Source: Pseudonocardia endophytica
GTDB taxonomy: Bacteria; Actinomycetota; Actinomycetes; Mycobacteriales; Pseudonocardiaceae
Assembly: GCF_004339565.1 (NCBI RefSeq)
Contig: NZ_SMFZ01000001.1
Span: 1,922,001 to 1,986,000, forward strand
DNA: 64,000 bases
Reading direction: 5' to 3'
Positions 1 through 64,000 of the stretch are shown one piece after another. The notes beneath the pieces were generated by a model, which was given only the letters and a program-made list of their open reading frames with translations, was not told the DNA's origin and did no database searches. Position numbers and translations under genes: made by a program. How positions within the stretch are numbered: the stretch's first letter is position 1; the number at the start of each line of letters is the position of its first letter.

Positions 1-144
1 TCGCGAACCGGGCGGAACGTCCGAGGCCAGCGCGCGCCGCACCGTGTTGCGGGACAGCCCGGTGTCACGGGCGATCGCCTTGATCGCCTCCCCGGACGCG
101 TGCCTGCGACGGACGTCCCGCCACTGCTCGTCGCGCATGCGCAC
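1..144 (-). CDS. N-terminus of an IS21 IstA-like helix-turn-helix protein (cut by window edge)
   Basis: Reading leftwards from the GTG at 144 (or the ATG at 138) gives 48 open codons to the window edge. They start VRMRDEQWRDVRRRHASGEA, and a helix-turn-helix follows (AIARDTGLSRNTVRRALASD). The layout of a short basic lead, AIAR-x-x-G-x-SRNTVR and then ALASDxPP matches the N-terminus of actinobacterial IS21-family IstA transposases. A purine-rich stretch (GGCGGGGAC) precedes the start. Only the DNA-binding part is visible, so a transposase is likely, but another HTH protein cannot be excluded. No IS end or target duplication is visible here. Confidence 0.55.
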   Translation of the reverse strand, partial: MRMRDEQWRDVRRRHASGEAIKAIARDTGLSRNTVRRALASDVPPGSR

Positions 145-444
145 CGTCCCCGCCCGCCGTCCCCGGTGACGGCGCCGCGCACCCAGACTGGCACGCCGGT
201 GCGGGGGTCCGCTGCCGCCGTCGGTGGCCCGGCGGCGACGGCGGGCGATGGACCCCCCGCCGGCCCCGACCCGGACAGAACAGCGTCGTCGCAGGTCGGG
301 GGGCCGCATTACGGCGATCTGTGGCCCCGGTCACCCGACTTGCCCGGGTAGGCGTTTCCACGCTCACCACGCCCCGCACGGCTCGGACACGGTGGAGGAG
401 ACCCGGCACGCGCCGGTGCACCACCGACGACAGGGAGGTTCGAG
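145..444. other. intergenic region, no convincing gene
   Basis: About 300 bp lie between the truncated HTH gene and the flavin oxidoreductase. The short open frames here have no family resemblance and look like high-GC chance frames. The only clear functional element is the ribosome binding site AGGGAGG near 432-438, which serves the GTG at 445. No inverted repeat typical of an IS end was found. Confidence 0.5.
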
Positions 445-1590
445 GTGGAGTTCGGATTCCTGACCCAGGGCTGGCTGCCCGAGTCCATCCGCGCAGGCGA
501 CCCGGACGCCGAGCACCGCGCGCTGATGGACGACCTGGAGGTCTGCCTGGCCGCGGAACGCGCCGGGTTCAAGTACATCTGGATCTCCGAGCACCACTTC
601 CTGGACGAGTACTCGCACATCTCGTCGAACGACGTGTTCCTCGGCGCGCTGGCCGGCCTCACGTCCACCGCGCACATCGGCTCCGGGATCTTCAACCCGC
701 TGCCCAAGGTGCACCATCCGGCCGCGCTGGCCGAGCGCGTCGCGATGCTCGACCACCTCACCGAGGGCCGGTTCGAGTTCGGCGTCGGACGCGGAGCCGG
801 CAGCCACGAGGTGCGCGCGTTCCAGACCGACATCGACGACGTCTCGGAGACGAAGAAGATCTTCGAGGACGTCGTCCCGCAGTTCAAGCACATGTGGCTG
901 AACGAGGAGTACCCCGGCTACTCCTCGCGGTACTGGAACATGCCGCCGCGCAAGGTGCTGCCGAAGCCGTACGGGCCGTTGCACCCGGCGATCTGGTACG
1001 CGGCGGGCAACATGACCAGCTTCGAGATGTGCGGCCGTCGCGGCATGGGCGCGCTCGGGTTCTCGCTCGACGAGCTCCCGCGCACCGAGGAGGCCATCAA
1101 GATCTACAAGGACGCCGTCGCGAAGTGCGACGACCCGATCGGCGCCTGGGTGAACGACAACCTGATCGTCGCGAACGGGTTCAACTCGATCGCCGAGGAC
1201 CGCGAGACCGCGCGGCGCGACTTCCTGGCGCCGGGCGGGAACAACTACCAGATGAGCCAGGTCTTCCGGTACCACGACACGTTCCCGCGCCCGGAGGGCT
1301 TCCCGCAGTGGCCCGAGGTCATGCCGGACCTGACCGAGGAGGCACTGGACGCGTTCCTCGGGCTCGGCGCCGCGATCGTCGGCGACCCGGACGACGTCGT
1401 CGCGCAGGTCGCGCGCTGGGAGGCCACCGGTGCCGACCAGTTCCTCATGCTGCGCGGCGTCAAGACGAAGGAGCAGACCCTGCGGATGATCAAGCTGATG
1501 GGCGAGCACGTGATCCCGAAGTTCGACAAGGAGCCGGGTCACCGCACGACGAAGCTGCGCGCCGAGGCCGCGGGCAGGGTCGGGGTCTGA
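445..1590 (+). CDS. LLM-class flavin-dependent oxidoreductase
   Basis: This 381-residue protein has the luciferase-like monooxygenase fold. Visible signatures are the N-terminal strand MEFGFLTQGW, the ISEHHF motif near residue 53, LTEGRFEFGVGRGAG in the cofactor-phosphate region and a C-terminal GDPDDVV segment. Such enzymes use FMNH2 or F420 to oxygenate or hydride-transfer small organic substrates; the substrate cannot be read from sequence. The GTG start is preceded by AGGGAGG at 6-7 nt. It sits 4 bp upstream of a mycofactocin-type SDR, so the two probably form an operon and act on the same compound. Confidence 0.85.
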   Translation: MEFGFLTQGWLPESIRAGDPDAEHRALMDDLEVCLAAERAGFKYIWISEHHFLDEYSHISSNDVFLGALAGLTSTAHIGSGIFNPLPKVHHPAALAERVAMLDHLTEGRFEFGVGRGAGSHEVRAFQTDIDDVSETKKIFEDVVPQFKHMWLNEEYPGYSSRYWNMPPRKVLPKPYGPLHPAIWYAAGNMTSFEMCGRRGMGALGFSLDELPRTEEAIKIYKDAVAKCDDPIGAWVNDNLIVANGFNSIAEDRETARRDFLAPGGNNYQMSQVFRYHDTFPRPEGFPQWPEVMPDLTEEALDAFLGLGAAIVGDPDDVVAQVARWEATGADQFLMLRGVKTKEQTLRMIKLMGEHVIPKFDKEPGHRTTKLRAEAAGRVGV

Positions 1591-1594
1591 TCGG

Positions 1595-2434
1595 ATGGGA
1601 TACGACCTCAGCGGCAAGGTCGCGCTCGTCACCGGCGCGGCGCGCGGTCAGGGACGGTCGCACGCGATCCGGCTCGCCGAGGACGGTGCGGACGTCATCG
1701 CCGTCGACCTCTGCGACCAGGTCCCGACGACCGACTACCGCGGCTCCACGCCCGACGACCTCGCCGAGACCGCCGCCGAGGTGGAGAAGCTGGACCGCCG
1801 CATCGTCACCCACCGGGCCGACGTGCGGGACCTGTCCGCGCTGCAGGCGGCCGTCGACGACGGCGTCGCGCAGCTCGGGCGGCTCGACATCGTGGTGGCC
1901 AACGCGGGGATCTTCTCCAGCGCGCCGATCCACGAGCTCACCGAGCAGCAGTGGGACGACATGATCGGCATCAACCTCACCGGGGTGTGGAAGACCGTGC
2001 GTGCCACGGTCCCCACGTTGCTCGAGCAGGACCGGGGCGGGTCGATCATCCTGATCAGCTCGACCGGCGGGGTGCAGGGCTTCCCGAACTTCGGGCACTA
2101 CGTCGCGGCGAAGCACGGCGTGATCGGCCTGGCCAGGACGATGTGCAACGAGCTGAGCCCGAAGAACATCCGGGTGAACGCGATCCAGCCCACCTCGGTG
2201 CTCACCGACATGATCGACCACGTCGACATGTACCGGCTGTTCCGGCCGGACCTCGAGACGCCGACGCACGACGACTTCCGGGAGGCCCTCCTCGGGGCCA
2301 TGAACGTGATGCCGACCCCGTGGGTCGAGCCGCGGGACATCTCCAACGCCGTCGCCTGGCTGGCGTCCGACGAAGCCCGCTTCGTCACCGGCATCACGCT
2401 CCCGGTGGACGCGGGAGCGTTGCAGAAGATGTGA
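1595..2434 (+). CDS. mycofactocin-coupled SDR family oxidoreductase
   Basis: This 279-residue Rossmann-fold short-chain dehydrogenase has the cofactor loop TGAARGQGRSHA, the NAG motif (VVANAGIF), catalytic Ser in ILISSTGG and YVAAKHG with the catalytic Tyr and Lys. TGAARGQGRSHA and the insert after the second strand (DYRGSTPDDLAETA) are typical of the subfamily that keeps its nicotinamide cofactor bound and passes electrons to mycofactocin. It starts 4 bp after the flavin oxidoreductase stop with no strong ribosome binding site, so it is probably translated by coupling. Its 3' end overlaps the convergent CBS gene by 41 bp. Confidence 0.85.
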   Translation: MGYDLSGKVALVTGAARGQGRSHAIRLAEDGADVIAVDLCDQVPTTDYRGSTPDDLAETAAEVEKLDRRIVTHRADVRDLSALQAAVDDGVAQLGRLDIVVANAGIFSSAPIHELTEQQWDDMIGINLTGVWKTVRATVPTLLEQDRGGSIILISSTGGVQGFPNFGHYVAAKHGVIGLARTMCNELSPKNIRVNAIQPTSVLTDMIDHVDMYRLFRPDLETPTHDDFREALLGAMNVMPTPWVEPRDISNAVAWLASDEARFVTGITLPVDAGALQKM

Positions 2435-2864
2435 GGGAGGGGCGCGTGAGCTCCCCACGGGCGCGCACGCCGTCGTCGTCGCAGAAGCCCCGGCCGCTGC
2501 GCTTGAGGCACAGAAGCCCGAGGAGCCGCCTCTCGTCGTCGACGACGGCGAGGCGGCGGATCCGGGCGTCGGCCATCCGGCGGTGGACGGCGGCGAGGTC
2601 GTCGCGGGGCCCGACGACGCGTCCGTCCAGCCGCCCGGCGTGGGCGGCCGCACCGTCGCCCGCCCCGGCGAGGTCGGCCCCCTCCACGACGGCGAGCAGG
2701 ACGCCGCCGTCGACCACGAGCAGCGCGTGCACGTGGTCGTCGGCCAGCAGCGCGCGGGCGTCGGCGACGGACGTCCGCGGACCGCAGGTCTTCGGGAAGC
2801 GGAGCATCGCGTCCGCGACGGCCGGTGGCGCGGCCGTCGCGGACGCCGGAGCAGCGGAGAGCAC
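2394..2864 (-). CDS. CBS-domain protein
   Basis: The 156-residue product holds two CBS motifs. The first is VADAMLRFPKTCGPRTSVAD to about residue 70, with HALLVVDGGVLLAVVEGADL. The second is LDGRVVGPRDDLAAVHRRMA followed by RRLAVVDDERRLLGLLCLKR. CBS pairs bind adenine nucleotides and act as energy or ligand sensors. It starts with GTG 9 bp after the stop of the molybdopterin oxidoreductase on the same strand, so it is probably co-transcribed. The C-terminal tail crosses the end of the convergent SDR gene. A partner protein is not evident. Confidence 0.75.
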   Translation of the reverse strand: MLSAAPASATAAPPAVADAMLRFPKTCGPRTSVADARALLADDHVHALLVVDGGVLLAVVEGADLAGAGDGAAAHAGRLDGRVVGPRDDLAAVHRRMADARIRRLAVVDDERRLLGLLCLKRSGRGFCDDDGVRARGELTRPSLTSSATLPRPPGA

Positions 2865-2873
2865 GAGGTCGTC

Positions 2874-5057
2874 TCAGCCCGCGACGACCGGGTCCTCGAC
2901 GCGTTCCACCTCGACGAGGTTGTCCGAGAAGACACCGGCGTTGCCCATCTCGTTGTGCCGGTCGAGCGTGATCGTGTTGACGGTGCTGCCCGACGCCTTG
3001 TTCTGCCAGTGCCCGACGTTGGCCATCACGAGGCCCTTCATCACGACGTCGTCGAGCACGGCCGGTCCGAAGAACGACCCCCGGTCGTTGAACACCTTCA
3101 CGACGTCGCCGTCCGCGACGCCCCGCTCGGCGGCGTCCTCCGGATGGATCCACACCCGCTGGTCACCCTGTACGTCCTGCTTGTCGACGGCGTTGGCGTA
3201 CTGGCTGTTGAGGAACGCGTGCGGCTTCGGCGAGACGATGCTGAGCGGGTAACGCCGCGCGAGCTCGGGGTTCGACGACGGCGACTCGAACGGCGGGACG
3301 TAATCCGGCAGCGGGTCGAGCGGACCGCCCGGCTGCATCTTGTCGTACATCGAGCGCCACACCGGCACGACGAAGTTGCCGCCCTCGGCCAGCGACGACC
3401 GGAACTCGCACTTGCCGGACGGAGTCGGGAAGTTGCCCTCGGCGTGCGGGGCACGCTCCCCCGGCAGCCCGACGTTCAGGCGCGCCCAGCCGGTCTCCTT
3501 CAGCGAGTCGAACGTGATGCCCTGCAGCGCTGGCGCGTCCCAGTCGTGGAAGTCGCGCAGCATCTGCTCGTCGGTGCGGTCCCAGTAGTCGTCGGTGAAA
3601 CCCATGGTCGCGGCCAGGCGGCGGAACAGCTCCGAGTTCGGGACGCACTCGCCCGGCGGCGCGATCGCGGGCTGGTTCAGCGAGATGTAGAGGTGCCCCC
3701 AGGTGACCATGATGTCCAGCTGCTCGGCCTGCATGGTGGCGGGCAGGACGATGTCGGCGAACTTCGCGGTGTCGTTGACGAAGTGGTCGCTGACCACGGT
3801 GAACAGGTCCTCACGGGCCAGGCCCTCCATCGTCTTGGCCTGGGCGGGACCCTGCGAGACGGGGTTCGAGTTGTAGACGAACAGCGACTTGAGCGGCGGG
3901 TCGAGCTCCATCTCGCCGGTCAGTGCCATGCCGAGGTCCAGCTCGTTGATCACCCGGGTGCCCTCGGGGATCCACTCCGGCATGCAGATCCTGTCGAACA
4001 GCGTCGGGAACTCCCAGATCGGCATCTCCATCGTGCCGCCGCCGACGTGCCGCCAGGCCCCGACGAGCGCGGGCAGCGACGTGATCGCCCGGATCGCCTG
4101 CCCGCCGCCCCGGCTGCGCTCGATCGCCACGCCCTGGCGGATCGCGGCCGGCTGGCTCGTCGCGAACTCGCGGGCGAGCGTGCGGACGTCCTCGGCGGGA
4201 ATCCCGGTGATCTCCTCGACGCGCTCCGGCGGGTACTGCGCGGCACGCTCGGCGAGCTCGTCGTAGCCGACGGTGTAGCGCTCGACGTAGTCGGTGTCCG
4301 TCAGGCCCTGGGCGATGATCTCGTGGATCAGACCCATGGCCAGCGCGCCGTCGGTGCCCGGCCGGATCCGGATGTGCCAGTCGGCCTGGCGGGCGGTCCT
4401 GGTCCGGACCGGGTCGATCACGACGATCTTGGCACCGTTCTCCTTGCGCGCCTTGAGCAGGAACGGCCAGCCGTGCAGGTTCGTGCTGGTCATGTTCATG
4501 CCCCAGACGACGATGTAGCGCGAGTGCGCCATCGACTCGATGTCGAGACCGCCGGTCCCGCCGACGGTCATGTGCCACGCCGTCGAGGAGCCGGACTCGC
4601 AGTAGGTCTTCTCCGCCACGCTGGAGCCGAGCCGGTTGAAGAACGCGTCCCCGGACGTCAGACCGTTGAGCACGCCCTGGTGACCGAGGTAGGCGTGCGG
4701 CATGATCGCCTGGCTGCCGTACTCGGCGATGATGTCGGTCCACCGCTGCCTGATCTCGGCCAGCGCCTCGTCCCACGTGATCCGCTCGAACTCGCCCGCG
4801 CCCTTCGGGCCGACCCGGCGCATCGGGTACAGCAGGCGGTCGGACTGGTAGTGGTGCTCCGGGAAGTTCTTCAGCTTCACGCACAACCCGCCGCGCGTCA
4901 TCGGGTGGTCCGGGTCGCCCTTCACGTCGACGAGCCGGCCGTCCTCGACGTGGAACAGCATCGCGCAGGTGTCGGGGCAGTCGTGCGGGCACGCTCCGCG
5001 GACGATCGTGAGTTCGCGGCCGGTGCCGACGGAGCCGGCTTCGGGGGCGAGTGTCAT
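2874..5057 (-). CDS. molybdopterin-dependent oxidoreductase, DMSO-reductase superfamily
   Basis: This 727-residue protein begins with an iron-sulphur segment, CPHDCPDTCAML followed by GGLCVK (four Cys for a 4Fe-4S cluster). ITWDEAL, the YCESGSSTAWHM region near the Mo site, MGLIHEIIAQG and a C-terminal molydopterin dinucleotide-binding domain (SPKPHAFLNSQ, VWIHPEDAAERG, HNEMGNAGVF) follow. It transfers two electrons or an oxygen atom to an unknown substrate. There is no Tat signal, so it should be cytoplasmic. The ATG at 5057 is preceded by GGAGG; an upstream in-frame extension lacks such support. No electron-transfer or membrane subunit is adjacent, unlike the formate dehydrogenase at 16-21 kb. 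Confidence 0.85.
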   Translation of the reverse strand: MTLAPEAGSVGTGRELTIVRGACPHDCPDTCAMLFHVEDGRLVDVKGDPDHPMTRGGLCVKLKNFPEHHYQSDRLLYPMRRVGPKGAGEFERITWDEALAEIRQRWTDIIAEYGSQAIMPHAYLGHQGVLNGLTSGDAFFNRLGSSVAEKTYCESGSSTAWHMTVGGTGGLDIESMAHSRYIVVWGMNMTSTNLHGWPFLLKARKENGAKIVVIDPVRTRTARQADWHIRIRPGTDGALAMGLIHEIIAQGLTDTDYVERYTVGYDELAERAAQYPPERVEEITGIPAEDVRTLAREFATSQPAAIRQGVAIERSRGGGQAIRAITSLPALVGAWRHVGGGTMEMPIWEFPTLFDRICMPEWIPEGTRVINELDLGMALTGEMELDPPLKSLFVYNSNPVSQGPAQAKTMEGLAREDLFTVVSDHFVNDTAKFADIVLPATMQAEQLDIMVTWGHLYISLNQPAIAPPGECVPNSELFRRLAATMGFTDDYWDRTDEQMLRDFHDWDAPALQGITFDSLKETGWARLNVGLPGERAPHAEGNFPTPSGKCEFRSSLAEGGNFVVPVWRSMYDKMQPGGPLDPLPDYVPPFESPSSNPELARRYPLSIVSPKPHAFLNSQYANAVDKQDVQGDQRVWIHPEDAAERGVADGDVVKVFNDRGSFFGPAVLDDVVMKGLVMANVGHWQNKASGSTVNTITLDRHNEMGNAGVFSDNLVEVERVEDPVVAG

Positions 5058-5195
5058 GGTGGGCCTCCGCGCGTCGGGGTGATCAGGCGACCTCCAGTCA
5101 CGCAGCGATCCATTTCCTCCGCATTGCCGACCGGTAACCGCCTGTAAATCGGCCCCATTCCACCCGGCTCGTATCTGCATCTGCCGATAGTGCAG

Positions 5196-5211
5196 GTCAC
5201 GGTGCCGTGAC
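5196..5211. promoter_or_regulatory. inverted repeat between divergent genes
   Basis: GTCACGG-TG-CCGTGAC is a perfect 7-2-7 inverted repeat in the 277-bp gap between the molybdopterin oxidoreductase and the cupin gene. It is suited to a dimeric repressor or activator. No adjacent gene clearly encodes the cognate regulator; the two-component system at 5.7-7.5 kb is a candidate. The sequences ATCTGCA (5173-5179) and TGCAGAT (5263-5269) flank it as a second, widely spaced inverted pair. Confidence 0.45.
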
Positions 5212-5291
5212 TTCCGGTATCAGCGGCGTAAAAGGCTCCCGGCAGCGCGCATTACCCGCAATTGCAGATGGGGGCGCGCCGCTTTCTCGGA

Positions 5292-5329
5292 TAGCGTTCC
5301 TCTCGCCGGAGTCGCGCCAATCGAGGAGA
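5292..5329 (+). promoter_or_regulatory. -10 box and ribosome binding site of the cupin-kinase-regulator operon
   Basis: TAGCGT at 5292-5297 fits the actinobacterial TANNNT -10 consensus. It is followed by a leader of about 30 nt ending in GAGGAGAAGAGC before the ATG at 5335. No good -35 hexamer is seen at 17-18 bp, which would fit activator-dependent transcription. Confidence 0.45.
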
Positions 5330-5334
5330 AGAGC

Positions 5335-5685
5335 ATGACCGTTCAGACGACCGAGTACGCCCGTTCGGTGGCGACCGCAGAGGAGTGGGAGCCGTTCGTC
5401 GTGGGCGGGGAGGCCATCGGAGAGGTGCACTGGGTCCGCACCGAGGGCGCCGAGGGCGCCACCCTGCACGTCGGGCTGTGGCGCTCCGACGAGCAGAGCT
5501 TCCCCTACCCGTTCACCGCCGACGAGACGATCCACGCCCTGGAGGGCGAGCTGGTGATCGACCTCGTCGACAGCGGCGAGCAGGTCGTCCTGAAGCCCGG
5601 CGACATCGCGTCGTTCACGAAGGGCACGAAGTCGACGTGGACGGTCACGTCGCCGTTCAAGAAGCTGTTCGTGATCAGCGGCTGA
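5335..5685 (+). CDS. cupin-domain protein (cupin_3/DUF861 type)
   Basis: The 116-residue single-domain cupin has GLWRSDEQSFPYPFTADETI leading into HALEGELVIDL and then VLKPGDIASFTKGTKSTWTV, the typical DUF861 pattern. Related proteins are small-molecule binding cupins or ureidoglycine aminohydrolase-like enzymes, so an enzymatic role cannot be assigned. The classical metal-binding His motif is weak. It heads an apparent operon with a GAF histidine kinase 6 bp downstream and may bind or process the ligand sensed there. Confidence 0.8.
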   Translation: MTVQTTEYARSVATAEEWEPFVVGGEAIGEVHWVRTEGAEGATLHVGLWRSDEQSFPYPFTADETIHALEGELVIDLVDSGEQVVLKPGDIASFTKGTKSTWTVTSPFKKLFVISG

Positions 5686-5691
5686 CCGGTC

Positions 5692-6828
5692 GTGTGCTAC
5701 ACGGTCAAGTCCATCGAGGACGTGCGGCGGCTCGTCGTCGCGACCCGTGGGCTGTCGGCGCTCTCCGACGGCACCACGCTGCTCGCCCGGGCGTGCCGGC
5801 GGATGTCCGAGCTGGTCGGTGCGGACACGGTCGCGATCGCGCTCTACGACGGCGCGGACGCCCTGACCGTGCAGGCCGCGGAGGGCGCGGCGCCGACCGG
5901 GATCCGCCTGCCTCGCAACGCAGGGATCGGATGGCGCGCCCTCGAGCGTTCCATGCCGGTCACCACCGGTGACTGCTCGGCCGACCCGCTCGACGGCCTG
6001 ACCGCATCGCTGGTGCCGGACGGCGTGCGCGGCCTGGCCGCGGTGCCGCTGACGTTCAACGAGAACTGGCTCGGCGTGCTCTACGCCGGGATGCGGGACG
6101 GCCGGGTGGCTCCGCGGACGACGCTGCTGATGACGGAGTTCGGGGCCTCACTCGCTCCGTTGCTGGTCACCGCGCTGCACGCGGACCGCGCGGGCGAGAT
6201 CGCGGTCGCGCAGGACCGGCAGCGGATCGCCCAGCAGCTGCACGACACGGCGGGCCAGCTTCTCTTCCGAATCTCGTTGTCGGCCAGAGAGATCCAGCAG
6301 TGCGCGGCCGCGGACCCGGACGGGGCGGTCGCCGCCGCACGGTCCATCGAGGACGCCGCCGCCCAGGCGTCGGGTCACCTGCGTGAGGCCATGCACAGCC
6401 TGCTGCCCGCCGCCGACGCGCTGCCGGTGACGTTGCGCCGCGACGCCGCGGGGTTCGCCGAACGCACCGGGATCGTGACCGAGGTCGTCACGCTCGGCAC
6501 GCCCGCGCACGCGGGCGCCCACGTCGAGGGCGTCGTGGTGTCGGCGCTGCGGGAGGGCCTGCACAACGTGGAGAAGCACGCGGGCGCCGGCGCCGTGCTC
6601 GTCTCGCTCGCCTACCAGTCACACCAGCTCACGCTCGCGATCGAGGACGACGGCAAGGGCCTGCCCGACGACGTCGACCTCCATCCCGTCCCGGGACGGT
6701 CGGCGGGCCTCGGCCTGTCCGGTCTGCTGCAGCGGGTGGCCGCCGGCGGGGGCACGCTGCGCCTGGGGCGCAACGACGACGGCGGCACCAGCCTGCGTGT
6801 CTCGCTGCCGTTGGTGGAGCACACGTGA
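5692..6828 (+). CDS. GAF-domain sensor histidine kinase, NarL-type (HisKA_3)
   Basis: This 378-residue protein has no membrane segments. Residues about 15-155 form a GAF domain and residues about 170-375 the kinase. The phospho-acceptor is His184 in DRQRIAQQLHDTAGQ. The ATP-binding N-box is REGLHNVEKHA, with DDGKGLPDD and GLGLSGLLQRV as the G-boxes. It should sense a cytoplasmic ligand and phosphorylate the response regulator encoded next, whose GTG start overlaps its stop (GTGA). The GTG at 5692 lies 6 bp after the cupin stop and lacks a strong ribosome binding site, which suggests coupling. Confidence 0.88.
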   Translation: MCYTVKSIEDVRRLVVATRGLSALSDGTTLLARACRRMSELVGADTVAIALYDGADALTVQAAEGAAPTGIRLPRNAGIGWRALERSMPVTTGDCSADPLDGLTASLVPDGVRGLAAVPLTFNENWLGVLYAGMRDGRVAPRTTLLMTEFGASLAPLLVTALHADRAGEIAVAQDRQRIAQQLHDTAGQLLFRISLSAREIQQCAAADPDGAVAAARSIEDAAAQASGHLREAMHSLLPAADALPVTLRRDAAGFAERTGIVTEVVTLGTPAHAGAHVEGVVVSALREGLHNVEKHAGAGAVLVSLAYQSHQLTLAIEDDGKGLPDDVDLHPVPGRSAGLGLSGLLQRVAAGGGTLRLGRNDDGGTSLRVSLPLVEHT

Positions 6829-7472
6829 CCGTGCCGACCACCGCCCGGACGCACACCGTCCTGATCGCCGACGACCACCCGCTCGTCGCGCACGGCATCG
6901 AGCGCGTCCTGGTCGGCGACGACTTCGCGGTCGTCGCCGTCTGCCACTCGGGGGCGGCGACACTCGAGGCCGCGCCCCGGCTGCGGCCCGACCTGGTGCT
7001 CCTCGACGTCCGGCTGGGAGACATGGACGGCGCCGACGTGTGCCGGCGCCTCGGCGACGAGGTGCCCGGCGCGCGCGTCGTCGTGCTGACGGCGTTCGGC
7101 GACGCCGGGCACCTCCGCCGCTGCCTGGAGTCCGGGGCGGCGGGTGTGCTGCTCAAGGGCACGCTCGACCTGGACCTCGCCCGGGCCCTGCGCGACGTGC
7201 TGGACGGCCGGATGGTCGTCGACGCCGGCGTCGCCCGCGAGCTCGAGACGGCCGGCGGGATCCTCGCGACACCCGGCGGGCCGCAGCTGCGCCCTCGTGA
7301 GCTGGACGTGCTCCGCCTGATGGCGGCGGGAACGACCACCCGCGAGATCGCCGGGACGCTGGGGCTGACCGTCAACACCGTGCGGACGTACACGCAGTCA
7401 CTGATGACCCGGCTGGACGCCCACACCCGCGTCCAGGCGATCGTCCGCGCCCAGCAGCTGCGGCTGATCTGA
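6825..7472 (+). CDS. response regulator with LuxR-type DNA-binding domain
   Basis: This 215-residue protein has a receiver domain (acidic pair in IADDHP, phosphorylation Asp61 in LVLLDVRLGDMDG, LTAFGD, and Lys in GVLLKG). Its C-terminal LuxR HTH reads LRPRELDVLRLMAAGTTTRE then GLTVNTVRTYTQSLMTRL. It overlaps the kinase gene by 4 bp. The targets are unknown; the upstream cupin and divergent molybdoenzyme promoters are the nearest candidates. It ends 3 bp from the convergent sulfatase-like gene. Confidence 0.9.
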   Translation: MTVPTTARTHTVLIADDHPLVAHGIERVLVGDDFAVVAVCHSGAATLEAAPRLRPDLVLLDVRLGDMDGADVCRRLGDEVPGARVVVLTAFGDAGHLRRCLESGAAGVLLKGTLDLDLARALRDVLDGRMVVDAGVARELETAGGILATPGGPQLRPRELDVLRLMAAGTTTREIAGTLGLTVNTVRTYTQSLMTRLDAHTRVQAIVRAQQLRLI

Positions 7473-7475
7473 CGG

Positions 7476-9125
7476 CTACCGGGCGAACGCCGACAGGAAC
7501 CGGTCCCGCACGTCCTCCATCCGCCACACCGGAGCGTCCGGACCGGGCTTCAGGCCCGGCTGCCACCCCCACCCGGAGATGCGGTCGAGGACCGTCGGGT
7601 CGCGCGCCACGATCGTCACCGGCACGTCCTTCGACGCGCCGGAGCCGGTCACCGCCGGTGTGGGCTGGTGATCGCCGAGGAAGACCAGGACCGTGTCGTC
7701 GTCGCCGTGCAGCTGCAGGTAGGAGACCAGGGTGTCCAGCGAGTACGCGATCGACCGGCCGTACTCGGCCTTCATCTTCAGCGGGTCGTCGTAGCCGACC
7801 GGTCCGGGGTCGGGCGCGTGGGACTGGGCGTCGAAGACGGAGCCGTCGCCGATCCCGGACCAGTCCACCGGCTGCGGGATCGGGCCGAACGGCCAGTGGC
7901 TGGACAGCAACGGGATCTCGGTCATGAGCGGTCCACGGCCGGGGCGGCCGTGCTCGAGGCGTTCGTAGGCGGCCAGCGTGTACTGGTCGGGCGTGTGGAA
8001 GCCGCCGAAAGCGGTCCCGCGGTAGCCGAGCGACTCGTAGGGATGGACCCGGTCGAAGTCGTAGACCCGGCCCTCCGGCCAGGGGCCCGACGTCCCGGGC
8101 ATCACGGCCGCCGTCTCCCACCCGGCTTCCTTGAACGCCCCGCTCAGGGTCACCCGGTCGCTCCCGGCGAACTGCTCGAACTGCTTCTGGTTGGAGACAC
8201 GCAGCCCGGACTGGAACGTCGCGTGCGCCATCCAGCTCCCGCCGCCCGCGATCGGCGAGGTCAGCCAGGCGCTGCGCGCGGAGAACCCGGACGCGGCGAG
8301 GCGGCGGGTGCCGTCGTCGAGCGTCGGGGTCACCGACGGCGCGATGGCCGGGTCCTCGACCGCGCTGCGGCCGTAGCTCTCGACGAACGTGACCAGCACG
8401 TCCTTGCCGCGCAGACCACCGAGCAGGTCCTTCCCCGGCACGCCGCGGTACGGATCGGTGGCGAACCGGGCGGCGAACGCGCGCTGGTCGGCGATGCTCT
8501 GCGGGATCTGCTGCGCCTTCTGCGTGATCAGCGACGCGACGCTGCGCGACGCCAGCGGGACGGGTGCGACGAGCTGGGCGCCGAGCGCGGCCAGCGTCAC
8601 CCAGCACGCGGCGAGCACCGCGACGGTGCGCAGGCCGGTGAGCCGGTGCGGCCGGACCACGCGTGCGAGCCGGCGTGCGGACAACGCCATCAGCACGGCC
8701 AGCGCCACCGCGAGCAGGCACGCGACGACGACGGCGGCGACCGCGGCCACCGACCCCGCCGAGTCCTCGACGAACGACACGCCGCTCCCGACCTGCGCCC
8801 AGTCGGCGATCGGGTCGAACGGCCGGCCCAGCGCCGCCAGGAAGCCCATGTCGATCGCGCGGAGCACGGTCAGGCCTGCGAGCAGGACGCCGCCCGCGGT
8901 CGCCGCCCGACGGCCCGCCCGCGGCGGGAGCACCAGCACGAGCAGCGCCGCGACCAGGCCCTCGACCGGCAGCCGCAGGAACGCGGCCGGCCCGAGCTGG
9001 CCGATCTCGCGGGGCAGCACGAGCGCCACGAACAGCAGCAGCGCCGCACCGGCGGTGAGCAGCCGGCTCCGGTGGCGGGGCTGCGACGGGGCGGTCCGGA
9101 CCGGACGGGGGAGCGTCGTGGTCAT
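7476..9125 (-). CDS. membrane sulfatase-fold phosphoglycerol/LtaS-like transferase
   Basis: The 549-residue protein starts with about five membrane helices (within residues 20-200), followed by an extracytoplasmic alkaline-phosphatase-superfamily domain. VLVTFVESYGRS carries the metal-binding Glu, SPIAGGGSWMAHATF probably the nucleophile Ser, and VLVFLGDHQPTPAV the metal-binding Asp-His. LtaS-type enzymes move phosphoglycerol or a related group from a lipid to a sugar or polymer outside the cell. The ATG at 9125 overlaps the stop of the upstream GTP cyclohydrolase gene (TGATG), so translation is coupled. That places this enzyme in the same pathway as the GTP-opening step. A sulfatase or other phosphotransferase role is possible. 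Confidence 0.75.
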   Translation of the reverse strand: MTTTLPRPVRTAPSQPRHRSRLLTAGAALLLFVALVLPREIGQLGPAAFLRLPVEGLVAALLVLVLPPRAGRRAATAGGVLLAGLTVLRAIDMGFLAALGRPFDPIADWAQVGSGVSFVEDSAGSVAAVAAVVVACLLAVALAVLMALSARRLARVVRPHRLTGLRTVAVLAACWVTLAALGAQLVAPVPLASRSVASLITQKAQQIPQSIADQRAFAARFATDPYRGVPGKDLLGGLRGKDVLVTFVESYGRSAVEDPAIAPSVTPTLDDGTRRLAASGFSARSAWLTSPIAGGGSWMAHATFQSGLRVSNQKQFEQFAGSDRVTLSGAFKEAGWETAAVMPGTSGPWPEGRVYDFDRVHPYESLGYRGTAFGGFHTPDQYTLAAYERLEHGRPGRGPLMTEIPLLSSHWPFGPIPQPVDWSGIGDGSVFDAQSHAPDPGPVGYDDPLKMKAEYGRSIAYSLDTLVSYLQLHGDDDTVLVFLGDHQPTPAVTGSGASKDVPVTIVARDPTVLDRISGWGWQPGLKPGPDAPVWRMEDVRDRFLSAFAR

Positions 9126-9748
9126 CAGTGCGCCGGATCCAGATGCGGGAGCCGATGGCCGAGCCGGTCCCGCTTGGCCGTCAGGTATGCGCGGTTGTGC
9201 TCGTCGGCCGCTTCCAGCAGCGGCTCCATCCGGGACACGACGACGCCGTGGCGGGTCAGCGCCCGTTCCTTGTCCGGGTTGTTCGTCAGCAGCCGCACGG
9301 ACGCGACACCGAGGTGGCGCAGCACGCGGGCGGCGGCCCGGAAGTCGCGCACGTCGACCGGGAGGCCCAGCGCCGTCGCGGAGTCGACGGTGTCCAGCCC
9401 GGCGTCCTGCAGGACGTGCGTGCGGACCTTGGCGAGCAGGCCGATCCCGCGGCCCTCGTGACCGCGCAGGTAGACGACGACGCCGCAGTCCTGGGCCAGC
9501 ACCGCGTCCACCGCCGAGTCGAGCTGGGCGCCGCACTCGCAGCGCAGCGCGCCGAACACGTCGCCGGTCAGGCACTCCGAGTGCACGCGGACGAGCACGT
9601 CGGTGGCGCCGCGCGGGTCGCCGTGCACCAGAGCGAGGTGCTCCGCGCCCCCTTCGTGCTCGCGGAAAGCAACGGCGCGGAACCGCCCGCGCCGCGTCGT
9701 GAGCTCGGACTCCGCTGTCTCGAGGCGGTCCTGCTCCGGTATCTCCAC
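9125..9748 (-). CDS. GTP cyclohydrolase II paralogue (RibA-like)
   Basis: This 207-residue protein spans a complete RibA domain. Zinc ligands are Cys59, Cys70 and Cys72 (SECLTGDVFGALRCECG). GHEGRGIGL binds phosphate, and the catalytic Arg is kept in VDVRDF. RibA opens the imidazole ring of GTP and removes formate and pyrophosphate. The Tyr of KIRAYxLQD (Tyr105 in E. coli) is His111 here (KVRTHVLQD). In Streptomyces coelicolor a RibA paralogue with Met at this site stops at the formylated intermediate FAPy. No other rib gene is nearby. The start is GTG, with GGGAGG 7 nt upstream. A role outside riboflavin synthesis is inferred. Confidence 0.85.
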   Translation of the reverse strand: MEIPEQDRLETAESELTTRRGRFRAVAFREHEGGAEHLALVHGDPRGATDVLVRVHSECLTGDVFGALRCECGAQLDSAVDAVLAQDCGVVVYLRGHEGRGIGLLAKVRTHVLQDAGLDTVDSATALGLPVDVRDFRAAARVLRHLGVASVRLLTNNPDKERALTRHGVVVSRMEPLLEAADEHNRAYLTAKRDRLGHRLPHLDPAH

Positions 9749-9793
9749 CGTGTGTCCTCCCTGTCGTCCGACGGCCGTGGCACGCTCCGCTGC

Positions 9794-10486
9794 GTGGAGC
9801 TCCTCCCGGCCGACACCTCCCCCGATGTCCATGAGCGCTCCGCCGATGTGGCGGTGCTGCCGATCGGCAGCCTCGAGCAGCACGGGCCGCACCTGCCGCT
9901 GACGACCGACACCGTCGTCGCGGCGACCGTGGCCGCCCGGATCGCGGACGCCCACCCCGTCCGCCTGCTCCCCCCGGTCACGTTCTCCTGCTCCCACGAG
10001 CACGCCGCATGGCCGGGCACCGTCAGCCTGTCCGCGACGACTCTCGTCGCGATCGTCCGCGACGTCGCGGACTCGCTGCGGCGCGACGGCGTCCGGACCC
10101 TGGTCCTGGTCAACGGCCACGGCGGCAACTACGTCCTGGGCAACGTCGTGCAGGAGGCCTCGCTCGGCCCGCTGCCGATGGCGCTGTTCCCGCAGGTGCA
10201 CGACTGGGCCGCGGCCCGCGTCGCGGCCGGGCTCGTCACCTCCGACGAGGCGGACATGCACGCCGGGGAGCTGGAGACGTCGGTCCTGCTGCACTTCCAC
10301 CCCCACCTGGTCAGGCCGCACTACGCACGGGCCGACCACGACGCGGAGCACCGGCCGCACCTGCTGAGCCGGGGGCTGCAGGAGTACTCGGAGTCCGGGG
10401 TCGTGGGACGTCCGTCGCTGGCGAGCGCGGAGAAGGGACGGGCAGTGGTGGCGAGTCTGGTGTCGTCGTTCGCCGCCTACCGGTGA
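9794..10486 (+). CDS. creatininase-family amidohydrolase (ArfB/MftE-like)
   Basis: The product is about 230 residues with the metal-site motifs of the creatininase family: GSLEQHGPHLPLTTDT, LVNGHGGN and MHAGELETS. Members include creatininase, MftE and archaeal ArfB, which deformylates the FAPy product of GTP ring opening. It is divergent from a RibA paralogue expected to release FAPy, so the ArfB reaction is an attractive inference. MftE-type peptide cleavage is the alternative, but no other mft genes are visible. Start choice is uncertain (GTG 9794, or GTG 9752). Its 3' end overlaps the convergent flippase-like gene by 176 bp. Confidence 0.75.
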   Translation: MELLPADTSPDVHERSADVAVLPIGSLEQHGPHLPLTTDTVVAATVAARIADAHPVRLLPPVTFSCSHEHAAWPGTVSLSATTLVAIVRDVADSLRRDGVRTLVLVNGHGGNYVLGNVVQEASLGPLPMALFPQVHDWAAARVAAGLVTSDEADMHAGELETSVLLHFHPHLVRPHYARADHDAEHRPHLLSRGLQEYSESGVVGRPSLASAEKGRAVVASLVSSFAAYR

Positions 10487-11402
10487 GCAGCACGATCCCG
10501 CCGGGCAGGCACGCGACGAGCCCGAGCGTCCCGTACAGGACGGCCGTCGCGAGTCCTTGCGCCGCAGGGAGTCCGACGGCGGCGAACCCGGCCGCGAGCG
10601 CTGCCTCCCGCGGGCCCCAGCCGCCGACGCCGACCGGCAGGCTCATCGCGAGCAGGCCCAGCACGAGCAGCGGCAGCAGCTCGGCGAGCGGTGCCGTGAC
10701 CCCGACCGCGCGGGCGGCGAGCACGAACGTCGCGACGTAGCCGGCGAGCGCGCCGGCCGAGGCGAGCAGGACGCCCGGGTGCACCAGCAGCCGCAGGCCA
10801 CGCAGCCGCGAGCGCAGGAACCAGCCCGCCACCAGGAGCGCGGCGACGACCGCCGCGGCGACCCAGCCCGTCGCCGACGTGACGCCGGCCGCCTCCAGCA
10901 GCGTCGGCCGCAGCGCCAGCACGACCACGCCGGCCCCGACCAGGACCACCTGGCCGCCGAGCCGGTCGAGCACGACCGACCGCACGCCGCCGCCCAGGTC
11001 GCCGACGCGTCGTCCGTGCCCGACGGCGCGTTCGACGTCGCCGAGCACCCCGGCCGGCAGCACGGAGTTGAGGAACGTGGACCGGTAGTAGGCGGCGAAC
11101 GCGGACCGGCCGTCCAGCGGCTGCCCGAGCCGGCCGGTGATCAGGCACCAGCGCCAGGCGTTGCAGGAGATCGACACCGCACCGAGCGCGACGGCGGCCG
11201 CCAGCGTCGGGACGTCCAGCGCGCGCAGCCCGTCGAGGACGGGGCCGGCGCCGACCTTGGACGCGACCGCGACGACGATCGCCACCCCGGCGACCGGCTT
11301 GAGCACGCGCAGTGCTCTCGCCACCCGGCCGGCTCCGCCCGCGCCCGACCCCGGTGTCGTCCGCGCCCGACCGGCTCCGCCGGTGACGGCCGGCCCGGTC
11401 AC
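10311..11402 (-). CDS. flippase-like integral membrane protein (LPG synthase TM domain/UPF0104)
   Basis: This 363-residue protein has about eight hydrophobic helices. Family signatures are CNAWRWCLITGRLG, YYRSTFLNSVLPAGVLGDVERA and SLPVGVGGWGPREAALAAGF. Proteins of this family flip or bind lipid-linked substrates and often accompany glycosyltransferases. The GTG start overlaps the stop of the GT4 gene (GTGA). After the last helix comes a Pro/Arg-rich tail of about 60 residues, encoded opposite the creatininase 3' end; it looks non-conserved and may be read-through of an ancestral stop. Confidence 0.8.
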   Translation of the reverse strand: MTGPAVTGGAGRARTTPGSGAGGAGRVARALRVLKPVAGVAIVVAVASKVGAGPVLDGLRALDVPTLAAAVALGAVSISCNAWRWCLITGRLGQPLDGRSAFAAYYRSTFLNSVLPAGVLGDVERAVGHGRRVGDLGGGVRSVVLDRLGGQVVLVGAGVVVLALRPTLLEAAGVTSATGWVAAAVVAALLVAGWFLRSRLRGLRLLVHPGVLLASAGALAGYVATFVLAARAVGVTAPLAELLPLLVLGLLAMSLPVGVGGWGPREAALAAGFAAVGLPAAQGLATAVLYGTLGLVACLPGGIVLLTGRRRTTTPDSPPLPVPSPRSPATDVPRPRTPSTPAAPGSAGAAGAPRRGRPVRSAA

Positions 11403-12499
11403 GAGAGCACCCCGTCCAGCAGGCGGGCCGTGACGTCCCAGCCGTCGAGCCGGGAGCGACGGGCGTGCGCGGCCTGCCGCGCGGTGGCCCGCAGGTTTGC
11501 GTCGGTCAGCCAGTGCCGCAACACCTCCGCCAGAGCGACGGCGTCGTCCGGTGGCACGAGCAGGCCGGGGACGCCGCCGCCGGGGGCGCGGCCGAGTGTC
11601 TCCGGAACACCGCCGGTCGCCGACGCGAGCACCGGGATCCCGCGGGCCAGCGCCTCGGTGACGACCATGCCGTAGGTCTCGGTCCGCGAGGGGAGGACCA
11701 GCAGGTCGGTGTCCGACCAGACGTCGTCCAGCTCGTCGCCGGTGATCGCGCCGGTCACCCGCACCCGGTCCCCGAGCCGCCCGGCCGCCTCGCGCAGTGC
11801 CACCGCATACCCGGGATCGCGCCAGGGCCCGCTGATCCGTGCCGTCCACCGCAGGTCGGTCAGGGCACCGAGGGCGTCGACGAGCACGTCGTGCCCCTTG
11901 GTCCGGGTGTGCGCGCCGAGCGCGAGCAGGCTGGAGCCGTCCGCGCGCACCGGCGCCAGCGGTGCCGGATCGACACCGGGCGGCGCGACGTGGACGCGGC
12001 CGATCGGCAGCTCGTGCAGCGCGGTGACCCGGCCTGCCGCCCACGAGCTGGTGACGACGACGGCGTGCGCTGCCCGCAGCACGGCGTGCTCCCGGTCCGA
12101 CCGCCAGGCCGCGGTCTCGGCGTCGAGGCCGTGCTCGTCGCCGAGCGGGAGGTGGACGACCACCACGATCCGCAGCCGCCGGCACTCGGGCACGACGACG
12201 TCCGGCACCCCGCACGCGACCAGGCCGTCGACCAGCACGTCGGCGCCGTCCGCGACGGATGCCAGCGCGTCGGCCAGACGGTCCCGCGCGGCGGCGTCCG
12301 GGTCCGGCCAGTCGCCCTCGACGAGCAGCTCGGCCACGGCGCGCCCGACCCCCGGAAGCGCCGCGCACAGCCGCCGTCCGTAGACGTTGCCGCCGCTCGG
12401 TGCCGACGGATCGTCCACACCGGACGGAAGGACGGCGTGCACGACACCGCGGGCCAGCCGGAGCGGCACGGAGACGCGGTCGGTGCGGACGGCGCTCAC
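11399..12499 (-). CDS. family 4 glycosyltransferase
   Basis: This 366-residue GT-B protein has the glycine-rich N-terminal element GGNVYGRRL. The C-terminal half has the donor-binding pattern: [16 protein letters not shown], then [22 protein letters not shown] (E-x7-E) and GGVPETLG. It should transfer a sugar from a nucleotide donor with retention. It overlaps the PTPS-like gene upstream and the flippase-like gene downstream by 4 bp each, so all three are translationally coupled. The acceptor may be the pterin- or pyrimidine-like product of the cluster, or a lipid carrier; this is inferred from context. Confidence 0.82.
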
Positions 12500-12894
12500 A
12501 GGTCACGCTCGTAGCTCGCACTGGCCACGTGCGACTCGTGCAGCGTCACCTCCACACCGGACAGACCGCGCGCCCCCTCGCCGAGCGCGCCGCCGTGCAC
12601 CCGGGCGACGAGCCGGTCCGCGACCACCCGCGCCAGGAACTCGGTCGTCGTGTTGACGCCCGCGAAGTCAGGGTGCTCGTCGAGGTTGCGGTAGTTCAGG
12701 TCCGCCAGCACCTCGCCGAGCTGCGTCGTCGCGAGCCCGATGTCGACCACGATCCCGTCGGCGTCCAGGTCGGTGCGCCGGAACGTCGCGTCCACCACGA
12801 ACGTCGCGCCGTGCAGCGCCTGCGCCGGTCCGAACACCTCCCCGCGGAAGCTGTGCGCGACCATGACGTGGTCCCGGACGGTGATGCGGTACAC
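12496..12894 (-). CDS. 6-pyruvoyl-tetrahydropterin synthase/QueD-fold protein with altered active site
   Basis: This 132-residue T-fold protein is recognised by [27 protein letters not shown], the [15 protein letters not shown] helix and [13 protein letters not shown]. Of the three zinc-binding His, His14 and His28 remain. The second His of the HGH motif is Ala30, the catalytic Cys four residues before His28 is Ala24, and the LDH motif reads LNY. It therefore probably does not catalyse the QueD or PTPS reaction, but may bind a pterin or aminopyrimidine. GTG start with GGGAGG upstream; 9 bp after the dehydrogenase stop. Confidence 0.78.
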
Positions 12895-12903
12895 GAGGCC
12901 TCC

Positions 12904-13884
12904 CTACGGATCGCTGTAGGAGACACGCACGCAGAGCGCGGGAGGTTCACCGGCGGCCATCCCGGCGAGGATCGCGGGCAGCTCGTCGAACCGGCACTGG
13001 CCGCTGACCAGGGCGTCGAAGCGCGGATCGGCGAGCAGCTCCATCGCCAACGTCATTCGTTCGGCGTAGCCGCGACGGGACGCCCTGCGCGGCGACACGG
13101 TGCCGACCTGGCTGGCGCGCACGGTGAGCCGCCTCGAGTGGAACGCCTCCCCCAGCGGCAGCTCGACGCGGCGGTCGCCGTACCAGGACAGCTCCACCAC
13201 CTCGCCCTCGACGGCGAGCAGCTCCAGCGCGCGGGACAGCCCGGCCGACGTCGCGCTCGCGTGCACGACGAGGTCGCAGTCCCCGGCCGCGTCGTCGGGG
13301 TGCGCGAACCCCACGCCGAGCGCGAGCGCGACGACCGCACGGGACGCGTCGACGTCGACGAGCTCGACGCGCGCGCCCGGGATCCCGGCGAGCACCCCGG
13401 CCACCGCGGACCCGACCATCCCCCCGCCGATGACCGCGATCCGGTCCCCGACCAGCGGTGCGGCGTCCCACACGGCGTTCACGGCCGTCTCCACCGTGCC
13501 GGCCAGCACGGCGCGCTCCGCCGGGACGTCGGGCGGCAACGGGGTGACGGCCGGGGCGGGCACGACGAACCGGTCCTGGTGCGGGTGCAGGCAGAACACG
13601 GTGCGCCCGACGAGATCGGCCGGCCCGTGCTCGACGTCGCCGACGGCGAGGTAGCCGTACTTGACCGGTGCCGGGAAGTCGCCCTCCTGGAACGGGGCGC
13701 GCATGGCGGCGTGCTGGCTCTCCGGCACCTCGCCGCGGAACACGAGCGTCTCGGTGCCGCGGCTGACGCCGGTGAAGCGGGTGCGGACGACGACGTCGTC
13801 CGGGCCGGGCTCCGGGAGCGGGGCCTCGCGGATCTCGGCGCGGCCGGGCTCGGTGAGCCAGAGCGCTCTGGCCGTCGGGGACAT
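12904..13884 (-). CDS. zinc-type alcohol dehydrogenase-like protein (MDR family)
   Basis: This 326-residue medium-chain dehydrogenase has a GroES-like N-terminal half ([16 protein letters not shown]) and a Rossmann half ([19 protein letters not shown], then VELVDVD). The [14 protein letters not shown] pattern resembles the SorE/BchC-like MDR group. Classical Cys-rich structural zinc motifs are absent. It heads the coupled minus-strand run dehydrogenase-PTPS-GT4-flippase. The ATG at 13884 has GGAGAGG upstream. It likely oxidises or reduces a polyol or sugar-alcohol part of the cluster product; the substrate is unknown. Confidence 0.78.
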
Positions 13885-13932
13885 CGGGAACCTCTCCGTG
13901 AACCGGATCCGCCCGGCGTGCGTGTACCGGGC

Positions 13933-14787
13933 ATGACGCTTCCCCCGACCGTCACCGTATCGGCCCGCGGCGCCGACATCATCACCTGCGCCGCGGCCGT
14001 CCTCCTGCTGGTCAGTGCGCTGGGCCCGGCGGGGGTCGGCCCGTTCGGGCTGCTCGCCGCTACCGGGAACGCGGTCGTGGTGCTCGTGCTGCTGGACGGG
14101 GCGCTGCGACGCGCGGGGCGGGACACGCTCGGCCCGGCCGATCGGGTGACGTTGGTGCGGGCGCTGCTCGGCGCGTGCGTCACCGGGTTCGTCGTCGACG
14201 GGCTGGTGTCCGGCTCGCCGGCGGTCGCCGCCCTGGTCGCCGTCGCGGCCGTCGCGCTGGCGCTGGACGCGGTGGACGGGCAGGTCGCCCGCCGCACCGG
14301 GACCGTGTCCGCCGTCGGTGCGCGGTTCGACATGGAGTCCGACGCCTGGTTGATCATGGTGCTGTCCGTCCAGGTCGCGACGGAGCTGGGCGCGTGGGTG
14401 CTGGCGATCGGCCTGATGCGCTACGCGTTCGTCGCGGCCGGCCGGGCGGTCCCGTGGCTGCGCGGCCCGCTAACCCCGGCGCGCGGCTCGAAGACGATCG
14501 CCGCCGTGCAGGGCGTCGTGCTCGCGACCGCCGCATCCGGGCTGATCGGCGTGCTCGCCGGCACCGTGCTCGTCGCCGTGGCGCTGGCGTTGCTGTGCTT
14601 CTCGTTCGGCCGCGACGTGGTGCGCCTGCACAGGGCGAAGGCGATACCGGTCGTCGTGATCCCGCAGCAGCGCACGGTGGGTACTGTCTCCCACCGTGCC
14701 GCCCGAGAACGCCGAGACGCATCTGCGGCGGGTGTTCGACGAGCACGGGCGGGCCATGCAGATGTATGCGACCCGGTTGCTGGGTGA
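13933..14787 (+). CDS. CDP-alcohol phosphatidyltransferase family protein
   Basis: The 284-residue membrane protein carries the complete catalytic signature D-G-x2-A-R-x8-G-x3-D-x3-D, starting at Asp115 in DGQVARRTG and ending at FDMESD. Six or so hydrophobic helices surround it. Enzymes of this family join a CDP-activated alcohol to a second alcohol and form phosphodiester lipids. It is divergent from the dehydrogenase gene by 48 bp. Its last 31 codons overlap the start of the ECF sigma gene, and this basic tail lacks obvious conservation. It probably supplies a lipid or phospho-alcohol part of the cluster product. Confidence 0.85.
14682..14695 (+). promoter_or_regulatory. predicted leaderless promoter of the sigma factor gene
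   Basis: TACTGT at 14682-14687 fits the TANNNT -10 consensus and is followed by exactly 8 nt before the GTG start at 14696. Transcription would begin at or next to the start codon, giving a leaderless mRNA. It lies within the 3' end of the CDP-alcohol transferase gene. Confidence 0.5.
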
Positions 14788-15223
14788 TCCCGTGGCGGCC
14801 GAGGACGTCGTGCAGGAAGCCCTGATCCGGGCCTGGCGCAACCCGGACGTGTTCACGAACAGCAAGGGCTCCGTGCGCGGCTGGCTGCTGACCGTCGTGC
14901 GCAACATCGTGATCGACCGCAGCCGCCGGGCCGGCGCCCGCCCGCCCGAGGTGGCCGAGGACGTCGACCTGGCCGAACGGATCCCCGGCCAGCGCGACCA
15001 CGCCGAGGACGTCGCGGACAAGCTCGTCGTGCACGACGCGCTCGGGTCGCTCTCCCCGGAGCACCGGGCCGTCCTCGAGCAGCTCTACCTGCACGGACGC
15101 AACCTGGACGAGACGGCGGCCGCTCTTGACGTGCCGAAGGGGACCGTGAAGTCGCGCTCGTTCTACGCGATCCGGACGCTGCGCGAGCGGCTCGCACACC
15201 AGCCCGGTGAGGCCGGCCGATGA
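14696..15223 (+). CDS. ECF-type RNA polymerase sigma factor
   Basis: This 175-residue protein has sigma region 2 ([18 protein letters not shown], then AEDVVQEALIRAWRNPD, WLLTVVRNIVIDRSR) and region 4 (LGSLSPEHRAVLEQLYLHGR, then LDVPKGTVKSRSFYAIRTLR). The ATG of an anti-sigma gene overlaps its stop (ATGA), the usual arrangement. The pattern resembles SigK/SigL-type ECF factors controlled by membrane anti-sigma proteins. Its regulon is unknown; the adjoining lipid/GTP cluster is a candidate. Confidence 0.9.
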   Translation: MPPENAETHLRRVFDEHGRAMQMYATRLLGDPVAAEDVVQEALIRAWRNPDVFTNSKGSVRGWLLTVVRNIVIDRSRRAGARPPEVAEDVDLAERIPGQRDHAEDVADKLVVHDALGSLSPEHRAVLEQLYLHGRNLDETAAALDVPKGTVKSRSFYAIRTLRERLAHQPGEAGR

Positions 15224-15927
15224 CACCCCCGATCGAACCGGCCCACGATCCCGAGGAGCTCACCGCGCACGCGATGGGCCTGCTCGACGGCCCGGAGGCG
15301 GCCGCCGTCGAGCAGCACCTGCGCGGCTGCGCCGCCTGCCGTCGCGAGTGGACGGAGATCAGGGAGACGGTCGACCTGGTCGGCTCGCTCCCGCCGGAGA
15401 TGTTCGCCGACGGGCCGCCGTCGAGCGACCTGCCGTTGCGCCGGGCACTGCGCGAGGTCCGCGACGAGCCGGTGCGCCACCGGATGCCGCGGCGCAGGCC
15501 GGTCGGACGGCTGCTGGCCGTCGCGGCCGCCGCGCTCGTGCTGGTGGTCGGCGGCGGCCTGGTCGGGCGCCTGACCGCACCCGAGCCGTCGGCGACGTCG
15601 GTCGCCGCGGGCCCCGGTGCGATCACGGCGTTCGGTCAGCAGGGGACGGTGCGGATGACCGCGTCCGTCGCGCCCGCGGCCGGGTGGGTCCGGGTCGCGA
15701 CCGAGGTCCAGGGCATCACGCCCGGCAAGCGCTGCACGCTGGAGATCGAGAACGCGGACGGGAAGGTCGAGCCGGCCGCGTTCTGGATGAGCGCGCCGCC
15801 GCGCGAACCCGGCCGTCCGACGCCGGTGGCCGGGTCCGCGATCATCGACCCGGCGTCGGTCCGCGCCGTCTCCGTCCGGGACGACACCGGTGCCACGCTC
15901 GTCCGCGTCCCGCTGTCGCTGACCTGA
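15220..15927 (+). CDS. membrane anti-sigma factor with zinc finger
   Basis: This 235-residue protein starts with a zinc-binding anti-sigma domain (AHAMGLLDGPEAAAVEQHL followed by H-x3-C-x2-C in HLRGCAACRREW). One membrane helix follows near residues 102-122 (LLAVAAAALVLVVGGGLVG) and then an extracytoplasmic beta-rich domain of about 110 residues. It should hold the ECF sigma factor at the membrane until an envelope signal is received. Translation is coupled to the sigma gene by an ATGA overlap. Confidence 0.88.
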   Translation: MTPPIEPAHDPEELTAHAMGLLDGPEAAAVEQHLRGCAACRREWTEIRETVDLVGSLPPEMFADGPPSSDLPLRRALREVRDEPVRHRMPRRRPVGRLLAVAAAALVLVVGGGLVGRLTAPEPSATSVAAGPGAITAFGQQGTVRMTASVAPAAGWVRVATEVQGITPGKRCTLEIENADGKVEPAAFWMSAPPREPGRPTPVAGSAIIDPASVRAVSVRDDTGATLVRVPLSLT

Positions 15928-15969
15928 CGCCCGGGAATCCGGCCGAGAGGCGCTGAGGGCTGCTCCGAG

Positions 15970-16004
15970 CATGATCGAACAGCCGTGAGTGCCATGTCAG
16001 CCGG
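15970..16004. repeat. dispersed palindromic repeat, copy A
   Basis: The 35-bp segment CATGATCGAACAGCCGTGAG/TGCCATGTCAGCCGG matches, in reverse complement, the left half of the hairpin at 38321-38385. It lies between the convergent anti-sigma and NrfD-like genes. The NrfD-like stop codon (15997-15999, reverse strand) falls inside it. A GGCTG near 15958 can pair with its CAGCC, so a terminator role is possible. Confidence 0.6.
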
Positions 16005-17055
16005 TGTGCGCCCCCTCGTCGAGCGCGGCCTGGCGCTCGGCCCTCCGGCGTTCCAGCCGCTCGCGCTGCGGGACGACGACGTAACGCGGGTCCTTCGTGG
16101 ACTCGACACCCGCCTCGAACACCGACAGGCGCTGCAGCAGGCTGCCCGCCAGCAGTGACAGTCCGGACAGGACGGATGCGGTGCGCGAGCGCCTGCCGAG
16201 CAGCACCGTCCCGACGAGCCCGGCCAGTGTGGACGCCTCGGAGGCCGTGCGGAGCGTTCCGGCGTGGCCGTGCTCGTAGGCCTCGCGGACGATGCCCATC
16301 CGGTGCTCCATGACCTTGCCCGCCGCCAGCTCACCGGCCGCGCCGAGCACGGCGAACGCGCGCGCCGGGCCGGCCTCTCGGACCGGGGCGACGATCATGC
16401 CGAGCCCGCCCCCGCTGGCCGCCGCGGACCCGGCGAACACGAACGGCAGCTCGCCGCGCACCTCGTTCCAGGCCGGGACGGCGGTGTGCGAGAACAGGAC
16501 CGCCGTGTAGGTGCACAGCGCGGGGGCGGTCACCGCTGCACCGAGCCCCGCCGGCCGGGCGAGCGCGCGCATCGACCGGACCGGCCACGACCGGCGGACC
16601 CGCGGCGGCAGCGCGTTCGCCAGCTCGACGGCCCCGGCGAGACCCGCGCCCGGACCGAACGCGGCCAGGATCCAGGTGCCGACGCTCATCGGCGACGTCG
16701 GCTTGGCGACCCGCAGCATGTGGTGGAACCGTTCCGGGCGCCCGAGGTCGGACACCAGGAAGTACGTGCTCGCGACGAGCGCGCCCAGCGCACCGACACG
16801 GCTCCCCCTGCGCAGCGCGGGCCGTCCGGTCAGATCCGCCCCGGCGCCGACGACGGCCGCACCGGACGCCAGCCCGCCGCAGAACAGGTAGTAGGCGATC
16901 TTGTGCTCCCACACCGGCGGCTTGAGCACCGGCCGCCCGTAGTAGGACGTGAACTCGGCGTCCGGCACCATCGACTGCTCGCCGCGGCCGGCCCCGCGGC
17001 GTCGCTTCCGCCGCCCGCCCTGGAACATCTCCGCGTCGCGCGGACCGGCGCTCAT
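15997..17055 (-). CDS. nrfD: NrfD/PsrC-type membrane subunit of formate dehydrogenase
   Basis: This 352-residue protein has about eight hydrophobic helices. After a basic N-terminus (RRKRRRGAGRG), FTSYYGRPVLKPPVWEHKIA precedes the first helix; LVSDLGRPERFHHMLRVAKP and SPMSVGTWIL are typical NrfD motifs. NrfD proteins anchor iron-sulphur subunits and exchange electrons with quinone. The ATG at 17055 overlaps the stop of the iron-sulphur subunit gene (ATGA), so it is the third gene of the formate dehydrogenase operon. Its stop lies in a dispersed repeat. Confidence 0.88.
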   Translation of the reverse strand: MSAGPRDAEMFQGGRRKRRRGAGRGEQSMVPDAEFTSYYGRPVLKPPVWEHKIAYYLFCGGLASGAAVVGAGADLTGRPALRRGSRVGALGALVASTYFLVSDLGRPERFHHMLRVAKPTSPMSVGTWILAAFGPGAGLAGAVELANALPPRVRRSWPVRSMRALARPAGLGAAVTAPALCTYTAVLFSHTAVPAWNEVRGELPFVFAGSAAASGGGLGMIVAPVREAGPARAFAVLGAAGELAAGKVMEHRMGIVREAYEHGHAGTLRTASEASTLAGLVGTVLLGRRSRTASVLSGLSLLAGSLLQRLSVFEAGVESTKDPRYVVVPQRERLERRRAERQAALDEGAHTG

Positions 17056-18086
17056 CGCCGCCTCCCCAGGAACGAGACGATCCCGGCCAGCGCGAACGCG
17101 CCCGCCGCCGTCGCCGCCCGGCGCCACATCTCACCGGCGTGCGTGGTCGCGACGACCGGGTCCGGCGGCAGCCCGTAGACCTCCGGCTCGTCGAGCAGCA
17201 GGAAGAACGCGCCGTCGCCGCCGACCCCGTCGTTCTCGTCGTGCCCGTACAACCGGGCCTCGGTGACGCCGAGATCGTGCAGCTTCTCGACGCGCTGCGC
17301 GGCGCGCTCGCGCAGCTCGTCCAGCTCGCCGAACTGGATGGAGTCGGTCGGGCACGCCTTCGCGCAGGCGGGCTCCAGCCCGTCGTGCAGGCGGTCGTAG
17401 CAGAGCGTGCACTTCTGGGCGCGGCCGTCGCCGACCCGCCGGTCGATCACGCCGTACGGGCAGCCGGAGACGCAGTAGCCGCACCCGTTGCAGATGTCCT
17501 GCTGCACGACGACGGTGCCGAACTCGGTACGGAACAGCGCACCCGTCGGGCAGACGTCCAGGCACCCGGCGTGCGTGCAGTGCTTGCACACGTCGGACGC
17601 CATCAGCCAGCGGAAGTCGGTGCGCGTCTCGGCGCCGGTCCCGTCGCCGGGCTTCGAGAACGACGGCATCCCCAGCGCCCGGGGCTCGGCGCCCGGCGGG
17701 CGCGGCTCGGTCCCCAGCTCGCCGCCCGCGAGCGGTGCGGCGGCCAGACCTCCGGCGACGGCGGCCTGCGCGACGCCGGTCGCGCTCGGCCCGGCCGGTT
17801 CGGTGTCCACACCGGAGTCCTGGTGCCCTGACCGGCTCGGCTGCTCGATGAACGCCACGTGCCGCCACGTGTCCGCGCCCAGCGAGCCCGTGTTGTCGAA
17901 CGACATCCCGAGCAGGGCGAACCCGTCGTCCGGGACGGCGTTCCACTGCTTGCAGGCGACCTCGCAGGCCTTGCAGCCGATGCAGACGGACGTGTCGGTG
18001 AAGAACCCCATGCGCGGCGGGTGCTCCGGCTCGTAGCCCGCGTCGCCGGACACGTCGTGCAGCGGGCCGCGGAGGCTGTTGGTCAT
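17052..18086 (-). CDS. fdhB: 4Fe-4S iron-sulphur subunit of formate dehydrogenase
   Basis: The 344-residue protein carries four ferredoxin-like Cys clusters: CIGCKACEVACKQWN, CKHCTHAGCLDVCPTGAL, CNGCGYCVSGCPYGV and CTLCYDRLHDGLEPACAKAC. Between the first two is a low-complexity Gly/Ala/Pro-rich insert of about 70 residues that FdnH/FdhB proteins usually lack. The C-terminus has one hydrophobic segment (WRRAATAAGAFALAGIVSFL), probably a membrane anchor. It passes electrons from the catalytic subunit to the NrfD-like subunit. ATGA overlaps couple it on both sides. Confidence 0.9.
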   Translation of the reverse strand: MTNSLRGPLHDVSGDAGYEPEHPPRMGFFTDTSVCIGCKACEVACKQWNAVPDDGFALLGMSFDNTGSLGADTWRHVAFIEQPSRSGHQDSGVDTEPAGPSATGVAQAAVAGGLAAAPLAGGELGTEPRPPGAEPRALGMPSFSKPGDGTGAETRTDFRWLMASDVCKHCTHAGCLDVCPTGALFRTEFGTVVVQQDICNGCGYCVSGCPYGVIDRRVGDGRAQKCTLCYDRLHDGLEPACAKACPTDSIQFGELDELRERAAQRVEKLHDLGVTEARLYGHDENDGVGGDGAFFLLLDEPEVYGLPPDPVVATTHAGEMWRRAATAAGAFALAGIVSFLGRRR

Positions 18087-21000
18087 GCGTCCTCCCGTTC
18101 GAGGCCGAACCCGGGCACGCCGGGGGCGGTGTCGTCCGGCCGCACCGTCGGGTCGAGGTGCGGTGTCGGGTCGTCGTGGGCCAGGGCGGTGTTCGTGGCA
18201 GGCGTGATCCCGGCGAGCGACCGGACCTCCTCCAGCAGCGCGGTCAGCTCGGCCCCACGCGGTCGCGGGCCCCTCCGGACGTCGCAGGTGATCACCTTGG
18301 TCTCCTGGATGAAGACGTTGGGGCCCAGCACGACGCCGAACAGGTCGTTGACGACGTCGCCGCGGACGAGGCCGTTGGCCCCCCAGTGGTAGGGCAGCCA
18401 CACCTGGTGCACGTCCCGGTCGCCGAGGCGCAGCGGCCCCATCCGGTCGGTCACCATCACCCTGGCCTCGACCGCGGAGCGGCTCGTCACGACGTGTGCC
18501 GTGCCCATGTGCTCGAGACCGCGCTCCCGCGCGAGCTCGGGCGACACCTCGACGAACAGCTCCGGCTGCAGCTCGGCCAGGAACGGCAGCTGGCGGCTCA
18601 TCGCACCCGCCGTGTGGTGCTCGGTCAGCCGGGACGTGGTCAGCACGTACGGGAACACCTCCCAGCCCTTCTCCCCGACGGCCGGGTTCGACGGGTTGTC
18701 CTTGCGCCCGAACACCTTCCGCGTCGGGTTGGACTGCTGGAGGTACAGCTCGTTGCGGACCGGCGACTCGTGCGGCTCGTAGTGCGTGGGCAGGGGCCCG
18801 TCCGCGACGCCGAGCGGCGCGAACAGCCAGGCCTTGCCGTCCGGCTGCATGACGAACGCGTCGTCACCGCCGAGTGCGGCCGGTCCGACGGCGTCCGGTG
18901 CCGGTTCGTACCCGGGCGGGGTGGTCGCGACGAAGTCCGGCACGTCGTTCCCGGTCCAGCGCCCGGCGTCGTCGTCCCACCACAGCAACTTCTTGCGCTC
19001 GCTCCACGGACGTCCCTGCGGGTCGGCCGAGGCCCGGTTGTAGATCACCCGCCGGTTCATCGGCCAGGTCCAGCCCCACTCCGGCGCGTCGTCCGGGTCG
19101 CTCTCCGGGACCCGCCGCGCGGCCCGGTTCACCCCGCCCGCGTAGACGCCGCTGTAGATCCAGCATCCGCACGAGGTGGTCCCGTCGGCCTTCAGGTCGG
19201 TGAAGCCGTCGACGAGCTCGCCGGTGGTCAGGTCGTGGCCGTTGATCCGGCGCAGGACGTCGTCCGGGGACGGCTCCGCCCACTCGTCCCCGTCACCGTC
19301 GGCAGAGCCCTCGGTCTCGTAGTCCCACGCCAGGTTCCGCACGGGCAGGTCGCGCGGGTCGGCCGAGTCCGCCAGCCGCTCCCTGACCAGCCGGCCCAGG
19401 TGGTAGGTGAACCACAGGTCCGACCGGCGGTCGTCGACGGGCTCGACGGCCTTGGTGCGCCACTGCACCATCCGCTGGGTCTGGGTGAACGTGCCGTCCT
19501 TCTCGACGTGCGACGCGGCCGGCATGAGAAACACCTCGGTCGCGCACTGCTCCGGCACGATCTCGCCGGTCTCGACCTCCGGCGAGTCCCTCCAGAACGT
19601 CGCCGTCTCGATCTCGGCGAGGTCGCGCACGACCATCCAGTCCAGGTTCGCCATCCCGAGGCGCTGGAGCTTGCCGTGCGCCGAACCGACGGCCGGGTTC
19701 TGGCCGAGCACGAAGTAGCCGTGCACCCGCCCGTCGACCATGTCCATGACCGTGCGGTACGTGCCGTGGTCACCGTCGATGCGGGGCAGCCAGCCGTAGC
19801 CGAAGTCGTTGTCCGGCGTGGCCGCGTCGCCGAAGTACTCCTTGAGCAGCGAGACCGTGTAGGCGTCGCTGTCGTAGCCGAAGCCCTTGCGCCCGTGCTC
19901 CCTGATCGCGTCCACGTAGGACGCCAGGTCGTCCTGGCCCGCGTGCGGCATCGGCAGGTAGCCGGGCAGCAGGTTGAACAGCGTCGGGATGTCCGTGGAG
20001 CCCTGGATGCTGGCGTGGCCGCGCAGCGCGAAGATCCCGCCGCCCGGGCGCCCGACGTTGCCGAGCAGCAGCTGCAGGATCGCGCCGCACCGGATGTACT
20101 GCGCACCGACGGTGTGCTGGGTCCAGCCGACGCTGTAGACCAGGGAGGTGGTGCGCTCCCGGCCGGAGTTCCCGGTCCAGGCCCGGCACACGTCGTCGAA
20201 CTGCTCGGGGGAGACGCCGCAGGTCCGCCGCACCATCTCCGGCGTGTAGCGGGCGTAGTGGCGCCTGAGGACCTGGAACACGCAGCGGGGGTGCTCCAGT
20301 GTCGGGTCGGAGACAGGGTCGCCGTCGGCGTCGGTCTCCAGGCGCCAGCTGGCCGTGTCGTACGTGCCGGTGGCCTCGTCGTAGCCGGAGAAGATCCCGT
20401 CGTTGTCCTCGGCGTCCACGTAGTCCTCACCGACGAGGTACGACGCGTTCGTGTAGGCCGCGACGTACTCGCGGAACGCGAGGTCGTTGTCCAGGACGTG
20501 GTGGATCACCCCGCCCAGGAACGCGATGTCCGAGCCCGCGCGCAGCCGAACGTAGGTGTCCGCGACGGCGCTGGTCCGCGTGAACCGCGGGTCGATGTGG
20601 ATCACCCGTGCGCCGCGGGCCTTCGCCTCCATCACCCACTGGAACCCGACCGGGTGCGCCTCGGCCATGTTCGAGCCCATGATGATGATGCAGTCGGCCT
20701 CCACCAGGTTCTGCTGGTGGTTCGTCGCGCCGCCACGACCGAACGAGGTCCCCAGACCGGGGACGGTGGCGGAATGTCAAATACGCGCCTGGTTCTCGAT
20801 CTGCACCGCGCCCCACGACGTGAACAGCTTCTTGAGGAGGTAGTTCTCCTCGTTGTCCAGCGCGGCGCCGCCGAGAGCGGCGAGACCCATCGTGCGGCGC
20901 AGCGGCCGGCCGTCGGCGTCGGTGTCCTGCCATCCTCGGGCGCGGGCGTCGACGACCCGGTCGGCGATCATCTCCATCGCCGTGTCCAGGTCGAGCTCTG

Positions 21001-21346
21001 TCCACTCGGTGGCGTACGGCGCGCGGTAGCGGACCTTCCGCAGTCGCTGCGGCCCGGTCACCAGCTGTGTGCTGGCGGACCCCTTGGGGCACAGACGTCC
21101 GCGGGAGACCGGGGAGTCCGGGTCACCCTCGATCTGGACGACCTGCTCGTCGCGGACGTAGACCCTCTGTCCACACCCGACGGCGCAGTACGGGCACACC
21201 GACGGCGCCCAGCGGTCCGCCGTCGTCGTGCGCGCGTGCAGATCACGCGACCGGTCGGACTGCGCGGCCCGGCCGCGGCCGAGACGGTCCGCCCCGGTCA
21301 GCTGACGGTAGACGGGCCATGAGGCCATCCACCCCTTGAGATCCAC
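18083..21346 (-). CDS. fdhA: selenocysteine-containing formate dehydrogenase catalytic subunit
   Basis: The 1087-residue molybdo/tungsto-enzyme oxidises formate to CO2. N-terminal CPYCAVGCGQ and GRLCPKG bind a 4Fe-4S cluster. Codon 190 is an in-frame TGA (20777-20779) in the context ENQARI-U-HSATVPGLGTSFGRG, exactly the selenocysteine site of FdnG-type enzymes. The frame then stays open to 18083 (NMAEAHPVGFQWVMEAKARG, VLTTSRLTEHHT), so it is one gene. A SECIS hairpin follows the UGA. There is no twin-Arg signal (VDLKGWMASWPVYRQL), so it is probably cytoplasmic. The GTG start at 21346 is supported by a -10 box 7 nt upstream; ATG 21328 is an alternative. Confidence 0.92.
20730..20779 (-). other. 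UGA selenocysteine codon with SECIS hairpin
   Basis: On the reverse strand TGA (20779-20777) is followed by a two-part stem: CCGCCAC (20772-20766) pairs with GTGGCGG (20736-20730), and GTCCCC (20764-20759) pairs with GGGGAC (20753-20748). The apical loop is GGTCT, as I recall it from the E. coli fdhF SECIS. All base pairs in both stems are perfect. This supports UGA recoding by SelB. The selA, selB, selC and selD genes are not in the window. Confidence 0.88.
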
Positions 21347-21353
21347 GCGACCG

Positions 21354-21359
21354 ACCCTA
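21354..21359 (-). promoter_or_regulatory. predicted leaderless -10 box of the formate dehydrogenase operon
   Basis: TAGGGT on the reverse strand matches TANNNT and is followed by 7 nt before the GTG at 21346, which favours that start and a leaderless transcript. No TTGAC-like -35 is seen at the right distance, which would fit control by an activator such as the LysR protein encoded upstream. The 191-bp gap to the LysR gene holds no other gene. Confidence 0.42.
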
Positions 21360-21537
21360 AGCGCCCGGCTCTCACGTCGCCCTGTTGATCGAAAGGTGCG
21401 AAGGGGTGATTCACGCCGTGGATCGCAGCGGCATCGTGCACCACGTCGACGCGCACGCTCACCCCGGCGCCGCAACGGGTCGTCGACGACGTGACGGCCC
21501 CGATCCCGGTCGGCCGCGGCGCCGGAGGCGGCGTGAG

Positions 21538-22473
21538 TCAGATGCTCGCGCCCTCCATGGTCTCCAGCACGGCCGACGCGATCATCGACAGTGGACGGTC
21601 GTCGGTGGTGAGGATGCCGACCGGCGGGGCGTCCGTGTCCGGCAGGCCGATCGCCCGCATCCCCGGCGGCACGCCGAACGCGTCCAGCCAGGTGTGGGCC
21701 ACGATCGTCGACCACCCCTGCATCACGTGCGTGTACAGCCCGGCAGCCGAGTCCGCCTCGACCATCGGGGACAGCGTGGCGCCCTCGGACCGTGCCGCGG
21801 CCTCGACGATGAGCCGGTTGCGCATGTGCCGCACCAGGACGCACAGGGGGCGGTCGACGGCGTCCGCCCAGCTCGTCGTGTCCGCGTCCGGAGCGAGCGC
21901 CTCCGGGGTCAGCAGCAGGTACCGCTCCCGGTACAGCTCGGTGGAACGGGTGCCCCGCGGCGGTTCCGGGTCCAGATAGGTCAGTCCCGCGTCCAGCGTG
22001 TGGTCGCCGAGGCGCTGGACGATCGCGGTCGAGGCCAGCTCCTCCACCCGCACCCTGGCGAGCGGGTGCGCCCGGCTGAACCGCCGGGTGAGCACGCCGG
22101 TGACCGGGACCGCCGTCGGGATCGCGCCGATCCGGACGGTCACGGCGAGCCCGTCGCGCATCCGCACGAGATCGTCCTGCAGGCCGTCGCGCTCGGCGAG
22201 GATCCGGTGCGCCCAGCCGAGCACCCGCTGTCCCTCCGCGGTGAGACCGGCGTAGCGCTGGCCGTGGTGCACGAGCGTCACGCCCAGCTCGCGCTCCAGT
22301 TTGCGCAGGCCGGAGGACAGCGCGGGCTGGCTCGCGTGGCACGCCATCGCCGCGCGCCCGAAGTGCTCCTCGCGGGCGAGCGCGACGAGGTACTCGAGCT
22401 GGCGCAAGAGGATGTCACCGGACACCCCCGCACGGTAGTCCGGCTGGCCGTACGGCGGCTCTGTCCCGCTCAT
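21538..22473 (-). CDS. LysR-family regulator next to formate dehydrogenase
   Basis: This 311-residue protein has an N-terminal winged HTH (LRQLEYLVALAREEHFGRAA, then SQPALSSGLRKLERELG) and a C-terminal effector-binding domain (VRIGAIPTAVPVTGVLTRRF). It lies 191 bp upstream of, and in the same direction as, the formate dehydrogenase operon, so it is the likely regulator of that operon. ATG 22473 is chosen; a GTG at 22425, closer to the HTH, is also possible. It is divergent from the aldehyde dehydrogenase gene. Confidence 0.85.
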   Translation of the reverse strand: MSGTEPPYGQPDYRAGVSGDILLRQLEYLVALAREEHFGRAAMACHASQPALSSGLRKLERELGVTLVHHGQRYAGLTAEGQRVLGWAHRILAERDGLQDDLVRMRDGLAVTVRIGAIPTAVPVTGVLTRRFSRAHPLARVRVEELASTAIVQRLGDHTLDAGLTYLDPEPPRGTRSTELYRERYLLLTPEALAPDADTTSWADAVDRPLCVLVRHMRNRLIVEAAARSEGATLSPMVEADSAAGLYTHVMQGWSTIVAHTWLDAFGVPPGMRAIGLPDTDAPPVGILTTDDRPLSMIASAVLETMEGASI

Positions 22474-22499
22474 GCGGAGCAAATACGCCCGTCAGCCCG

Positions 22500-22511
22500 C
22501 ACACGCGTGTG
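22500..22511. promoter_or_regulatory. palindrome between the LysR and aldehyde dehydrogenase genes
   Basis: CACACGCGTGTG is a perfect 12-bp palindrome in the 126-bp divergent gap, 26 bp from the LysR start. It is a plausible operator for the LysR protein or an unlinked regulator. Confidence 0.35.
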
Positions 22512-22599
22512 TTGTGAGGCACCATCGGGTACGGAATGCAGTGAGGCGTTCCCCCTCCAGCGGAACAACGACGTCGACTACACGGAGGACCGGTACCGA

Positions 22600-24090
22600 A
22601 TGACCATCACGAGTGAGCCCCAGGCTCCGATCAAGGGCCTCGACAAGTTCTTCATCGACGGCCAGTGGGTGGACCCCTCCTCGACGGACACGATCAAGGT
22701 CGTCGAGCCGGCCACCGAGCGGGTCTACTTCCAGATCGCCGAGGCGAAGGACGCGGACATGGCCCGCGCCGTCGGAGCCGCCCGCACGGCGTTCGACGAG
22801 GGGCCGTGGCCGAAGATGAGCCACGCCGAGCGGGCGGGCTACCTGCGCGCCATCGGAGACGCGGTGCGGGAGCGCACCGACGACGTGCTGCAGATCTGGC
22901 CGCGCGAGTCCGGGATCATGTACCCGGTCGCCCAGGGCATGATGAGCGGCATCCCGGACGCCTACGGCTACTACGCCGACCTGGCCGGCTCGTTCACGTT
23001 CGAGTCCGCCGAGAGGCCGACGGCGGGCGGCAACTACGGCATGATCTCCCGCGAGCCGGTGGGCGTCGTCGGCGCGATCATCCCGTGGAACGCGCCGATG
23101 ACGCTGATCGCCTACAAGCTGGCCCCCGCGCTGCTGGCCGGCTGCACGGTGATCCTCAAGTCGTCGCCGGAGGCGCCCGGCGCGTCGTACATCATGGCCG
23201 AGATCGCGGAGAAGATCGGCCTGCCGCCGGGCGTGCTCAACGTCGTCACGGCCGACCGCGAGGTCTCCGAGTCGCTCGTGCGCGACGTGCGCGTCGACAA
23301 GATCGCCTTCACCGGTTCGACGGCGGCCGGCCGCCGGATCGCCGGCATCATGGCCGAGCGCATCGGCCGCTACACGCTCGAGCTCGGCGGCAAGTCGGCC
23401 GCGGTGATCCTCGACGACATGGACCTGCAGCAGGCGGCCACGACGCTCTCCGGGGCGGAGTGCTTCCTGTCCGGCCAGGTCTGCTCGTCGCTGACCCGCA
23501 TCGTCGTGCCGCGCCACCGCCACGACGAGATGGTCGAGGCGCTGGCCTCGACGTTCTCGCAGGTCAAGGTCGGCGACCCGTTCGACTCGACGGTCCAGAT
23601 GGGACCGCTGGCCATGGAGCGCCAGCGCGACCGCGTCGAGGGCTACATCAGGACGGGCATCGACGAGGGCGCGCAGCTCGCCACCGGCGGCGGCCGCCCG
23701 AAGGACCTCGACCGCGGCTGGTTCGTCGAGCCGACCGTGTTCGGCAACGTGGACAACTCGTGGAAGATCGCCCAGGAGGAGATCTTCGGACCGGTGCTGT
23801 CCGTGCTGCCCGCCGACGACGAGGAGCACGCGATCCGGATCGCGAACGACACGATCTACGGGCTGAACGCGTCGGTGTTCACGCACGACGCCGACCGCGC
23901 CCGTGAGGTCGCCGGTCGCCTGCGCGCCGGGACGGTGGGGCACAACAACTTCCACACCGACTTCGGCATCGGCTTCGGCGGGTTCAAGCAGTCCGGTGTC
24001 GGGCGTGAGGGCGGCATCGCCGGCCTCGAGCCGTACCTGGAGAACAAGACGATCATCATGGACGAGAAGCCGAAGAACTTCCCCTCCTGA
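22600..24090 (+). CDS. aldehyde dehydrogenase family protein
   Basis: This 496-residue NAD(P)-dependent enzyme has the oxyanion Asn region VGAIIPWNAPM, the adenine-site Lys in VILKSSPEAPG, AFTGSTAAGRRI, the general-base Glu in LELGGKSAAVIL and the catalytic Cys in LSGQVCSSLTR. EEIFGPVLSV and NNFHTDFGIGFGGFKQSGVG close the domain. It oxidises an aldehyde to an acid; the substrate is unknown. Beyond the lysR gap, the next genes downstream encode an iron alcohol dehydrogenase and a lactonase, so succinate semialdehyde is a reasonable guess. ATG 22600 has GGAGG 11 nt upstream. Confidence 0.9.
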   Translation: MTITSEPQAPIKGLDKFFIDGQWVDPSSTDTIKVVEPATERVYFQIAEAKDADMARAVGAARTAFDEGPWPKMSHAERAGYLRAIGDAVRERTDDVLQIWPRESGIMYPVAQGMMSGIPDAYGYYADLAGSFTFESAERPTAGGNYGMISREPVGVVGAIIPWNAPMTLIAYKLAPALLAGCTVILKSSPEAPGASYIMAEIAEKIGLPPGVLNVVTADREVSESLVRDVRVDKIAFTGSTAAGRRIAGIMAERIGRYTLELGGKSAAVILDDMDLQQAATTLSGAECFLSGQVCSSLTRIVVPRHRHDEMVEALASTFSQVKVGDPFDSTVQMGPLAMERQRDRVEGYIRTGIDEGAQLATGGGRPKDLDRGWFVEPTVFGNVDNSWKIAQEEIFGPVLSVLPADDEEHAIRIANDTIYGLNASVFTHDADRAREVAGRLRAGTVGHNNFHTDFGIGFGGFKQSGVGREGGIAGLEPYLENKTIIMDEKPKNFPS

Positions 24091-24129
24091 TCGCGTCGGG
24101 CGCGTCCTGATCCGCGGGCGCGCACCGGT

Positions 24130-24167
24130 CCGGAGTTCGCGTGCGCCCGGGCGCACGCGAACTCCGG
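24130..24167. terminator. 38-bp perfect palindrome between convergent genes
   Basis: Two 19-nt halves, starting CCGGAGTTCGCGTGCG and mirrored as CGCACGCGAACTCCGG, form a perfect hairpin 40 bp after the aldehyde dehydrogenase stop. There is no T-run, as is usual in GC-rich actinomycetes. It probably terminates transcription from both sides. Confidence 0.6.
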
Positions 24168-24230
24168 TGACGCGTGCGTCCGGCGGCCGCGGTGGCCGGA
24201 CGGCGTGAGCCGGGCCGGACGCCGGTCGGG

Positions 24231-24728
24231 CTATCCGGCGGTCGCGCCGTCGGTGCCACCCGACGACTCGTTGTCGGCGGGAGGGGCGGCCGGTTCGGCG
24301 TGCCCGTGGCCGTGTCCATGGCCGTGGCCGTGGCCCTTCGCCAGGTTCGCGCCCGGCATCGGGGCGGTGCCCTGGAGCTGGATGTCCCCGGCCCGCAGCG
24401 GGGCGTTGTGGTACTTGCCCTCGTGGGCGAGGATCGGCCGCTGGTCGCCTGCGATCTCCGGGTACTTCTGCTCGAGGTCACGCCGCTGGTCCCACGTGCG
24501 GCGCATCTTCTCGACGTACTCGGCGTTGCCGTTGTAGACGCCCTTCCACGTCTGCGGCATCTCGTCCTTGGACAACCCGGGGCTCGCCTGACCGCCCAGC
24601 GAGAATCCCGCCGGGACCTTGGCGGTCTCGCCGCCGCAGCGCGGGCAGGCCGGCGCGGAGGAGTCGGTCATCGACGCGAGGTGCTCGAACCGCACGCCGC
24701 ACTCGCACCGGAAGACGTAGATCGGCAT
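24231..24728 (-). CDS. fmdB: FmdB-family zinc-ribbon protein with His-rich tail
   Basis: The 165-residue product begins with the FmdB zinc ribbon: MPIYVFRCECGVRFEHLASM with CxC, then CPRCGG. A middle region is rich in charged residues (WDQRRDLEQKYPEIAGDQRP). Near residues 133-145 it has six consecutive Gly-His pairs (KGHGHGHGHGHGHAE), which should bind nickel, zinc or iron. It lies 65 bp downstream of an iron-type alcohol dehydrogenase gene on the same strand, so a role in metal supply to that enzyme or in its regulation is plausible. FmdB-like ribbons are known next to alcohol and methanol dehydrogenases of actinomycetes. Confidence 0.82.
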   Translation of the reverse strand: MPIYVFRCECGVRFEHLASMTDSSAPACPRCGGETAKVPAGFSLGGQASPGLSKDEMPQTWKGVYNGNAEYVEKMRRTWDQRRDLEQKYPEIAGDQRPILAHEGKYHNAPLRAGDIQLQGTAPMPGANLAKGHGHGHGHGHGHAEPAAPPADNESSGGTDGATAG

Positions 24729-24793
24729 CTGCCTGCTCTTTCGTGGGCGACACACCAGCCGGCGGCGACCGTCGGTCGCCGCCGGGCTGTGCG

Positions 24794-26095
24794 TCACCAG
24801 TTCTGGATGGACTTCGTGAGGATGTCGGCGATGTCGTCCTCGGACGGGGTCCGCGGACACGTCGCCAGCAGCCGCTGTTGCTTCATCGTCCCCGGTACCA
24901 GATCCGGGACGTCGGCCTCGGTGTAGCCGACGCCGCCGATCCCGTTCGGGATGCCGATGTCCTGCATGAGCCGGGTCAGGACGTTGGGCAGCTGCTCACG
25001 CGGGTCGTTGAGCTTGTCCGCGCGCGGGTCCATCAGCTCGGCCGCCTTCAGGTGCCGTTCCGGGGCACTGTCGAAGGAGAACCGGAACGCCTCCGGCGCC
25101 GTGAGCGACACCGACTCCCCGTGCGGCACCATCGCCTCGTCCTGCGGGTAGCCCTGCGGCCGGTACTCCTTGACCATCCCGGCGATCGGGTAGGCGTTGG
25201 CGTGCGGGATGTGCACGCCGGAGTTGCCGAACCCCATGCCGGCGAACGTCGCGGCCATCATCATGTCCGACCGGGCCTCGACGTCCTCGGCACCGCGCTG
25301 CACGGCGGTCCGGAACGACTTGGCCAGCAACGACATCGCCTTCTCGCACCACAGGTCCGACACCGGGTTGGAGCCGCAGTACGTGACCCGCTCCTCGGGG
25401 CGCTTGCGGTCGAACGTCGTGTAGTACCGGGCGGTGTAGGACTCGACCGCGTGGCACGTGATGTCCATCCCCGCCGCGGCGGTGACCTGCGGTGGCAGCG
25501 TCATCGTCAGCAGCGGGTCGATGACGGCCAGGGTCGGGCGCAGCCGCCAGTGGCTGATCCCGGTCTTGACCTTCATCGACAGGATGTCCAGCACGCACAT
25601 CGCCGTGGACTCCGAGCCGGTGCCCGCCGTCGTCGGGACGGCGATCAGCGGCTTGAGCTGACCCGGCGGGACCTGCGCGTTGCCGATCGGCTTGTTGATG
25701 TAGTCCATCAGCTCGAAGCCGTCGTGGCTGGTGAGCAGGTTGATCGCCTTGGCGGTGTCGATCGCCGACCCGCCGCCGACCGCGACGAACCCGTCCCACG
25801 GACCCTGCGCCCGCGCGTACTCGGTCGCCTTGTTCATCGAGTCGTCGGTCGGCTCGACGTGCACGCCGTCGAAGATCTCCGACTCGATCTTGTACCGGGA
25901 CAGCGTGTCCGCGAGACGCTGCGGCGCTCCGAGCGCGTTCACGCCGGGGTCGGTGACGATCAGGACCCGCTTCACGCCGTAGCCGCTGAGCTCGAACCCG
26001 ATCTCGTCGATCGCCCCGGCACCGAACTTCAGCGGGGGCGCACCCCAGGTGAAGATCGTCTCCTCGGTGGGGACCTCAGGGATGCTGTCACTCAC
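24794..26095 (-). CDS. iron-type alcohol dehydrogenase, hydroxyacid-oxoacid transhydrogenase-like
   Basis: The 433-residue group III alcohol dehydrogenase has VAVGGGSAIDTAKA for the nucleotide and metal-binding His in GMDITCHAVESYTAR and GVHIPHANAYPIAG. VEPTDDSMNKA, YCGSNPVSDLW and EARSDMMMAATFAGMGFGN closely recall ADHFE1/HOT enzymes, which oxidise 4-hydroxybutyrate while reducing 2-oxoglutarate. An NDMA-dependent methanol dehydrogenase-like role is the alternative. The GTG start overlaps the stop of the lactonase gene (GTGA). Confidence 0.82.
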   Translation of the reverse strand: MSDSIPEVPTEETIFTWGAPPLKFGAGAIDEIGFELSGYGVKRVLIVTDPGVNALGAPQRLADTLSRYKIESEIFDGVHVEPTDDSMNKATEYARAQGPWDGFVAVGGGSAIDTAKAINLLTSHDGFELMDYINKPIGNAQVPPGQLKPLIAVPTTAGTGSESTAMCVLDILSMKVKTGISHWRLRPTLAVIDPLLTMTLPPQVTAAAGMDITCHAVESYTARYYTTFDRKRPEERVTYCGSNPVSDLWCEKAMSLLAKSFRTAVQRGAEDVEARSDMMMAATFAGMGFGNSGVHIPHANAYPIAGMVKEYRPQGYPQDEAMVPHGESVSLTAPEAFRFSFDSAPERHLKAAELMDPRADKLNDPREQLPNVLTRLMQDIGIPNGIGGVGYTEADVPDLVPGTMKQQRLLATCPRTPSEDDIADILTKSIQNW

Positions 26096-26901
26096 GTGTA
26101 CGACGCCTCCGGGGCCTTGCGCAGCTCCTTGATCTGCTCGGCGTCGTGGCCGAAGACCATGGTCGCGTTCGTCTTCTCCTGGATGCCGCGCAGCTTCTCC
26201 ACCGAGGCGAACCAGTCCTCGAGGTTGTTCACGATCGCGGCGGGCGCGGCGGGCGGGCCGTAGCTCTCTCCCATGTAGACGGCGTCCGACGTGAAGATCA
26301 TCGTGCCGCTGTCCGGCAGGTCGACCTGCATCGACATGCAGCCCGGCGTGTGGCCAGGGGTCTGGATCATCTTCACGCCCGGCAGGAACTCCGTGTCACC
26401 GGAGATGATCTCCCAGTTCAGGTCCTCGTAGTCCGCCTTGAGGTGCGCGCCCTGGAAGTCGCCCTCGAAGTTGAGCGCGAACTCCTTCTCCTTGTCCGAG
26501 CACAGCAGCTTCGCGTTCGTGTTCTTGAACATGTTCGCGTTGCCGGCGTGGTCGAAGTGCAGGTGCGACAGGACGACGTAGTCGATCTCGTCGAGGCCCA
26601 CGCCCATCGTGTTCAGCTGCCGGTCGAGGTACTTGTCGTCGGCGGCGTCGTACGGGAAGAACTCCTGCAGGCCCGTGGGCCCCCAGCGCTCCTCCCAGTC
26701 CTCGGGACAGCTGGTGTCCCACAGGATCTTTCCTTCGTCTGTCTCGACGAGCACGCAGTGGGTGGGAACCTCCACCCAGTCGACCTTGGCGTCCTTCTCC
26801 GACCGCGGCTTGATGCTCACGCCGGGCTTGAGGAGGAGGAACGGAAGGTTCGCGTGCATCGCCCCGCAGGGGATCACGCTGAGCTTGTTCGCGGTGGCCA
26901 T
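26092..26901 (-). CDS. metallo-beta-lactamase-fold lactonase, AttM/AHL-lactonase-like
   Basis: This 269-residue protein has the dinuclear zinc motif H-x-H-x-D-H (His113, His115, Asp117, His118 in SHLHFDHAGN), TPGHTPGCMSM and a metal-bridging Asp in FTSDAVYMGE. The C-terminus, LRGIQEKTNATMVFGHDAEQ then KAPE, matches AttM/BlcC-type lactonases that open gamma-butyrolactone or acyl-homoserine lactones. ATG 26901 has GGGAAGGG 7 nt upstream; an in-frame extension is less likely. Coupling to a 4-hydroxybutyrate dehydrogenase-like gene suggests gamma-butyrolactone as substrate. Confidence 0.8.
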   Translation of the reverse strand: MATANKLSVIPCGAMHANLPFLLLKPGVSIKPRSEKDAKVDWVEVPTHCVLVETDEGKILWDTSCPEDWEERWGPTGLQEFFPYDAADDKYLDRQLNTMGVGLDEIDYVVLSHLHFDHAGNANMFKNTNAKLLCSDKEKEFALNFEGDFQGAHLKADYEDLNWEIISGDTEFLPGVKMIQTPGHTPGCMSMQVDLPDSGTMIFTSDAVYMGESYGPPAAPAAIVNNLEDWFASVEKLRGIQEKTNATMVFGHDAEQIKELRKAPEASYT

Positions 26902-27111
26902 CGTTGGTCCCTTCCCGCCGGGGAACGCACCGGAATCAGGTACGGACATGCATATTGCTTGTCATGGGGAAGTGACACAAGCCACCACGTGATCACGCGC
27001 CGTCGATCTTTACTGGCGGTGCTCTGACCTGCGGAAACGCGCTCGTACCCTAGTTGTCGATCAACTGTTGTTGCAGGCTCGTGGTCATTGTCCGGTCGAT
27101 CCACGATGGAC
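26902..27111. promoter_or_regulatory. control region upstream of the lactonase gene
   Basis: This 210-bp gap has two operator-like elements. CGTGATCACG at 26988-26997 is a perfect 10-bp palindrome. AGTTG-TCGAT-CAACT at 27052-27066 is a perfect 5-5-5 inverted repeat. Either may bind the LysR protein encoded immediately upstream (27112-27990) or an unlinked regulator. It contains no gene-like frame. Confidence 0.4.
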
Positions 27112-27990
27112 TCACCCGCCGGCGACCAGGTGATCACGCAGGGCGAGCGCCGTGGCCGACAGCTCGGACTCGTCGCGGTGGCAGACCACGAGGCTGCGGT
27201 GCGCCCACGGCTCGTCGAGGTCGACGGCGGCGAGGCGGCCGTCGTCGAGCCAGGCGGAGATGCCGTGGCGCGGCAGCACGGCGACCCCGCCACCGTGCGC
27301 GACGGCGTGACACACCGCGTCCAGCCCGGGCAGGCGCACGCGGTACACCGGGCGCCCGCCCAGCGGCATGGCGTGGCCCTCGAGGTACTCGGCCAGCGCG
27401 CTGCCCTGGCTCAGCCCGACGAACGGGCGGCGCAGCACGTCGGCGAACGACACCGCCCCGCCACCGGTGAGCGGGTCGCCCGGGGGGACGACGACCACCA
27501 GCGGGTCCGCCCGGAGCACGCTGCTGCGCAGCTCCCCCATGTCGGTCGTGTCCGAGACGAGCCCCAGCTCGGCCCTGCGGGCGGCGAGCGCGGCGACCGT
27601 CTCCGTGCTGGTGGACTCGGCGAGGTCGATCCGGACCGTCGGACGGTCCCGCAGGAACGACGTCACGGCCGGGACGACGTCGGTGCGCGCCGACGTCCCG
27701 GCCAGCACCCGGACCGTCGCGCCGTGGCCCTCGGTGTACTCGGCGAGCTCGACGCGCATCCGCCCGACCGAGCGCAGGATGTCGCGGGCGTGCTCGAGCA
27801 GCAGCCTCCCGGCGGGCGTCGGGGTCACGCCGCGGCGGTCCCGGTCGAACAGCGGCGCCCCGACCGACCGCTCGAGCGCCCGGATCCGAGCGCTGGCCGA
27901 CGGCAGCGAGAGGTGCGCCCGCACGGCGCCGTGGGTGATGCTGCCGGCGTCGGCGACGGCCGCGACGAGCTCCAGGTCGGCCAGCTCCAC
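27112..27990 (-). CDS. LysR-family transcriptional regulator
   Basis: This 292-residue protein has an N-terminal HTH (ADLELVAAVADAGSITHGAV, then LPSASARIRALERSVGAPLF) and a periplasmic-binding-like C-terminal domain (VRVLAGTSARTDVVPAVTSF, then ADPLVVVVPPGDPL). GTG 27990 has CAGGGA upstream; no good start lies further up. It is upstream of and co-directional with the lactonase/alcohol dehydrogenase genes and may control them. Confidence 0.83.
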   Translation of the reverse strand: MELADLELVAAVADAGSITHGAVRAHLSLPSASARIRALERSVGAPLFDRDRRGVTPTPAGRLLLEHARDILRSVGRMRVELAEYTEGHGATVRVLAGTSARTDVVPAVTSFLRDRPTVRIDLAESTSTETVAALAARRAELGLVSDTTDMGELRSSVLRADPLVVVVPPGDPLTGGGAVSFADVLRRPFVGLSQGSALAEYLEGHAMPLGGRPVYRVRLPGLDAVCHAVAHGGGVAVLPRHGISAWLDDGRLAAVDLDEPWAHRSLVVCHRDESELSATALALRDHLVAGG

Positions 27991-28074
27991 AGGATCCCTG
28001 CCTTCGCTCGGAACAGAGGCTGTCGATGCGAATCCCGCATTCTGCCAGTGCATCGGTGCGCGCAGACTACGGTC

Positions 28075-28539
28075 ATGCCACAGTCTCACGGCACGATCCG
28101 GCTCGTCACCGCCCTCGCGCTGGGTGTGGCGCTGCTCGCCGCCGTCGTCGGGAACGTGGTCGCCACCACCGCGTCGGAGCGAACCGGGGAGGCCGTCGCG
28201 GTCGACGCGGTCGTCGTCGAGGACGCGCGGGCGCCTGCACGGGTGCGGGTCGCCTGGACCGGCGCGGACGGCCGCACCGGCACCGCGACGGCGGCCGTCC
28301 CGGCCGGCACCCGGGCGGGCGACCCCCGGCGGGTCTGGGTCGCGCCGGACGGATCGGTCGTGGCGCAGCCACCGGCCGGGGCCGCGCCGTGGGAGGCCGC
28401 CCTGCTCGCCGCGGGCCTCGGCGCCGCCGTGGCCGTCGCCGTCGTCGTCGCGCACCTGTCCGGACGGCGACGGGCGCGCGACCGGGCACTCGAGCGGGAG
28501 TGGGCCGCCGTCGAACCGGTGTGGACCGGACGGGCCTGA
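28075..28539 (+). CDS. Rv1733c-like membrane protein
   Basis: The 154-residue protein has an N-terminal helix (VTALALGVALLAAVVGNVVA) and a second one near residues 103-123 (AALLAAGLGAAVAVAVVVAH). Between them is a beta-rich domain with the recurring pattern VEDARAPARVRVAWTGADGR. This two-helix topology is that of the actinobacterial Rv1733c family, of unknown function. It is divergent from the LysR gene and ends 1 bp from the convergent PucR gene. Confidence 0.7.
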   Translation: MPQSHGTIRLVTALALGVALLAAVVGNVVATTASERTGEAVAVDAVVVEDARAPARVRVAWTGADGRTGTATAAVPAGTRAGDPRRVWVAPDGSVVAQPPAGAAPWEAALLAAGLGAAVAVAVVVAHLSGRRRARDRALEREWAAVEPVWTGRA

Positions 28540-28540
28540 G

Positions 28541-29830
28541 TCAGCCGCCCGCGAGGCCCTCCACCTGGAACGCCAGGCGCGCGGCCAGCAGCGCGTCGAA
28601 GCTGCGCATGTCCAGCCCGGTGACGTGCTCGATCCGGCCCAGCCGGTAGCGCACGGTGTTCTCGTGCACGCCGAGCTCCTTGGCCGTCGCCCGCACCTGC
28701 GCCCCGGACGCCAGGTAGCTCCGCAGCGTCTCGACGAGGTCGCCGCCGGTCGCGTCGTCGCTGCGGCGCAGCGGGCCAAGGCAACGTTCGGCGAACCGGA
28801 CCGCGACGTCGGCCCGGCCGCCGTCGACGACGAGACGCAGCGTCGTCAGCTCGTCCACACCGACGACGCCCCCGCGCCCGCCGAGAGCCGCGGCGATGCC
28901 GTCGACGTCGCGGGTCTCGGCGAGCGCGGCCGGGAAGTCGGCCGGGTCACGGCAGATCCCGGACACGACGGCCCGGCGCACGCCGGTACACGCCGCGACG
29001 GCGTCCACGGCCGCGTGCAGCCGCTGGTGGACGGCACGCTGCTCGGGCGGTCCGGCGTCCGTCGCGAGCTCCAGCAGCACGACGACGGCGTCCGGCTCGG
29101 CGAGGTTCGGCGGCACGCCGCCCCCCGGGCCGGCGAGCGCGGTCGCGACGTCCGACCGGCACGCGGCGGCCGAGCGCTCCGGGGCGACCGGGAGGCGCAC
29201 GACCAGGTGCGGGCGGTCGAGGTCGAGCCCGGCCTGCCCGGCCAGACGTCGCAGGTCGGGACCGGCGCGCGACCCGCGCAACAGGTCGGCGACGACGTCG
29301 TCGCGCTGCCGGGCGGCGGACCGCGCGGCCCGCAGGTCGGCGGCGTCCAGCAGGGACAGCACCGCGGCCGCCTGACGGGCGACGACGGCGTCCGACCCGT
29401 CCAGCGCGCGGCCCATCTCGGCGACGTCGAGGTAGCCGGCGGGCTGCCCGTCGACGACGAGCACGGCGACCAGGTGGCGCCGCACGACCCCGTGCGCCGG
29501 GCACGGCGCGACGACCGCGGACGGCCGCGCCGGCCCGAGCCCGGCCAGCGCGTCCCGCACGGCGGGCACGTCGCGCACGACGGGCGACAGGCTCGGGGCC
29601 GAGTCCAGGCGCAACCCGGGTGGAGCCGCCCACGTCCGCACCCGCAGTCCCGCGTCGAGCAGCGCGACGGGCAGCGCCAGGAGCGCGGACAGCCGCTCGA
29701 CGAGACGGCCCGCCCCGACACCCCCGAGCACGGCGGCGGCCAGGCCGTCGAGCACCCGGGAGAGCTCCCGGTCCCCCACGGCGGACGCGCGGCGCTCGGT
29801 CTCGGCCGGAACGGTGACGAGCCGGTCCAC
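28541..29830 (-). CDS. PucR/CdaR-family transcriptional regulator
   Basis: The 429-residue protein has a C-terminal PucR HTH: LVETLRSYLASGAQVRATAK followed by LGVHENTVRYRLGRIEHVTG. A variable sensor region precedes it. The GTG start has GGGAGG about 8 nt upstream. It is divergent from the flavin oxidoreductase operon at 29934 and shares its 103-bp promoter region, so it may regulate that operon together with the TetR protein. Confidence 0.85.
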   Translation of the reverse strand: MDRLVTVPAETERRASAVGDRELSRVLDGLAAAVLGGVGAGRLVERLSALLALPVALLDAGLRVRTWAAPPGLRLDSAPSLSPVVRDVPAVRDALAGLGPARPSAVVAPCPAHGVVRRHLVAVLVVDGQPAGYLDVAEMGRALDGSDAVVARQAAAVLSLLDAADLRAARSAARQRDDVVADLLRGSRAGPDLRRLAGQAGLDLDRPHLVVRLPVAPERSAAACRSDVATALAGPGGGVPPNLAEPDAVVVLLELATDAGPPEQRAVHQRLHAAVDAVAACTGVRRAVVSGICRDPADFPAALAETRDVDGIAAALGGRGGVVGVDELTTLRLVVDGGRADVAVRFAERCLGPLRRSDDATGGDLVETLRSYLASGAQVRATAKELGVHENTVRYRLGRIEHVTGLDMRSFDALLAARLAFQVEGLAGG

Positions 29831-29844
29831 TCCGGTTGCCTCCC

Positions 29845-29896
29845 TTGACCGTCTGTGAAATACCCCACTACCGTGACAGCCCTAACGTTCGTTAGG
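29845..29896 (+). promoter_or_regulatory. sigma-70 promoter with TetR-type operator
   Basis: TTGACC (29845-29850), an 18-bp spacer and TACCGT (29869-29874) form a good promoter for the flavin oxidoreductase gene. CCTAACG-TT-CGTTAGG at 29881-29896, a perfect 7-2-7 palindrome, covers the expected start point. A TetR repressor is encoded as the second gene of this operon, so negative autoregulation is likely. Confidence 0.65.
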
Positions 29897-29933
29897 CAAG
29901 GTGCCCGAGACCGTTCCACGAGAGGCAACCCAC

Positions 29934-31022
29934 ATGGACGTCGGTGTCCTGCTGGTCTTCCAGAACTGGCACGAGAACCTGAGCGACGCGGACATGTTCC
30001 GCCAGGAGACCGAGCTCGGAGTGCTCGCCGAGGAGTACGGGTTCGACTCGGTCTGGGCGGCCGAGCACCACTTCGACGACTACTCGATGTGCCCGGACAA
30101 CCTGCAGCTGATGAGCTACCTGGCCGCGAAGACCAGCCGGGTCAAGCTCGGTACCGGCGCGGTGATCCTGCCGTGGAACGACCCGCTACGGGTCGTCGAG
30201 AAGGTCACGATGCTGGACATCCTCTCCGAGGGCCGCGTCGTGTTCGGCATGGGCCGCGGCCTGGCGAAGATGGAGTACGAGGCGTTCGGCGTCGACATGA
30301 ACGCGTCGCGCGGCATGTTCGACGAGGCCGCCCCGATGATCGTCAAGGGCCTGCAGAACGGCTACGTCGAGAACACCGGACCGATCTACCAGCAGGCGCG
30401 GGCGGACATCCGGCCCGGACCGGAGAACCGTGACTGGTCGGACCGCTTGTACGGCGTCGCGATGTCGCCCGACTCCGTCCCCGCGGTCGCGAAGGTCGGC
30501 GCCCGCATGATGACGTTCATGCAGTACCCGGCCGAGCAGCACGTGCCGGCCATGGAGCGCTACCGCGAGGTCTACCGGGAGACGCACCACCGCGAGCCCG
30601 GCCCGATCCTCACCCAGGACTTCATCTACTGCCACGAGGACCCGGCCGAGGCCGAGGCGGTCGCCCGCGAGTACCTGAGCCGGTACTTCCTGTCGGTGAT
30701 CAAGCACTACGACTTCGCCGGCTCGCACTGGCGGCAGACGAAGGGTTACGAGGCCTACCAGGCCGGTGCCGACATGATCCGCGAGGCGGGCATGGAGGCG
30801 GCAGGCGCCGGCTACGCCGACACCCAGATCTGGGGCACCCCTGAGCAGATCGTCGAGAAGTACCGGCACCGCCTGGAGCTGTTCGGCGACCACCAGCCGA
30901 ACGTGGCGCCGTCGTTCGCGGGCCTGCCGTTCGACAAGGTGCGGGCCAGCCTGAAGCTGTTCGGCGAGAAGGTCGTGCCGGAGCTGCACAAGATGGGCGT
31001 GAAGACCTCCGTCCCGGCCTGA
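29934..31022 (+). CDS. LLM-class flavin-dependent oxidoreductase
   Basis: This 362-residue luciferase-like protein begins MDVGVLLVFQNWHENLSDAD. It has WAAEHHFDDYS near residue 40, LGTGAVILPWNDPLRVVEKV and LSEGRVVFGMGRGLAKMEYE. A C-terminal segment (IWGTPEQIVEKYRHRLEL) matches bacterial alkanal monooxygenase-like enzymes. The substrate is unknown. GAGG lies 9 nt before the ATG. It is the first gene of a TetR-controlled operon with an NTF2-like protein. Confidence 0.87.
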   Translation: MDVGVLLVFQNWHENLSDADMFRQETELGVLAEEYGFDSVWAAEHHFDDYSMCPDNLQLMSYLAAKTSRVKLGTGAVILPWNDPLRVVEKVTMLDILSEGRVVFGMGRGLAKMEYEAFGVDMNASRGMFDEAAPMIVKGLQNGYVENTGPIYQQARADIRPGPENRDWSDRLYGVAMSPDSVPAVAKVGARMMTFMQYPAEQHVPAMERYREVYRETHHREPGPILTQDFIYCHEDPAEAEAVAREYLSRYFLSVIKHYDFAGSHWRQTKGYEAYQAGADMIREAGMEAAGAGYADTQIWGTPEQIVEKYRHRLELFGDHQPNVAPSFAGLPFDKVRASLKLFGEKVVPELHKMGVKTSVPA

Positions 31023-31114
31023 TGACCGCCCCGGGTGCGGGGGTGCAACGACGCGCCCCCGCACCCGGTGGTTCATCCTGGTCCCACCACCAGCGCAGAG
31101 CCGAGGACCGCCGG

Positions 31115-31708
31115 ATGACCGCCGCACCCCAGACCCGTCGTACGTCGGAGCGCAGGGCGGAGCTGGTCGCGGTGGCCAGCAGGCTGTTCCGGGAACGCGG
31201 GTACCACGGGGTCGGGATGCGGGCGATCGCCGAGGCGGCCGGGATCCAGGCCGCCTCGCTGTACCACCACTTCCGCAACAAGGAGGAGCTGCTGCTCGAG
31301 GCGATCTACGTCGTGGACCGCGACATGGTCGTCGAGCACCTGCCCCTCCTGAACGGACCCGGATCGCACACCGACCGGCTCGCCGAGCTGGTCCGTGCCC
31401 ACGTGCGGCACATCGGTGCGAACCGGGACGCCTGGCGGGTGGCCGGGCGGGAGCTGCGTGCGCTGCCCCCGGAGCGGCTGGAGGCCGTCCAGAAGTTCCG
31501 GCGGGAGTACCAGCGCTGCATCGCCCGGCACATCGCCGCGGGCGTCGCGGTCGGCGAGTTCACCTGCGCCGACCCGCGCCTGACCACACTCGCGATCCTG
31601 GACACGCTCAACGGACCGAACGAATGGTTCGACCCGGACGGGCGCCTCACGATCGACCGGATCGCCGACCACTACGCCGAGCTGGTGATCCGCCTGCTCG
31701 GCGCCTGA
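31115..31708 (+). CDS. TetR-family transcriptional regulator
   Basis: The 197-residue protein has an N-terminal HTH: AVASRLFRERGYHGVGMRAI followed by AEAAGIQAASLYHHFRNKEE. The C-terminal ligand domain resembles TetR_C_33/AcrR types. The ATG at 31115 is preceded by GAGGA; an ATG at 31022 would add 31 poorly ordered residues. It probably binds the palindrome at 29881-29896. Confidence 0.87.
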   Translation: MTAAPQTRRTSERRAELVAVASRLFRERGYHGVGMRAIAEAAGIQAASLYHHFRNKEELLLEAIYVVDRDMVVEHLPLLNGPGSHTDRLAELVRAHVRHIGANRDAWRVAGRELRALPPERLEAVQKFRREYQRCIARHIAAGVAVGEFTCADPRLTTLAILDTLNGPNEWFDPDGRLTIDRIADHYAELVIRLLGA

Positions 31709-31728
31709 CGACCGCCGGAGGTTGCACG

Positions 31729-32136
31729 ATGGGCACTCTCGAGGAGCAGAACAAGCAGACCGTCACCGAATTCATGACCACGTTCTCGGGTGGTGACGTC
31801 GACAAGATCCTCGGCTCGATGACCGACGACGCCACCTGGTGGGTCGCCGGCAGCATCCCCGGCATCTCCGGGACGAAGGACAAGGCCGGGTTCGGTGAGA
31901 TGCTCGGCGGGATCGCCGAGAACACGACGACCGGCGCGATCCGGCTGACCCCGCTGGCGTTCACCGCGGAGGGCGAGCGCGTCGCCGTGGAGACCGAGTC
32001 GTACGCGGAGCTCAAGAACGGCCGCGTCTACAACAACCTGTACCACTTCGTGTTCACCGTGCGGGACGGCAAGATCTCGTCGGTCAAGGAGTTCCTGGAC
32101 ACCGAGCACACGACGGCGGTCTTCGTCGCGCCATGA
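31729..32136 (+). CDS. NTF2-like/SnoaL-type protein
   Basis: This 135-residue cone-fold protein has TVTEFMTTFSGGDVDKILGS, MTDDATWWVAGS and YNNLYHFVFTVRDGKISSVK followed by EFLDTEHT. Related proteins are small isomerases, dehydratases or ligand-binding proteins. GGAGG lies 7 nt before the ATG. It probably serves the same pathway as the flavin oxidoreductase two genes upstream. Confidence 0.82.
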   Translation: MGTLEEQNKQTVTEFMTTFSGGDVDKILGSMTDDATWWVAGSIPGISGTKDKAGFGEMLGGIAENTTTGAIRLTPLAFTAEGERVAVETESYAELKNGRVYNNLYHFVFTVRDGKISSVKEFLDTEHTTAVFVAP

Positions 32137-32143
32137 CGCCCCA

Positions 32144-32173
32144 CCCGGGGTCCGGCTCCGCGCCGGCCCCGGG
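32144..32173. terminator. hairpin between convergent genes
   Basis: CCCGGGGTCCGGC (32144-32156) pairs with GCCGGCCCCGGG (32162-32173), with one bulged T and a 5-nt loop. It lies in the 44-bp gap between the NTF2-like gene and the convergent acyl-CoA ligase, so it is a probable bidirectional terminator. Confidence 0.6.
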
Positions 32174-32180
32174 CAGGCGG

Positions 32181-33707
32181 TCAGGGTGCGTACCGCGCGC
32201 GCAGCAGCTTCTTGTCCGTCTTGCCGACGCTCGTGCGCGGCAGCGCGTCGACGAGGACGACGTCCTCCGGCATCCACCAGCGTGGGACCCGCTCGGCCAG
32301 CCGCTCCAGGATCGGCGCGGCGTCGGTCGTGCCGCGCGACACCACGATCGCGATCGGCCGCTCCTGCCAGCGCGGATGCGGGACGGCGACGACGGCGGCG
32401 TCCGCCACGTCGTCGTCGGCCAGCAGTGCCTGCTCCAGCGCGACCGAGCTGATCCACTCGCCGCCGCTCTTGATCAGGTCCTTGGTGCGGTCGACGATCC
32501 GCAGCCGCCCGGTCGCGTCGATCGTGGCGACGTCGCCGGTGCGCAGCCAACCGTCGTCGAAGCGTTCCGGGGCCTCGCCGAGGTAGTAGGACGTGGCCAC
32601 CCACGGACCCCGCACGTGCAGCTCGCCGCGGCTCTCGCCGTCCCACGGCTGCTCGACGCCGTCGTCGTCGACGATCCGCCATGCCAGCCCGGGCAGCAGC
32701 GTGCCCTGGGACTGGGTGCGACGGTGCCGCTCGCCCGGGTCGTCCGGCGGGAACGGGTCGCGGGTGAACGTCGCCATCGGCGAGATCTCGGTCATCCCCC
32801 AGCCCTGGAACACCGGGACGCCCCGGTCCTCCCAGGCCCGGATCAGCTCCAGTGACGGCGTCGAGCCACCGAGCACGAGCGCGCGGAGGCTCGAGACGTC
32901 GGTGCCGGTGCGGCGGACGTGGTCGAGCAGGTCGACGGCGACCGTCGGCACCATGCCGACGTAGGTGACCCGTTCACGCTCCACGATGGACGCGATCTCG
33001 GCCACCGACGGGTGCGGGCCGGGCAGCACCTGCGCCGCACCGGCCATCGTCGCGGCGAACGGGATGCCCCACGCGTTCGCGTGGAACAGCGGGACGACGT
33101 GCAGCACGGTGTCGGTCGCGGAGATCGCGTGCCCGTCGGCGAGGCACGCGGCGAACGTGTGCAGGTACAGCCCGCGGTGGGTGTAGCCGACGCCCTTGGG
33201 CCGCCCGGTGGTGCCGGACGTGTAGCAGAGCACGGCGAGGTCGTTCTCGTCGCGGTCCGGCGGTCCCTCGAGCACCGGGCCGGACGCGACCAGCTCCTCG
33301 TACGCGTCGCCGGTCTCGACCACACCGAGCTCCGGGTGCACCCCGTCGAGCAGGTGGCGCAGGTCCGGGTCGGCGACGATCAGCCGGTCGTCGGCGTGCC
33401 CGGCGATGTAGGCGATCTCCTCGGCGGACAGCCGCAGGTTGAGCGTGTGCAGCACGGCACCGGCCAGCGGCACCGCGGCGTACAGCTCGAGGTGCCGGTG
33501 GTGGTTCCAGCACAGGGTCGCGACCCGGTCCCCCGGCTTCACGCCGATCCGCCGCAACGCCCCGGCGAGCCGGACGACCCGCTCGCCGTAGGCGCCGTAG
33601 TCGTAGCGCAGGACCTCGTCGCCCCCGTCGTAGCCGACGATCTCCCGGTGCGGGTGGTGCCGCCGCGCCCGCTCGGTGAACTCGGTGAGCAGCAGGGCCC
33701 CGGTCAC
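32181..33707 (-). CDS. fatty-acid/acyl-CoA synthetase (AMP-forming)
   Basis: This 508-residue adenylate-forming enzyme has the AMP-binding P-loop YTSGTTGRPKGVGYTHR, the A5 motif QGWGMTEISPMA, WLRTGDVATID and DRTKDLIKSGGEWIS, and the C-terminal catalytic Lys in SVGKTDKK. The spacing matches medium/long-chain acyl-CoA ligases (FadD-like). It begins with GTG 16 bp after the flavin oxidoreductase stop, so the two are in one operon. It activates a carboxylic acid to its CoA thioester. Confidence 0.88.
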   Translation of the reverse strand: MTGALLLTEFTERARRHHPHREIVGYDGGDEVLRYDYGAYGERVVRLAGALRRIGVKPGDRVATLCWNHHRHLELYAAVPLAGAVLHTLNLRLSAEEIAYIAGHADDRLIVADPDLRHLLDGVHPELGVVETGDAYEELVASGPVLEGPPDRDENDLAVLCYTSGTTGRPKGVGYTHRGLYLHTFAACLADGHAISATDTVLHVVPLFHANAWGIPFAATMAGAAQVLPGPHPSVAEIASIVERERVTYVGMVPTVAVDLLDHVRRTGTDVSSLRALVLGGSTPSLELIRAWEDRGVPVFQGWGMTEISPMATFTRDPFPPDDPGERHRRTQSQGTLLPGLAWRIVDDDGVEQPWDGESRGELHVRGPWVATSYYLGEAPERFDDGWLRTGDVATIDATGRLRIVDRTKDLIKSGGEWISSVALEQALLADDDVADAAVVAVPHPRWQERPIAIVVSRGTTDAAPILERLAERVPRWWMPEDVVLVDALPRTSVGKTDKKLLRARYAP

Positions 33708-33723
33708 GCGGTCAGGGCCTCTG

Positions 33724-34737
33724 TCATTGCGGGGCGTCCTTCACCGCCGGGACGACCTTGTCCGCGAGGTAGGCGATCCGCTCCGACCCGCTGTCCACCG
33801 ACTCGCCCGGCAGCATCGCCCAGAAGTGCACGTCCTTGATCTGCGGCGTGGTCCGGAGCAGGTCGGTCAGGAACGGCACGGCCGTGCCGGCGTCCATCAG
33901 CGTGAACGCGCCGGCCTCGACGATCTGCGACGGGTCGGTGAACTGCGGGACGCCGGGACCGAACGCGCCCCAGGAGATGTAGTTGTTCAGCTGGTAGAGC
34001 GCGTGCGTGCCGATCCGCGACCAGACCTCCTCGGGGTCCTCGGCGATCACGGTCCACTGCCCGGCGTAGATCCGGCCCTCGGCCGGGTCCTTGCCGAGGC
34101 GCTCCAGCGCGGCGAGGTACGACGCCTGGTGCGGGTTCTGGGTGGACAGGAAGCCGTCGGCGATCCGGGCGGCACGCTCGATCGCCGGGTCGGCCAACGC
34201 CCCGACGAGCAGCTGGGGCGTCTGCTCCGGCTGCGGCGTGACCGGGAGGGCGGGCAGCGAGTAGCGCTTGCCGTCGAAGCCGTCGGCGGAGCCGGCCCAT
34301 GCGCGGCGGATGACCTCGACGCCCTCCTCGAGCAGGCTCGGCCGGTTCCTGATGTTCCTCCCGAACGCCTCGAACTCGCGCTCCCAGTAGCCCTGTCCGA
34401 CACCGAGATCGAACCGTCCGCCGGACAGCAGCGAGAGCGTCGCGGCGTCCTCGGCGAGCCGGACCGGGTCGTGCAGCGGGGAGACGATCAGGTTCGTGCC
34501 GACCCGCATCCGCGACGTCCTGGTCGCGATCGCGGCACCGAGCACGAACGGCGAGGGGCTGTAGCCGTCGTCGCAGAAGTGGTGCTCGGTGAGCCACACC
34601 GAGTCCAGGCCGCGCTGTTCGGCCCAGGCGATCTGGTCGAGCGCGTCGCTGTAGAACCGGCCGAACGGGCGGTCCGGGTCGGGGTTGCGGAAGTCGTACC
34701 AGAGCCCGAAGGCCGGCGTCGTCGACGGCACTGTCAT
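33724..34737 (-). CDS. LLM-class flavin-dependent oxidoreductase
   Basis: This 337-residue protein has the luciferase fold: TPAFGLWYDFRNPDPDRPFG, VWLTEHHFCDDGYSPSPFV, SRMRVGTNLIVSPLHDPVRL and LLSGGRFDLGVGQGYWEREF. It probably uses FMN or F420. No ribosome binding site precedes ATG 34737, and an upstream GTG (34773) is equally poor, so the start is uncertain. It is followed by an acyl-CoA ligase gene on the same strand. Confidence 0.84.
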   Translation of the reverse strand: MTVPSTTPAFGLWYDFRNPDPDRPFGRFYSDALDQIAWAEQRGLDSVWLTEHHFCDDGYSPSPFVLGAAIATRTSRMRVGTNLIVSPLHDPVRLAEDAATLSLLSGGRFDLGVGQGYWEREFEAFGRNIRNRPSLLEEGVEVIRRAWAGSADGFDGKRYSLPALPVTPQPEQTPQLLVGALADPAIERAARIADGFLSTQNPHQASYLAALERLGKDPAEGRIYAGQWTVIAEDPEEVWSRIGTHALYQLNNYISWGAFGPGVPQFTDPSQIVEAGAFTLMDAGTAVPFLTDLLRTTPQIKDVHFWAMLPGESVDSGSERIAYLADKVVPAVKDAPQ

Positions 34738-34849
34738 GCCGGACAGCGTGGGGAGGGTCGAGCCGCACGTCACCCCCGTCGTCGCGCGGGCGTTGTGGAC
34801 TCCTCCACACCCGGGCGCCCGGGTCGCGCCCGGACGCCGGAGCGGCGGC

Positions 34850-34855
34850 TACCGT
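34850..34855 (+). promoter_or_regulatory. predicted leaderless -10 box of the phosphotransferase gene
   Basis: TACCGT, the same hexamer as in the promoters at 29869 and 62777, is followed by 6 nt before the GTG start at 34862. No ribosome binding site is present. A leaderless transcript is likely. Confidence 0.48.
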
Positions 34856-34861
34856 GCCCGG

Positions 34862-35908
34862 GTGCAACCGGACTGGCTGTCCCCGGACGTGGTGGACCTG
34901 GCGGCGGTACGACGGTGGGGCTCCGACGCCGGTCTCGAGGGCCCGATCACCGACGTGTCACGGATCGGCGGCGGCACCCAGAACGTCGTGCTGCGGCTGC
35001 GGTGGGACGGACGGGACCTGGTGCTGCGCAGGCCGCCGGAGCACCCGCGGGCGAGCAGCAACGACGCGCTCCTCCGGGAGATGCGGATGCTGTCCGCGCT
35101 GGCCGGGTCGGACGTCCCGCACCCGGGGTACGTCGCGGGCTGCACGGACACCGACGTCCTCGGCGGCGTCGTGTTCTACCTGATGGAGGCCGTCGACGGC
35201 GACAACCCCGGCGTCGAGGTCGGCGAGCCGTACCGCTCGGACGCGGCCGCGCGGCACGCCGCCGGGCTGGACACGGCCGCGGCGCTGGCCCGGCTCGCGT
35301 CGGTGGACCACGAGGCCGTCGGGCTGACCGGCGTCGGGCGCCCGGAGGGCTTCCTGGAGCGCCAGGTGCCACGGTGGACGAAGCACCTCACGTCCTATGA
35401 GGACATCCCCGGCTACCCCGGCGGTCTGCTCCCGCACGTCGACGCGCTGGCGCGGTGGCTGGAGGAACACCGCCCGCCGGACGCGCCGCCGGGCATCGTG
35501 CACGGCGACTACCACCTGAACAACGTGCTGCTCTCGCGGGACTCACCGGGCGTCGCCGCCGTCGTGGACTGGGAGATGACCACGATCGGCGACCCGCTGC
35601 TGGACCTGGGCTGGCTGCTGGTGACGTGGCCGTCGCCCGGCGCCGAGCCGCCGACCGGTGCGGCGCTGGCCGCGCTCGGGGACCTGCCGGATCCCGACGA
35701 GCTCGTCGCGCACTACGGGACGGTCAGCGACCGCGACCTGTCCGCCGTCGACTGGTACACGGTGCTCGCCGGGCTGAAGTTCGCGATCGTCATCGAGGGC
35801 ACGCACGCGCGCGCGATGGCCGGGCAGGCCGACCCCGCCGTCGGGCAGCGGTTGCACGAGTCGGCGGTCGCCGCGTTGGAGAAGGTGGCCGCGATCGCCG
35901 GTTCCTGA
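34862..35908 (+). CDS. phosphotransferase-family protein (APH/ACAD10 type)
   Basis: This 348-residue kinase-fold protein has GGGTQNVVLRL for the glycine-rich loop and WDGRDLVLRRPPEHP with the nucleotide-binding Arg. The Brenner motif IVHGDYHLNNVLL holds the catalytic Asp, and VVDWEMTTIGDPLLDLGWLL the metal-binding Asp. This group phosphorylates hydroxyacyl-CoA or other small hydroxylated substrates, often in fatty-acid or sterol catabolism. It is divergent from the flavin oxidoreductase/ligase pair. Confidence 0.85.
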   Translation: MQPDWLSPDVVDLAAVRRWGSDAGLEGPITDVSRIGGGTQNVVLRLRWDGRDLVLRRPPEHPRASSNDALLREMRMLSALAGSDVPHPGYVAGCTDTDVLGGVVFYLMEAVDGDNPGVEVGEPYRSDAAARHAAGLDTAAALARLASVDHEAVGLTGVGRPEGFLERQVPRWTKHLTSYEDIPGYPGGLLPHVDALARWLEEHRPPDAPPGIVHGDYHLNNVLLSRDSPGVAAVVDWEMTTIGDPLLDLGWLLVTWPSPGAEPPTGAALAALGDLPDPDELVAHYGTVSDRDLSAVDWYTVLAGLKFAIVIEGTHARAMAGQADPAVGQRLHESAVAALEKVAAIAGS

Positions 35909-35974
35909 CCCGTTCGGGACCCCTCCCGGCCGCGAGCCCCTACAGTCCCGTGAGGGGTGACGCGGGGGAGCGCG

Positions 35975-38266
35975 ATGGGGGATCTCGGGGAGTTCGGGCC
36001 GTACGAGCTCCGGGAGCTGATCGGACGCGGCGGGGCGGGCGAGGTCTACGAGGCCTACGACCGCGAGTCGACGCGCGTCGTCGCGCTCAAGGTGCTCTCG
36101 CCCGAGCACGCCGACGACCCCCAGTACCGCGCCCGCTTCCGTCGCGAGGCGATGCTGGCCGCGCGGCTGCGCGACCCGCACGTCGTCCCGATCCACCGCT
36201 ACGGCGAGATCGACGGGCGGCTCTACCTGGACATGCGCCTCGTCGAGGGGGTCGACCTGGAGCAGATGCTCGCCCGCGAGGGCCCGCTTCCGCCGGACCG
36301 GGCCGTCGCGCTCGTCGGGCAGGTGGCCGGTGCGCTGTCCGCCGCGCACTCCGACGGCCTGGTCCACCGGGACGTCAAGCCGTCGAACGTGCTGGTCACG
36401 ACGGGGCACGACGGCGAGGACTTCGCCTACCTCGCCGACTTCGGGATCACCCGCAGCACCGGTCCGAGCTCGACGGGCCTGACCCGCGGCATGATCGTCG
36501 GGACGGCCGACTACGTGGCGCCCGAGCAGTGCCGTAACGAGTCCGAAGCGCGCTCGGACGTCTACGCGCTGGCGTGCGTGCTGTTCCGCTGCCTGACCGG
36601 CTCCGTGCCGTACCCGGGACGGGACCTCCCGGCCGTGCTGTCCGCGCACCTGTGGGAGCAGCCGCCGCTCGTCTCCGAACGTGCGCCGCACCTCGGGACG
36701 CGCTTCGACGACGTCGTGCGCGAGGCGATGGCGAAGGACCCGGCGGAGCGGACGTCGACGGCCGTCGAGTTCGCGCGGCAGGCCAGGGCGGCAGCGGTGA
36801 CGTGGCGGGCCGACGCGGGTCGGTCCGGCCCTGCGCCCGGTTCGGACGGCGTGGTCGGCCCTGCCCGGGCGTCCGGTGCTCCGGCGCCGACCAGCCGGCT
36901 CCCGGTCCCCGACGAGCCGGTTCCGTCCGGTGGGTCCACCGGCGCAAGCCCCAGATCCGGCGATCCGGTGCTGCCCGGTGGGTCCTCCGTAGCGGGCCCC
37001 GTATCCGGCGACCGGGTTCCCGCCGGTCACGGCCCTGGTGGCGTTGCCGGGCCGGTCCCCGGACGCCCGGCACCCGGCCGACCCGGTGCCGGGCGTCCCG
37101 GATCGCACCCGGACGACCCGCTCCCGGGCTCCGCGTTCCCGGACGGCTCCGGCGGTACCGCGCCCTCCCGCTCGCCGGGCCGACGCGGTACCGGTCGCCG
37201 CCGCCGGACCGTCGGGGTGGCCGCCGTCGCCGCGCTGCTGGTCCTGGCCGGCGTCGTGGTGGCCGTGACGTGGGATCGCGGGCCCGCGGCCGCCGCACCC
37301 GGTCAGGCGCCGCCGGTCTCGACGGCACTGCCCCGCGTGGTGAACACGCTGGCCCTGCCCGGACGGCCGGAGACCGTCGCCGTCGGGCTGGACGGCACGC
37401 GCGCCTACGCGACGACGAGCGACCCGACCGCGCCCGCGCTGCACGTGATCGACACCGTGGCCAACCGGGAGGTCAGGTCGGTGCCGCTGCCCGGCGTCCC
37501 ACGGTTCGTCGCCGTCTCCCCCGCCACCGGCAACGTCTACGTCTCCTACAACGACCGCGCGAGCGACCGCCTCATGCTCGCCGGCTACGACGTGCGGCTG
37601 GAGAAGATCGTCAAGCTCGTCCCGACCGGTCAGCGCGAGGACCGCAAGACGGGCCAGACCTGGCTGTTCGTCATGGCGATCTCCCCGGACGGCAAGCGGG
37701 TCTACGTGCCGCACCACGACGCGTCGGTCGTCTCGGTCGTCGACACCGACCGCAACGCGCCGGTCGCGCAGATCCCGATGCCGCGCAACCCGCACTCGGT
37801 GGCGATCGCGCCGGACGAGCGGCGCGCCTGGGTCACCGCCCACGCCAGCGGTGAGGTCGACGTGATCGACCTGCGCAGCAACACGTTCGTCACCAGCATC
37901 CCGATCGCGCCCGGCGCGTCCCCGCACGATGTCGACGTGTCCGGCGACGGCGCCCAGGTCCAGGTCGCGAACTTCGACGCGGCCACGGTCAGCTGGGTGG
38001 ACGTCGCGACGAACCGGGTGGCCGGCACGATCCCGATCGGTGGCAAGCCGCAGTCGATCGTGTTCGCACCCGACGGACGGCGCAGCTACGTCGTGGACAA
38101 CCAGGGCAGCCGCGTCGTGACGATCGACTCGGCGACGCACGGGGTGACCGGCTCGGTACCGGTGGCCCGCGGGGCGTCGATGATCGCGCTGTCGCCGGAC
38201 GGGACGCGGGCCTACGTCGCGTCCCGCGAGTCGGGGACGATCACGACGCTGCTCACGGCGTCCTGA
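35975..38266 (+). CDS. membrane Ser/Thr protein kinase with extracellular beta-propeller
   Basis: This 763-residue protein has a Hanks-type kinase domain over residues 9-270: glycine loop LIGRGGAGEVYEA, Lys39 in VVALKVL, HRDVKPSN, DFGITRS and APEQCRNESEARSDVYALAC. A Pro/Gly-rich linker and one membrane helix (about residues 412-432) follow, then an extracytoplasmic YVTN-type propeller over residues 445-763 with blade repeats such as VAISPDGKRVYVPHHD-like units. The architecture resembles mycobacterial PknD. ATG 35975 has GGGGGAG upstream; TACAGT at 35941 may be the -10 box. Ligand and substrates are unknown. Confidence 0.88.
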   Translation: MGDLGEFGPYELRELIGRGGAGEVYEAYDRESTRVVALKVLSPEHADDPQYRARFRREAMLAARLRDPHVVPIHRYGEIDGRLYLDMRLVEGVDLEQMLAREGPLPPDRAVALVGQVAGALSAAHSDGLVHRDVKPSNVLVTTGHDGEDFAYLADFGITRSTGPSSTGLTRGMIVGTADYVAPEQCRNESEARSDVYALACVLFRCLTGSVPYPGRDLPAVLSAHLWEQPPLVSERAPHLGTRFDDVVREAMAKDPAERTSTAVEFARQARAAAVTWRADAGRSGPAPGSDGVVGPARASGAPAPTSRLPVPDEPVPSGGSTGASPRSGDPVLPGGSSVAGPVSGDRVPAGHGPGGVAGPVPGRPAPGRPGAGRPGSHPDDPLPGSAFPDGSGGTAPSRSPGRRGTGRRRRTVGVAAVAALLVLAGVVVAVTWDRGPAAAAPGQAPPVSTALPRVVNTLALPGRPETVAVGLDGTRAYATTSDPTAPALHVIDTVANREVRSVPLPGVPRFVAVSPATGNVYVSYNDRASDRLMLAGYDVRLEKIVKLVPTGQREDRKTGQTWLFVMAISPDGKRVYVPHHDASVVSVVDTDRNAPVAQIPMPRNPHSVAIAPDERRAWVTAHASGEVDVIDLRSNTFVTSIPIAPGASPHDVDVSGDGAQVQVANFDAATVSWVDVATNRVAGTIPIGGKPQSIVFAPDGRRSYVVDNQGSRVVTIDSATHGVTGSVPVARGASMIALSPDGTRAYVASRESGTITTLLTAS

Positions 38267-38320
38267 CCACAGACCGGCTCGGCTCGTACGGGCCCACCGC
38301 CGCTCCGGCAGCCCGGGATC

Positions 38321-38385
38321 CGGCTGACATGGCACGTACGGCTGTTCGATCATGGTCTGGGCAGCCGTGAGTGCCATGTCAACCG
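38321..38385. repeat. dispersed palindromic repeat, copy B (full hairpin)
   Basis: The left arm 38321-38344 (CGGCTGACATGGCAC then GTACGGCTG) pairs with 38362-38385 (CAGCCGTGA then GTGCCATGTCAACCG), with few mismatches around a 17-nt loop. The left arm is the reverse complement of copy A at 15970-16004. It lies between the convergent kinase and ComB-like genes. The ComB stop (38379-38381, reverse) falls inside it, as the NrfD stop does in copy A. Confidence 0.68.
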
Positions 38386-39152
38386 GTGTCGATCACTCGT
38401 GCGCTGCGGGCCCGGGCCGTGAACGCGCCGCCGGACAGCACCGGGACCGACGGGCTCACGTCCAGCTCGGCCGCGACGTCCACGTCGGACGAGAAACCGA
38501 CGGCCGCGAGCTCCCGGCCGCCCGCACAGTCGTGCAGCGCCGGGTTCGGGTCGCCCATCGCGGCGAACGCGGCCGCCGCGGCACGTGCCTCCGGGGACGC
38601 CCCGTCCCACCCGGCGTCGAGGAGCGCGGTGATCAGCGCACCCGCACCCCACAGGTCCTCGACGGCCGGGCGGAGCGACCCGTCCGGCCACCGCTCCCCC
38701 GACGCGACGACGGCGACCGGCCCGGGATCGCGCTCACGCCGGGCCGTCAACCACGCGGTGACGGCCCGGCGGTTGCGCAGGCTCGCACCGACCACCACCG
38801 GCGCCCGGTCCGCCAGCGCGGCACTGATCGTCGAACCGTTCGGGGACGGGAGCACGAGACGTCGCAGGTCCGGCGCGTCCCGGACGCTGACCGGCGACAG
38901 GCTGATCCCGCCCTCGCTACGGCCGGCTGCCAGCACGGCGTCGTGCTCCTCGGCGAACCGCCGGGCGCGCTCGTCGCGCCACCGGAACGGGTACACGGTG
39001 ACACCGCGGTCCGCGGCGACGGACAGCGTCGTCGTGAAGCTCAGGACGTCGACGACCACCGCCACCGCGCACCCCGGCACGATCGCCTCCGCCCCGGCCG
39101 GACCCCAGTCGAAACGGAGGGAGTACCCGCGCTGGCGGTGCTCCTCGTTCAC
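38379..39152 (-). CDS. comB: 2-phosphosulfolactate phosphatase-like protein (ComB family)
   Basis: The 257-residue protein shows the ComB signatures VVVDVLSFTTTLSVAADRGV, LVLPSPNGSTIS and VVVGASLRNRRAVTAWL. ComB hydrolyses 2-phosphosulfolactate in coenzyme M synthesis. In actinomycetes the family is common without that pathway, so the true substrate is uncertain. The GTG start overlaps the stop of the flavin oxidoreductase gene (GTGA). Its stop codon is part of repeat copy B. Confidence 0.78.
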   Translation of the reverse strand: MNEEHRQRGYSLRFDWGPAGAEAIVPGCAVAVVVDVLSFTTTLSVAADRGVTVYPFRWRDERARRFAEEHDAVLAAGRSEGGISLSPVSVRDAPDLRRLVLPSPNGSTISAALADRAPVVVGASLRNRRAVTAWLTARRERDPGPVAVVASGERWPDGSLRPAVEDLWGAGALITALLDAGWDGASPEARAAAAAFAAMGDPNPALHDCAGGRELAAVGFSSDVDVAAELDVSPSVPVLSGGAFTARARSARVIDTG

Positions 39153-40054
39153 CCGGTGCGCGCCGTCAGCCCGGTCAGCGCGGGCGCCAGCTCGCGCCAC
39201 TGGTCGTCGGGCAGGCCGCGCTTCTCGACCGGGAGCGCCTGCACGCACACGTGGTCGGCGCCGGCGGCCAGGTGCTGCCGGACACGGTCGCGGATGGTGT
39301 CCAGGTCGCCCCACGCGACGAGCGCGTCGACGACGGCGTCCGTGCCGCCGTCGTCCATCTCGGACTCGTCGAACCCGAGGTCGAGCAGCGCGTTGCGGTA
39401 GTTCGGCAGCCCCAGGTACGTCGACGTGTAGGTGCGGCCGATCTCGCGGGCGCGGTCCGGGTCCGACTCGATCAGGACGGCCTGCTCAGGGCAGAGCAGT
39501 GGCCTGTCGCCGAGCGTCTCGCGCGCCTTCGCCGTGTGCTCCGGCGTGACGAAGTACGGGTGCGCGCCCTCGGTCCGCTCGCCGGAGAGCTGCAGCATCT
39601 TCGTGCGCAGTGCGGCGAGCACGTACTTGGCGGGCGTCGAGGGCCGCTGCGCGCTGAACGGTGCGTTGTCGATCCCGTCCAGGTAGCGGCGCATCGCGGT
39701 GAGCGGCTTGCCGTAGTCGTGACCGCGCAGGTCGTTCACCAGCGGCTGGTGGCTCACGCCGAGTCCGACCAGGACCCGGTCCGGGTGGGCCTCCTCGAGC
39801 GAGGTCGTCGCACACGATGTGGCGACGGCGTCGCGGGCCCAGATGTTCGCGATGCCGGTCGCGCCGACGAGCCGCTCGGTCGACGACAGCAGCATCGACA
39901 GGTGGACGAACGGGTCGCGGCCGGCGACCTCGGGGAGCCACAGCGCGCCGAAGCCGAGCGACTCGATCTCGGCGGCCAGCTCGCGTGCCCGAGCGGAGGG
40001 GACGGTGTCCAGCGCTCCGGTCCAGATGCCGACGGGGGTCAGGTCCAGTGCCAT
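39149..40054 (-). CDS. LLM-class F420-dependent oxidoreductase
   Basis: The product is 301 residues. It begins MALDLTPVGIWTGALDTVPS, then LGFGALWLPEVAGRDPFVHL, the pattern of the F420-dependent group that starts with G(V/I)WTGALD. LEEAHPDRVLVGLGVSHQPL and ERTEGAHPYFVTPEHTAKAR follow. It likely transfers hydride with F420. An ATG at 40063 is an equally possible start. It is divergent from the ferredoxin/transporter operon and shares a palindrome with it at 40126-40140. Confidence 0.85.
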   Translation of the reverse strand: MALDLTPVGIWTGALDTVPSARARELAAEIESLGFGALWLPEVAGRDPFVHLSMLLSSTERLVGATGIANIWARDAVATSCATTSLEEAHPDRVLVGLGVSHQPLVNDLRGHDYGKPLTAMRRYLDGIDNAPFSAQRPSTPAKYVLAALRTKMLQLSGERTEGAHPYFVTPEHTAKARETLGDRPLLCPEQAVLIESDPDRAREIGRTYTSTYLGLPNYRNALLDLGFDESEMDDGGTDAVVDALVAWGDLDTIRDRVRQHLAAGADHVCVQALPVEKRGLPDDQWRELAPALTGLTARTG

Positions 40055-40125
40055 GTCGCCCATCGTGGCTGCCGGGCAACCGGTCCGCGACCGCTCCGCG
40101 CCGCGAGCCTTGCCTCTCGTCGCAG

Positions 40126-40140
40126 ATAACATGTTATGTT
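40126..40140. promoter_or_regulatory. predicted GntR operator O1
   Basis: ATAACATGTTAT (40126-40137) is a perfect palindrome, and the overlapping AACAT-GTT-ATGTT (40128-40140) is a perfect 5-3-5 inverted repeat. TATGTT at 40135-40140 can act as a -10 box for the ferredoxin operon, so a bound repressor would block it. The 13-bp core recurs exactly at 45740-45752. The GntR protein at 43817-44509 is the likely ligand. Confidence 0.62.
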
Positions 40141-40176
40141 CTGTGCCGTTCCGGCCATCGACGCCTGGAGGTCCCG

Positions 40177-40368
40177 ATGCGGATCACTGTGGATCCCGAC
40201 CTGTGCGACGGCTTCGGCCTCTGCGACGAGCACGCCCCCGATCTGTTCGAGTTCGACGACGACGGCTACGCCACCGAGCGCGGTGACGGCACCGTCCCGT
40301 CGGACCAGGAGGCGGCGGCGAAACGCGCGATCGCCGGCTGTCCGGCCCACGCGATCCACGCGATCTGA
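40177..40368 (+). CDS. 3Fe-4S-type ferredoxin
   Basis: This 63-residue ferredoxin starts MRITVDPDLCDGFGLCDEHA. The pattern C-x5-C followed by a CP near residue 55 (AGCPAHAIHAI) matches the single-cluster 3Fe-4S ferredoxins that serve cytochrome P450 or other oxygenases. No P450 is encoded nearby, so its partner may be the flavin oxidoreductase, the Rieske protein or an unlinked enzyme. GGAGG lies 5 nt before the ATG. Confidence 0.88.
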   Translation: MRITVDPDLCDGFGLCDEHAPDLFEFDDDGYATERGDGTVPSDQEAAAKRAIAGCPAHAIHAI

Positions 40369-40386
40369 CACCGGACGGAGTGCAGC

Positions 40387-41703
40387 GTGGCACTGACCGA
40401 ACGCAGCGCCGGCCGCGACCGGCGGAACTCGAAGCGCCGGATCCTGACCTCGACCTACGTCGGCACGGTCATCGAGTGGTTCGACTTCTACATCTACGCG
40501 ACGGCCGCGGCCGTCGTCTTCCCGGCGCTGTTCTTCCCCGCCGTGGACGGGCTGGCCGGCCAGCTCGCCGCGTTCGCGACGCTGGCCAGCGGCTTCCTCG
40601 CCCGCCCGATCGGCGGCGTGATCGCCGGCCACTACGGCGACCGGATCGGCCGCAAGAAGATGCTGGTCGCCTCGATCGTGCTGATGGGTGCGGGCACGGT
40701 GCTCGTCGGCGTGCTGCCGACCTACGCGCAGATCGGCATCTGGGCCCCGCTGCTGCTCGTCCTCGCCCGCGTGGTCCAGGGCGTCGCGGCGGGTGGCGAG
40801 TGGGGCGGCGGCGTGCTGATGGCCATCGAGCACTTCTCCGACCGGCGCCGCGGCCTCTGGGGCAGCGTCGGGATGATGGGCGTGCCGAGCGGCGTGACGC
40901 TGTCCACCGCCGCGTTCGCGCTGCTGTCGCTCATGCCGCGCGAGGACCTGCTGGCCTGGGGCTGGCGGATCCCGTTCCTCGCGTCGGTCGTGCTGGTCGC
41001 CGTCGGTCTGTGGGTGCGGCTCGGCGTCGACGAGAGCCCCCTGTTCACCGAGGCACGCGCGAAGAAGGCCGTGCTGCCGTCGAAGCCGCCGATCGTGGAG
41101 ATCCTGACGTCGGACTGGCGCAACGTCGCCGTCGGCGTCCTGCTCGTGATCGGCCCGTTCGCGGCCAGCTCGGTGTTCATCACGTTCGGCGCGTCCTACG
41201 GACCGAAGGTCGGGTTCTCCACGGCCGAGGTGCTGACGGCGCAGACGATCGCGAACGTCGTCGAGCTGATCGCGCTCCCGCTGTTCGGCCTCCTGTCCGA
41301 CCACATCGGACGCCGGAGGATCTACTACTGGGGTGGTGCGCTGCTCGGGATCTCCGCGTTCCCGCTGTTCGCCGCGTTCGGCTCCGGGTCGTGGCCGTTG
41401 CTGCTGGCCGCCATGCTGTTCACCTACGTCGCGCACGGGATGATGTACGGCCCGATGGGCGCGTTCCTGGCCGAGCTGTACTCCACCGGCACCCGCTACA
41501 CCGGCGCGTCGCTCGGCTACCAGGTGGCCGGCGCGATCGGCGGCGGGTTCGGCCCGCTGATCGCGACGTCGCTGCTCGCGGCCGCGGGCGGCGCTCCGAA
41601 CTACCTGTGGGTGGCCGTGTTCATGCTGGCCGTCTGCCTGCTGTCCGCCGTCGCGGCCTGGTTCGCGCCGGACATGAACCAGCGAGCACTGCGAGAGGTC
41701 TGA
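40387..41703 (+). CDS. MFS transporter, metabolite:H+ symporter (MHS) family
   Basis: This 438-residue protein has about 12 membrane helices. The MHS hallmarks are STYVGTVIEWFDFYIYATAA at the start and the loop GGVIAGHYGDRIGRKKMLVA, with a second one in LSDHIGRRRIYYWG. GTRYTGASLGYQVAGAIGGG is typical of ShiA/ProP-like members, which import small acids or osmolytes. It follows the ferredoxin gene by 18 bp and is the probable importer of the substrate of this regulon. Confidence 0.9.
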   Translation: MALTERSAGRDRRNSKRRILTSTYVGTVIEWFDFYIYATAAAVVFPALFFPAVDGLAGQLAAFATLASGFLARPIGGVIAGHYGDRIGRKKMLVASIVLMGAGTVLVGVLPTYAQIGIWAPLLLVLARVVQGVAAGGEWGGGVLMAIEHFSDRRRGLWGSVGMMGVPSGVTLSTAAFALLSLMPREDLLAWGWRIPFLASVVLVAVGLWVRLGVDESPLFTEARAKKAVLPSKPPIVEILTSDWRNVAVGVLLVIGPFAASSVFITFGASYGPKVGFSTAEVLTAQTIANVVELIALPLFGLLSDHIGRRRIYYWGGALLGISAFPLFAAFGSGSWPLLLAAMLFTYVAHGMMYGPMGAFLAELYSTGTRYTGASLGYQVAGAIGGGFGPLIATSLLAAAGGAPNYLWVAVFMLAVCLLSAVAAWFAPDMNQRALREV

Positions 41704-41706
41704 ACC

Positions 41707-42180
41707 GTGACGCAGCACGTCGTGGCCCGCACCGCCGAGATCCCGCCGGGCGAGCGGGTGATCGTCGAGGTGGAGGGACGCCAGGTCGGGGTGTTCAACG
41801 TGGACGGTGAGTACGTCGCGTTCCTGCACCGCTGCCCGCACATGGGCGGCCCGCTGTGCGAGGGGCAGGTGATCGGTCTGGTCGAGTCCTCCGGCCCCGG
41901 CGACGTGCGGCTCGACGACGGCCGCAAGTTCCTGACCTGCCCGCTGCACGGCTGGGAGTTCGACGTCCATACAGGACAGTCCTACTTCGATCCCAAGCGG
42001 GTGCGGGCGCGCCGCTACCCGGTGGAGGTGCGCAGCGGGGCGGACATGGTGCCGGGTCCGTACACCGCGGAGACGTTCGACGTCGTCGTGGACTCGGACT
42101 ACGTCATCGTGGAGACCGGCCGGCGGGAGAAGCGCCGGCGGAACGAGCACCAGGACGGCGAGCGAGGAGCCAGCTCATGA
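41707..42180 (+). CDS. Rieske 2Fe-2S protein
   Basis: The 157-residue protein has both Rieske motifs: C-x-H in HRCPHMGGPLCEG and C-x2-H in TCPLHGWEFDVHTG, separated by about 40 residues. The C-terminus is basic (GRREKRRRNEHQ). It resembles a stand-alone ferredoxin component or the N-terminal half of a ring-hydroxylating oxygenase, but no catalytic mononuclear-iron domain is attached. GTG start 3 bp after the MFS stop. The ATG of an amidohydrolase overlaps its stop. Confidence 0.86.
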   Translation: MTQHVVARTAEIPPGERVIVEVEGRQVGVFNVDGEYVAFLHRCPHMGGPLCEGQVIGLVESSGPGDVRLDDGRKFLTCPLHGWEFDVHTGQSYFDPKRVRARRYPVEVRSGADMVPGPYTAETFDVVVDSDYVIVETGRREKRRRNEHQDGERGASS

Positions 42181-43265
42181 CCACCGCCCTGCTGGAGGGC
42201 ACGACCCGGAGCTCCCTGTGGTCCGGACCGGTGATCGACGCCGACGTGCACGCCGCCGTCCCGTCGCTGGAGGCGTTGCAGCGCTACCAGGAACGGGTGT
42301 GGGTGCAGTGGGCCGAAGAGCGCGGCTGGGCCGGCCCGGTCGGCCTGAACATCGCCTACCCGCCGAACGCACCGACCACGGCCCGGCCGGAATGGCGCCT
42401 GGGCGCCGCTCCCCCGGCGTCGGACCCTGCGGCGCTGCAACAGCACATCCTCGACCCCTGGCAGGTCGAGAAGGCCGTCCTGAACTGCTACTACGCCGTC
42501 GACTCGCTCCGCCACCCGGACTGGGCGACGGCACTGGCCCGCTCGGTGAACGACTGGATGGCCGGGGAGTGGCTGGACCGCGACCCGCGGCTGGTCGGCT
42601 CGATCGTCGTACCGGCCCGTGACCCGCGCGCGGCCGCCGAGGAGATCGACCGGCTCGGCCCGGACCCCCGGTTCAGACAGGTCGTGCTGCCGGTGCGGTC
42701 CGAGCAGCTCTACGGGCAGCGCGCGTGGTGGCCGCTCTACGAGGCGGTCACCCGGCACGATCTCGTGCTCGGGCTGCACTGGGGTGGCACCCCCGACGGC
42801 GCGCCGTCGACCAGCGGGTTCCCGTCCTGGTACGTCGAGGAGTACGCGGCCGAGACGCAGGTCTACGCCGCGCAGATGATCTCGATGATCGCCGAGGGGG
42901 TCGTCCGCAGGTTCCCGTCGCTGCGGGTGTCCATGCTGGACTGCGGTTTCACGTGGATCCCGACGTGGGGCTGGCGGATGAACAAGGAGTGGAAGGGCCT
43001 GCGGCGCGAGATCCCGTGGGTGGACCGCCCGCCGATGGACCTCGTGCGCGAGCACTTCCGCTTCACCACCGCCCCGATCGACGCCGGCCCGCCCGAGCAC
43101 ATGGCGAAGATCGTCGAGTGGCTCGGCACCGACGACCTGCTCATGTTCGGCACGGACTACCCGCACCGCCACGACGACGACATCGCCGGCTTCCTGTCCG
43201 GACTGGACGACGGCATGCGCGCCAACGTGATGTCCGAGACGGCGAGGCGCTGGTACCGGTTGTAG
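42177..43265 (+). CDS. amidohydrolase-family protein (ACMSD-like)
   Basis: This 362-residue TIM-barrel protein has an N-terminal D-x-H pair (VIDADVHAAVPS), LGLHWGG with a metal-binding His, and FGTDYPHRHDDD with the catalytic Asp near the end. This pattern is that of amidohydrolase_2 enzymes: metal-dependent decarboxylases or hydrolases of carbonyl acids. It overlaps the Rieske gene by ATGA. A second member of the family lies at 44519-45679. Confidence 0.86.
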   Translation: MTTALLEGTTRSSLWSGPVIDADVHAAVPSLEALQRYQERVWVQWAEERGWAGPVGLNIAYPPNAPTTARPEWRLGAAPPASDPAALQQHILDPWQVEKAVLNCYYAVDSLRHPDWATALARSVNDWMAGEWLDRDPRLVGSIVVPARDPRAAAEEIDRLGPDPRFRQVVLPVRSEQLYGQRAWWPLYEAVTRHDLVLGLHWGGTPDGAPSTSGFPSWYVEEYAAETQVYAAQMISMIAEGVVRRFPSLRVSMLDCGFTWIPTWGWRMNKEWKGLRREIPWVDRPPMDLVREHFRFTTAPIDAGPPEHMAKIVEWLGTDDLLMFGTDYPHRHDDDIAGFLSGLDDGMRANVMSETARRWYRL

Positions 43266-43316
43266 AGAGCACGTGCCAGGGTGTGGTCACCCTGTCCCAC
43301 GATCCGAGGAGCGCCG

Positions 43317-43751
43317 ATGCCCCGTCCGTACACCAGCGGTGTCGTCCCTGCCCCGCCCGAGTCCGTCTGGGGCGTGCTGCGCGAGTTCAACGGCCTCTCC
43401 GACTGGATGCCCGCGATCGCGAACAGCCGGCTCACCACCGGGTCGGAGGGCGCGCCCGGCGCCGTCCGGCACCTCACGCTCGGCGACGGCGGGGAGCTCT
43501 CCGAGGAGCTGCTCGCCCTGGACCACGACGCCATGACGTTGACCTACCGCATCGTCGGCGACAACCCGTTCGGGGTCCGTCGCTACGTGTCCACGGTGCG
43601 GGTCGCGCCACTGACCATGACCGGCGAGTCGTTCGTCGAGTGGTGGTCGGAGTACGACGCGGACGCCGGCGCCGAGGAACAGCTGAACCAGGTGTTCTCG
43701 AAGGACATCTACGAGGCCGCCATCCGTTCGCTGCAGGAGCGCTTCGGGTAG
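43317..43751 (+). CDS. SRPBCC-family protein
   Basis: The 144-residue protein has the helix-grip fold of polyketide cyclase/dehydratase-like proteins: VPAPPESVWGVLREFNGLSD, WMPAIANSRLTTGSEG and SFVEWWSEYDADAGAEEQLN. Such proteins bind hydrophobic ligands, and some catalyse cyclisation or dehydration. GAGGA precedes the ATG. It is the last gene of the ferredoxin operon; a hairpin follows. Confidence 0.82.
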   Translation: MPRPYTSGVVPAPPESVWGVLREFNGLSDWMPAIANSRLTTGSEGAPGAVRHLTLGDGGELSEELLALDHDAMTLTYRIVGDNPFGVRRYVSTVRVAPLTMTGESFVEWWSEYDADAGAEEQLNQVFSKDIYEAAIRSLQERFG

Positions 43752-43773
43752 CTCCGCGGCTGCCTTCACGGCG

Positions 43774-43820
43774 CTGAACGGGGCTTTGCCCGCGCAGAGG
43801 GAACCGAAAGCTCCGTTCAG
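43774..43820. terminator. hairpin between the SRPBCC and GntR genes
   Basis: CTGAACGGGGCTTT (43774-43787) pairs with AAAGCTCCGTTCAG (43807-43820) with one G-T pair around a 19-nt loop. It overlaps the last codon of the convergent GntR gene and probably terminates both transcripts. The GAACGG-x-x-CTTT core resembles the hairpin repeats near 49.7 kb. Confidence 0.55.
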
Positions 43821-44509
43821 CCCGGTCGGGGGGCCTCCTCGGCGGCCGCGAGCTCGTCGATCACGGCGTAGATGTGACGCTGGTGGGCCTCGACGGCACG
43901 GCAGTAGCGGTCCCGGTCCCGGCGCGCGAGCGCGTCGACGATCTCGGTGTGCTCGCCGTGCATGCGGGTCACGACCGTGACGCCGTAGTCCATGATGGAC
44001 CGGTACGGCTGGATCAACGCCCACATCCTGGCGCACTCCGCGGCCACGATCCGCATCGGCGAGAGCTCCCAGAAGCCCTCGTGGAACGCCCGGTCGGCCA
44101 GGACGATCTCGTAGGCCGTCCGCCCGAGGAGCGCGAGCATGGCCTCGTTGCGCCCGCGCAGGTCGTCGAGCTCGGTGTCCGACGGCCAGCGGCCCGTCGC
44201 GGCCAGGCGGTTCTCGCACGCGTCGCGCAGCCAGCAGATCTCGGACAGCTCGGTGCTGGTCAGCTTCGCGACGTAGTGGCCGTGGTTGCGGCGGTGGCGC
44301 AGCACGCCCTCCGCGGCGAGGGTCTTGAACGCCTCGCGCACCGGGACGCGGGTGCTGCCCAGCCGCATGGCCAGCTCGTCCTGGCGCAGGTGCTCGCCGG
44401 GCTGCAGCTGGCCGTTCGCGATCATCTCGCGCAGGGCCGCCGTGACCCGGTCGCCTGCCCGGCCGTACCCGGCGTCGAGAGCGGAGTCGATGGTCATCTC
44501 GGCGCTCAC
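43817..44509 (-). CDS. GntR-family regulator, FCD type
   Basis: This 230-residue protein has a winged HTH (ALREMIANGQLQPGEHLRQD, then STRVPVREAFKTLAAEGVLR) and an FCD effector domain. The metal/ligand residues lie in AFHEGFWELS, MHGEHTEIVDALARRD and VEAHQRHIYAVIDE. It lies 9 bp downstream of the second amidohydrolase gene, at the centre of the regulon. It is the obvious candidate to bind the identical palindromes at 40128-40140 and 45740-45752. Start GTG 44509 or ATG 44497. Confidence 0.88.
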   Translation of the reverse strand: MSAEMTIDSALDAGYGRAGDRVTAALREMIANGQLQPGEHLRQDELAMRLGSTRVPVREAFKTLAAEGVLRHRRNHGHYVAKLTSTELSEICWLRDACENRLAATGRWPSDTELDDLRGRNEAMLALLGRTAYEIVLADRAFHEGFWELSPMRIVAAECARMWALIQPYRSIMDYGVTVVTRMHGEHTEIVDALARRDRDRYCRAVEAHQRHIYAVIDELAAAEEAPRPG

Positions 44510-44518
44510 GGTACTCGG

Positions 44519-45679
44519 TCAGGCGGCGCGCACTCCCGTCCCGGCCAGCAGCGGGATGCCGTAGAGGGTGCTCGCGTTCTCGCCCAGGATCTTCCGCCGA
44601 ACGTCCTCGGGCAGGTAGGACGGCACCGACTCGTACGGCGAGTCCGAGTCCCAGTGCGGGTAGTCCGACGAGAACATCAGGTGGTCCGGGCCGATCACGT
44701 CGTGGAACATGCCGAGCAGCGACTCGAACTCCGCCGCGTCCTCCGGCTCCTCCATCGGCTGGGTGGCGAACCAGAAGTGCTCCGCGAGGTACTCCGACGG
44801 GCGTCGTTGCAGGTCGGGCACCTCGTCGCGGAGCATCTCCCAGCTGCGGTCGAGCCGCCACGAGAACGGCGGCGCCCAGGACCAGGCCTGCTCGATCAAC
44901 GCGATCCTCAGCCCCGGGAACCGGTCGAAGGCGCCCTCGAAGATCAGGCTCGACGAGAGCGTGTAGTTCCGCAGCGGGAAGCCGGTGTGCCACTCGAAGT
45001 AGAAGTTCGGCGTGCCGCAGGCGGTCATCCGGCGGCCCGGTGACGTGTGGAACCCGAGCGGCAGGCCGTAGTGCTCGCACGCCTCGAGCAGCGGCCAGTA
45101 CCGCGGGTGCCCGATCGCCTGCTCCGTCCGCGGCTCGATCAGGACCTGGACGAACCTCTCGCCGCGCGGTCCCTCCTTGCACCGGGTGATCTCGCGGACG
45201 GCCTCGGCCGGGTCCTCGGTGAGGACGTTGATCGACGCGTAGAAACGGGGGTCGTCGGCCAGCCACACGTCGCGGTGCTGGTCGTTGAACGCCCTGGTCA
45301 GCTCGACGCCGAACTGGTGAGGGAAGTTCGTGTTGCCCTTGGAGAGCATCAGCGCCGCCGCGTCGCCGAGCACGACGCCGCTCATGTCGAACTCGTCGAT
45401 CAGCTGCGCGCGCGTGAAGTCCGGGAGCACCCCGGGCCGGCCGCTCGGGTCGATCGCGTCCAGCCGGTGGGTGAACCTGCGCTGCGGCACGATCCGCGAC
45501 TCCGTCGAGACGTCGCGCAGCCCGATCAGGTCCAGGTGGTCACGCCAGCGAGAGGACAGGCGTTCCCGGATCGCGTCGTCGGTGACCGCGACGGTCGGGT
45601 GCACGTCGACGTCGACGACCGGGATCCGGTCGGCCGTTCCGGTCTCCCCCGTGGCGGGCGGGCTCGCGAGCGTGGTCAT
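44519..45679 (-). CDS. amidohydrolase-family protein (ACMSD-like)
   Basis: The 386-residue protein has the metal-binding start VVDVDVHPTVAVTDD, GLPLGFHTSPGRRM and FSSDYPHWDSDSPYESVPSY. FPHQFGVELTRAFNDQHRD and the ENASTLYGIP end are typical amidohydrolase_2 features. It probably decarboxylates or hydrolyses an intermediate of the pathway. The ATG has AGGAGG 8 nt upstream. It is divergent from the RraA-type aldolase gene and followed by the GntR gene. Confidence 0.87.
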   Translation of the reverse strand: MTTLASPPATGETGTADRIPVVDVDVHPTVAVTDDAIRERLSSRWRDHLDLIGLRDVSTESRIVPQRRFTHRLDAIDPSGRPGVLPDFTRAQLIDEFDMSGVVLGDAAALMLSKGNTNFPHQFGVELTRAFNDQHRDVWLADDPRFYASINVLTEDPAEAVREITRCKEGPRGERFVQVLIEPRTEQAIGHPRYWPLLEACEHYGLPLGFHTSPGRRMTACGTPNFYFEWHTGFPLRNYTLSSSLIFEGAFDRFPGLRIALIEQAWSWAPPFSWRLDRSWEMLRDEVPDLQRRPSEYLAEHFWFATQPMEEPEDAAEFESLLGMFHDVIGPDHLMFSSDYPHWDSDSPYESVPSYLPEDVRRKILGENASTLYGIPLLAGTGVRAA

Positions 45680-45739
45680 CGGAGGTCCTCCTGGCGCGTC
45701 GGTGCGCCGGCGTCGTCACGACACTGGCGGCGGACAAAG

Positions 45740-45752
45740 AACATGTTATGTT
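45740..45752. promoter_or_regulatory. predicted GntR operator O2
   Basis: AACATGTTATGTT is identical to the core of O1 at 40128-40140. It sits between the divergent amidohydrolase (45679) and RraA-type (45812) genes, 59-62 bp from each start. TATGTT (45747-45752) may form the -10 box of the rightward operon. Confidence 0.62.
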
Positions 45753-45811
45753 GTCGACGACGGACACGCCATGCCTCGACGGCGAGGAATGCGACCGCTC
45801 CCGGAGGACCG

Positions 45812-46486
45812 ATGCCGCAGCTGGGACACCGTGCGATCGTCGCGCCGCGCGTCCTCGACGCCCCCGATCCCCTCCCCGACGACGTGCTCTCCGCGTACCG
45901 CGCGAGCAACTCGTGCGCGGTCAGCGACCAGGTCGGTCGCCTGTGGACGATGGACCCGGCGATCGGTCCCCTGCACCCGTCGATGCCGCCGCTGGCCGGC
46001 GTCGCGATCACGGTGAAGGCCCCACCCGGCGACAACTGGGCCGTCTACGGCGGGCTCGCCCGCGCGTTCCCCGGCTCCGTGCTCGTCGTGGACTGGCGCG
46101 GGTACACCGCAGGCTGCGGCGGCGGCGAGAAGGCGTTGCTGCCCGCCGTCGCGAACGGGCTGTCCGGGTTGGTGATCGACGGCGCGTGGCGGGACATCGA
46201 CGACGTCGCGGCCCGCAGCTTTCCCCTGTTCGGCCGGGGCCGGAGCCCGTTCTCCCCCGCCAAGCGCGACGCCGGCGAGGTCTGCGTGCCGGTGGCCTGC
46301 GGCGGCGTCGTCGTGGAGCCGGGGGACGTGGTCGTCGGCGACGCCGACGGGGTCGCCGTGGTGCCCCGCCGGCACGCGCTCGAGGTGGCCGAGGTACTGG
46401 CCGCGTCCCGCGAGACCGCGGACGCGCACGACGAGGACATGGTCGCCCGGATCGGCGCGGCGTTCGACCAGGAGCACGGGAACTGA
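45812..46486 (+). CDS. RraA-family aldolase/decarboxylase-like protein
   Basis: This 224-residue protein matches the RraA/HMG aldolase family: AVSDQVGRLWTMDPAIGPLH, GLVIDGAWRDIDDV with the substrate-binding Arg and metal-binding Asp, and GGVVVEPGDVVVGDADGVAV followed by VP. Members cleave 4-carboxy-4-hydroxy-2-oxoadipate or decarboxylate oxaloacetate to give pyruvate. It heads the operon with an alpha-hydroxyacid oxidase and a lactonase. GGAGG lies 4 nt before the ATG. Confidence 0.84.
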   Translation: MPQLGHRAIVAPRVLDAPDPLPDDVLSAYRASNSCAVSDQVGRLWTMDPAIGPLHPSMPPLAGVAITVKAPPGDNWAVYGGLARAFPGSVLVVDWRGYTAGCGGGEKALLPAVANGLSGLVIDGAWRDIDDVAARSFPLFGRGRSPFSPAKRDAGEVCVPVACGGVVVEPGDVVVGDADGVAVVPRRHALEVAEVLAASRETADAHDEDMVARIGAAFDQEHGN

Positions 46487-47688
46487 TGCACGCGTTCGGA
46501 TTCGACCTGCACTGGCGCGCCCCGGAGCGGCTGATCACCGTCGAGGACTACCGGCGGGCCGCGCGGCGACGGCTCCCCTCCATGGTGTGGACCTATGTGG
46601 ACGGCGGAGCGGACGACCGGCACACGCTGGGACTCAACCGCAGCGCGTTCGACGGCTGGTGGTTGCGCCCGTCCGTCCTCACCGGACACGACGTGCACCG
46701 CCTCGGCACCACGGCGGCCGGGCTGGAGCTGTCGATGCCCGTGATGCTGGCGCCCACCGGGTTCACCGGGCTGACCCGGTGGAGCGGCGACCTGGACGCC
46801 GTCCGCGCCGCCGAACGGGCCGGCACGCGCTACGCGCTGTCCACGACGTCGTCGTGGTCGCTCGAGGAGGTCGCCGGCGCGGCGTCACGCGAGCACGTGT
46901 TCCAGCTCTACCCCGGTACCGGCGGCGTCGCCGCGGACCTGATGCGCCGCGCATGGTCCGCCGGGTACCGGACGCTGTTCGTGACCGTCGACGTGCCGGT
47001 GAAGGGCAACCGCGAGGGCGAGCGCAAGCTCGGCATGGGCATCCCGCCCGCTCTGACGCCGCGGCGCGCGCTGAACTTCGCCCGCCACCCGCGATGGACC
47101 TACGACATGCTCCGCCACCAGCGCGTCGCCGGCGCGAACGTCGGAACGGGCGGTGGCGTGCGCGAGGCCGTGGAGTCCGTCGAGATCGCCGAGCGGGAGC
47201 TGATGCAGTCCCGGCTGGACTGGGACGACCTGGCCTGGATGCGCGAGCAGTGGCGCGGGCGGCTGTACCTCAAGGGCGTGCTGCGTGCCGACGACGCGAC
47301 GCGCGCGGTCGACCTGGGCTGCGACGGCGTCGTCGTCTCGAACCACGGTGGTCGCCAGCTCGACCACGTCCCACCGACGATCGCCGTCCTGCCAGGGATC
47401 GCCGACGCCGTCGGGCATCGGGCCGAGGTGATCCTCGACGGTGGCGTGCGGCGCGGCACGGACGTCGTCACCGCCCTCGCGCTCGGCGCCAGGGCCGTCC
47501 TCGTCGGACGGCCGTACGTCTACGGGCTGGCCGTCGGCGGGGAGCGGGGCGTCGTCGACGTCCTGGGAATCCTGCGCGACGAGATCGAGCGGGCGCTGAC
47601 GCTGCTCGGCGTCCGCGACGTCGCCGACCTCGACCGTTCGCACGTGCGCCGTGCCGATCCCCCGCACCACGAGGAGCTGGTTCCATGA
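46486..47688 (+). CDS. FMN-dependent alpha-hydroxy-acid oxidase/dehydrogenase
   Basis: This 400-residue protein has a full glycolate oxidase/lactate dehydrogenase barrel: MVWTYVDGGADD, MLAPTGFTGL, FVTVDVPVKGNREGERK, the Lys of LYLKGVLRADDA, the catalytic His-Gly-Gly-Arg in VVSNHGGRQLDHVPPT, LDGGVRRGTDVVTALALGAR and GRPYVYGLAV. It oxidises an L-2-hydroxy acid to the 2-oxo acid. Its ATG overlaps the previous stop (TGATG), and the next gene overlaps its stop (ATGA). Confidence 0.9.
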   Translation: MHAFGFDLHWRAPERLITVEDYRRAARRRLPSMVWTYVDGGADDRHTLGLNRSAFDGWWLRPSVLTGHDVHRLGTTAAGLELSMPVMLAPTGFTGLTRWSGDLDAVRAAERAGTRYALSTTSSWSLEEVAGAASREHVFQLYPGTGGVAADLMRRAWSAGYRTLFVTVDVPVKGNREGERKLGMGIPPALTPRRALNFARHPRWTYDMLRHQRVAGANVGTGGGVREAVESVEIAERELMQSRLDWDDLAWMREQWRGRLYLKGVLRADDATRAVDLGCDGVVVSNHGGRQLDHVPPTIAVLPGIADAVGHRAEVILDGGVRRGTDVVTALALGARAVLVGRPYVYGLAVGGERGVVDVLGILRDEIERALTLLGVRDVADLDRSHVRRADPPHHEELVP

Positions 47689-48545
47689 CCACCCGACCCG
47701 CACCCCGCGTCGTCGCGACCGATGTGGGCTTCTCCGAGGGCCCGCTGTACACGCCGGGCGGCGACACGTACTTCACGTCGATCAGCCACGGCCGGCTCTA
47801 CAGGCTGACCGACACCGGCGCCGAGGTGGCCGCCGACCTCGGCGGTGGGGCGAACGGTGCGACGCTCGCCGCCGACGGGTCGATCTACGTCGCGCAGAAC
47901 GGCGCGCGCTGGTCGACCACCGGACCGAAGTGGGGCAGGGACTCGATCGGCGGCGTGCAGGTCGTGCGCCCGGACGGCTCGTTCGACTGGGTGCACCGCG
48001 ACCCGATCGCGCCGAACGACCTGTGCTTCGGCCCGGACGGGATGCTCTACGTCACCGACCCGACGCGCGCTCCGCGCGGCGCCGACGGGCGGCTGTGGCG
48101 GATCGACGTCGACACGTGCGAGGCCGAGCTGCTCACCTCGACGACGTACTTCCCGAACGGCATCGGTTTCGGCACCGACGACCGCCTCTACGTCGCGTCC
48201 ACGTACGACTCGCGCATCCTCGCCTACCGGATCGAGGACGGGAAGCTCGTCGACGAGCAGACCGTCGTGCAGATGGACTCCGGGCACCCGGACGGCTTCA
48301 CGTTCGACACCGACGGCAACCTGATCGTCTGCGCGATCGACCTCGGCTCCGATCCGGGCGCGATCCAGACGTGGTCGGTGACCGGCGAGAAGCTCGACCA
48401 GTACGTCCCGGGCGACAACCCGAAGTACACGAACGTCGTGCTCGACGCCGCCGGGAAGATGACGATCTGCGACTCCGAGGGCGGCGCCGTCCTCGTCGTC
48501 GACGACTGGGGCTCGGCCGGGCTGGAGCTGCACCCGTACCGCTGA
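47685..48545 (+). CDS. SMP-30/gluconolactonase-family protein
   Basis: The 286-residue six-bladed propeller has FSEGPLYTPGGDTYFTSISH (metal-binding Glu), IAPNDLCFGPDGMLYVTDPT with Asn-Asp, and YFPNGIGFGTDDRLYVAST. It hydrolyses a lactone to a hydroxy acid, using a divalent cation. The ATG overlaps the hydroxyacid oxidase stop. The product of a lactonase could feed that oxidase. Confidence 0.86.
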   Translation: MTTRPAPRVVATDVGFSEGPLYTPGGDTYFTSISHGRLYRLTDTGAEVAADLGGGANGATLAADGSIYVAQNGARWSTTGPKWGRDSIGGVQVVRPDGSFDWVHRDPIAPNDLCFGPDGMLYVTDPTRAPRGADGRLWRIDVDTCEAELLTSTTYFPNGIGFGTDDRLYVASTYDSRILAYRIEDGKLVDEQTVVQMDSGHPDGFTFDTDGNLIVCAIDLGSDPGAIQTWSVTGEKLDQYVPGDNPKYTNVVLDAAGKMTICDSEGGAVLVVDDWGSAGLELHPYR

Positions 48546-48554
48546 TCCGTCCGA

Positions 48555-49439
48555 TCAGGACACGCCGGCCGCCAGCCAGATCCGTATCGGGTCGGGTGTG
48601 TGGTCGACGTCGATCACCTCGGGCACCGGGCGGCCGTGCCTGCGGAGCTCGTCCGGCACCTCGGTCACGGTCTCCGCGCGGATGCCCGCGCGACCGAGGA
48701 ACGACGCCGGGTCGCCCTCCGGCCCGGCCTCGAACAGGCCGAGGATGGTCCGGATGGCGTGCCGCTCCCCCTCGTCGGCCAGCGGGATGCTGTCCGGCTC
48801 GGGGATCCGGCGGAAGTACTCGACGGCGAACCTGCTGCCGGGGCCGCTGATCTCGACGGCGTCGCGCAGCAACCGGTCGGCCGCGTCCGGCGGGAGGTAC
48901 ATCAGCAGCCCCTCGACCGTCCACACCGTCGGGCGCCCCGGACGGAACCCGGCTTCGACGAGCGCCGCCCGCCAGTCCTCCCGCAGGTCGGCGACGACGG
49001 GGACCCGCCGGTCGACGTCGGCGTCCGCGGCCGCGAGCACGGAGTCCTTGAACGCGTGCACCGGCTGCGTGTCCACCTCGAACACCCGGACCCCGTCCGG
49101 GACGTCCAGGCGCACCACCCGTCCGTCCATACCGGACGCGAGCACGACCACCTGCTCGGCGCCGGCGTCCAGCCCGGCCCGCACCTGGTCGTCGAAGAAC
49201 GGGGTGCGGCCGGCGCCGAAGTAGGCGACGAACATGTCCCACAGCACCGAGCCGCCGTCGTCGCGCGCCGGACCGAGCCGGGGCAGCCGGTCGTCGGGCG
49301 CGGCGAGCGCGGCACGGACGAGGAGCGACGCCCACGGGTCGGGAAACGTCGCGTCCGGCCGGTCCTGCTCCTGGGCCCGGGCGTACGCGGTGAGAAGCGA
49401 GGTCCATCCGACGCCGTCCGGCAGAGTCGTCTCGGTCAC
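48555..49439 (-). CDS. class I SAM-dependent methyltransferase, LCM/TIGR00027 type
   Basis: This 294-residue protein has VVVLASGMDGRVVRLDVPDG for the SAM loop, VFEVDTQPVHAFK, VVADLREDWRAAL and WTVEGLLMYLPPDAADRLL, the signature of the leucine-carboxyl-methyltransferase-like family widespread in actinomycetes. The natural substrate is unknown. The GTG start at 49439 leads into TETTLPDGVGWTSL. It ends 9 bp from the convergent SMP-30 gene. Confidence 0.83.
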   Translation of the reverse strand: MTETTLPDGVGWTSLLTAYARAQEQDRPDATFPDPWASLLVRAALAAPDDRLPRLGPARDDGGSVLWDMFVAYFGAGRTPFFDDQVRAGLDAGAEQVVVLASGMDGRVVRLDVPDGVRVFEVDTQPVHAFKDSVLAAADADVDRRVPVVADLREDWRAALVEAGFRPGRPTVWTVEGLLMYLPPDAADRLLRDAVEISGPGSRFAVEYFRRIPEPDSIPLADEGERHAIRTILGLFEAGPEGDPASFLGRAGIRAETVTEVPDELRRHGRPVPEVIDVDHTPDPIRIWLAAGVS

Positions 49440-49689
49440 GGTTCGATCATGCGCCAGGTGGGGAAGATCAGCATGCCGTAGCGGGTGGAGCCACACCTCC
49501 GTGTCCGCACCAGGCCTCTTCTGCGCACGTCACAGCACCTCACCGAGCAGACCTCCCGGCGTCGGGTCACCCACGACGGCTCACCGTCGACGGGAAGCCG
49601 ATCCGTTCCCTGGACACGTTTCGCCCGATTCGCCCGACCGAACCGTCGACGCGAACGCCGGCACGGATACCCCCACAGCCGGCCCATCC

Positions 49690-49742
49690 CGAACGAACGG
49701 GCCGTTCGGGCAACGACACTGCTCGAGGGTGCCGCTCGTTCG
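49690..49742. repeat. hairpin repeat, diverged copy
   Basis: A 53-bp unit starts CGAACGAACGGGCCGTTCGG and ends GAGGGTGCCGCTCGTTCG. Its right arm is nearly identical to that of the unit at 49764-49816, while its left arm has diverged, with about 17 of 26 positions still paired. The two units are 21 bp apart in the 467-bp gap between the methyltransferase and oxidoreductase genes. Confidence 0.6.
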
Positions 49743-49763
49743 GAACCCGCTACCCGCCCGACG

Positions 49764-49816
49764 CGAACGAACGGCACCTTCGAGCAATGTCATTGCTCGA
49801 AGGTGCCGCTCGTTCG
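49764..49816. repeat. 53-bp near-perfect hairpin repeat
   Basis: The left arm 49764-49789 and right arm 49791-49816 are 26 nt each and pair with one mismatch around a single T. Cores are GGCACCTTCGAGCAATG and CATTGCTCGAAGGTGCC. The length and symmetry fit a REP-like or cruciform element. It lies between genes transcribed away from each other, so a terminator role is unlikely. Confidence 0.7.
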
Positions 49817-49892
49817 GAGTGGGGGCGGTGGGGCGGGGCGAGGCGGGGGGCTGGGGCTGGGGCGGAGCGAGGCGGCGGGCGGGGACCGGGGG

Positions 49893-49898
49893 TAGCGT
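49893..49898 (+). promoter_or_regulatory. predicted leaderless -10 box
   Basis: TAGCGT is followed by 8 nt before the GTG at 49907. No ribosome binding site precedes the start. Leaderless transcription of the oxidoreductase gene is likely. The rest of the 49440-49906 gap holds the two hairpin repeats and no gene. Confidence 0.48.
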
Positions 49899-49906
49899 CG
49901 GGCGGC

Positions 49907-50806
49907 GTGCGGGGTTACGGGTTCCTCCGGGTCGGTGGTCCGGAACAGCAGGCTCATCTCGACGTGCCGGAGCCGGCTGCGGGGCCCGGTGAGCTGCTCG
50001 TCCGCGTGCGCGCGTCCGGCGTGAACCCCGGCGACTGGCGGGTGCGCGAGGGCTCCTACGGCGTCGACGGGCCGGCCGTGCTCGGTCGCGAGGTGGCGGG
50101 CACCGTCGTCGCGCTCGGTGAGGGCGTGAGCGGCTTCGCCGTCGGCGACGAGGTGTTCGGCGGCTGCCCCGGCATGCTCGGCGGGTGGGCTCCGACGGCG
50201 CGGGTCACGGCGTCGTTCGCGGCACACCGTCCGGACGGCGTGTCCCCGGAGCAGGCGGCCGTGCTGCCGGTCGCGGCCGGGACCGCGTACGACACGCTGG
50301 AGCACCTGAGCCTGGCCCCGGGCAGCACGCTGCTCGTGAACGGTGCGGGCGGCGGCGTCGGGCTGCCGCTGGTACAGCTCGCCGCGCTGCGCGGGCTGAC
50401 CGTCGTCGGCACCGCGAGCCCGGCGAAGCACGACCTGCTCAGCCGGCTCGGAGCGGTACCCGTCGCGTACGGGGACGGTGTCGTCGACCGGATCCGCGCC
50501 GCCGCTCCGGACGGCGTCGACGGCGCGTTGGACCTCGTCGGCGGGGACGCGCTGCGCACGATCGCACCGCTCGTCCCGTCGGCGCGGCTGTACTCGGTGT
50601 CGGACAAGGATCTGGCGCGCGAGCTCGGCGGGAGCGAGGTCGTGCGCGACCGCAGCACCGCCGTCCTCTCCGAGCTCGCCCGCCTCGTCGCCGCCGGGGA
50701 GCTCGACCCGCTGGTGACCGAGGTCCGCCCGCTCGAGGAGGCGGGCGAGGCGCTCGCACTCGTCGAGAGTGGACACGCCACCGGAAAGGTCGTGATCCTC
50801 CCCTGA
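49907..50806 (+). CDS. NADPH:quinone oxidoreductase-like MDR protein
   Basis: This 299-residue medium-chain dehydrogenase/reductase lacks zinc motifs. It has ASGVNPGDWRVREG, LGREVAGTVVALGEGVSGF, VLPVAAGTAYDTLEHLSL and the NADPH-binding LLVNGAGGGVGLPLVQLAAL. It should reduce quinones or enones with NADPH. The GTG start is chosen from the -10 spacing. It ends 3 bp from the convergent MetE-like gene. Confidence 0.85.
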   Translation: MRGYGFLRVGGPEQQAHLDVPEPAAGPGELLVRVRASGVNPGDWRVREGSYGVDGPAVLGREVAGTVVALGEGVSGFAVGDEVFGGCPGMLGGWAPTARVTASFAAHRPDGVSPEQAAVLPVAAGTAYDTLEHLSLAPGSTLLVNGAGGGVGLPLVQLAALRGLTVVGTASPAKHDLLSRLGAVPVAYGDGVVDRIRAAAPDGVDGALDLVGGDALRTIAPLVPSARLYSVSDKDLARELGGSEVVRDRSTAVLSELARLVAAGELDPLVTEVRPLEEAGEALALVESGHATGKVVILP

Positions 50807-50809
50807 GGA

Positions 50810-51967
50810 TCAGATCCGCTCCCCCGCCCGCCGCGCACCCTCCACGAGGGACTCCAGCTTCGCCCACTGCACGGACGGGTGCACCCGCCGCACGAGCGGA
50901 CCCTGCGCGAACCCGCAGTCGCTGCTGGCGATCACCCGCTCCGGACCGACCAGCTCGGCGAGCCGCACGATCCGGTCCGCGACCAGGTCGGGGTGCTCCA
51001 CGACGTTCGTGGCGTGGCTGACCAGACCCGGCATCAGGGTCTTGCCCTCCGGGAGCTCGACGTCGGCCCAGATCCGCCACTCGTGCTCGTGGCGCGGGTT
51101 CGCCTGCTCCAGCGAGTACGTGCCGACCGGGACGCGCAGCACCAGGTCCACGATGTCCCGCAGCGGCACGTCACCGACGTGCGGAGCGTTCCAGCTCCCC
51201 CAGCAGATGTGGTAGCGCGAACGCTCCGGCGGGATGCCGTCCAGCGCCCGGACCAGCGCCTCCGTACGCAGCTCGGCCCACGGCCGGTAGGCGGCGAGGT
51301 CACCACGCATCGTGTCGTAGGCGATCGTGAAGTGGGCGTCGTCGATCTGCACCGTCAACCCGGCGTCGATCACCGCGCGGTACTCCTGGTTGAGCGCGTC
51401 GGCGACCGCGAACAGCAGCTCCTCGTCCGACGGGTAGTGGTCGTGCGTCGGCCTCGGCACCGCGCTGGCCGGCGCGACGACCGGCAGGAACCCCTCCGCC
51501 TGTCCATCCACACCGGACAGCGCCGCAGTCAGGTTCGCAATGTCCCTGCCGACCGCCTCGGCGCCGGTGTAGTGGATCGGCCCGGTGGCCCGCCACTCGC
51601 CACCGCCGCCGACGAACCCCTGGCCGGCCTCGTACTCGTCGTAGAACTCGCCGAACAGGTGCTTGTCGGTGCCGGGCGGGACGTTCGAGCGCCCGTCGGT
51701 CTTCCCGGTCTCCTCGGTCGTGGTGAACCCGCCGAGCCGCTCCCGCACGTAGCGCGACCAGCTGTCGGACTTGCCGTACTCGCCGTCGCTGACGACGTCG
51801 ATGCCGATCTCGACCTGTCGCCGCACGACGTCCGCGACGGCCGCGCCGAGCACCTCGGCGTGGCGCGCCGGGTCGACCGGTTCGCCGTGCTCACGCGCGC
51901 GCATCAGCTCGGTCAGCTCGGGGGTGCGCACGAGGCTCCCCACGTGGGTGGTCCGGATCCGGGTCAT
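50810..51967 (-). CDS. cobalamin-independent methionine synthase-like protein (MetE C-terminal domain)
   Basis: The 385-residue protein covers only the catalytic half of MetE. TTHVGSLVRTPEL is the usual start. The zinc ligands are visible as H-x-C in YHICWGSWNAPH and the Cys of SSDCGFA; a Glu in YSLEQANPRHEHEW may be the third. Such short MetE-like proteins transfer methyl groups to thiols or act in other C1 reactions; true methionine synthesis is doubtful. GAGAGGA precedes the ATG. It lies 71 bp downstream of the IclR gene on the same strand. Confidence 0.83.
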   Translation of the reverse strand: MTRIRTTHVGSLVRTPELTELMRAREHGEPVDPARHAEVLGAAVADVVRRQVEIGIDVVSDGEYGKSDSWSRYVRERLGGFTTTEETGKTDGRSNVPPGTDKHLFGEFYDEYEAGQGFVGGGGEWRATGPIHYTGAEAVGRDIANLTAALSGVDGQAEGFLPVVAPASAVPRPTHDHYPSDEELLFAVADALNQEYRAVIDAGLTVQIDDAHFTIAYDTMRGDLAAYRPWAELRTEALVRALDGIPPERSRYHICWGSWNAPHVGDVPLRDIVDLVLRVPVGTYSLEQANPRHEHEWRIWADVELPEGKTLMPGLVSHATNVVEHPDLVADRIVRLAELVGPERVIASSDCGFAQGPLVRRVHPSVQWAKLESLVEGARRAGERI

Positions 51968-52038
51968 CGTCGTCCTCTCTGTTGTCCCCACCCCGCAGGC
52001 TCCGCCGGCGACCGCCCCGCGACGTCCGTCCCTGCAGG

Positions 52039-52833
52039 TCAGTACGCGAGCCCTCCGCCGATCCGCGCGGCGAACACACCGGCGAGCTCGCGCAGCTCGG
52101 CCGCCGTCGACGCCGGGTCGTCGGCCGCACGACGCATGCTGGTGAAGCTGAGCCCGACCAGCCCGTCGGCCCGCCGCGGCGTCCGGACGGCGACGCCGAC
52201 GCAGCACAGCCCGTCGACGATCTCGCCGTCCTCGGTGGCGTACCCGCGGTCCCGGGTCGCCCGCAGATCGTCGCGCAGCCCGTCCACCGTGGACAGCGAC
52301 GCGGTCGTGGCCGGTTCCAGGGCGCCGTCCGCCGGAACGCGTGTGGCCAGCCCGCTCTCGTCGAGCGCGGCGAGCAACGCCTTGCCGGACGCGGTGCAGT
52401 ACGCCGGGACCGAGCGGCCGATCTCCGCGGCGAGCCCGAGATGGAGCGGGTCGCGGCCGTCGTGGCGGGCCAGGTAGACCGCGGACGCGCCGTCACCGAG
52501 CACCGCGAGCTGGACGGTCCGGGATGTCTGCGGGTACCGCTCCCGGCAGAGCCGGTGGAAGACCTCGACCTCGGTGACGCCCGCGAGGTAGGCGTGGCCG
52601 AGCTCGGCGAGCCGTCCGCCGAGCTCGTAGCCCTCGCCGGACCGGCTCAGCAGCCCCGCCTCGACGAGCGCGGCACAGACGTTCAGCACGGTCGACTTCG
52701 GAACGCCGACCTGTCTGCTCAGCTCGCTCGGCCCGACCGGACGGCCCGGCTCCGCGGCGAGACGGGTCAGGATCGCGGCTGCCCGGGTGACCGCGGGCGA
52801 GGCGGAGCGCCCCGATGCGCCGGTCACGCTCAC
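52039..52833 (-). CDS. IclR-family transcriptional regulator
   Basis: This 264-residue protein has an N-terminal winged HTH (AVTRAAAILTRLAAEPGRPV, then LSRQVGVPKSTVLNVCAALV). The IclR effector domain includes LHLGLAAEIGRSVPAYCTAS, GKALLAALDE and YATEDGEIVDGLCCVGVAVR. GTG 52833 overlaps the SnoaL-like stop (GTGA). The double palindrome upstream of the SnoaL gene is its likely operator. Confidence 0.87.
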   Translation of the reverse strand: MSVTGASGRSASPAVTRAAAILTRLAAEPGRPVGPSELSRQVGVPKSTVLNVCAALVEAGLLSRSGEGYELGGRLAELGHAYLAGVTEVEVFHRLCRERYPQTSRTVQLAVLGDGASAVYLARHDGRDPLHLGLAAEIGRSVPAYCTASGKALLAALDESGLATRVPADGALEPATTASLSTVDGLRDDLRATRDRGYATEDGEIVDGLCCVGVAVRTPRRADGLVGLSFTSMRRAADDPASTAAELRELAGVFAARIGGGLAY

Positions 52834-53288
52834 CCGCCGACGGCGGCCCGCGGCGCCTCCGGATAACCCCGGCCCGCGTAGTCGAACCCGCCGAGCTCGA
52901 GCCGGGCCAGCGCCGTGTCCTGCGGCGACGCGTAGTAGGCGCGGATCTCGGCGATCAGGCCCTCGCCGTCGAACTCGTACCACTCGGTGCCGCGCAGCAG
53001 CACCCCCGCCGCCTGCTTGAAGTGCGTCCACTCGCACACCGCGACCCGGCGGGCGGCGTCGACGGCGATCGCGTCGACCGTCCACGCCGACCGGCCGGTG
53101 CGGACCTTCTCGGCCCACTTCTCGCCGATCGGGACCGCGCCCCGCCACGGCCCGTCGTACATGTCCGGCGGGAAGTAGTGCACGGCGTCGGTGGTGAGGT
53201 GCGAGGCGACGGCCGCGGCGTCGCCGGACGTGCAGGCGTCCATGTAGGCACGGACGCGGGTCTCGAGATCGGTGGCGGACGTCGTCAC
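52830..53288 (-). CDS. SnoaL/NTF2-like protein
   Basis: The 152-residue protein has the cone fold: LETRVRAYMDACTSGDAAAV, HYFPPDMYDGPWRGAVPIGE, VCEWTHFKQAAGVLLRGTEW and LIAEIRAYYASPQDTALARL. Such proteins may be isomerases, hydratases or binding proteins. GTG 53288 is 7 nt after a -10 box. It is co-translated with the IclR gene and probably belongs, with the MetE-like gene, to one pathway. Confidence 0.8.
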   Translation of the reverse strand: MTTSATDLETRVRAYMDACTSGDAAAVASHLTTDAVHYFPPDMYDGPWRGAVPIGEKWAEKVRTGRSAWTVDAIAVDAARRVAVCEWTHFKQAAGVLLRGTEWYEFDGEGLIAEIRAYYASPQDTALARLELGGFDYAGRGYPEAPRAAVGG

Positions 53289-53295
53289 CGGCCGG

Positions 53296-53353
53296 ACGCT
53301 AGACCCGGCCCGGCGGGCGGTCAACATTCTGACACGTGGTCAACATGCTGACC
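53296..53353 (-). promoter_or_regulatory. leaderless promoter with double IclR-type operator
   Basis: On the reverse strand TTGACC (53324-53319), a 17-bp spacer and TAGCGT (53301-53296) form a near-consensus promoter; the GTG lies 7 nt beyond. Two inverted repeats overlap or precede the -35: GGTCA-N6-TGAC at 53319-53333 and GGTCA-ACATGC-TGACC at 53338-53353, 19 bp apart. Autoregulation by the IclR protein is inferred. Confidence 0.65.
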
Positions 53354-53371
53354 GCCCGACCGCGGATCACC

Positions 53372-55720
53372 TCACCCGCGACCCGCCGGGACGACCGACC
53401 GTCCGAGCGTCGACGCGGCGTCCGGGTGGTCGGTCGGGACGACGGCCGAGTACAGCGCCGTCCAGCACGACGGGCAGCAGTACTGCCGGAACACGACGGC
53501 GTCGTCGACGTAGTCCGACGGGTCCGCCAGGATCTGCGGACCGGCCTCGGTGGACGGTCCCTCGTAGACGGCCAGCCCGAGGGACTCGCCATCGCCCGCC
53601 CCGCCGAGGACCTCCGAGCAGTGCCGGCACGCGATGCCCGACCCGGCGATCTCGACGAGGTTGTCGTCCAGCCGCTTCGCCGAGCTCACGTCGCCACCGC
53701 CGCGCGTGGCGCCGACCATGCGGGAGCGGTCGCGCCGGATCCCGCGCTGCCGCTCGCGCTCCGCCGCGGTCGCGGCGTGGTCCACATCGGAACCGGCGCC
53801 GATGCTCGTTCCGCCGGCGCTCCTTCCGGTCAGCACGACGCCGTACACCGACGTCGCGCTGCCGGGCAGGATCTTCTCCTCGGCGACGTCGCGGGCGACC
53901 GCCTCCGGGTCGCGGGTCAGCGGGTCGCCGTACCCGCCGCCGCCCTGCCAGGTCATCGCGAACACCTCGCCGGGAGCGAGGTAGCTGGACTCGTAGTTCT
54001 GGCCGGGCACGATGCTGTCCGAGAGCTCGTCCAGCGACGACGGCATCGTCCCGGACGCCAGCACCTCGGCGATCCGGCTCTGCCGCGCGACGACGTCGAG
54101 CCCGCTGTTGCCCGGGTGCCCGCCGGACAGGCCGGTGTTCTGCGCGACGGCCTTGCCCGCCGAGGCCAGCACCAGCCCCATCGGGATGGACGTGCCGTGC
54201 GGCGTGAACGCCATCGACGCGCCGACTCCGCCGCGCTGGCGCCCCGGCCCGCCGGAGTCCGGCTGCTCCCGGCGCCACAGCGTGAGCAGCGGGTACAGGA
54301 ACTCGGTCATCTCGACGTCCGGGATGCGGCCCATCGGGATGCAGAACAGACCGCCGGTGTCGATGCCGTCGGCGTGCGGGCGGGCGCCGTACCCGCCGGA
54401 CATCGGCTCCATCATGATCGACAGGAACGGTGCGGGCTGCTCCCCGCGCTCGTCCAGCCCGGCGATCACCGCCGTGTCCCACGTGCCGCAGCACGTGGCC
54501 TGCACGTTGCGCCCGAGCTCCAGCGAGCGGTCGAGCATCTGCGCGAGGCACTCCGCGACCAGGCTGCCGGTCTGCCACGCCGGACCGATCGGGCCGCGGC
54601 TGACGGCGGCCGGGAACGCCGCGTTGTTGATCGTGCCTTCCTCGGTGACCAGGTCGAAGCAGCGCATCAGCCCGCCCGCCGACCACGGGATGTCCCCGGC
54701 CAGGATCGGCAGCAGGGCGAGCATCACGCCGCCGCGCATCCCGGCGTAGGTGCAGTTGATGACGCCGGCCTGCGGGTCGGTGCCGGTGAAGTCGAACGTG
54801 AGGTGGTCGCCGGTCTTCGTCGTCGTGACGGTGATCCTGTGCAGGCCGCGGTCGCCCTCGTGCGACTGGTCCTGGTAGCCGGTCGCGCTCCACGAACCGT
54901 CCGGGATGGACTCCAGCTTGGTCCGCAGCCGGGACTCGGCGTCGCCCATCATCCGCTTCATCACGGCCTTGACCGTGTCCGCGCCGTACTGCTCGATGAG
55001 CGTGAGCAGCCGCTCCCGGCCGACGTTGTTCGCGCCGATCTTGGCGCGCAGGTCGAGCGCGACGAGCATCGGCACCCGCGAGCGCCGGATCCAGAGGTCG
55101 GACGTGTCCCGCTGGAGCTGGAAGTCCCGCACCACCTTGACCGGCGGCGTCGGCAGCGACTCGGAGAACACGTCCTGTGCGGACGGGCTGAACGATCCGA
55201 GCCCCACGCCGCCGAGGTCCGGCTCGTGGCAGATCGCGCTCGTCCAGGCGAACAGCTTCCCCTCGTGGAAGACCGGCTGGTAGACGATCACGTCGTTCTG
55301 GTGCAGCCCTCCCCCGACCCACGGGTCGTTGGTGAGGAACATGTCGCCCTCGGCGATGCCCGGGTTCGTCGCGCGGTGCCGCAGCGTCCAGTAGATCGCC
55401 AGGTCCACCGCGCCGACGAGCATCGTGTTGTACAGCCCGACCTGGACCTCCTGGCCCAGCTCGTCGGAGATCGCGAAGTCGAAGTCGTTCGCGTCGGTGA
55501 CGATCGGCGAGCCGGACATGCGCTTGAGCGCCTCGCCCATCTCGTCGGTGACCGACCACAGCCGGTGCCGGATCACCTCGTAGGTGAGCGGGTCCAGCGC
55601 GTCGACCTGCTCCTGGGTGACGGTGTGCGCGGGCAGCGACGACGGCAGCGAGCGGGCCAGCTCGTCCGGGTCGACGGGGCGGCTGGAGAAGATCTCCGAG
55701 CCGGGGATCGGCATGCTCAC
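53372..55720 (-). CDS. hyuB: hydantoinase B/oxoprolinase-family protein with C-terminal zinc ribbon
   Basis: Residues 1 to about 600 form the HyuB domain: DPLTYEVIRHRLWSVTDEMG, GDMFLTNDPWVGGGLHQNDV, YADTVKAVMKR-like helices, and the Gly-rich end TWQGGGGYGDPLTRDP. About 150 further residues follow, with GIACRHCSEVLGG and QYCCPSCWTALYSAVVP, two CxxC pairs like the gamma subunit of acetone carboxylase. The 782-residue length exceeds that of usual HyuB proteins. GTG 55720 overlaps the HyuA stop (GTGA), with GGGAG upstream. It works with HyuA in ATP-dependent hydrolysis or carboxylation. Confidence 0.83.
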   Translation of the reverse strand: MSMPIPGSEIFSSRPVDPDELARSLPSSLPAHTVTQEQVDALDPLTYEVIRHRLWSVTDEMGEALKRMSGSPIVTDANDFDFAISDELGQEVQVGLYNTMLVGAVDLAIYWTLRHRATNPGIAEGDMFLTNDPWVGGGLHQNDVIVYQPVFHEGKLFAWTSAICHEPDLGGVGLGSFSPSAQDVFSESLPTPPVKVVRDFQLQRDTSDLWIRRSRVPMLVALDLRAKIGANNVGRERLLTLIEQYGADTVKAVMKRMMGDAESRLRTKLESIPDGSWSATGYQDQSHEGDRGLHRITVTTTKTGDHLTFDFTGTDPQAGVINCTYAGMRGGVMLALLPILAGDIPWSAGGLMRCFDLVTEEGTINNAAFPAAVSRGPIGPAWQTGSLVAECLAQMLDRSLELGRNVQATCCGTWDTAVIAGLDERGEQPAPFLSIMMEPMSGGYGARPHADGIDTGGLFCIPMGRIPDVEMTEFLYPLLTLWRREQPDSGGPGRQRGGVGASMAFTPHGTSIPMGLVLASAGKAVAQNTGLSGGHPGNSGLDVVARQSRIAEVLASGTMPSSLDELSDSIVPGQNYESSYLAPGEVFAMTWQGGGGYGDPLTRDPEAVARDVAEEKILPGSATSVYGVVLTGRSAGGTSIGAGSDVDHAATAAERERQRGIRRDRSRMVGATRGGGDVSSAKRLDDNLVEIAGSGIACRHCSEVLGGAGDGESLGLAVYEGPSTEAGPQILADPSDYVDDAVVFRQYCCPSCWTALYSAVVPTDHPDAASTLGRSVVPAGRG

Positions 55721-57867
55721 GAGACACTCCCGGCGGTTTCGCGGGTCGGCAGGCACGGGGTGGTGACCCCGGTGCGGATGGTCAGGTTGCCCAGCTCGTC
55801 GACCGTGCCGGTGGTCCCGGCCGGCACGACGACGGTGGTCGTCGGCACCTCGACGATCGCGGGGCCGGTCAGGACGTGCCCGGCGGCGAGCCGCCGGTAG
55901 TCGTAGACCGGGGTGTCGACGTAGCCTGCGGCGGCGTCGAGCTGCACCGGGCGCGTGCCGACCTGCGCGTCGGACGGGTCCGGCGACGTGGCCGTCGGCA
56001 CCGGCGGGAGTTCCGGGCTGAACGGCAGGACGCCGACGCCGCGCACCCGGAACGTGATCGCCTGGATGCCGGCCTCGCGGAACCCGGCGTCGCGGCCGTA
56101 GAGCTCCGCGTAGCGCGCCTCGAACGCCGCTCCGGCCGCCTCGATCGCGGCCGTGTCCAGCGTGCCGCCGGACACCGGGGCGGTGACCTCGGCCAGCTGC
56201 ATCGTGTACCGCATGTCGATCTCGCGGTGGATCTCGACGGACTCGAACGGCACGCCCTGCCGGTCCAGGCCGTCGCGGACCCGGCGCTCCAGCTCGTCGA
56301 AGTTCCGCTGGGCACGGGCCGGGTCGAACGGGACGACCGTCGGGTCGGACAGCTCGGCGGCCAGCACGATGTCCGAGGACGCGAGCCCGAACGCGGAGAA
56401 CGCCGAGGCCACCGGCCCGAGCGGGACCACGACCTCGGTCACGCCGACCTCGGCCGCGTACCCGGCACAGTGCGCGGGGCCCGCCCCACCGAACGCGTAG
56501 AGCACGAACTCGCGCGGGTCGTGCCCCGCCTCGACGACGGTCTTGCGCAGGAGGTCGCCGGTCTGCGCGTTCTGCACGGCGTAGATCGCCGCCGCGGCCT
56601 GCTCGACGGAGAGCCCGAGCGGCTTCGCGACGCGCGTCTCGATGGCCTGGCGGGCCAGGTCGAGCGACAGCGGCTTGCGCCCGCCGAGCAGCCCGCGCTC
56701 CGGCAGGATGCCGAGCACCAGGTTGGCGTCGGTGTTCGTCGGCTCCGTGCCGCCCGCGCCGTAGCAGGCCGGACCGGGCACGGCCTGGGCGCTGCGCGGA
56801 CCGACCCGCAGGTTGCCGCCCGGGTCGATCCAGGCGATCGCGCCGCCGCCGGAGCCGATCGCGTCCACCCGCAGCGTCGGGACGTTGATCGGGTGGTGGT
56901 TGATGATCGTCGTGGTGTCCCGCACCGGCTCGCCGTCGACGACGAGCCCGGCCAGGAACGTGGTCCCGCCGACGTCCGTGGAGATGATGTTGCGGTGGCC
57001 GAGCTGGCGGCCGAGCGCCACCGAGCCGACGACACCGCCGGTGAGCACCGACCCGACCGTGCTGATCGCCGCCGCCGGCGCCTCCGCCGCCGCGACCGCA
57101 CCGCCGTTGGACTGCATGACCAGCAGCGGGCCGGTCAGGCGGTTCTCCCGCAGCGTCGTCTCGAGCGTGGTCAGGTAGTCACGCAGACCCGGTCCGACCT
57201 GGGTGCTCATGATCGTGGTGGCGTTCCGGGAGAACTCCCGGATCCGCGGGCTGACCTCGCTGGACAGCGCCACGAACAGGTCCGGGTCGATCTCCGCGAC
57301 GAGCTCGCGCAGCCGGCGCTCGTGCACCGGGTTCCGGAACGACCACAGCAGCGACACGGCGATCGCGCGGACGCCGTCGTCGACCAGCGCGCGGATCGCG
57401 GCGCGGGCGGAGTCCTCGTCCAGCCCGACGACGACCGTGCCGTCCCGGTCGATCCGCTCGGTCACCTCGAGCGCGTGCCGCTTGGGCAGCAGCGCGTGGT
57501 CCTTCGCCTGGCCGAGCACGTGCTGCAGCTCGTGCGGGGAGCGGCCCAGGTACCGGCCCTCGACGTTCATGATGAAGATCGAGTCCCGGTGTCCCTTCGT
57601 GGTCAGGAACCCGACCGGCGGGACGTTGCCGGTGACCAGCGCGTTCAACGACGACGTGGTGCCGTGCGCGATGTGGTGGGTGTCGGCCAGCATGTCCGGC
57701 AGCGACCTGCCGAGCTGCTCGGCCAGGAGGCCGAGCACGTCCAGCACGCCCTGCGAGTAGTCCGGTGGGGTGGACGGGGACTTCGCGGCCAGCACGGTCC
57801 CGGCGTCGTCGTCGAGGACGGCGTCGGTGAACGTGCCGCCCACGTCCACGCCGATGACATAGGCCAT
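55717..57867 (-). CDS. hyuA: hydantoinase A/oxoprolinase-family protein
   Basis: This 716-residue ATP-dependent subunit starts MAYVIGVDVGGTFTDAVLDD with the first phosphate loop. HIAHGTTSSLNALVTGNVPP, NIISTDVGGTTFLAGLVVDG with the second phosphate motif, and GGAGPAHCAGYAAEVGVTEV follow. Families include N-methylhydantoinase, 5-oxoprolinase, and acetone or acetophenone carboxylase. Which reaction applies is not clear. It is divergent from a FAD monooxygenase operon across 168 bp. Confidence 0.88.
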   Translation of the reverse strand: MAYVIGVDVGGTFTDAVLDDDAGTVLAAKSPSTPPDYSQGVLDVLGLLAEQLGRSLPDMLADTHHIAHGTTSSLNALVTGNVPPVGFLTTKGHRDSIFIMNVEGRYLGRSPHELQHVLGQAKDHALLPKRHALEVTERIDRDGTVVVGLDEDSARAAIRALVDDGVRAIAVSLLWSFRNPVHERRLRELVAEIDPDLFVALSSEVSPRIREFSRNATTIMSTQVGPGLRDYLTTLETTLRENRLTGPLLVMQSNGGAVAAAEAPAAAISTVGSVLTGGVVGSVALGRQLGHRNIISTDVGGTTFLAGLVVDGEPVRDTTTIINHHPINVPTLRVDAIGSGGGAIAWIDPGGNLRVGPRSAQAVPGPACYGAGGTEPTNTDANLVLGILPERGLLGGRKPLSLDLARQAIETRVAKPLGLSVEQAAAAIYAVQNAQTGDLLRKTVVEAGHDPREFVLYAFGGAGPAHCAGYAAEVGVTEVVVPLGPVASAFSAFGLASSDIVLAAELSDPTVVPFDPARAQRNFDELERRVRDGLDRQGVPFESVEIHREIDMRYTMQLAEVTAPVSGGTLDTAAIEAAGAAFEARYAELYGRDAGFREAGIQAITFRVRGVGVLPFSPELPPVPTATSPDPSDAQVGTRPVQLDAAAGYVDTPVYDYRRLAAGHVLTGPAIVEVPTTTVVVPAGTTGTVDELGNLTIRTGVTTPCLPTRETAGSVS

Positions 57868-58035
57868 GGCTCACGCTCCTTCGCGCGGCTGTGCCGCCGG
57901 CGGAATGCCGCGGCTGATTACGGATGCGTAGACTATTCAACACATCCGCAGGAGCGGTCAAGGCCCGGGGTTGACGAAACCGGCGTCAGCGTCGAATACT
58001 CGACGAATCAGTAAACGACCGGACGGAGGACTCGG
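57868..58035. promoter_or_regulatory. divergent control region hyuA / FAD monooxygenase
   Basis: Leftwards, TTGACC (57962-57957), 18 bp and AATAGT suggest the hyuA promoter. CGGATG-N16-CATCCG (57921-57948) overlaps its -10. Rightwards, TTGACG (57971-57976), 18 bp and AATACT (57995-58000) suggest the monooxygenase promoter, and GTCGA-ATAC-TCGAC (57991-58004) is centred on its -10. GGAGG precedes the ATG at 58036. The TetR protein at 62013 is a candidate ligand for one palindrome. Confidence 0.55.
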
Positions 58036-59574
58036 ATGCCGCACCGTCGCGTCGCCGTGCTGGGTGGCGGACCGGGAGGGCTCTACGCGGCCCGGCTGCT
58101 CCGGCTCGCCGACCCCACGTGCGAGGTCGTCGTGCACGAGCAGGGCAGGCCGGAGGAGACGTTCGGGTTCGGCGTCGGGCTGGCCGCCGGCACCCAGCGC
58201 AACCTGCAGGCCGCCGACCCGGACACGTTGCGCGACATCCTCGCCGCCGGGTACCGGCACGACATGACGATGCGCGTCGGGGAGGACGTCGTCCGTGTCC
58301 GCAACGACCACCTGGTCGGCGTCGCCCGCACCGAGCTGCTCGCCATCCTGCAGCGGCACGCCGAGAAGGCGGGCGCCCGGCTCGAGTTCGGCACGCGGTG
58401 CGCGGCGCAGGATCTGGACGCCGACGTCGTGGTCGCCGCCGACGGCGTCAGCAGCGCCACCCGCGAGGCCGGGGACTTCGGCGCGACCGTCGACGTCGGG
58501 CGCGGCCTGTACCTCTGGTGCGCCGCCGATTTCGCGCTTCACGACGCCATGTTCTCGCCGGCGAGCACCGAGCACGGCACGTTCGTCACACACGCCTACC
58601 CCTACGCGCCGACCCGCAGCACGTTCCTGATCGAGACCGACGAGGCGACCTGGCACCGGGCCGGCTTCGACGCGACGACGGAGGCGACCGCGGCGGACGC
58701 GACCGACGAGGCGTCGCTGCGCTACCTGGAGCGGGCGTTCGCCGACCGGCTCGACGGCCACCCGCTGATCGGCAACCGCACCCGGTGGCTCCGCTTCCGC
58801 ACCGTCCACTGTGAGCGGTGGTCGGACGGCCGGACGGTGCTGCTCGGGGACGCGGCGCACACCGCGCACTACTCGATCGGCTCCGGCACGAAGCTGGCCA
58901 TGGAGGACGCGATCGCGCTGGTCGACGCCCTGGGCGAGGAGCAGGACACGACCTCGGCGTTCCGCCGCTACGAGGATGTCCGCCGCCCGTCGGTGGAGCG
59001 CCTGCAGGAGCTCGCCCGACGCAGCCAACTGTGGTGGGAGTCGTTTCCGGAGCGGATGCACCTACCGGTCGAGCAGCTGATGGTCGCCTACATGACCCGC
59101 GCCGGGAACGTGCCGCTGGACCGGTTCGCCGAGACGGCGCCGGACGTCGTGCACGCCGCGCTGGAGCACTACGGCGACGGCGCGGCACCGCCGGGAGGCA
59201 TCGTCGAGTGGGTCCTGGACCGCCCGCTGCACCACGGCGGACGCCGCCGTCCGGACCGGCGCGCGACGCCCGCCGACGACGGAGAACTCGTCACGATCGA
59301 GAACGTGACCACCGACCCCTGGGACGACGACGGGGACGCCGCCGTCGCCCGCGCCCGCGCGGCCAGGGAGCGTGGCGCCGCGGGCGTGCGCCTGAGCGGC
59401 CCCGCCGAGCGGGGCGCGCTGCTCACCCGGCTCGACCTGGCCGAGCGGATCCGCACCGAGACCGGCGCACTGACCGTCGTCGACGGGCCGGAGGCGCTGC
59501 GCGACGATCTGGCCGCCGGTCTGGTCAGCGCCCGCACCGACCTGGTCGCCCTCACCGCCGAGGAGCCCGCATGA
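58036..59574 (+). CDS. FAD-dependent monooxygenase, salicylyl-CoA 5-hydroxylase-like
   Basis: The 512-residue flavoprotein has GGGPGGLYAARLLRLADP at the start, AADGVSSATRE, and LLGDAAHTAHYSIGSGTKLA then MEDAIALVDAL. The last segment is typical of salicylyl-CoA 5-hydroxylase and anthraniloyl-CoA monooxygenase. In those larger proteins an old-yellow-enzyme barrel follows. Here only about 85 residues remain (ARAARERGAAGVRLSG, LDLAERIRTETGALTVVDG), like a shortened barrel. It probably hydroxylates an aryl-CoA made by the next gene product; ATGA overlap. Confidence 0.83.
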   Translation: MPHRRVAVLGGGPGGLYAARLLRLADPTCEVVVHEQGRPEETFGFGVGLAAGTQRNLQAADPDTLRDILAAGYRHDMTMRVGEDVVRVRNDHLVGVARTELLAILQRHAEKAGARLEFGTRCAAQDLDADVVVAADGVSSATREAGDFGATVDVGRGLYLWCAADFALHDAMFSPASTEHGTFVTHAYPYAPTRSTFLIETDEATWHRAGFDATTEATAADATDEASLRYLERAFADRLDGHPLIGNRTRWLRFRTVHCERWSDGRTVLLGDAAHTAHYSIGSGTKLAMEDAIALVDALGEEQDTTSAFRRYEDVRRPSVERLQELARRSQLWWESFPERMHLPVEQLMVAYMTRAGNVPLDRFAETAPDVVHAALEHYGDGAAPPGGIVEWVLDRPLHHGGRRRPDRRATPADDGELVTIENVTTDPWDDDGDAAVARARAARERGAAGVRLSGPAERGALLTRLDLAERIRTETGALTVVDGPEALRDDLAAGLVSARTDLVALTAEEPA

Positions 59575-61241
59575 CCGCGACGGTCGTCCCCCACCCGCCC
59601 GAGGTCGTCCGCGCCTACCGCGACGCCGGGCTCTGGGGCACCCGCACGATCGCCGACGAGCTGCACGCCGTCGCGCTGGTCCATCCCGACTCCGACGCCG
59701 TCGTCGCACTGGACGGGCGGGTGACGTTCCGCGAGCTCGACGAGCGCACGGACGCCCTCGCGGCCGGGCTGGCCGATCTCGGACTGGAGCCGGGCGACCC
59801 GGTGCTGTTCCAGGTCACGAACCGGCTCGGCGCCGTCCTCGCCTGGTACGGGGTGCTGAAGGCCGGCCTGGTGCCGGTGTGCACGCTGGCCGCGCACCGC
59901 GGGCACGAGGTCGGCGAGATCAGCAGGCAGGTCGGCGCGCGGGCGCATCTGGTCGAGGCCGGGACGCGCGGGATCGATCTCGTCGAGTTCGCCGCCGGTC
60001 AGCGCGACGGCCACCCGACGCTGCGGCACGTCCTGGTGCTGGGCGGCTCCCCGGACGATCCGCGCGGTGCCGCGATCGAGACGCTCGGGACCGGCATCGA
60101 CCGGGACGCCGCCCGCGCGACGGTCGAGCGGATCCAGGCCGGGCTCGACCCGGACGGCGTCGCCGCGTTCCAGCTCTCCGGCGGCACCACCGGCGTCCCG
60201 AAGGTGATCCCCCGGTTGCACGCCGAGTACTGGTACAACGCCTCGGCCTACGCCGCGTCGTGGGGCTGGGGCCAGGAGAGCAGGGTCGCGCACCTGATCC
60301 CGATCATCCACAACGCCGGCATCGTCTGTGCCGTGCACGCACCGCACAGCGTGGGTGCGGCGCTGGTGCTCGGCACCGCCGACCTGGACGAGTCGCTGCC
60401 GCTGATGGCGCGCGAGTCGGCGACCCACGTCCTGCTCGGGCACGGGCACTTCACGGCCGTCGACCATCCAGGGTTCGACGACGCCGCCGCGGCCCTGACC
60501 CAGGTCGTGCTGTCCGGGACGAAGGTCCCGCCCGCCCTGTTCGACCGGCTGGAGCGGCGCGGGCTGTGGTCCGGGCAGCTGTTCGGGATGGGCGAGGGGC
60601 TGTTCCTCACCACCCGTCCCGGAGCTCCGCGGCTCGCGCGCGCCACGACGGTCGGGACCCCCCTGTCCCCCGCCGACGAGATCCGGATCCTGGAGCCCGG
60701 CACCGAGATCCCGCTGCCCGACGGCGAGGTCGGCGAGCTGGTCTGCCGTGGCCCGTACACGCTGCGGGGCTACTACTCCACCGACGACGCGACGGAGGCG
60801 CACAACGCGGTCGCGTTCACCTCGGACGGCTTCTACCGCACCGGTGACCTCGCGTCGGTCCAGGTGATCGACGGCGAACGGAACGTCGCGATCGAGGGGC
60901 GGATCAAGGACCTGATCAACCGCGGCGGCGAGAAGATCAACGCCGAGGAGGTCGAGCTGTTGCTGCTCCGCCACCCGCGCGTCACCGAGGTGGCCGTCGT
61001 CGCGATGCCGGACCCCCGGCTCGGCGAGCGGACGTGCGCCGTGGTCGTCGCCGACGGCGGCCCGCTGACGCTCGACGAGGTGCGCGAGCACTTCGCGTCG
61101 CTCGACGTCGCCAAGTTCAAGTGGCCGGAACGGATCGAGCAGCTCGACGCGATGCCGCGGACGCTGGTCGGGAAGCTGGACAAGAAACGCCTGCAGGCCG
61201 AGATCGCCGAGGCCATCACCCTCTCGGGAGGACGCGCATGA
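59571..61241 (+). CDS. aryl-acid AMP ligase/CoA ligase (EntE/DhbE-like)
   Basis: The 556-residue adenylating enzyme has AFQLSGGTTGVPKVIPRLHA as P-loop, LIPIIHNAGI at the aryl pocket, GQLFGMGEGLFLTTR, FYRTGDLASV and GRIKDLINRGGEKINAEEVE, and the catalytic Lys of TLVGKLDKKRLQ. SGGTTGVPKVIPR with HNAG is the pattern of 2,3-dihydroxybenzoate or salicylate adenylases. It should activate an aromatic or heteroaromatic acid. It overlaps both neighbours by ATGA. Confidence 0.86.
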   Translation: MTATVVPHPPEVVRAYRDAGLWGTRTIADELHAVALVHPDSDAVVALDGRVTFRELDERTDALAAGLADLGLEPGDPVLFQVTNRLGAVLAWYGVLKAGLVPVCTLAAHRGHEVGEISRQVGARAHLVEAGTRGIDLVEFAAGQRDGHPTLRHVLVLGGSPDDPRGAAIETLGTGIDRDAARATVERIQAGLDPDGVAAFQLSGGTTGVPKVIPRLHAEYWYNASAYAASWGWGQESRVAHLIPIIHNAGIVCAVHAPHSVGAALVLGTADLDESLPLMARESATHVLLGHGHFTAVDHPGFDDAAAALTQVVLSGTKVPPALFDRLERRGLWSGQLFGMGEGLFLTTRPGAPRLARATTVGTPLSPADEIRILEPGTEIPLPDGEVGELVCRGPYTLRGYYSTDDATEAHNAVAFTSDGFYRTGDLASVQVIDGERNVAIEGRIKDLINRGGEKINAEEVELLLLRHPRVTEVAVVAMPDPRLGERTCAVVVADGGPLTLDEVREHFASLDVAKFKWPERIEQLDAMPRTLVGKLDKKRLQAEIAEAITLSGGRA

Positions 61242-61990
61242 CACCGCACCGGATCGGGCTCGTCGTCCCCAGCTCGAACGTCACCGTCGAGACCGAGGTG
61301 CCGGCGCTGCTCGCCCGGCACGCCGACGCCCGGTTCTCGTTCCACTCCAGCCGGATGCGCATGCAGGCGGTCTCGCCGGAGGGCCTGCGCGCGATGAACG
61401 ACCAGCGCGAGCGGTGCATCGACGAGCTCGGCGACGCGGGCGTGGACGCGCTGCTCTACGCGTGCCTTGTCGCGCTGATGGCACAGGGCCCCGGCACGCA
61501 CCGGAGCACCGAGGAGGCCGTCACGGCGCAGCTGTCCGCCGCCGGGCAGCACCCCGCCGTGCTGTCCAGCGCCGGGGCGCTCGTCGAGGGACTGCGGGCG
61601 CTCGGTGCCGTGCGGATCGGGCTCGTCATGCCGTACCTGCGTCCGCTCGCGCAGCAGGTCGTCGCGTACCTGGAGGCGGAGGGCTTCGAGGTCGTGGACT
61701 GGGCGGCGCTGGAGGTCGGCGACAACACCGAGGTCGGCTGCATCGCCGGCGACCGCATCCTGCGGGCGGCGCGCGACCTCTCCCTGGACGGAGCGGACGC
61801 GCTGGTGATCTCCGCGTGCGTGCAGATGCCCTCGCTGGACCTCGTCGGGCCGGCCGAGGAGGAGTTCGGCCTGCCGGTGGTCTCGGCCGCGACGGCGGGT
61901 GCGTTCACGCTGCTCCGCCATCTCGGACTCGCACCGGAGCTGCCCGGCGCGGGGCGCCTGCTCGCCGCAGGGCAGGTGGCCGCGCGGTGA
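61238..61990 (+). CDS. maleate cis-trans isomerase (Asp/Glu racemase superfamily)
   Basis: This 250-residue protein has IGLVVPSSNVTVETEVPALL, FSFHSSRMRMQAVSPEGLRA, the first catalytic Cys in LLYACLVALMAQGPG and the second in VISACVQMPSLDLVGPAEEE. AGAFTLLRHLGL ends the domain. These match maleate isomerases, which convert maleate to fumarate, and differ from arylmalonate decarboxylase. It implies that the pathway passes through maleate, as in nicotinate/2,5-dihydroxypyridine breakdown. It overlaps the ligase gene by ATGA. Confidence 0.86.
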   Translation: MTPHRIGLVVPSSNVTVETEVPALLARHADARFSFHSSRMRMQAVSPEGLRAMNDQRERCIDELGDAGVDALLYACLVALMAQGPGTHRSTEEAVTAQLSAAGQHPAVLSSAGALVEGLRALGAVRIGLVMPYLRPLAQQVVAYLEAEGFEVVDWAALEVGDNTEVGCIAGDRILRAARDLSLDGADALVISACVQMPSLDLVGPAEEEFGLPVVSAATAGAFTLLRHLGLAPELPGAGRLLAAGQVAAR

Positions 61991-61998
61991 GGGCCGCC

Positions 61999-62004
61999 TA
62001 CGAT
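61999..62004 (+). promoter_or_regulatory. predicted leaderless -10 box of the TetR gene
   Basis: TACGAT is followed by 8 nt before the ATG at 62013. No ribosome binding site is present, so the TetR gene probably has its own leaderless promoter in the 22-bp gap after the isomerase gene. Confidence 0.48.
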
Positions 62005-62012
62005 CGTCGGCC

Positions 62013-62729
62013 ATGAGCAGTGCACCGCGCGGCACCGGCCGCGGACGGGCCGGCACGGCGCGCCGCGAGCTCGTCGAGAACGAGCTCTTCGAGCAGGCCA
62101 CCCGGCTGTTCGCCGAGCGCGGATTCGCCGGGACCAGCCTGCAGGACATCGCCGACGCACTGGGCATCACGCGCCCCGCGCTCTACTACTACGTCAAGAG
62201 CAAGGACGAGCTGCTCGCCCGGCTCGTCACCGAGGTCACCGACGGCCCGCTGAACGAGCTGAACGACCTCGTGGCCCGCGAGGGCGGCGACCCGGTCGCG
62301 ATGCTGCGCGGCGTCGTCCAGGTGATCGTCCGGCGCCGCACGACGCAGCCCGCCCGGTTCCGCCTGCTCATCCGCTCCGAGGCCGAACTGCCGGACGAGC
62401 TCACCGAGGCGTACGCCGAGAGCAGGCGCGCCGTGCTGAAGGTGATCACCGGCATCGTCGACGACGGGGTGCGGGCCGGTGTGTTCCGGCCGGTGGACGC
62501 CCGGATGGCGGCGCTCGGCGTGCTCGGCATGTGCAACTGGGTGGCCTGGTGGTTCGACCCGCACCGCCGGGGCGCCGACGCGGATGCGGTGATCGCCCAG
62601 TTCGCGGACATGGCCGTCGGGGCGCTGCACCGCACGGAGCACCACGCGCTGGACGGCGAGGGACCCGGCGCCGCGCTGAAGATGCTGCGCCAGGACCTGG
62701 ACCACCTCGAGAGGATGCTCGACCTCTGA
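62013..62729 (+). CDS. TetR-family transcriptional regulator
   Basis: This 238-residue protein has the HTH FEQATRLFAERGFAGTSLQD followed by IADALGITRPALYYYVKSKD. The C-terminal domain includes FRLLIRSEAELPDELTEAYA and LGMCNWVAWWFDPHRRGADA, the TetR_C_17-like pattern seen in regulators of aromatic and acyl-CoA metabolism. It lies inside the monooxygenase-ligase-isomerase cluster and probably controls it. Confidence 0.87.
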   Translation: MSSAPRGTGRGRAGTARRELVENELFEQATRLFAERGFAGTSLQDIADALGITRPALYYYVKSKDELLARLVTEVTDGPLNELNDLVAREGGDPVAMLRGVVQVIVRRRTTQPARFRLLIRSEAELPDELTEAYAESRRAVLKVITGIVDDGVRAGVFRPVDARMAALGVLGMCNWVAWWFDPHRRGADADAVIAQFADMAVGALHRTEHHALDGEGPGAALKMLRQDLDHLERMLDL

Positions 62730-62752
62730 CTCCTGACTCATCCGTCGAACTG

Positions 62753-62782
62753 TTGACGTAAGCGTCGAGACCCGCGTACCGT
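62753..62782 (+). promoter_or_regulatory. promoter of the VOC operon
   Basis: TTGACG (62753-62758), 18 bp and TACCGT (62777-62782) match the promoter at 29845-29874. The leader ends with CAGGAGGCGGAC before the ATG at 62821. CGTC/GACG half-sites around the -35 may form part of an operator. Confidence 0.6.
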
Positions 62783-62820
62783 CGACGTCAGTTCGGCAGG
62801 ACCATGCGCAGGAGGCGGAC

Positions 62821-63465
62821 ATGACGGAGCGGGACCACCGCGTACAGGGCGTCGACCACGCCGCGTTCCCCACGTTCGACCCGGCGGGGACCGTCCGGTT
62901 CTACCGGGACGTCCTCGGCTTCCCGGTCGTGCACTCGATCTGCGCGGCGGGCTGGGGCCCGGAGGACCACCCGGACTTCATCCACTTCTTCTTCGACATC
63001 GGCAACGACGACCGTCTGGCGTTCTTCTACTACTTCGGCACCGACCCGACGATCGCCGGCACCCGGACCGCGAAGGGCGACGTCTACGCCCGCTTCGGCG
63101 ACGACGTCCCGGAGTACTTCGTGCGCTCGCGGCACCTCGCGATCCACGTCGACTCGGAGGAGGACCTGCTGGAGTACCGCCGCCGCCTCGACGAGAGCGC
63201 GTGGCCGGTGGAGATGCAGATCCGGCACGAGACGATCGAGTCGATCTACACGCACGACCCGAACGGCTACATGTTCGAGATCACGCGGGCGATGCGGCCG
63301 GTCACGCCGCAGGAGGACCTGGACGCGGAGCTGACGATCGACGCGCTGCTCGACGTCGTCGCCGAGCCGGAGCCGACGTTCGGCAAGCTGCTCGCGCGCA
63401 AGGCCGAGCTGATCGTCGAGCGGGCCGGAGCGTGGGAGGAGCAGCAGGCGGGAGCGGTGCGATGA
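62821..63465 (+). CDS. VOC-superfamily (glyoxalase/extradiol dioxygenase-like) protein
   Basis: This 214-residue protein has the 2-His-1-Glu metal site of the vicinal-oxygen-chelate fold: VDHAAFPTFDPAGTVRFYRD, RHLAIHVDSEEDLLEYRRRL and NGYMFEITRAMRP. It may cleave, isomerise or dehydrate a hydroxylated ring or ring-opened intermediate. A C-terminal helix of about 50 residues is extra. GGAGG precedes the ATG. Confidence 0.82.
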   Translation: MTERDHRVQGVDHAAFPTFDPAGTVRFYRDVLGFPVVHSICAAGWGPEDHPDFIHFFFDIGNDDRLAFFYYFGTDPTIAGTRTAKGDVYARFGDDVPEYFVRSRHLAIHVDSEEDLLEYRRRLDESAWPVEMQIRHETIESIYTHDPNGYMFEITRAMRPVTPQEDLDAELTIDALLDVVAEPEPTFGKLLARKAELIVERAGAWEEQQAGAVR

Positions 63466-63710
63466 CCGTCCTCTACGTCCTCGACGTCCCGGAGAACACG
63501 TCGGTCGCCAAGGTCGCGGCCGAGGACCCGGCGGTCACCGTGGGCCGGATCGGGCCGTACTTCGCGATCAGCTCCGACGGCGCAGTCGTCGTCGACCGGC
63601 GCTCGACCGACTGCCGGCACGCCGTCTGGTACTCCGCGGTCGCCGGCGTCTCCCGGGACGCGCACATCACCCAGCACGACAAGGACGCGCTGCGGGTGGA
63701 ACCGGTATGA
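63462..63710 (+). CDS. small conserved-looking protein of unknown function
   Basis: The product is 82 residues: MTVLYVLDVPENTSVAKVAA then VTVGRIGPYFAISSDGAVVV and SRDAHITQHDKDALRVEPV. It has no recognised motif; an alternating beta pattern suggests a compact alpha/beta fold. ATGA overlaps join it to the VOC gene and to the hydrolase gene, so it is a real part of the operon. It may be a small binding or accessory subunit. Confidence 0.65.
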   Translation: MTVLYVLDVPENTSVAKVAAEDPAVTVGRIGPYFAISSDGAVVVDRRSTDCRHAVWYSAVAGVSRDAHITQHDKDALRVEPV

Positions 63711-64000
63711 CGGCCTCCACCCGCGGGCTCGGGGCGGGTCGCTACCTCGCGGCCGGCGAGCGTCCGGAGTCGACGGTCACGTCCGTGCACGAGCTGGCCA
63801 CATCGGACGGTGCGACGGTCCGTGGTGTCCTGGCCACCGTGCCCGGCGCGACCACGGTGGTCTGCCTGATGCACCCGCGCCAGGACGTCACGTTCCACGC
63901 GCTCGTCCCGTTGCTGCTGGCCACCGGCGTCGCGGTGTGGACGCAGCACACCCGGTCGGTGAACAACGACCTGACGCTCGTGCACGAGCAGGCGCTGCTC
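63707..64000 (+). CDS. alpha/beta hydrolase-like protein, N-terminal part
   Basis: The frame is open to the window edge (98 codons). VTSVHELATSDGATVRGVLA, TTVVCLMHPRQDVTFHALVP and VWTQHTRSVNNDLTLVHEQA match the N-terminal strands and oxyanion region of alpha/beta hydrolases found in catabolic clusters. The nucleophile elbow lies beyond the edge. ATGA overlap with the preceding gene. Confidence 0.72.
   Translation, partial: MTASTRGLGAGRYLAAGERPESTVTSVHELATSDGATVRGVLATVPGATTVVCLMHPRQDVTFHALVPLLLATGVAVWTQHTRSVNNDLTLVHEQALL

Follow-up and report, generated by a model that had tools for sequence, protein, structure and literature searches.

Which molecule would a bacterium make with a gene cluster that carries a GTP cyclohydrolase II (GCHII) paralogue, RibA, beside a glycosyltransferase, a CDP-alcohol phosphatidyltransferase and a flippase-like protein? 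We analysed such a cluster in a window of 64,000 nucleotides, the whole stretch of DNA studied here, from Pseudonocardia endophytica. Open reading frame calls together with Pfam searches confirmed ten genes, all within positions 7476-15927:

7476..9125, minus strand: LtaS-like membrane-anchored protein of the sulfatase/alkaline-phosphatase superfamily, 549 aa (PF00884 Sulfatase, 29.5 bits, cut-off 25)
9125..9748, minus strand: RibA paralogue (GTP cyclohydrolase II) with His at the position of E. coli Tyr105 (PF00925 GTP_cyclohydro2, 198.7 bits)
9794..10486 (alternative start 9752), plus strand: creatininase-family hydrolase, proposed deformylase (PF02633, 228 bits)
10311..11402, minus strand: flippase-like LPG_synthase_TM protein (PF03706, 102.2 bits)
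11399..12499, minus strand: GT4 glycosyltransferase (Pfam glycosyl transferase group 1, about 87 bits)
12496..12894, minus strand: PTPS-like T-fold protein, SCO6650 orthologue (Pfam PTPS, 78.7 bits; 3d7j, 218 bits)
12904..13884, minus strand: MDR dehydrogenase (sub-threshold Pfam, 18.6-18.8 bits; predicted-structure match)
13933..14787, plus strand: CDP-alcohol phosphatidyltransferase (PF01066 CDP-OH_P_transf, 42.9 bits)
14696..15223, plus strand: ECF sigma factor (Pfam sigma-70 regions 2 and 4)
15220..15927, plus strand: zinc-finger anti-sigma factor (zf-HC2, 29.7 bits)

The families named in the first-pass annotation were all recovered, with Pfam support for each except the MDR dehydrogenase, which was instead recognized from its predicted structure. 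The creatininase gene, the CDP-alcohol transferase gene and the sigma/anti-sigma pair lie on the plus strand and the remaining six genes on the minus strand, and therefore the cluster is not one operon. The tight coupling initially described holds for the minus-strand run MDR-PTPS-GT4-flippase, where a 9-base gap is followed by two 4-base overlaps, and for the one-base overlap between the RibA stop and the LtaS-like start, but it does not extend to a single operon. With the start codons chosen, RibA and creatininase form a divergent pair separated by 45 bases, and MDR and the CDP-alcohol transferase form another separated by 48 bases. The conserved part of the flippase-like protein stops near 10488 while its tail overlaps the creatininase gene, and the conserved part of the CDP-alcohol transferase spans 14002-14640.

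We propose, with a probability of about 0.55, that the cluster encodes a branch off early riboflavin biosynthesis leading to a glycosylated, lipid-linked and flipped headgroup, a scheme in which every reaction, order, substrate and product is inferred. The RibA paralogue, which lacks the active-site Tyr, would open GTP to 2-amino-5-formylamino-6-ribosylamino-4(3H)-pyrimidinone 5'-phosphate with the formyl group retained, and the creatininase-family protein would strip this group to give the diaminopyrimidine. The PTPS-like protein and the MDR dehydrogenase would remodel the diaminopyrimidine, with a RibD_C reductase first converting ribose to ribitol in many relatives. GT4 would attach a sugar, a methyltransferase would add a methyl group in most relatives, the CDP-alcohol transferase would couple the product to a phospholipid and the LPG_synthase_TM protein would flip it. 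Where present, the LtaS-like enzyme would pass the phospho-headgroup on to an extracellular acceptor.

The gene set is conserved across actinobacteria

Conservation was assessed in 139 loci found through their PTPS gene, which is thus present by construction, with the window counted in. Eighty named loci were the best 80 of 587 and are biased toward close relatives; they were combined with an even sample of the class, and at least one genome was counted twice (L066 and L126). Only counts from trimmed profiles were used, as untrimmed profiles ran into upstream open frames. The MDR dehydrogenase was found in 136/139 loci, followed by GT4 (135), the CDP-alcohol transferase (127), the flippase-like protein (123), a methyltransferase (122), RibA (107), creatininase (90), a RibD_C reductase (40) and the LtaS-like protein (33). 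RibA is missing from 32/139 loci and creatininase from 49/139; some of these loci are cut by contig ends and the rest truly lack the gene within the stretch. The most frequent neighbours were PTPS>GT4 (135 loci), MDR>PTPS (133), GT4>methyltransferase (113) and methyltransferase>flippase (108), and the CDP-alcohol transferase adjoins MDR in 117 loci, 91 divergent and 26 codirectional. This order is shared by 11 named genera and is seen again in the even sample of the class, and therefore the arrangement is beyond chance. A PTPS match at E<=1e-20 was present in 57/394 genomes of the class, representing 26/138 genera.

The earlier view of a single cluster stands up, since its genes are co-conserved across genera in the loci on which co-occurrence was checked. 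The families first listed belong to the set, but the list was incomplete in lacking the methyltransferase and RibD_C. We conclude that the cluster genes almost certainly form one functional unit. Counting against the proposed scheme, the window's cluster has neither a methyltransferase nor a RibD_C gene, and therefore those steps would be skipped or done in trans; an uncontrolled search gave no match to the methyltransferase elsewhere in the window's genome.

The ECF sigma/anti-sigma pair, initially grouped with the cluster, was rejected as a conserved part of the system: an ECF sigma factor above 60 bits occurs in 12/139 loci and the anti-sigma factor in 3/139. The pair is probably a local neighbour outside the pathway, although it may regulate genes at this locus.

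Lipid-linked or soluble product

The CDP-alcohol transferase motif D-x2-DG-x2-AR-x8-G-x3-D-x3-D is intact in the window and conserved among relatives. The LtaS-like protein has five predicted transmembrane segments followed by an outside domain, a modelled topology that fits the lipid route. Its predicted structure is weak (pLDDT 68), and the fold matches mix transferases and sulfatases. LtaS uses a Thr nucleophile, and the LtaS-like protein has a conserved Ser where this Thr would be expected.

Single open frames join RibA to RibD_C at 5 loci, GT4 to the methyltransferase at 2 (L175 and L101) and the CDP-alcohol transferase to the LtaS-like protein at 13. As predicted proteins, these fusions link steps of the pathway. 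A Flip-RibA frame at L054, which crosses the creatininase gene in antisense, was left out of the fusion count. In our view the CDP-alcohol transferase-LtaS-like fusions strengthen the case for a glycosylated, lipid-linked product, and we consider a lipid-linked heterocycle to be an even bet.

Alternatively, the heterocycle half (RibA, creatininase, PTPS-like protein, MDR and GT4) could yield a soluble pterin or pyrimidine glycoside, with the CDP-alcohol transferase, flippase-like and LtaS-like proteins forming a separate envelope module. Rubrobacteraceae keep a RibD_C-MDR-PTPS-GT4 core, and neither a CDP-alcohol transferase nor a flippase nor RibA was detected in 7/7 of their loci examined, which favours this alternative. 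Pteridine glycosides made by glycosyltransferases are also known elsewhere (PMC5683033). However, the two halves are interleaved, with the flippase next to the methyltransferase and the CDP-alcohol transferase next to MDR in 108 and 117 loci, and we therefore regard a soluble glycoside as possible but doubtful.

A PTPS match was found in 24 Rubrobacteraceae genomes. The idea that the core supplies dihydroneopterin in place of FolE (GTP cyclohydrolase I) was rejected, as FolE is present in 30/31 genomes, including 23/24 Rubrobacteraceae; the sole genome without a FolE match among the 31, G270, is 82% complete. The core may possibly serve as a side route to a pterin. A FolB gene lies near the core in L089 and L094. 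At six QueD-type contrast loci (L090, L093, L095-L098), matches to MDR, GT4, methyltransferase, flippase, CDP-alcohol transferase, LtaS-like protein and creatininase were all below 40 bits, with RibA within 20 kb at 3/6 and a weak RibD_C at 2/6.

An altered PTPS fold and its partner enzymes

The description of the PTPS as degenerate is supported by the loss of its catalytic residues. The catalytic Cys, the Asp-His pair and one zinc His are replaced, two of the three zinc His and a Glu near the C-terminus are retained, and FGPA..LHGAT and LNYRNLD stand in for the PTPS catalytic residues, as in the SCO6650-type family. The protein scored 35.7 bits against the QueD model, below the cut-off of 89. 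A role in queuosine synthesis was rejected, given that this is the only PTPS-family match in its genome and the catalytic residues are absent.

The same replacements raise the alternative that the PTPS-like protein has no catalytic activity and serves as a subunit for binding or regulation, in which case the product would be an open pyrimidine and not a pterin. SCO6650 of Streptomyces coelicolor is also reported to lack zinc and PTPS activity. Against this alternative, which we consider rather unlikely, many columns are invariant among eight sequences at 80-85% identity to the window, a small set, and none of the three zinc His is lost in the Rubrobacter forms.

The MDR dehydrogenase has a predicted structure (pLDDT 86) that matches MDR polyol/threonine dehydrogenases, and it lacks the zinc-ligand signature, which counts against the scheme. 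For RibD_C, the protein of the Rubrobacter cluster L092 is closest in the PDB to 2,5-diamino-6-ribosylamino-pyrimidinone 5'-phosphate reductases (6p8c, 139 bits; 2azn, 132 bits; best RibD, 110) and scores 159 bits against the archaeal-type reductase model, below its cut-off of 186. The Streptomyces protein at L059 showed no preference for the archaeal-type reductase model (100 bits versus 104 for RibD).

A RibA paralogue paired with a putative deformylase

In E. coli GTP cyclohydrolase II, Tyr105 has a role in finishing deformylation. The window RibA has a GCHII domain with the zinc ligands Cys54, Cys65 and Cys67 conserved and His in place of this Tyr, features that support the earlier suggestion that a specialised paralogue would open GTP. 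A residue other than Tyr was found in 90/107 cluster RibAs, in a table that leaves out L089-L101, among them the QueD-type loci L090, L096 and L098 (Tyr, no creatininase), and the 32/139 loci where no RibA reached 150 bits. Creatininase accompanies a non-Tyr RibA in 88/89 loci (M 53, H 27, L 6, Q 2, C 1) and a Tyr-type or Ser-type RibA in 0/17 and 0/1 loci, respectively, with L148 as an exception to the association. RibD_C lies within 2.5 kb in 18/18 loci with a Tyr- or Ser-type RibA. On the RibA tree, residue state and creatininase each change 2 times (sign test p = 1), and the association is essentially one evolutionary switch.

Because creatininase travels with RibAs that lack the active-site Tyr, it probably deformylates the RibA product, a link that is indirect. 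The metal-ligand motifs EQHG, TD, HGGN and HAGE are conserved in 62 aligned members, and a member of this family, Sm-BrbF, is a proven deformylase of the formylated RibA-product pyrimidine (PMC9478397). Together, RibA and creatininase would very probably yield the deformylated pyrimidine.

It is very unlikely that this RibA simply provides extra riboflavin precursor beside neighbours of unrelated function, even though its GCHII domain is genuine, with zinc Cys intact, and rhizobia use BrbF-type deformylases for riboflavin (PMC9478397). Pfam searches of the ten genes found no ribB, ribE, ribH or deaminase, other Tyr-type RibA genes exist in the genome, and the gene set is co-conserved. The first-pass statement that riboflavin, queuosine and folate genes are absent is correct for the cluster; the genome holds 17 RibD_C matches, one FolE and four further GCHII-family genes, of which three keep Tyr and a divergent fourth has Leu. 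That creatininase is an MftE-like peptidase in a peptide-maturing cluster is barely credible: MftE (TIGR03964) is its best NCBIfam model at 143.1 bits, but this is under the cut-off of 172, the ten genes include no radical-SAM or RiPP family, and creatininase presence tracks the RibA residue state.

Significance

If the proposed pathway is correct, the first steps of a vitamin pathway have been copied and re-used in actinobacteria to make a molecule of the surface or membrane that has yet to be isolated. Within the class the cluster is common, and the organisms concerned include many antibiotic-producing streptomycetes as well as laboratory strains of Streptomyces. The proposal offers a testable account of a GTP cyclohydrolase II without its active-site Tyr and a purpose for a catalytically altered PTPS fold. 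A more specific and tentative version, which we think improbable as a whole, is a new class of actinobacterial membrane lipid with a glycosylated headgroup, either a pyrimidine-ribitol or a pterin, made from the first riboflavin intermediates. Here, reduction by RibD_C and then re-oxidation of the sugar chain by MDR would accomplish what an Amadori shift otherwise does, and ring closure by the zinc-less T-fold protein would give a pterin without GTP cyclohydrolase I. The LtaS-like enzyme would transfer the flipped headgroup to a polymer at the cell surface, perhaps that of aerial hyphae or spores.

Comparison with known systems

The window cluster belongs to the family of S. coelicolor SCO6650-6655. 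SCO6650 (PDB 3d7j) is the orthologue of the window PTPS, and the gene order is shared by Streptomyces loci such as L017, where RibA is of the Met type. The six genes from PTPS to RibA would fit the numbering SCO6650-SCO6655, and gene order suggests that SCO6652 is the cluster methyltransferase. The window differs in that its RibA has His, not Met, the methyltransferase is absent, the LtaS-like gene is coupled to RibA and the ECF pair is present. SCO6655 reportedly stops at the formylated compound. Our literature search, which reached few subscription papers, agrees with the first-pass remark that no pathway is described, in that it found no paper on the pathway and no product for the S. coelicolor or window version. 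The S. coelicolor proteins have nevertheless been studied before: in addition to the 3d7j structure, Spoonamore et al. in 2006 reportedly examined its GTP cyclohydrolase II proteins and paralogues. In two further papers, SCO6652 RNA is up by log2 4.3 at 48 h and 4.1 at 72 h relative to 16 h mycelium (PMC3610822 Table 3), which we count in favour of the scheme, and SCO6655 expression correlates with predicted flux at -0.61 (PMC2853524). The latter is uninformative because the other GCHII, SCO2687, is likewise anticorrelated (-0.52).

Sinorhizobium BrbF and archaeal ArfB share the creatininase family and its metal-ligand motifs with the window protein, and the proposed role is alike, finishing the reaction of a GTP cyclohydrolase whose product is still formylated. 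Unlike the proposed window role, BrbF serves riboflavin, and the window protein reaches 38 bits against the ArfB model NF033501 (cut-off 180). QueD and 6-pyruvoyltetrahydropterin synthase share the PTPS family with the window protein, differing at the catalytic and zinc positions given above. Pteridine glycoside pathways begin at GTP cyclohydrolase I and are not known to include lipid-linking genes. Chlorobium PGT and the cyanobacterial tetrahydrobiopterin glucosyltransferase (5ze7, among the relatives of GT4 at 46 bits, far below the best match) resemble the proposed pathway in that a glycosyltransferase acts on a pterin. Finally, LtaS, LtaP, EptC and MCR-type headgroup transferases have a membrane anchor and an outside alkaline-phosphatase-type domain, as does the LtaS-like protein, whose family differs in its weak kinship to them (4uop, 24 bits) and in its fusion to a CDP-alcohol transferase.

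Gene layout

Families of the cluster genes in the window were assigned with Pfam and NCBIfam:

From 13933, + strand: CDP-alcohol transferase, divergent from MDR; followed by ECF sigma, then anti-sigma, + strand
13884-12904, - strand: MDR dehydrogenase
12894-12496, - strand: PTPS-like protein
12499-11399, - strand: GT4 enzyme
11402-10311, - strand: flippase-like protein (LPG_synthase_TM)
9794-10486, + strand: creatininase, divergent from RibA
9748-9125, - strand: RibA
9125-7476, - strand: LtaS-like protein

The run from MDR to the flippase-like gene has one 9-base gap (MDR/PTPS-like) followed by two 4-base overlaps, and the RibA and LtaS-like genes share one base. The LtaS-like gene directly adjoins 5692-7472 (+), which encodes a GAF histidine kinase together with a LuxR-type response regulator.

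Elsewhere in the window, a formate-dehydrogenase-like molybdopterin oxidoreductase (18083-21361, - strand) is broken by one in-frame TGA (20779-20777; NQARI-TGA-HSATV), and a second molybdopterin oxidoreductase lies at 2874-5180 (-). The genome has a tRNA-Sec match (75 bits, above the cut-off), and the TGA is likely a selenocysteine codon.

A co-conserved gene set

The sole PDB match of the window's PTPS-like protein at E<=0.001 was S. coelicolor SCO6650 (3d7j, 218 bits). A genome scan with the PTPS-like alignment gave at least 587 relatives, the best 80 of which were found in Actinomadura, Amycolatopsis, Streptomyces, Pseudonocardia, Nocardiopsis, Planotetraspora, Phytohabitans, Micromonospora, Saccharopolyspora, Sciscionella and Actinacidiphila. 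Matches above 90 bits occurred in 10/396 genomes evenly sampled from the phylum, and matches at E<=1e-20 in 57/394 evenly sampled from the class, where all 58 PTPS-like places were inspected.

Genes were counted at a threshold of >=60 bits across 139 loci, comprising the best 80, the 58 from the class sample and the window. PTPS was present in 139 by construction, alongside MDR (136), GT4 (135), CDP-alcohol transferase (127), flippase-like (123), methyltransferase (122), RibA (107), creatininase (90), RibD_C (40), LtaS-like (33), ECF sigma (12) and anti-sigma (3). The commonest order was CDP-alcohol transferase (divergent)-MDR-PTPS-GT4-methyltransferase-flippase-creatininase (reversed)-RibA. 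The methyltransferase was found neither in the window nor, by an uncontrolled search, in the rest of its genome. In the contrast set of six QueD-type loci, none of MDR, GT4, methyltransferase, flippase, CDP-alcohol transferase, LtaS-like or creatininase was present; RibA occurred at three and a weak RibD_C at two.

Single open frames joined CDP-alcohol transferase to LtaS-like (13 loci), RibA to RibD_C (5 loci), and GT4 to methyltransferase (locus L175 and Rubrobacter L101). In two loci (L144, L019) the usually tight run is interrupted between GT4 and methyltransferase by an insertion of ~3-4 kb; a long open frame there begins, judged by eye, like an MFS transporter.

RibA type and creatininase

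The position equivalent to E. coli Tyr105 in 107 cluster RibAs is Met (53), His (27), Tyr (17), Leu (6), Gln (2), Cys (1) or Ser (1). Creatininase accompanies the Met/His/Leu/Gln/Cys types in 88/89 loci, the sole exception being L148, and is found with 0/17 Tyr types and 0/1 Ser type. RibD_C lies within 2.5 kb in 18/18 Tyr/Ser loci versus 10/89 of the others. On a quick RibA tree built without the Tyr105 column, creatininase and the Tyr state each changed twice, against seven changes of the residue itself, and an independent-pairs test gave p = 1. The pattern thus amounts to one main switch plus single losses; the association is suggestive, and its cases are not statistically independent. The genome carrying the window has 17 RibD_C-family and five GCHII-family matches, including the window's own; the other four GCHII-family genes carry Tyr (three) and Leu (one).

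S. coelicolor SCO6655 reportedly has Met at this position and, according to Spoonamore and colleagues (2006), halts at the formylated product, 2-amino-5-formylamino-6-ribosylamino-4(3H)-pyrimidinone 5'-phosphate. A creatininase-family formamidase of Sinorhizobium and Brucella deformylates this compound (PMC9478397).

Proposed pathway

The genes of the following pathway are observed, and we infer the chemistry. RibA and creatininase would yield the diaminopyrimidine ribotide, which RibD_C, where present, would reduce. MDR and the T-fold (PTPS-like) protein may then remodel the intermediate, with GT4 and methyltransferase decorating it. The CDP-alcohol transferase, whose catalytic motif is intact, would attach the product to lipid, the LPG_synthase_TM protein could flip it, and the LtaS-like enzyme would transfer it. 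In its most novel and less likely version, the scheme would end in a phospholipid with a pterin or pyrimidine-ribitol headgroup.

Five TM segments are predicted for the LtaS-like protein, whose domain is placed outside by the positive-inside pattern. Its model (pLDDT 68) matches the folds of MCR-1, LtaP, LtaS, EptC and YejM; a second comparison matched sulfatases equally well. The MDR model (pLDDT 86) matches dehydrogenases that act on threonine, sorbitol, idonate and xylitol, although the zinc-ligand signature is missing from the window MDR.

Comparison with known systems

No publication on the cluster pathway was found in the literature searched. SCO6652 RNA rose by log2 4.3 at 48 h and 4.1 at 72 h relative to 16 h mycelium (PMC3610822); gene order suggests that SCO6652 is the cluster methyltransferase. 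Expression is anticorrelated with predicted flux for SCO6655 (-0.61), but likewise for SCO2687 (-0.52) (PMC2853524).

A PTPS match was present in 24 Rubrobacteraceae genomes, and RibD_C-MDR-PTPS-GT4 in 7/7 fetched Rubrobacteraceae loci. The closest PDB kin of a Rubrobacteraceae RibD_C (L092) are 2,5-diamino reductases; a Streptomyces RibD_C (L059) showed no preference for these. FolB (dihydroneopterin aldolase) lies near the Rubrobacter core at L094:12101-12478 and L089:7736-8230, as does a weak acyltransferase-like gene in L094. FolE matches in three Rubrobacteraceae genomes (G216:C73, G026:C15, G259:C230) are split into 2-3 pieces with long in-frame stretches between them, each within one open frame of 552-864 aa, a pattern such as inteins would give. 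In the Rubrobacteraceae PTPS-like proteins the three zinc His are all retained, but the Cys and the Asp-His pair are absent; the window type has additionally lost one zinc His.
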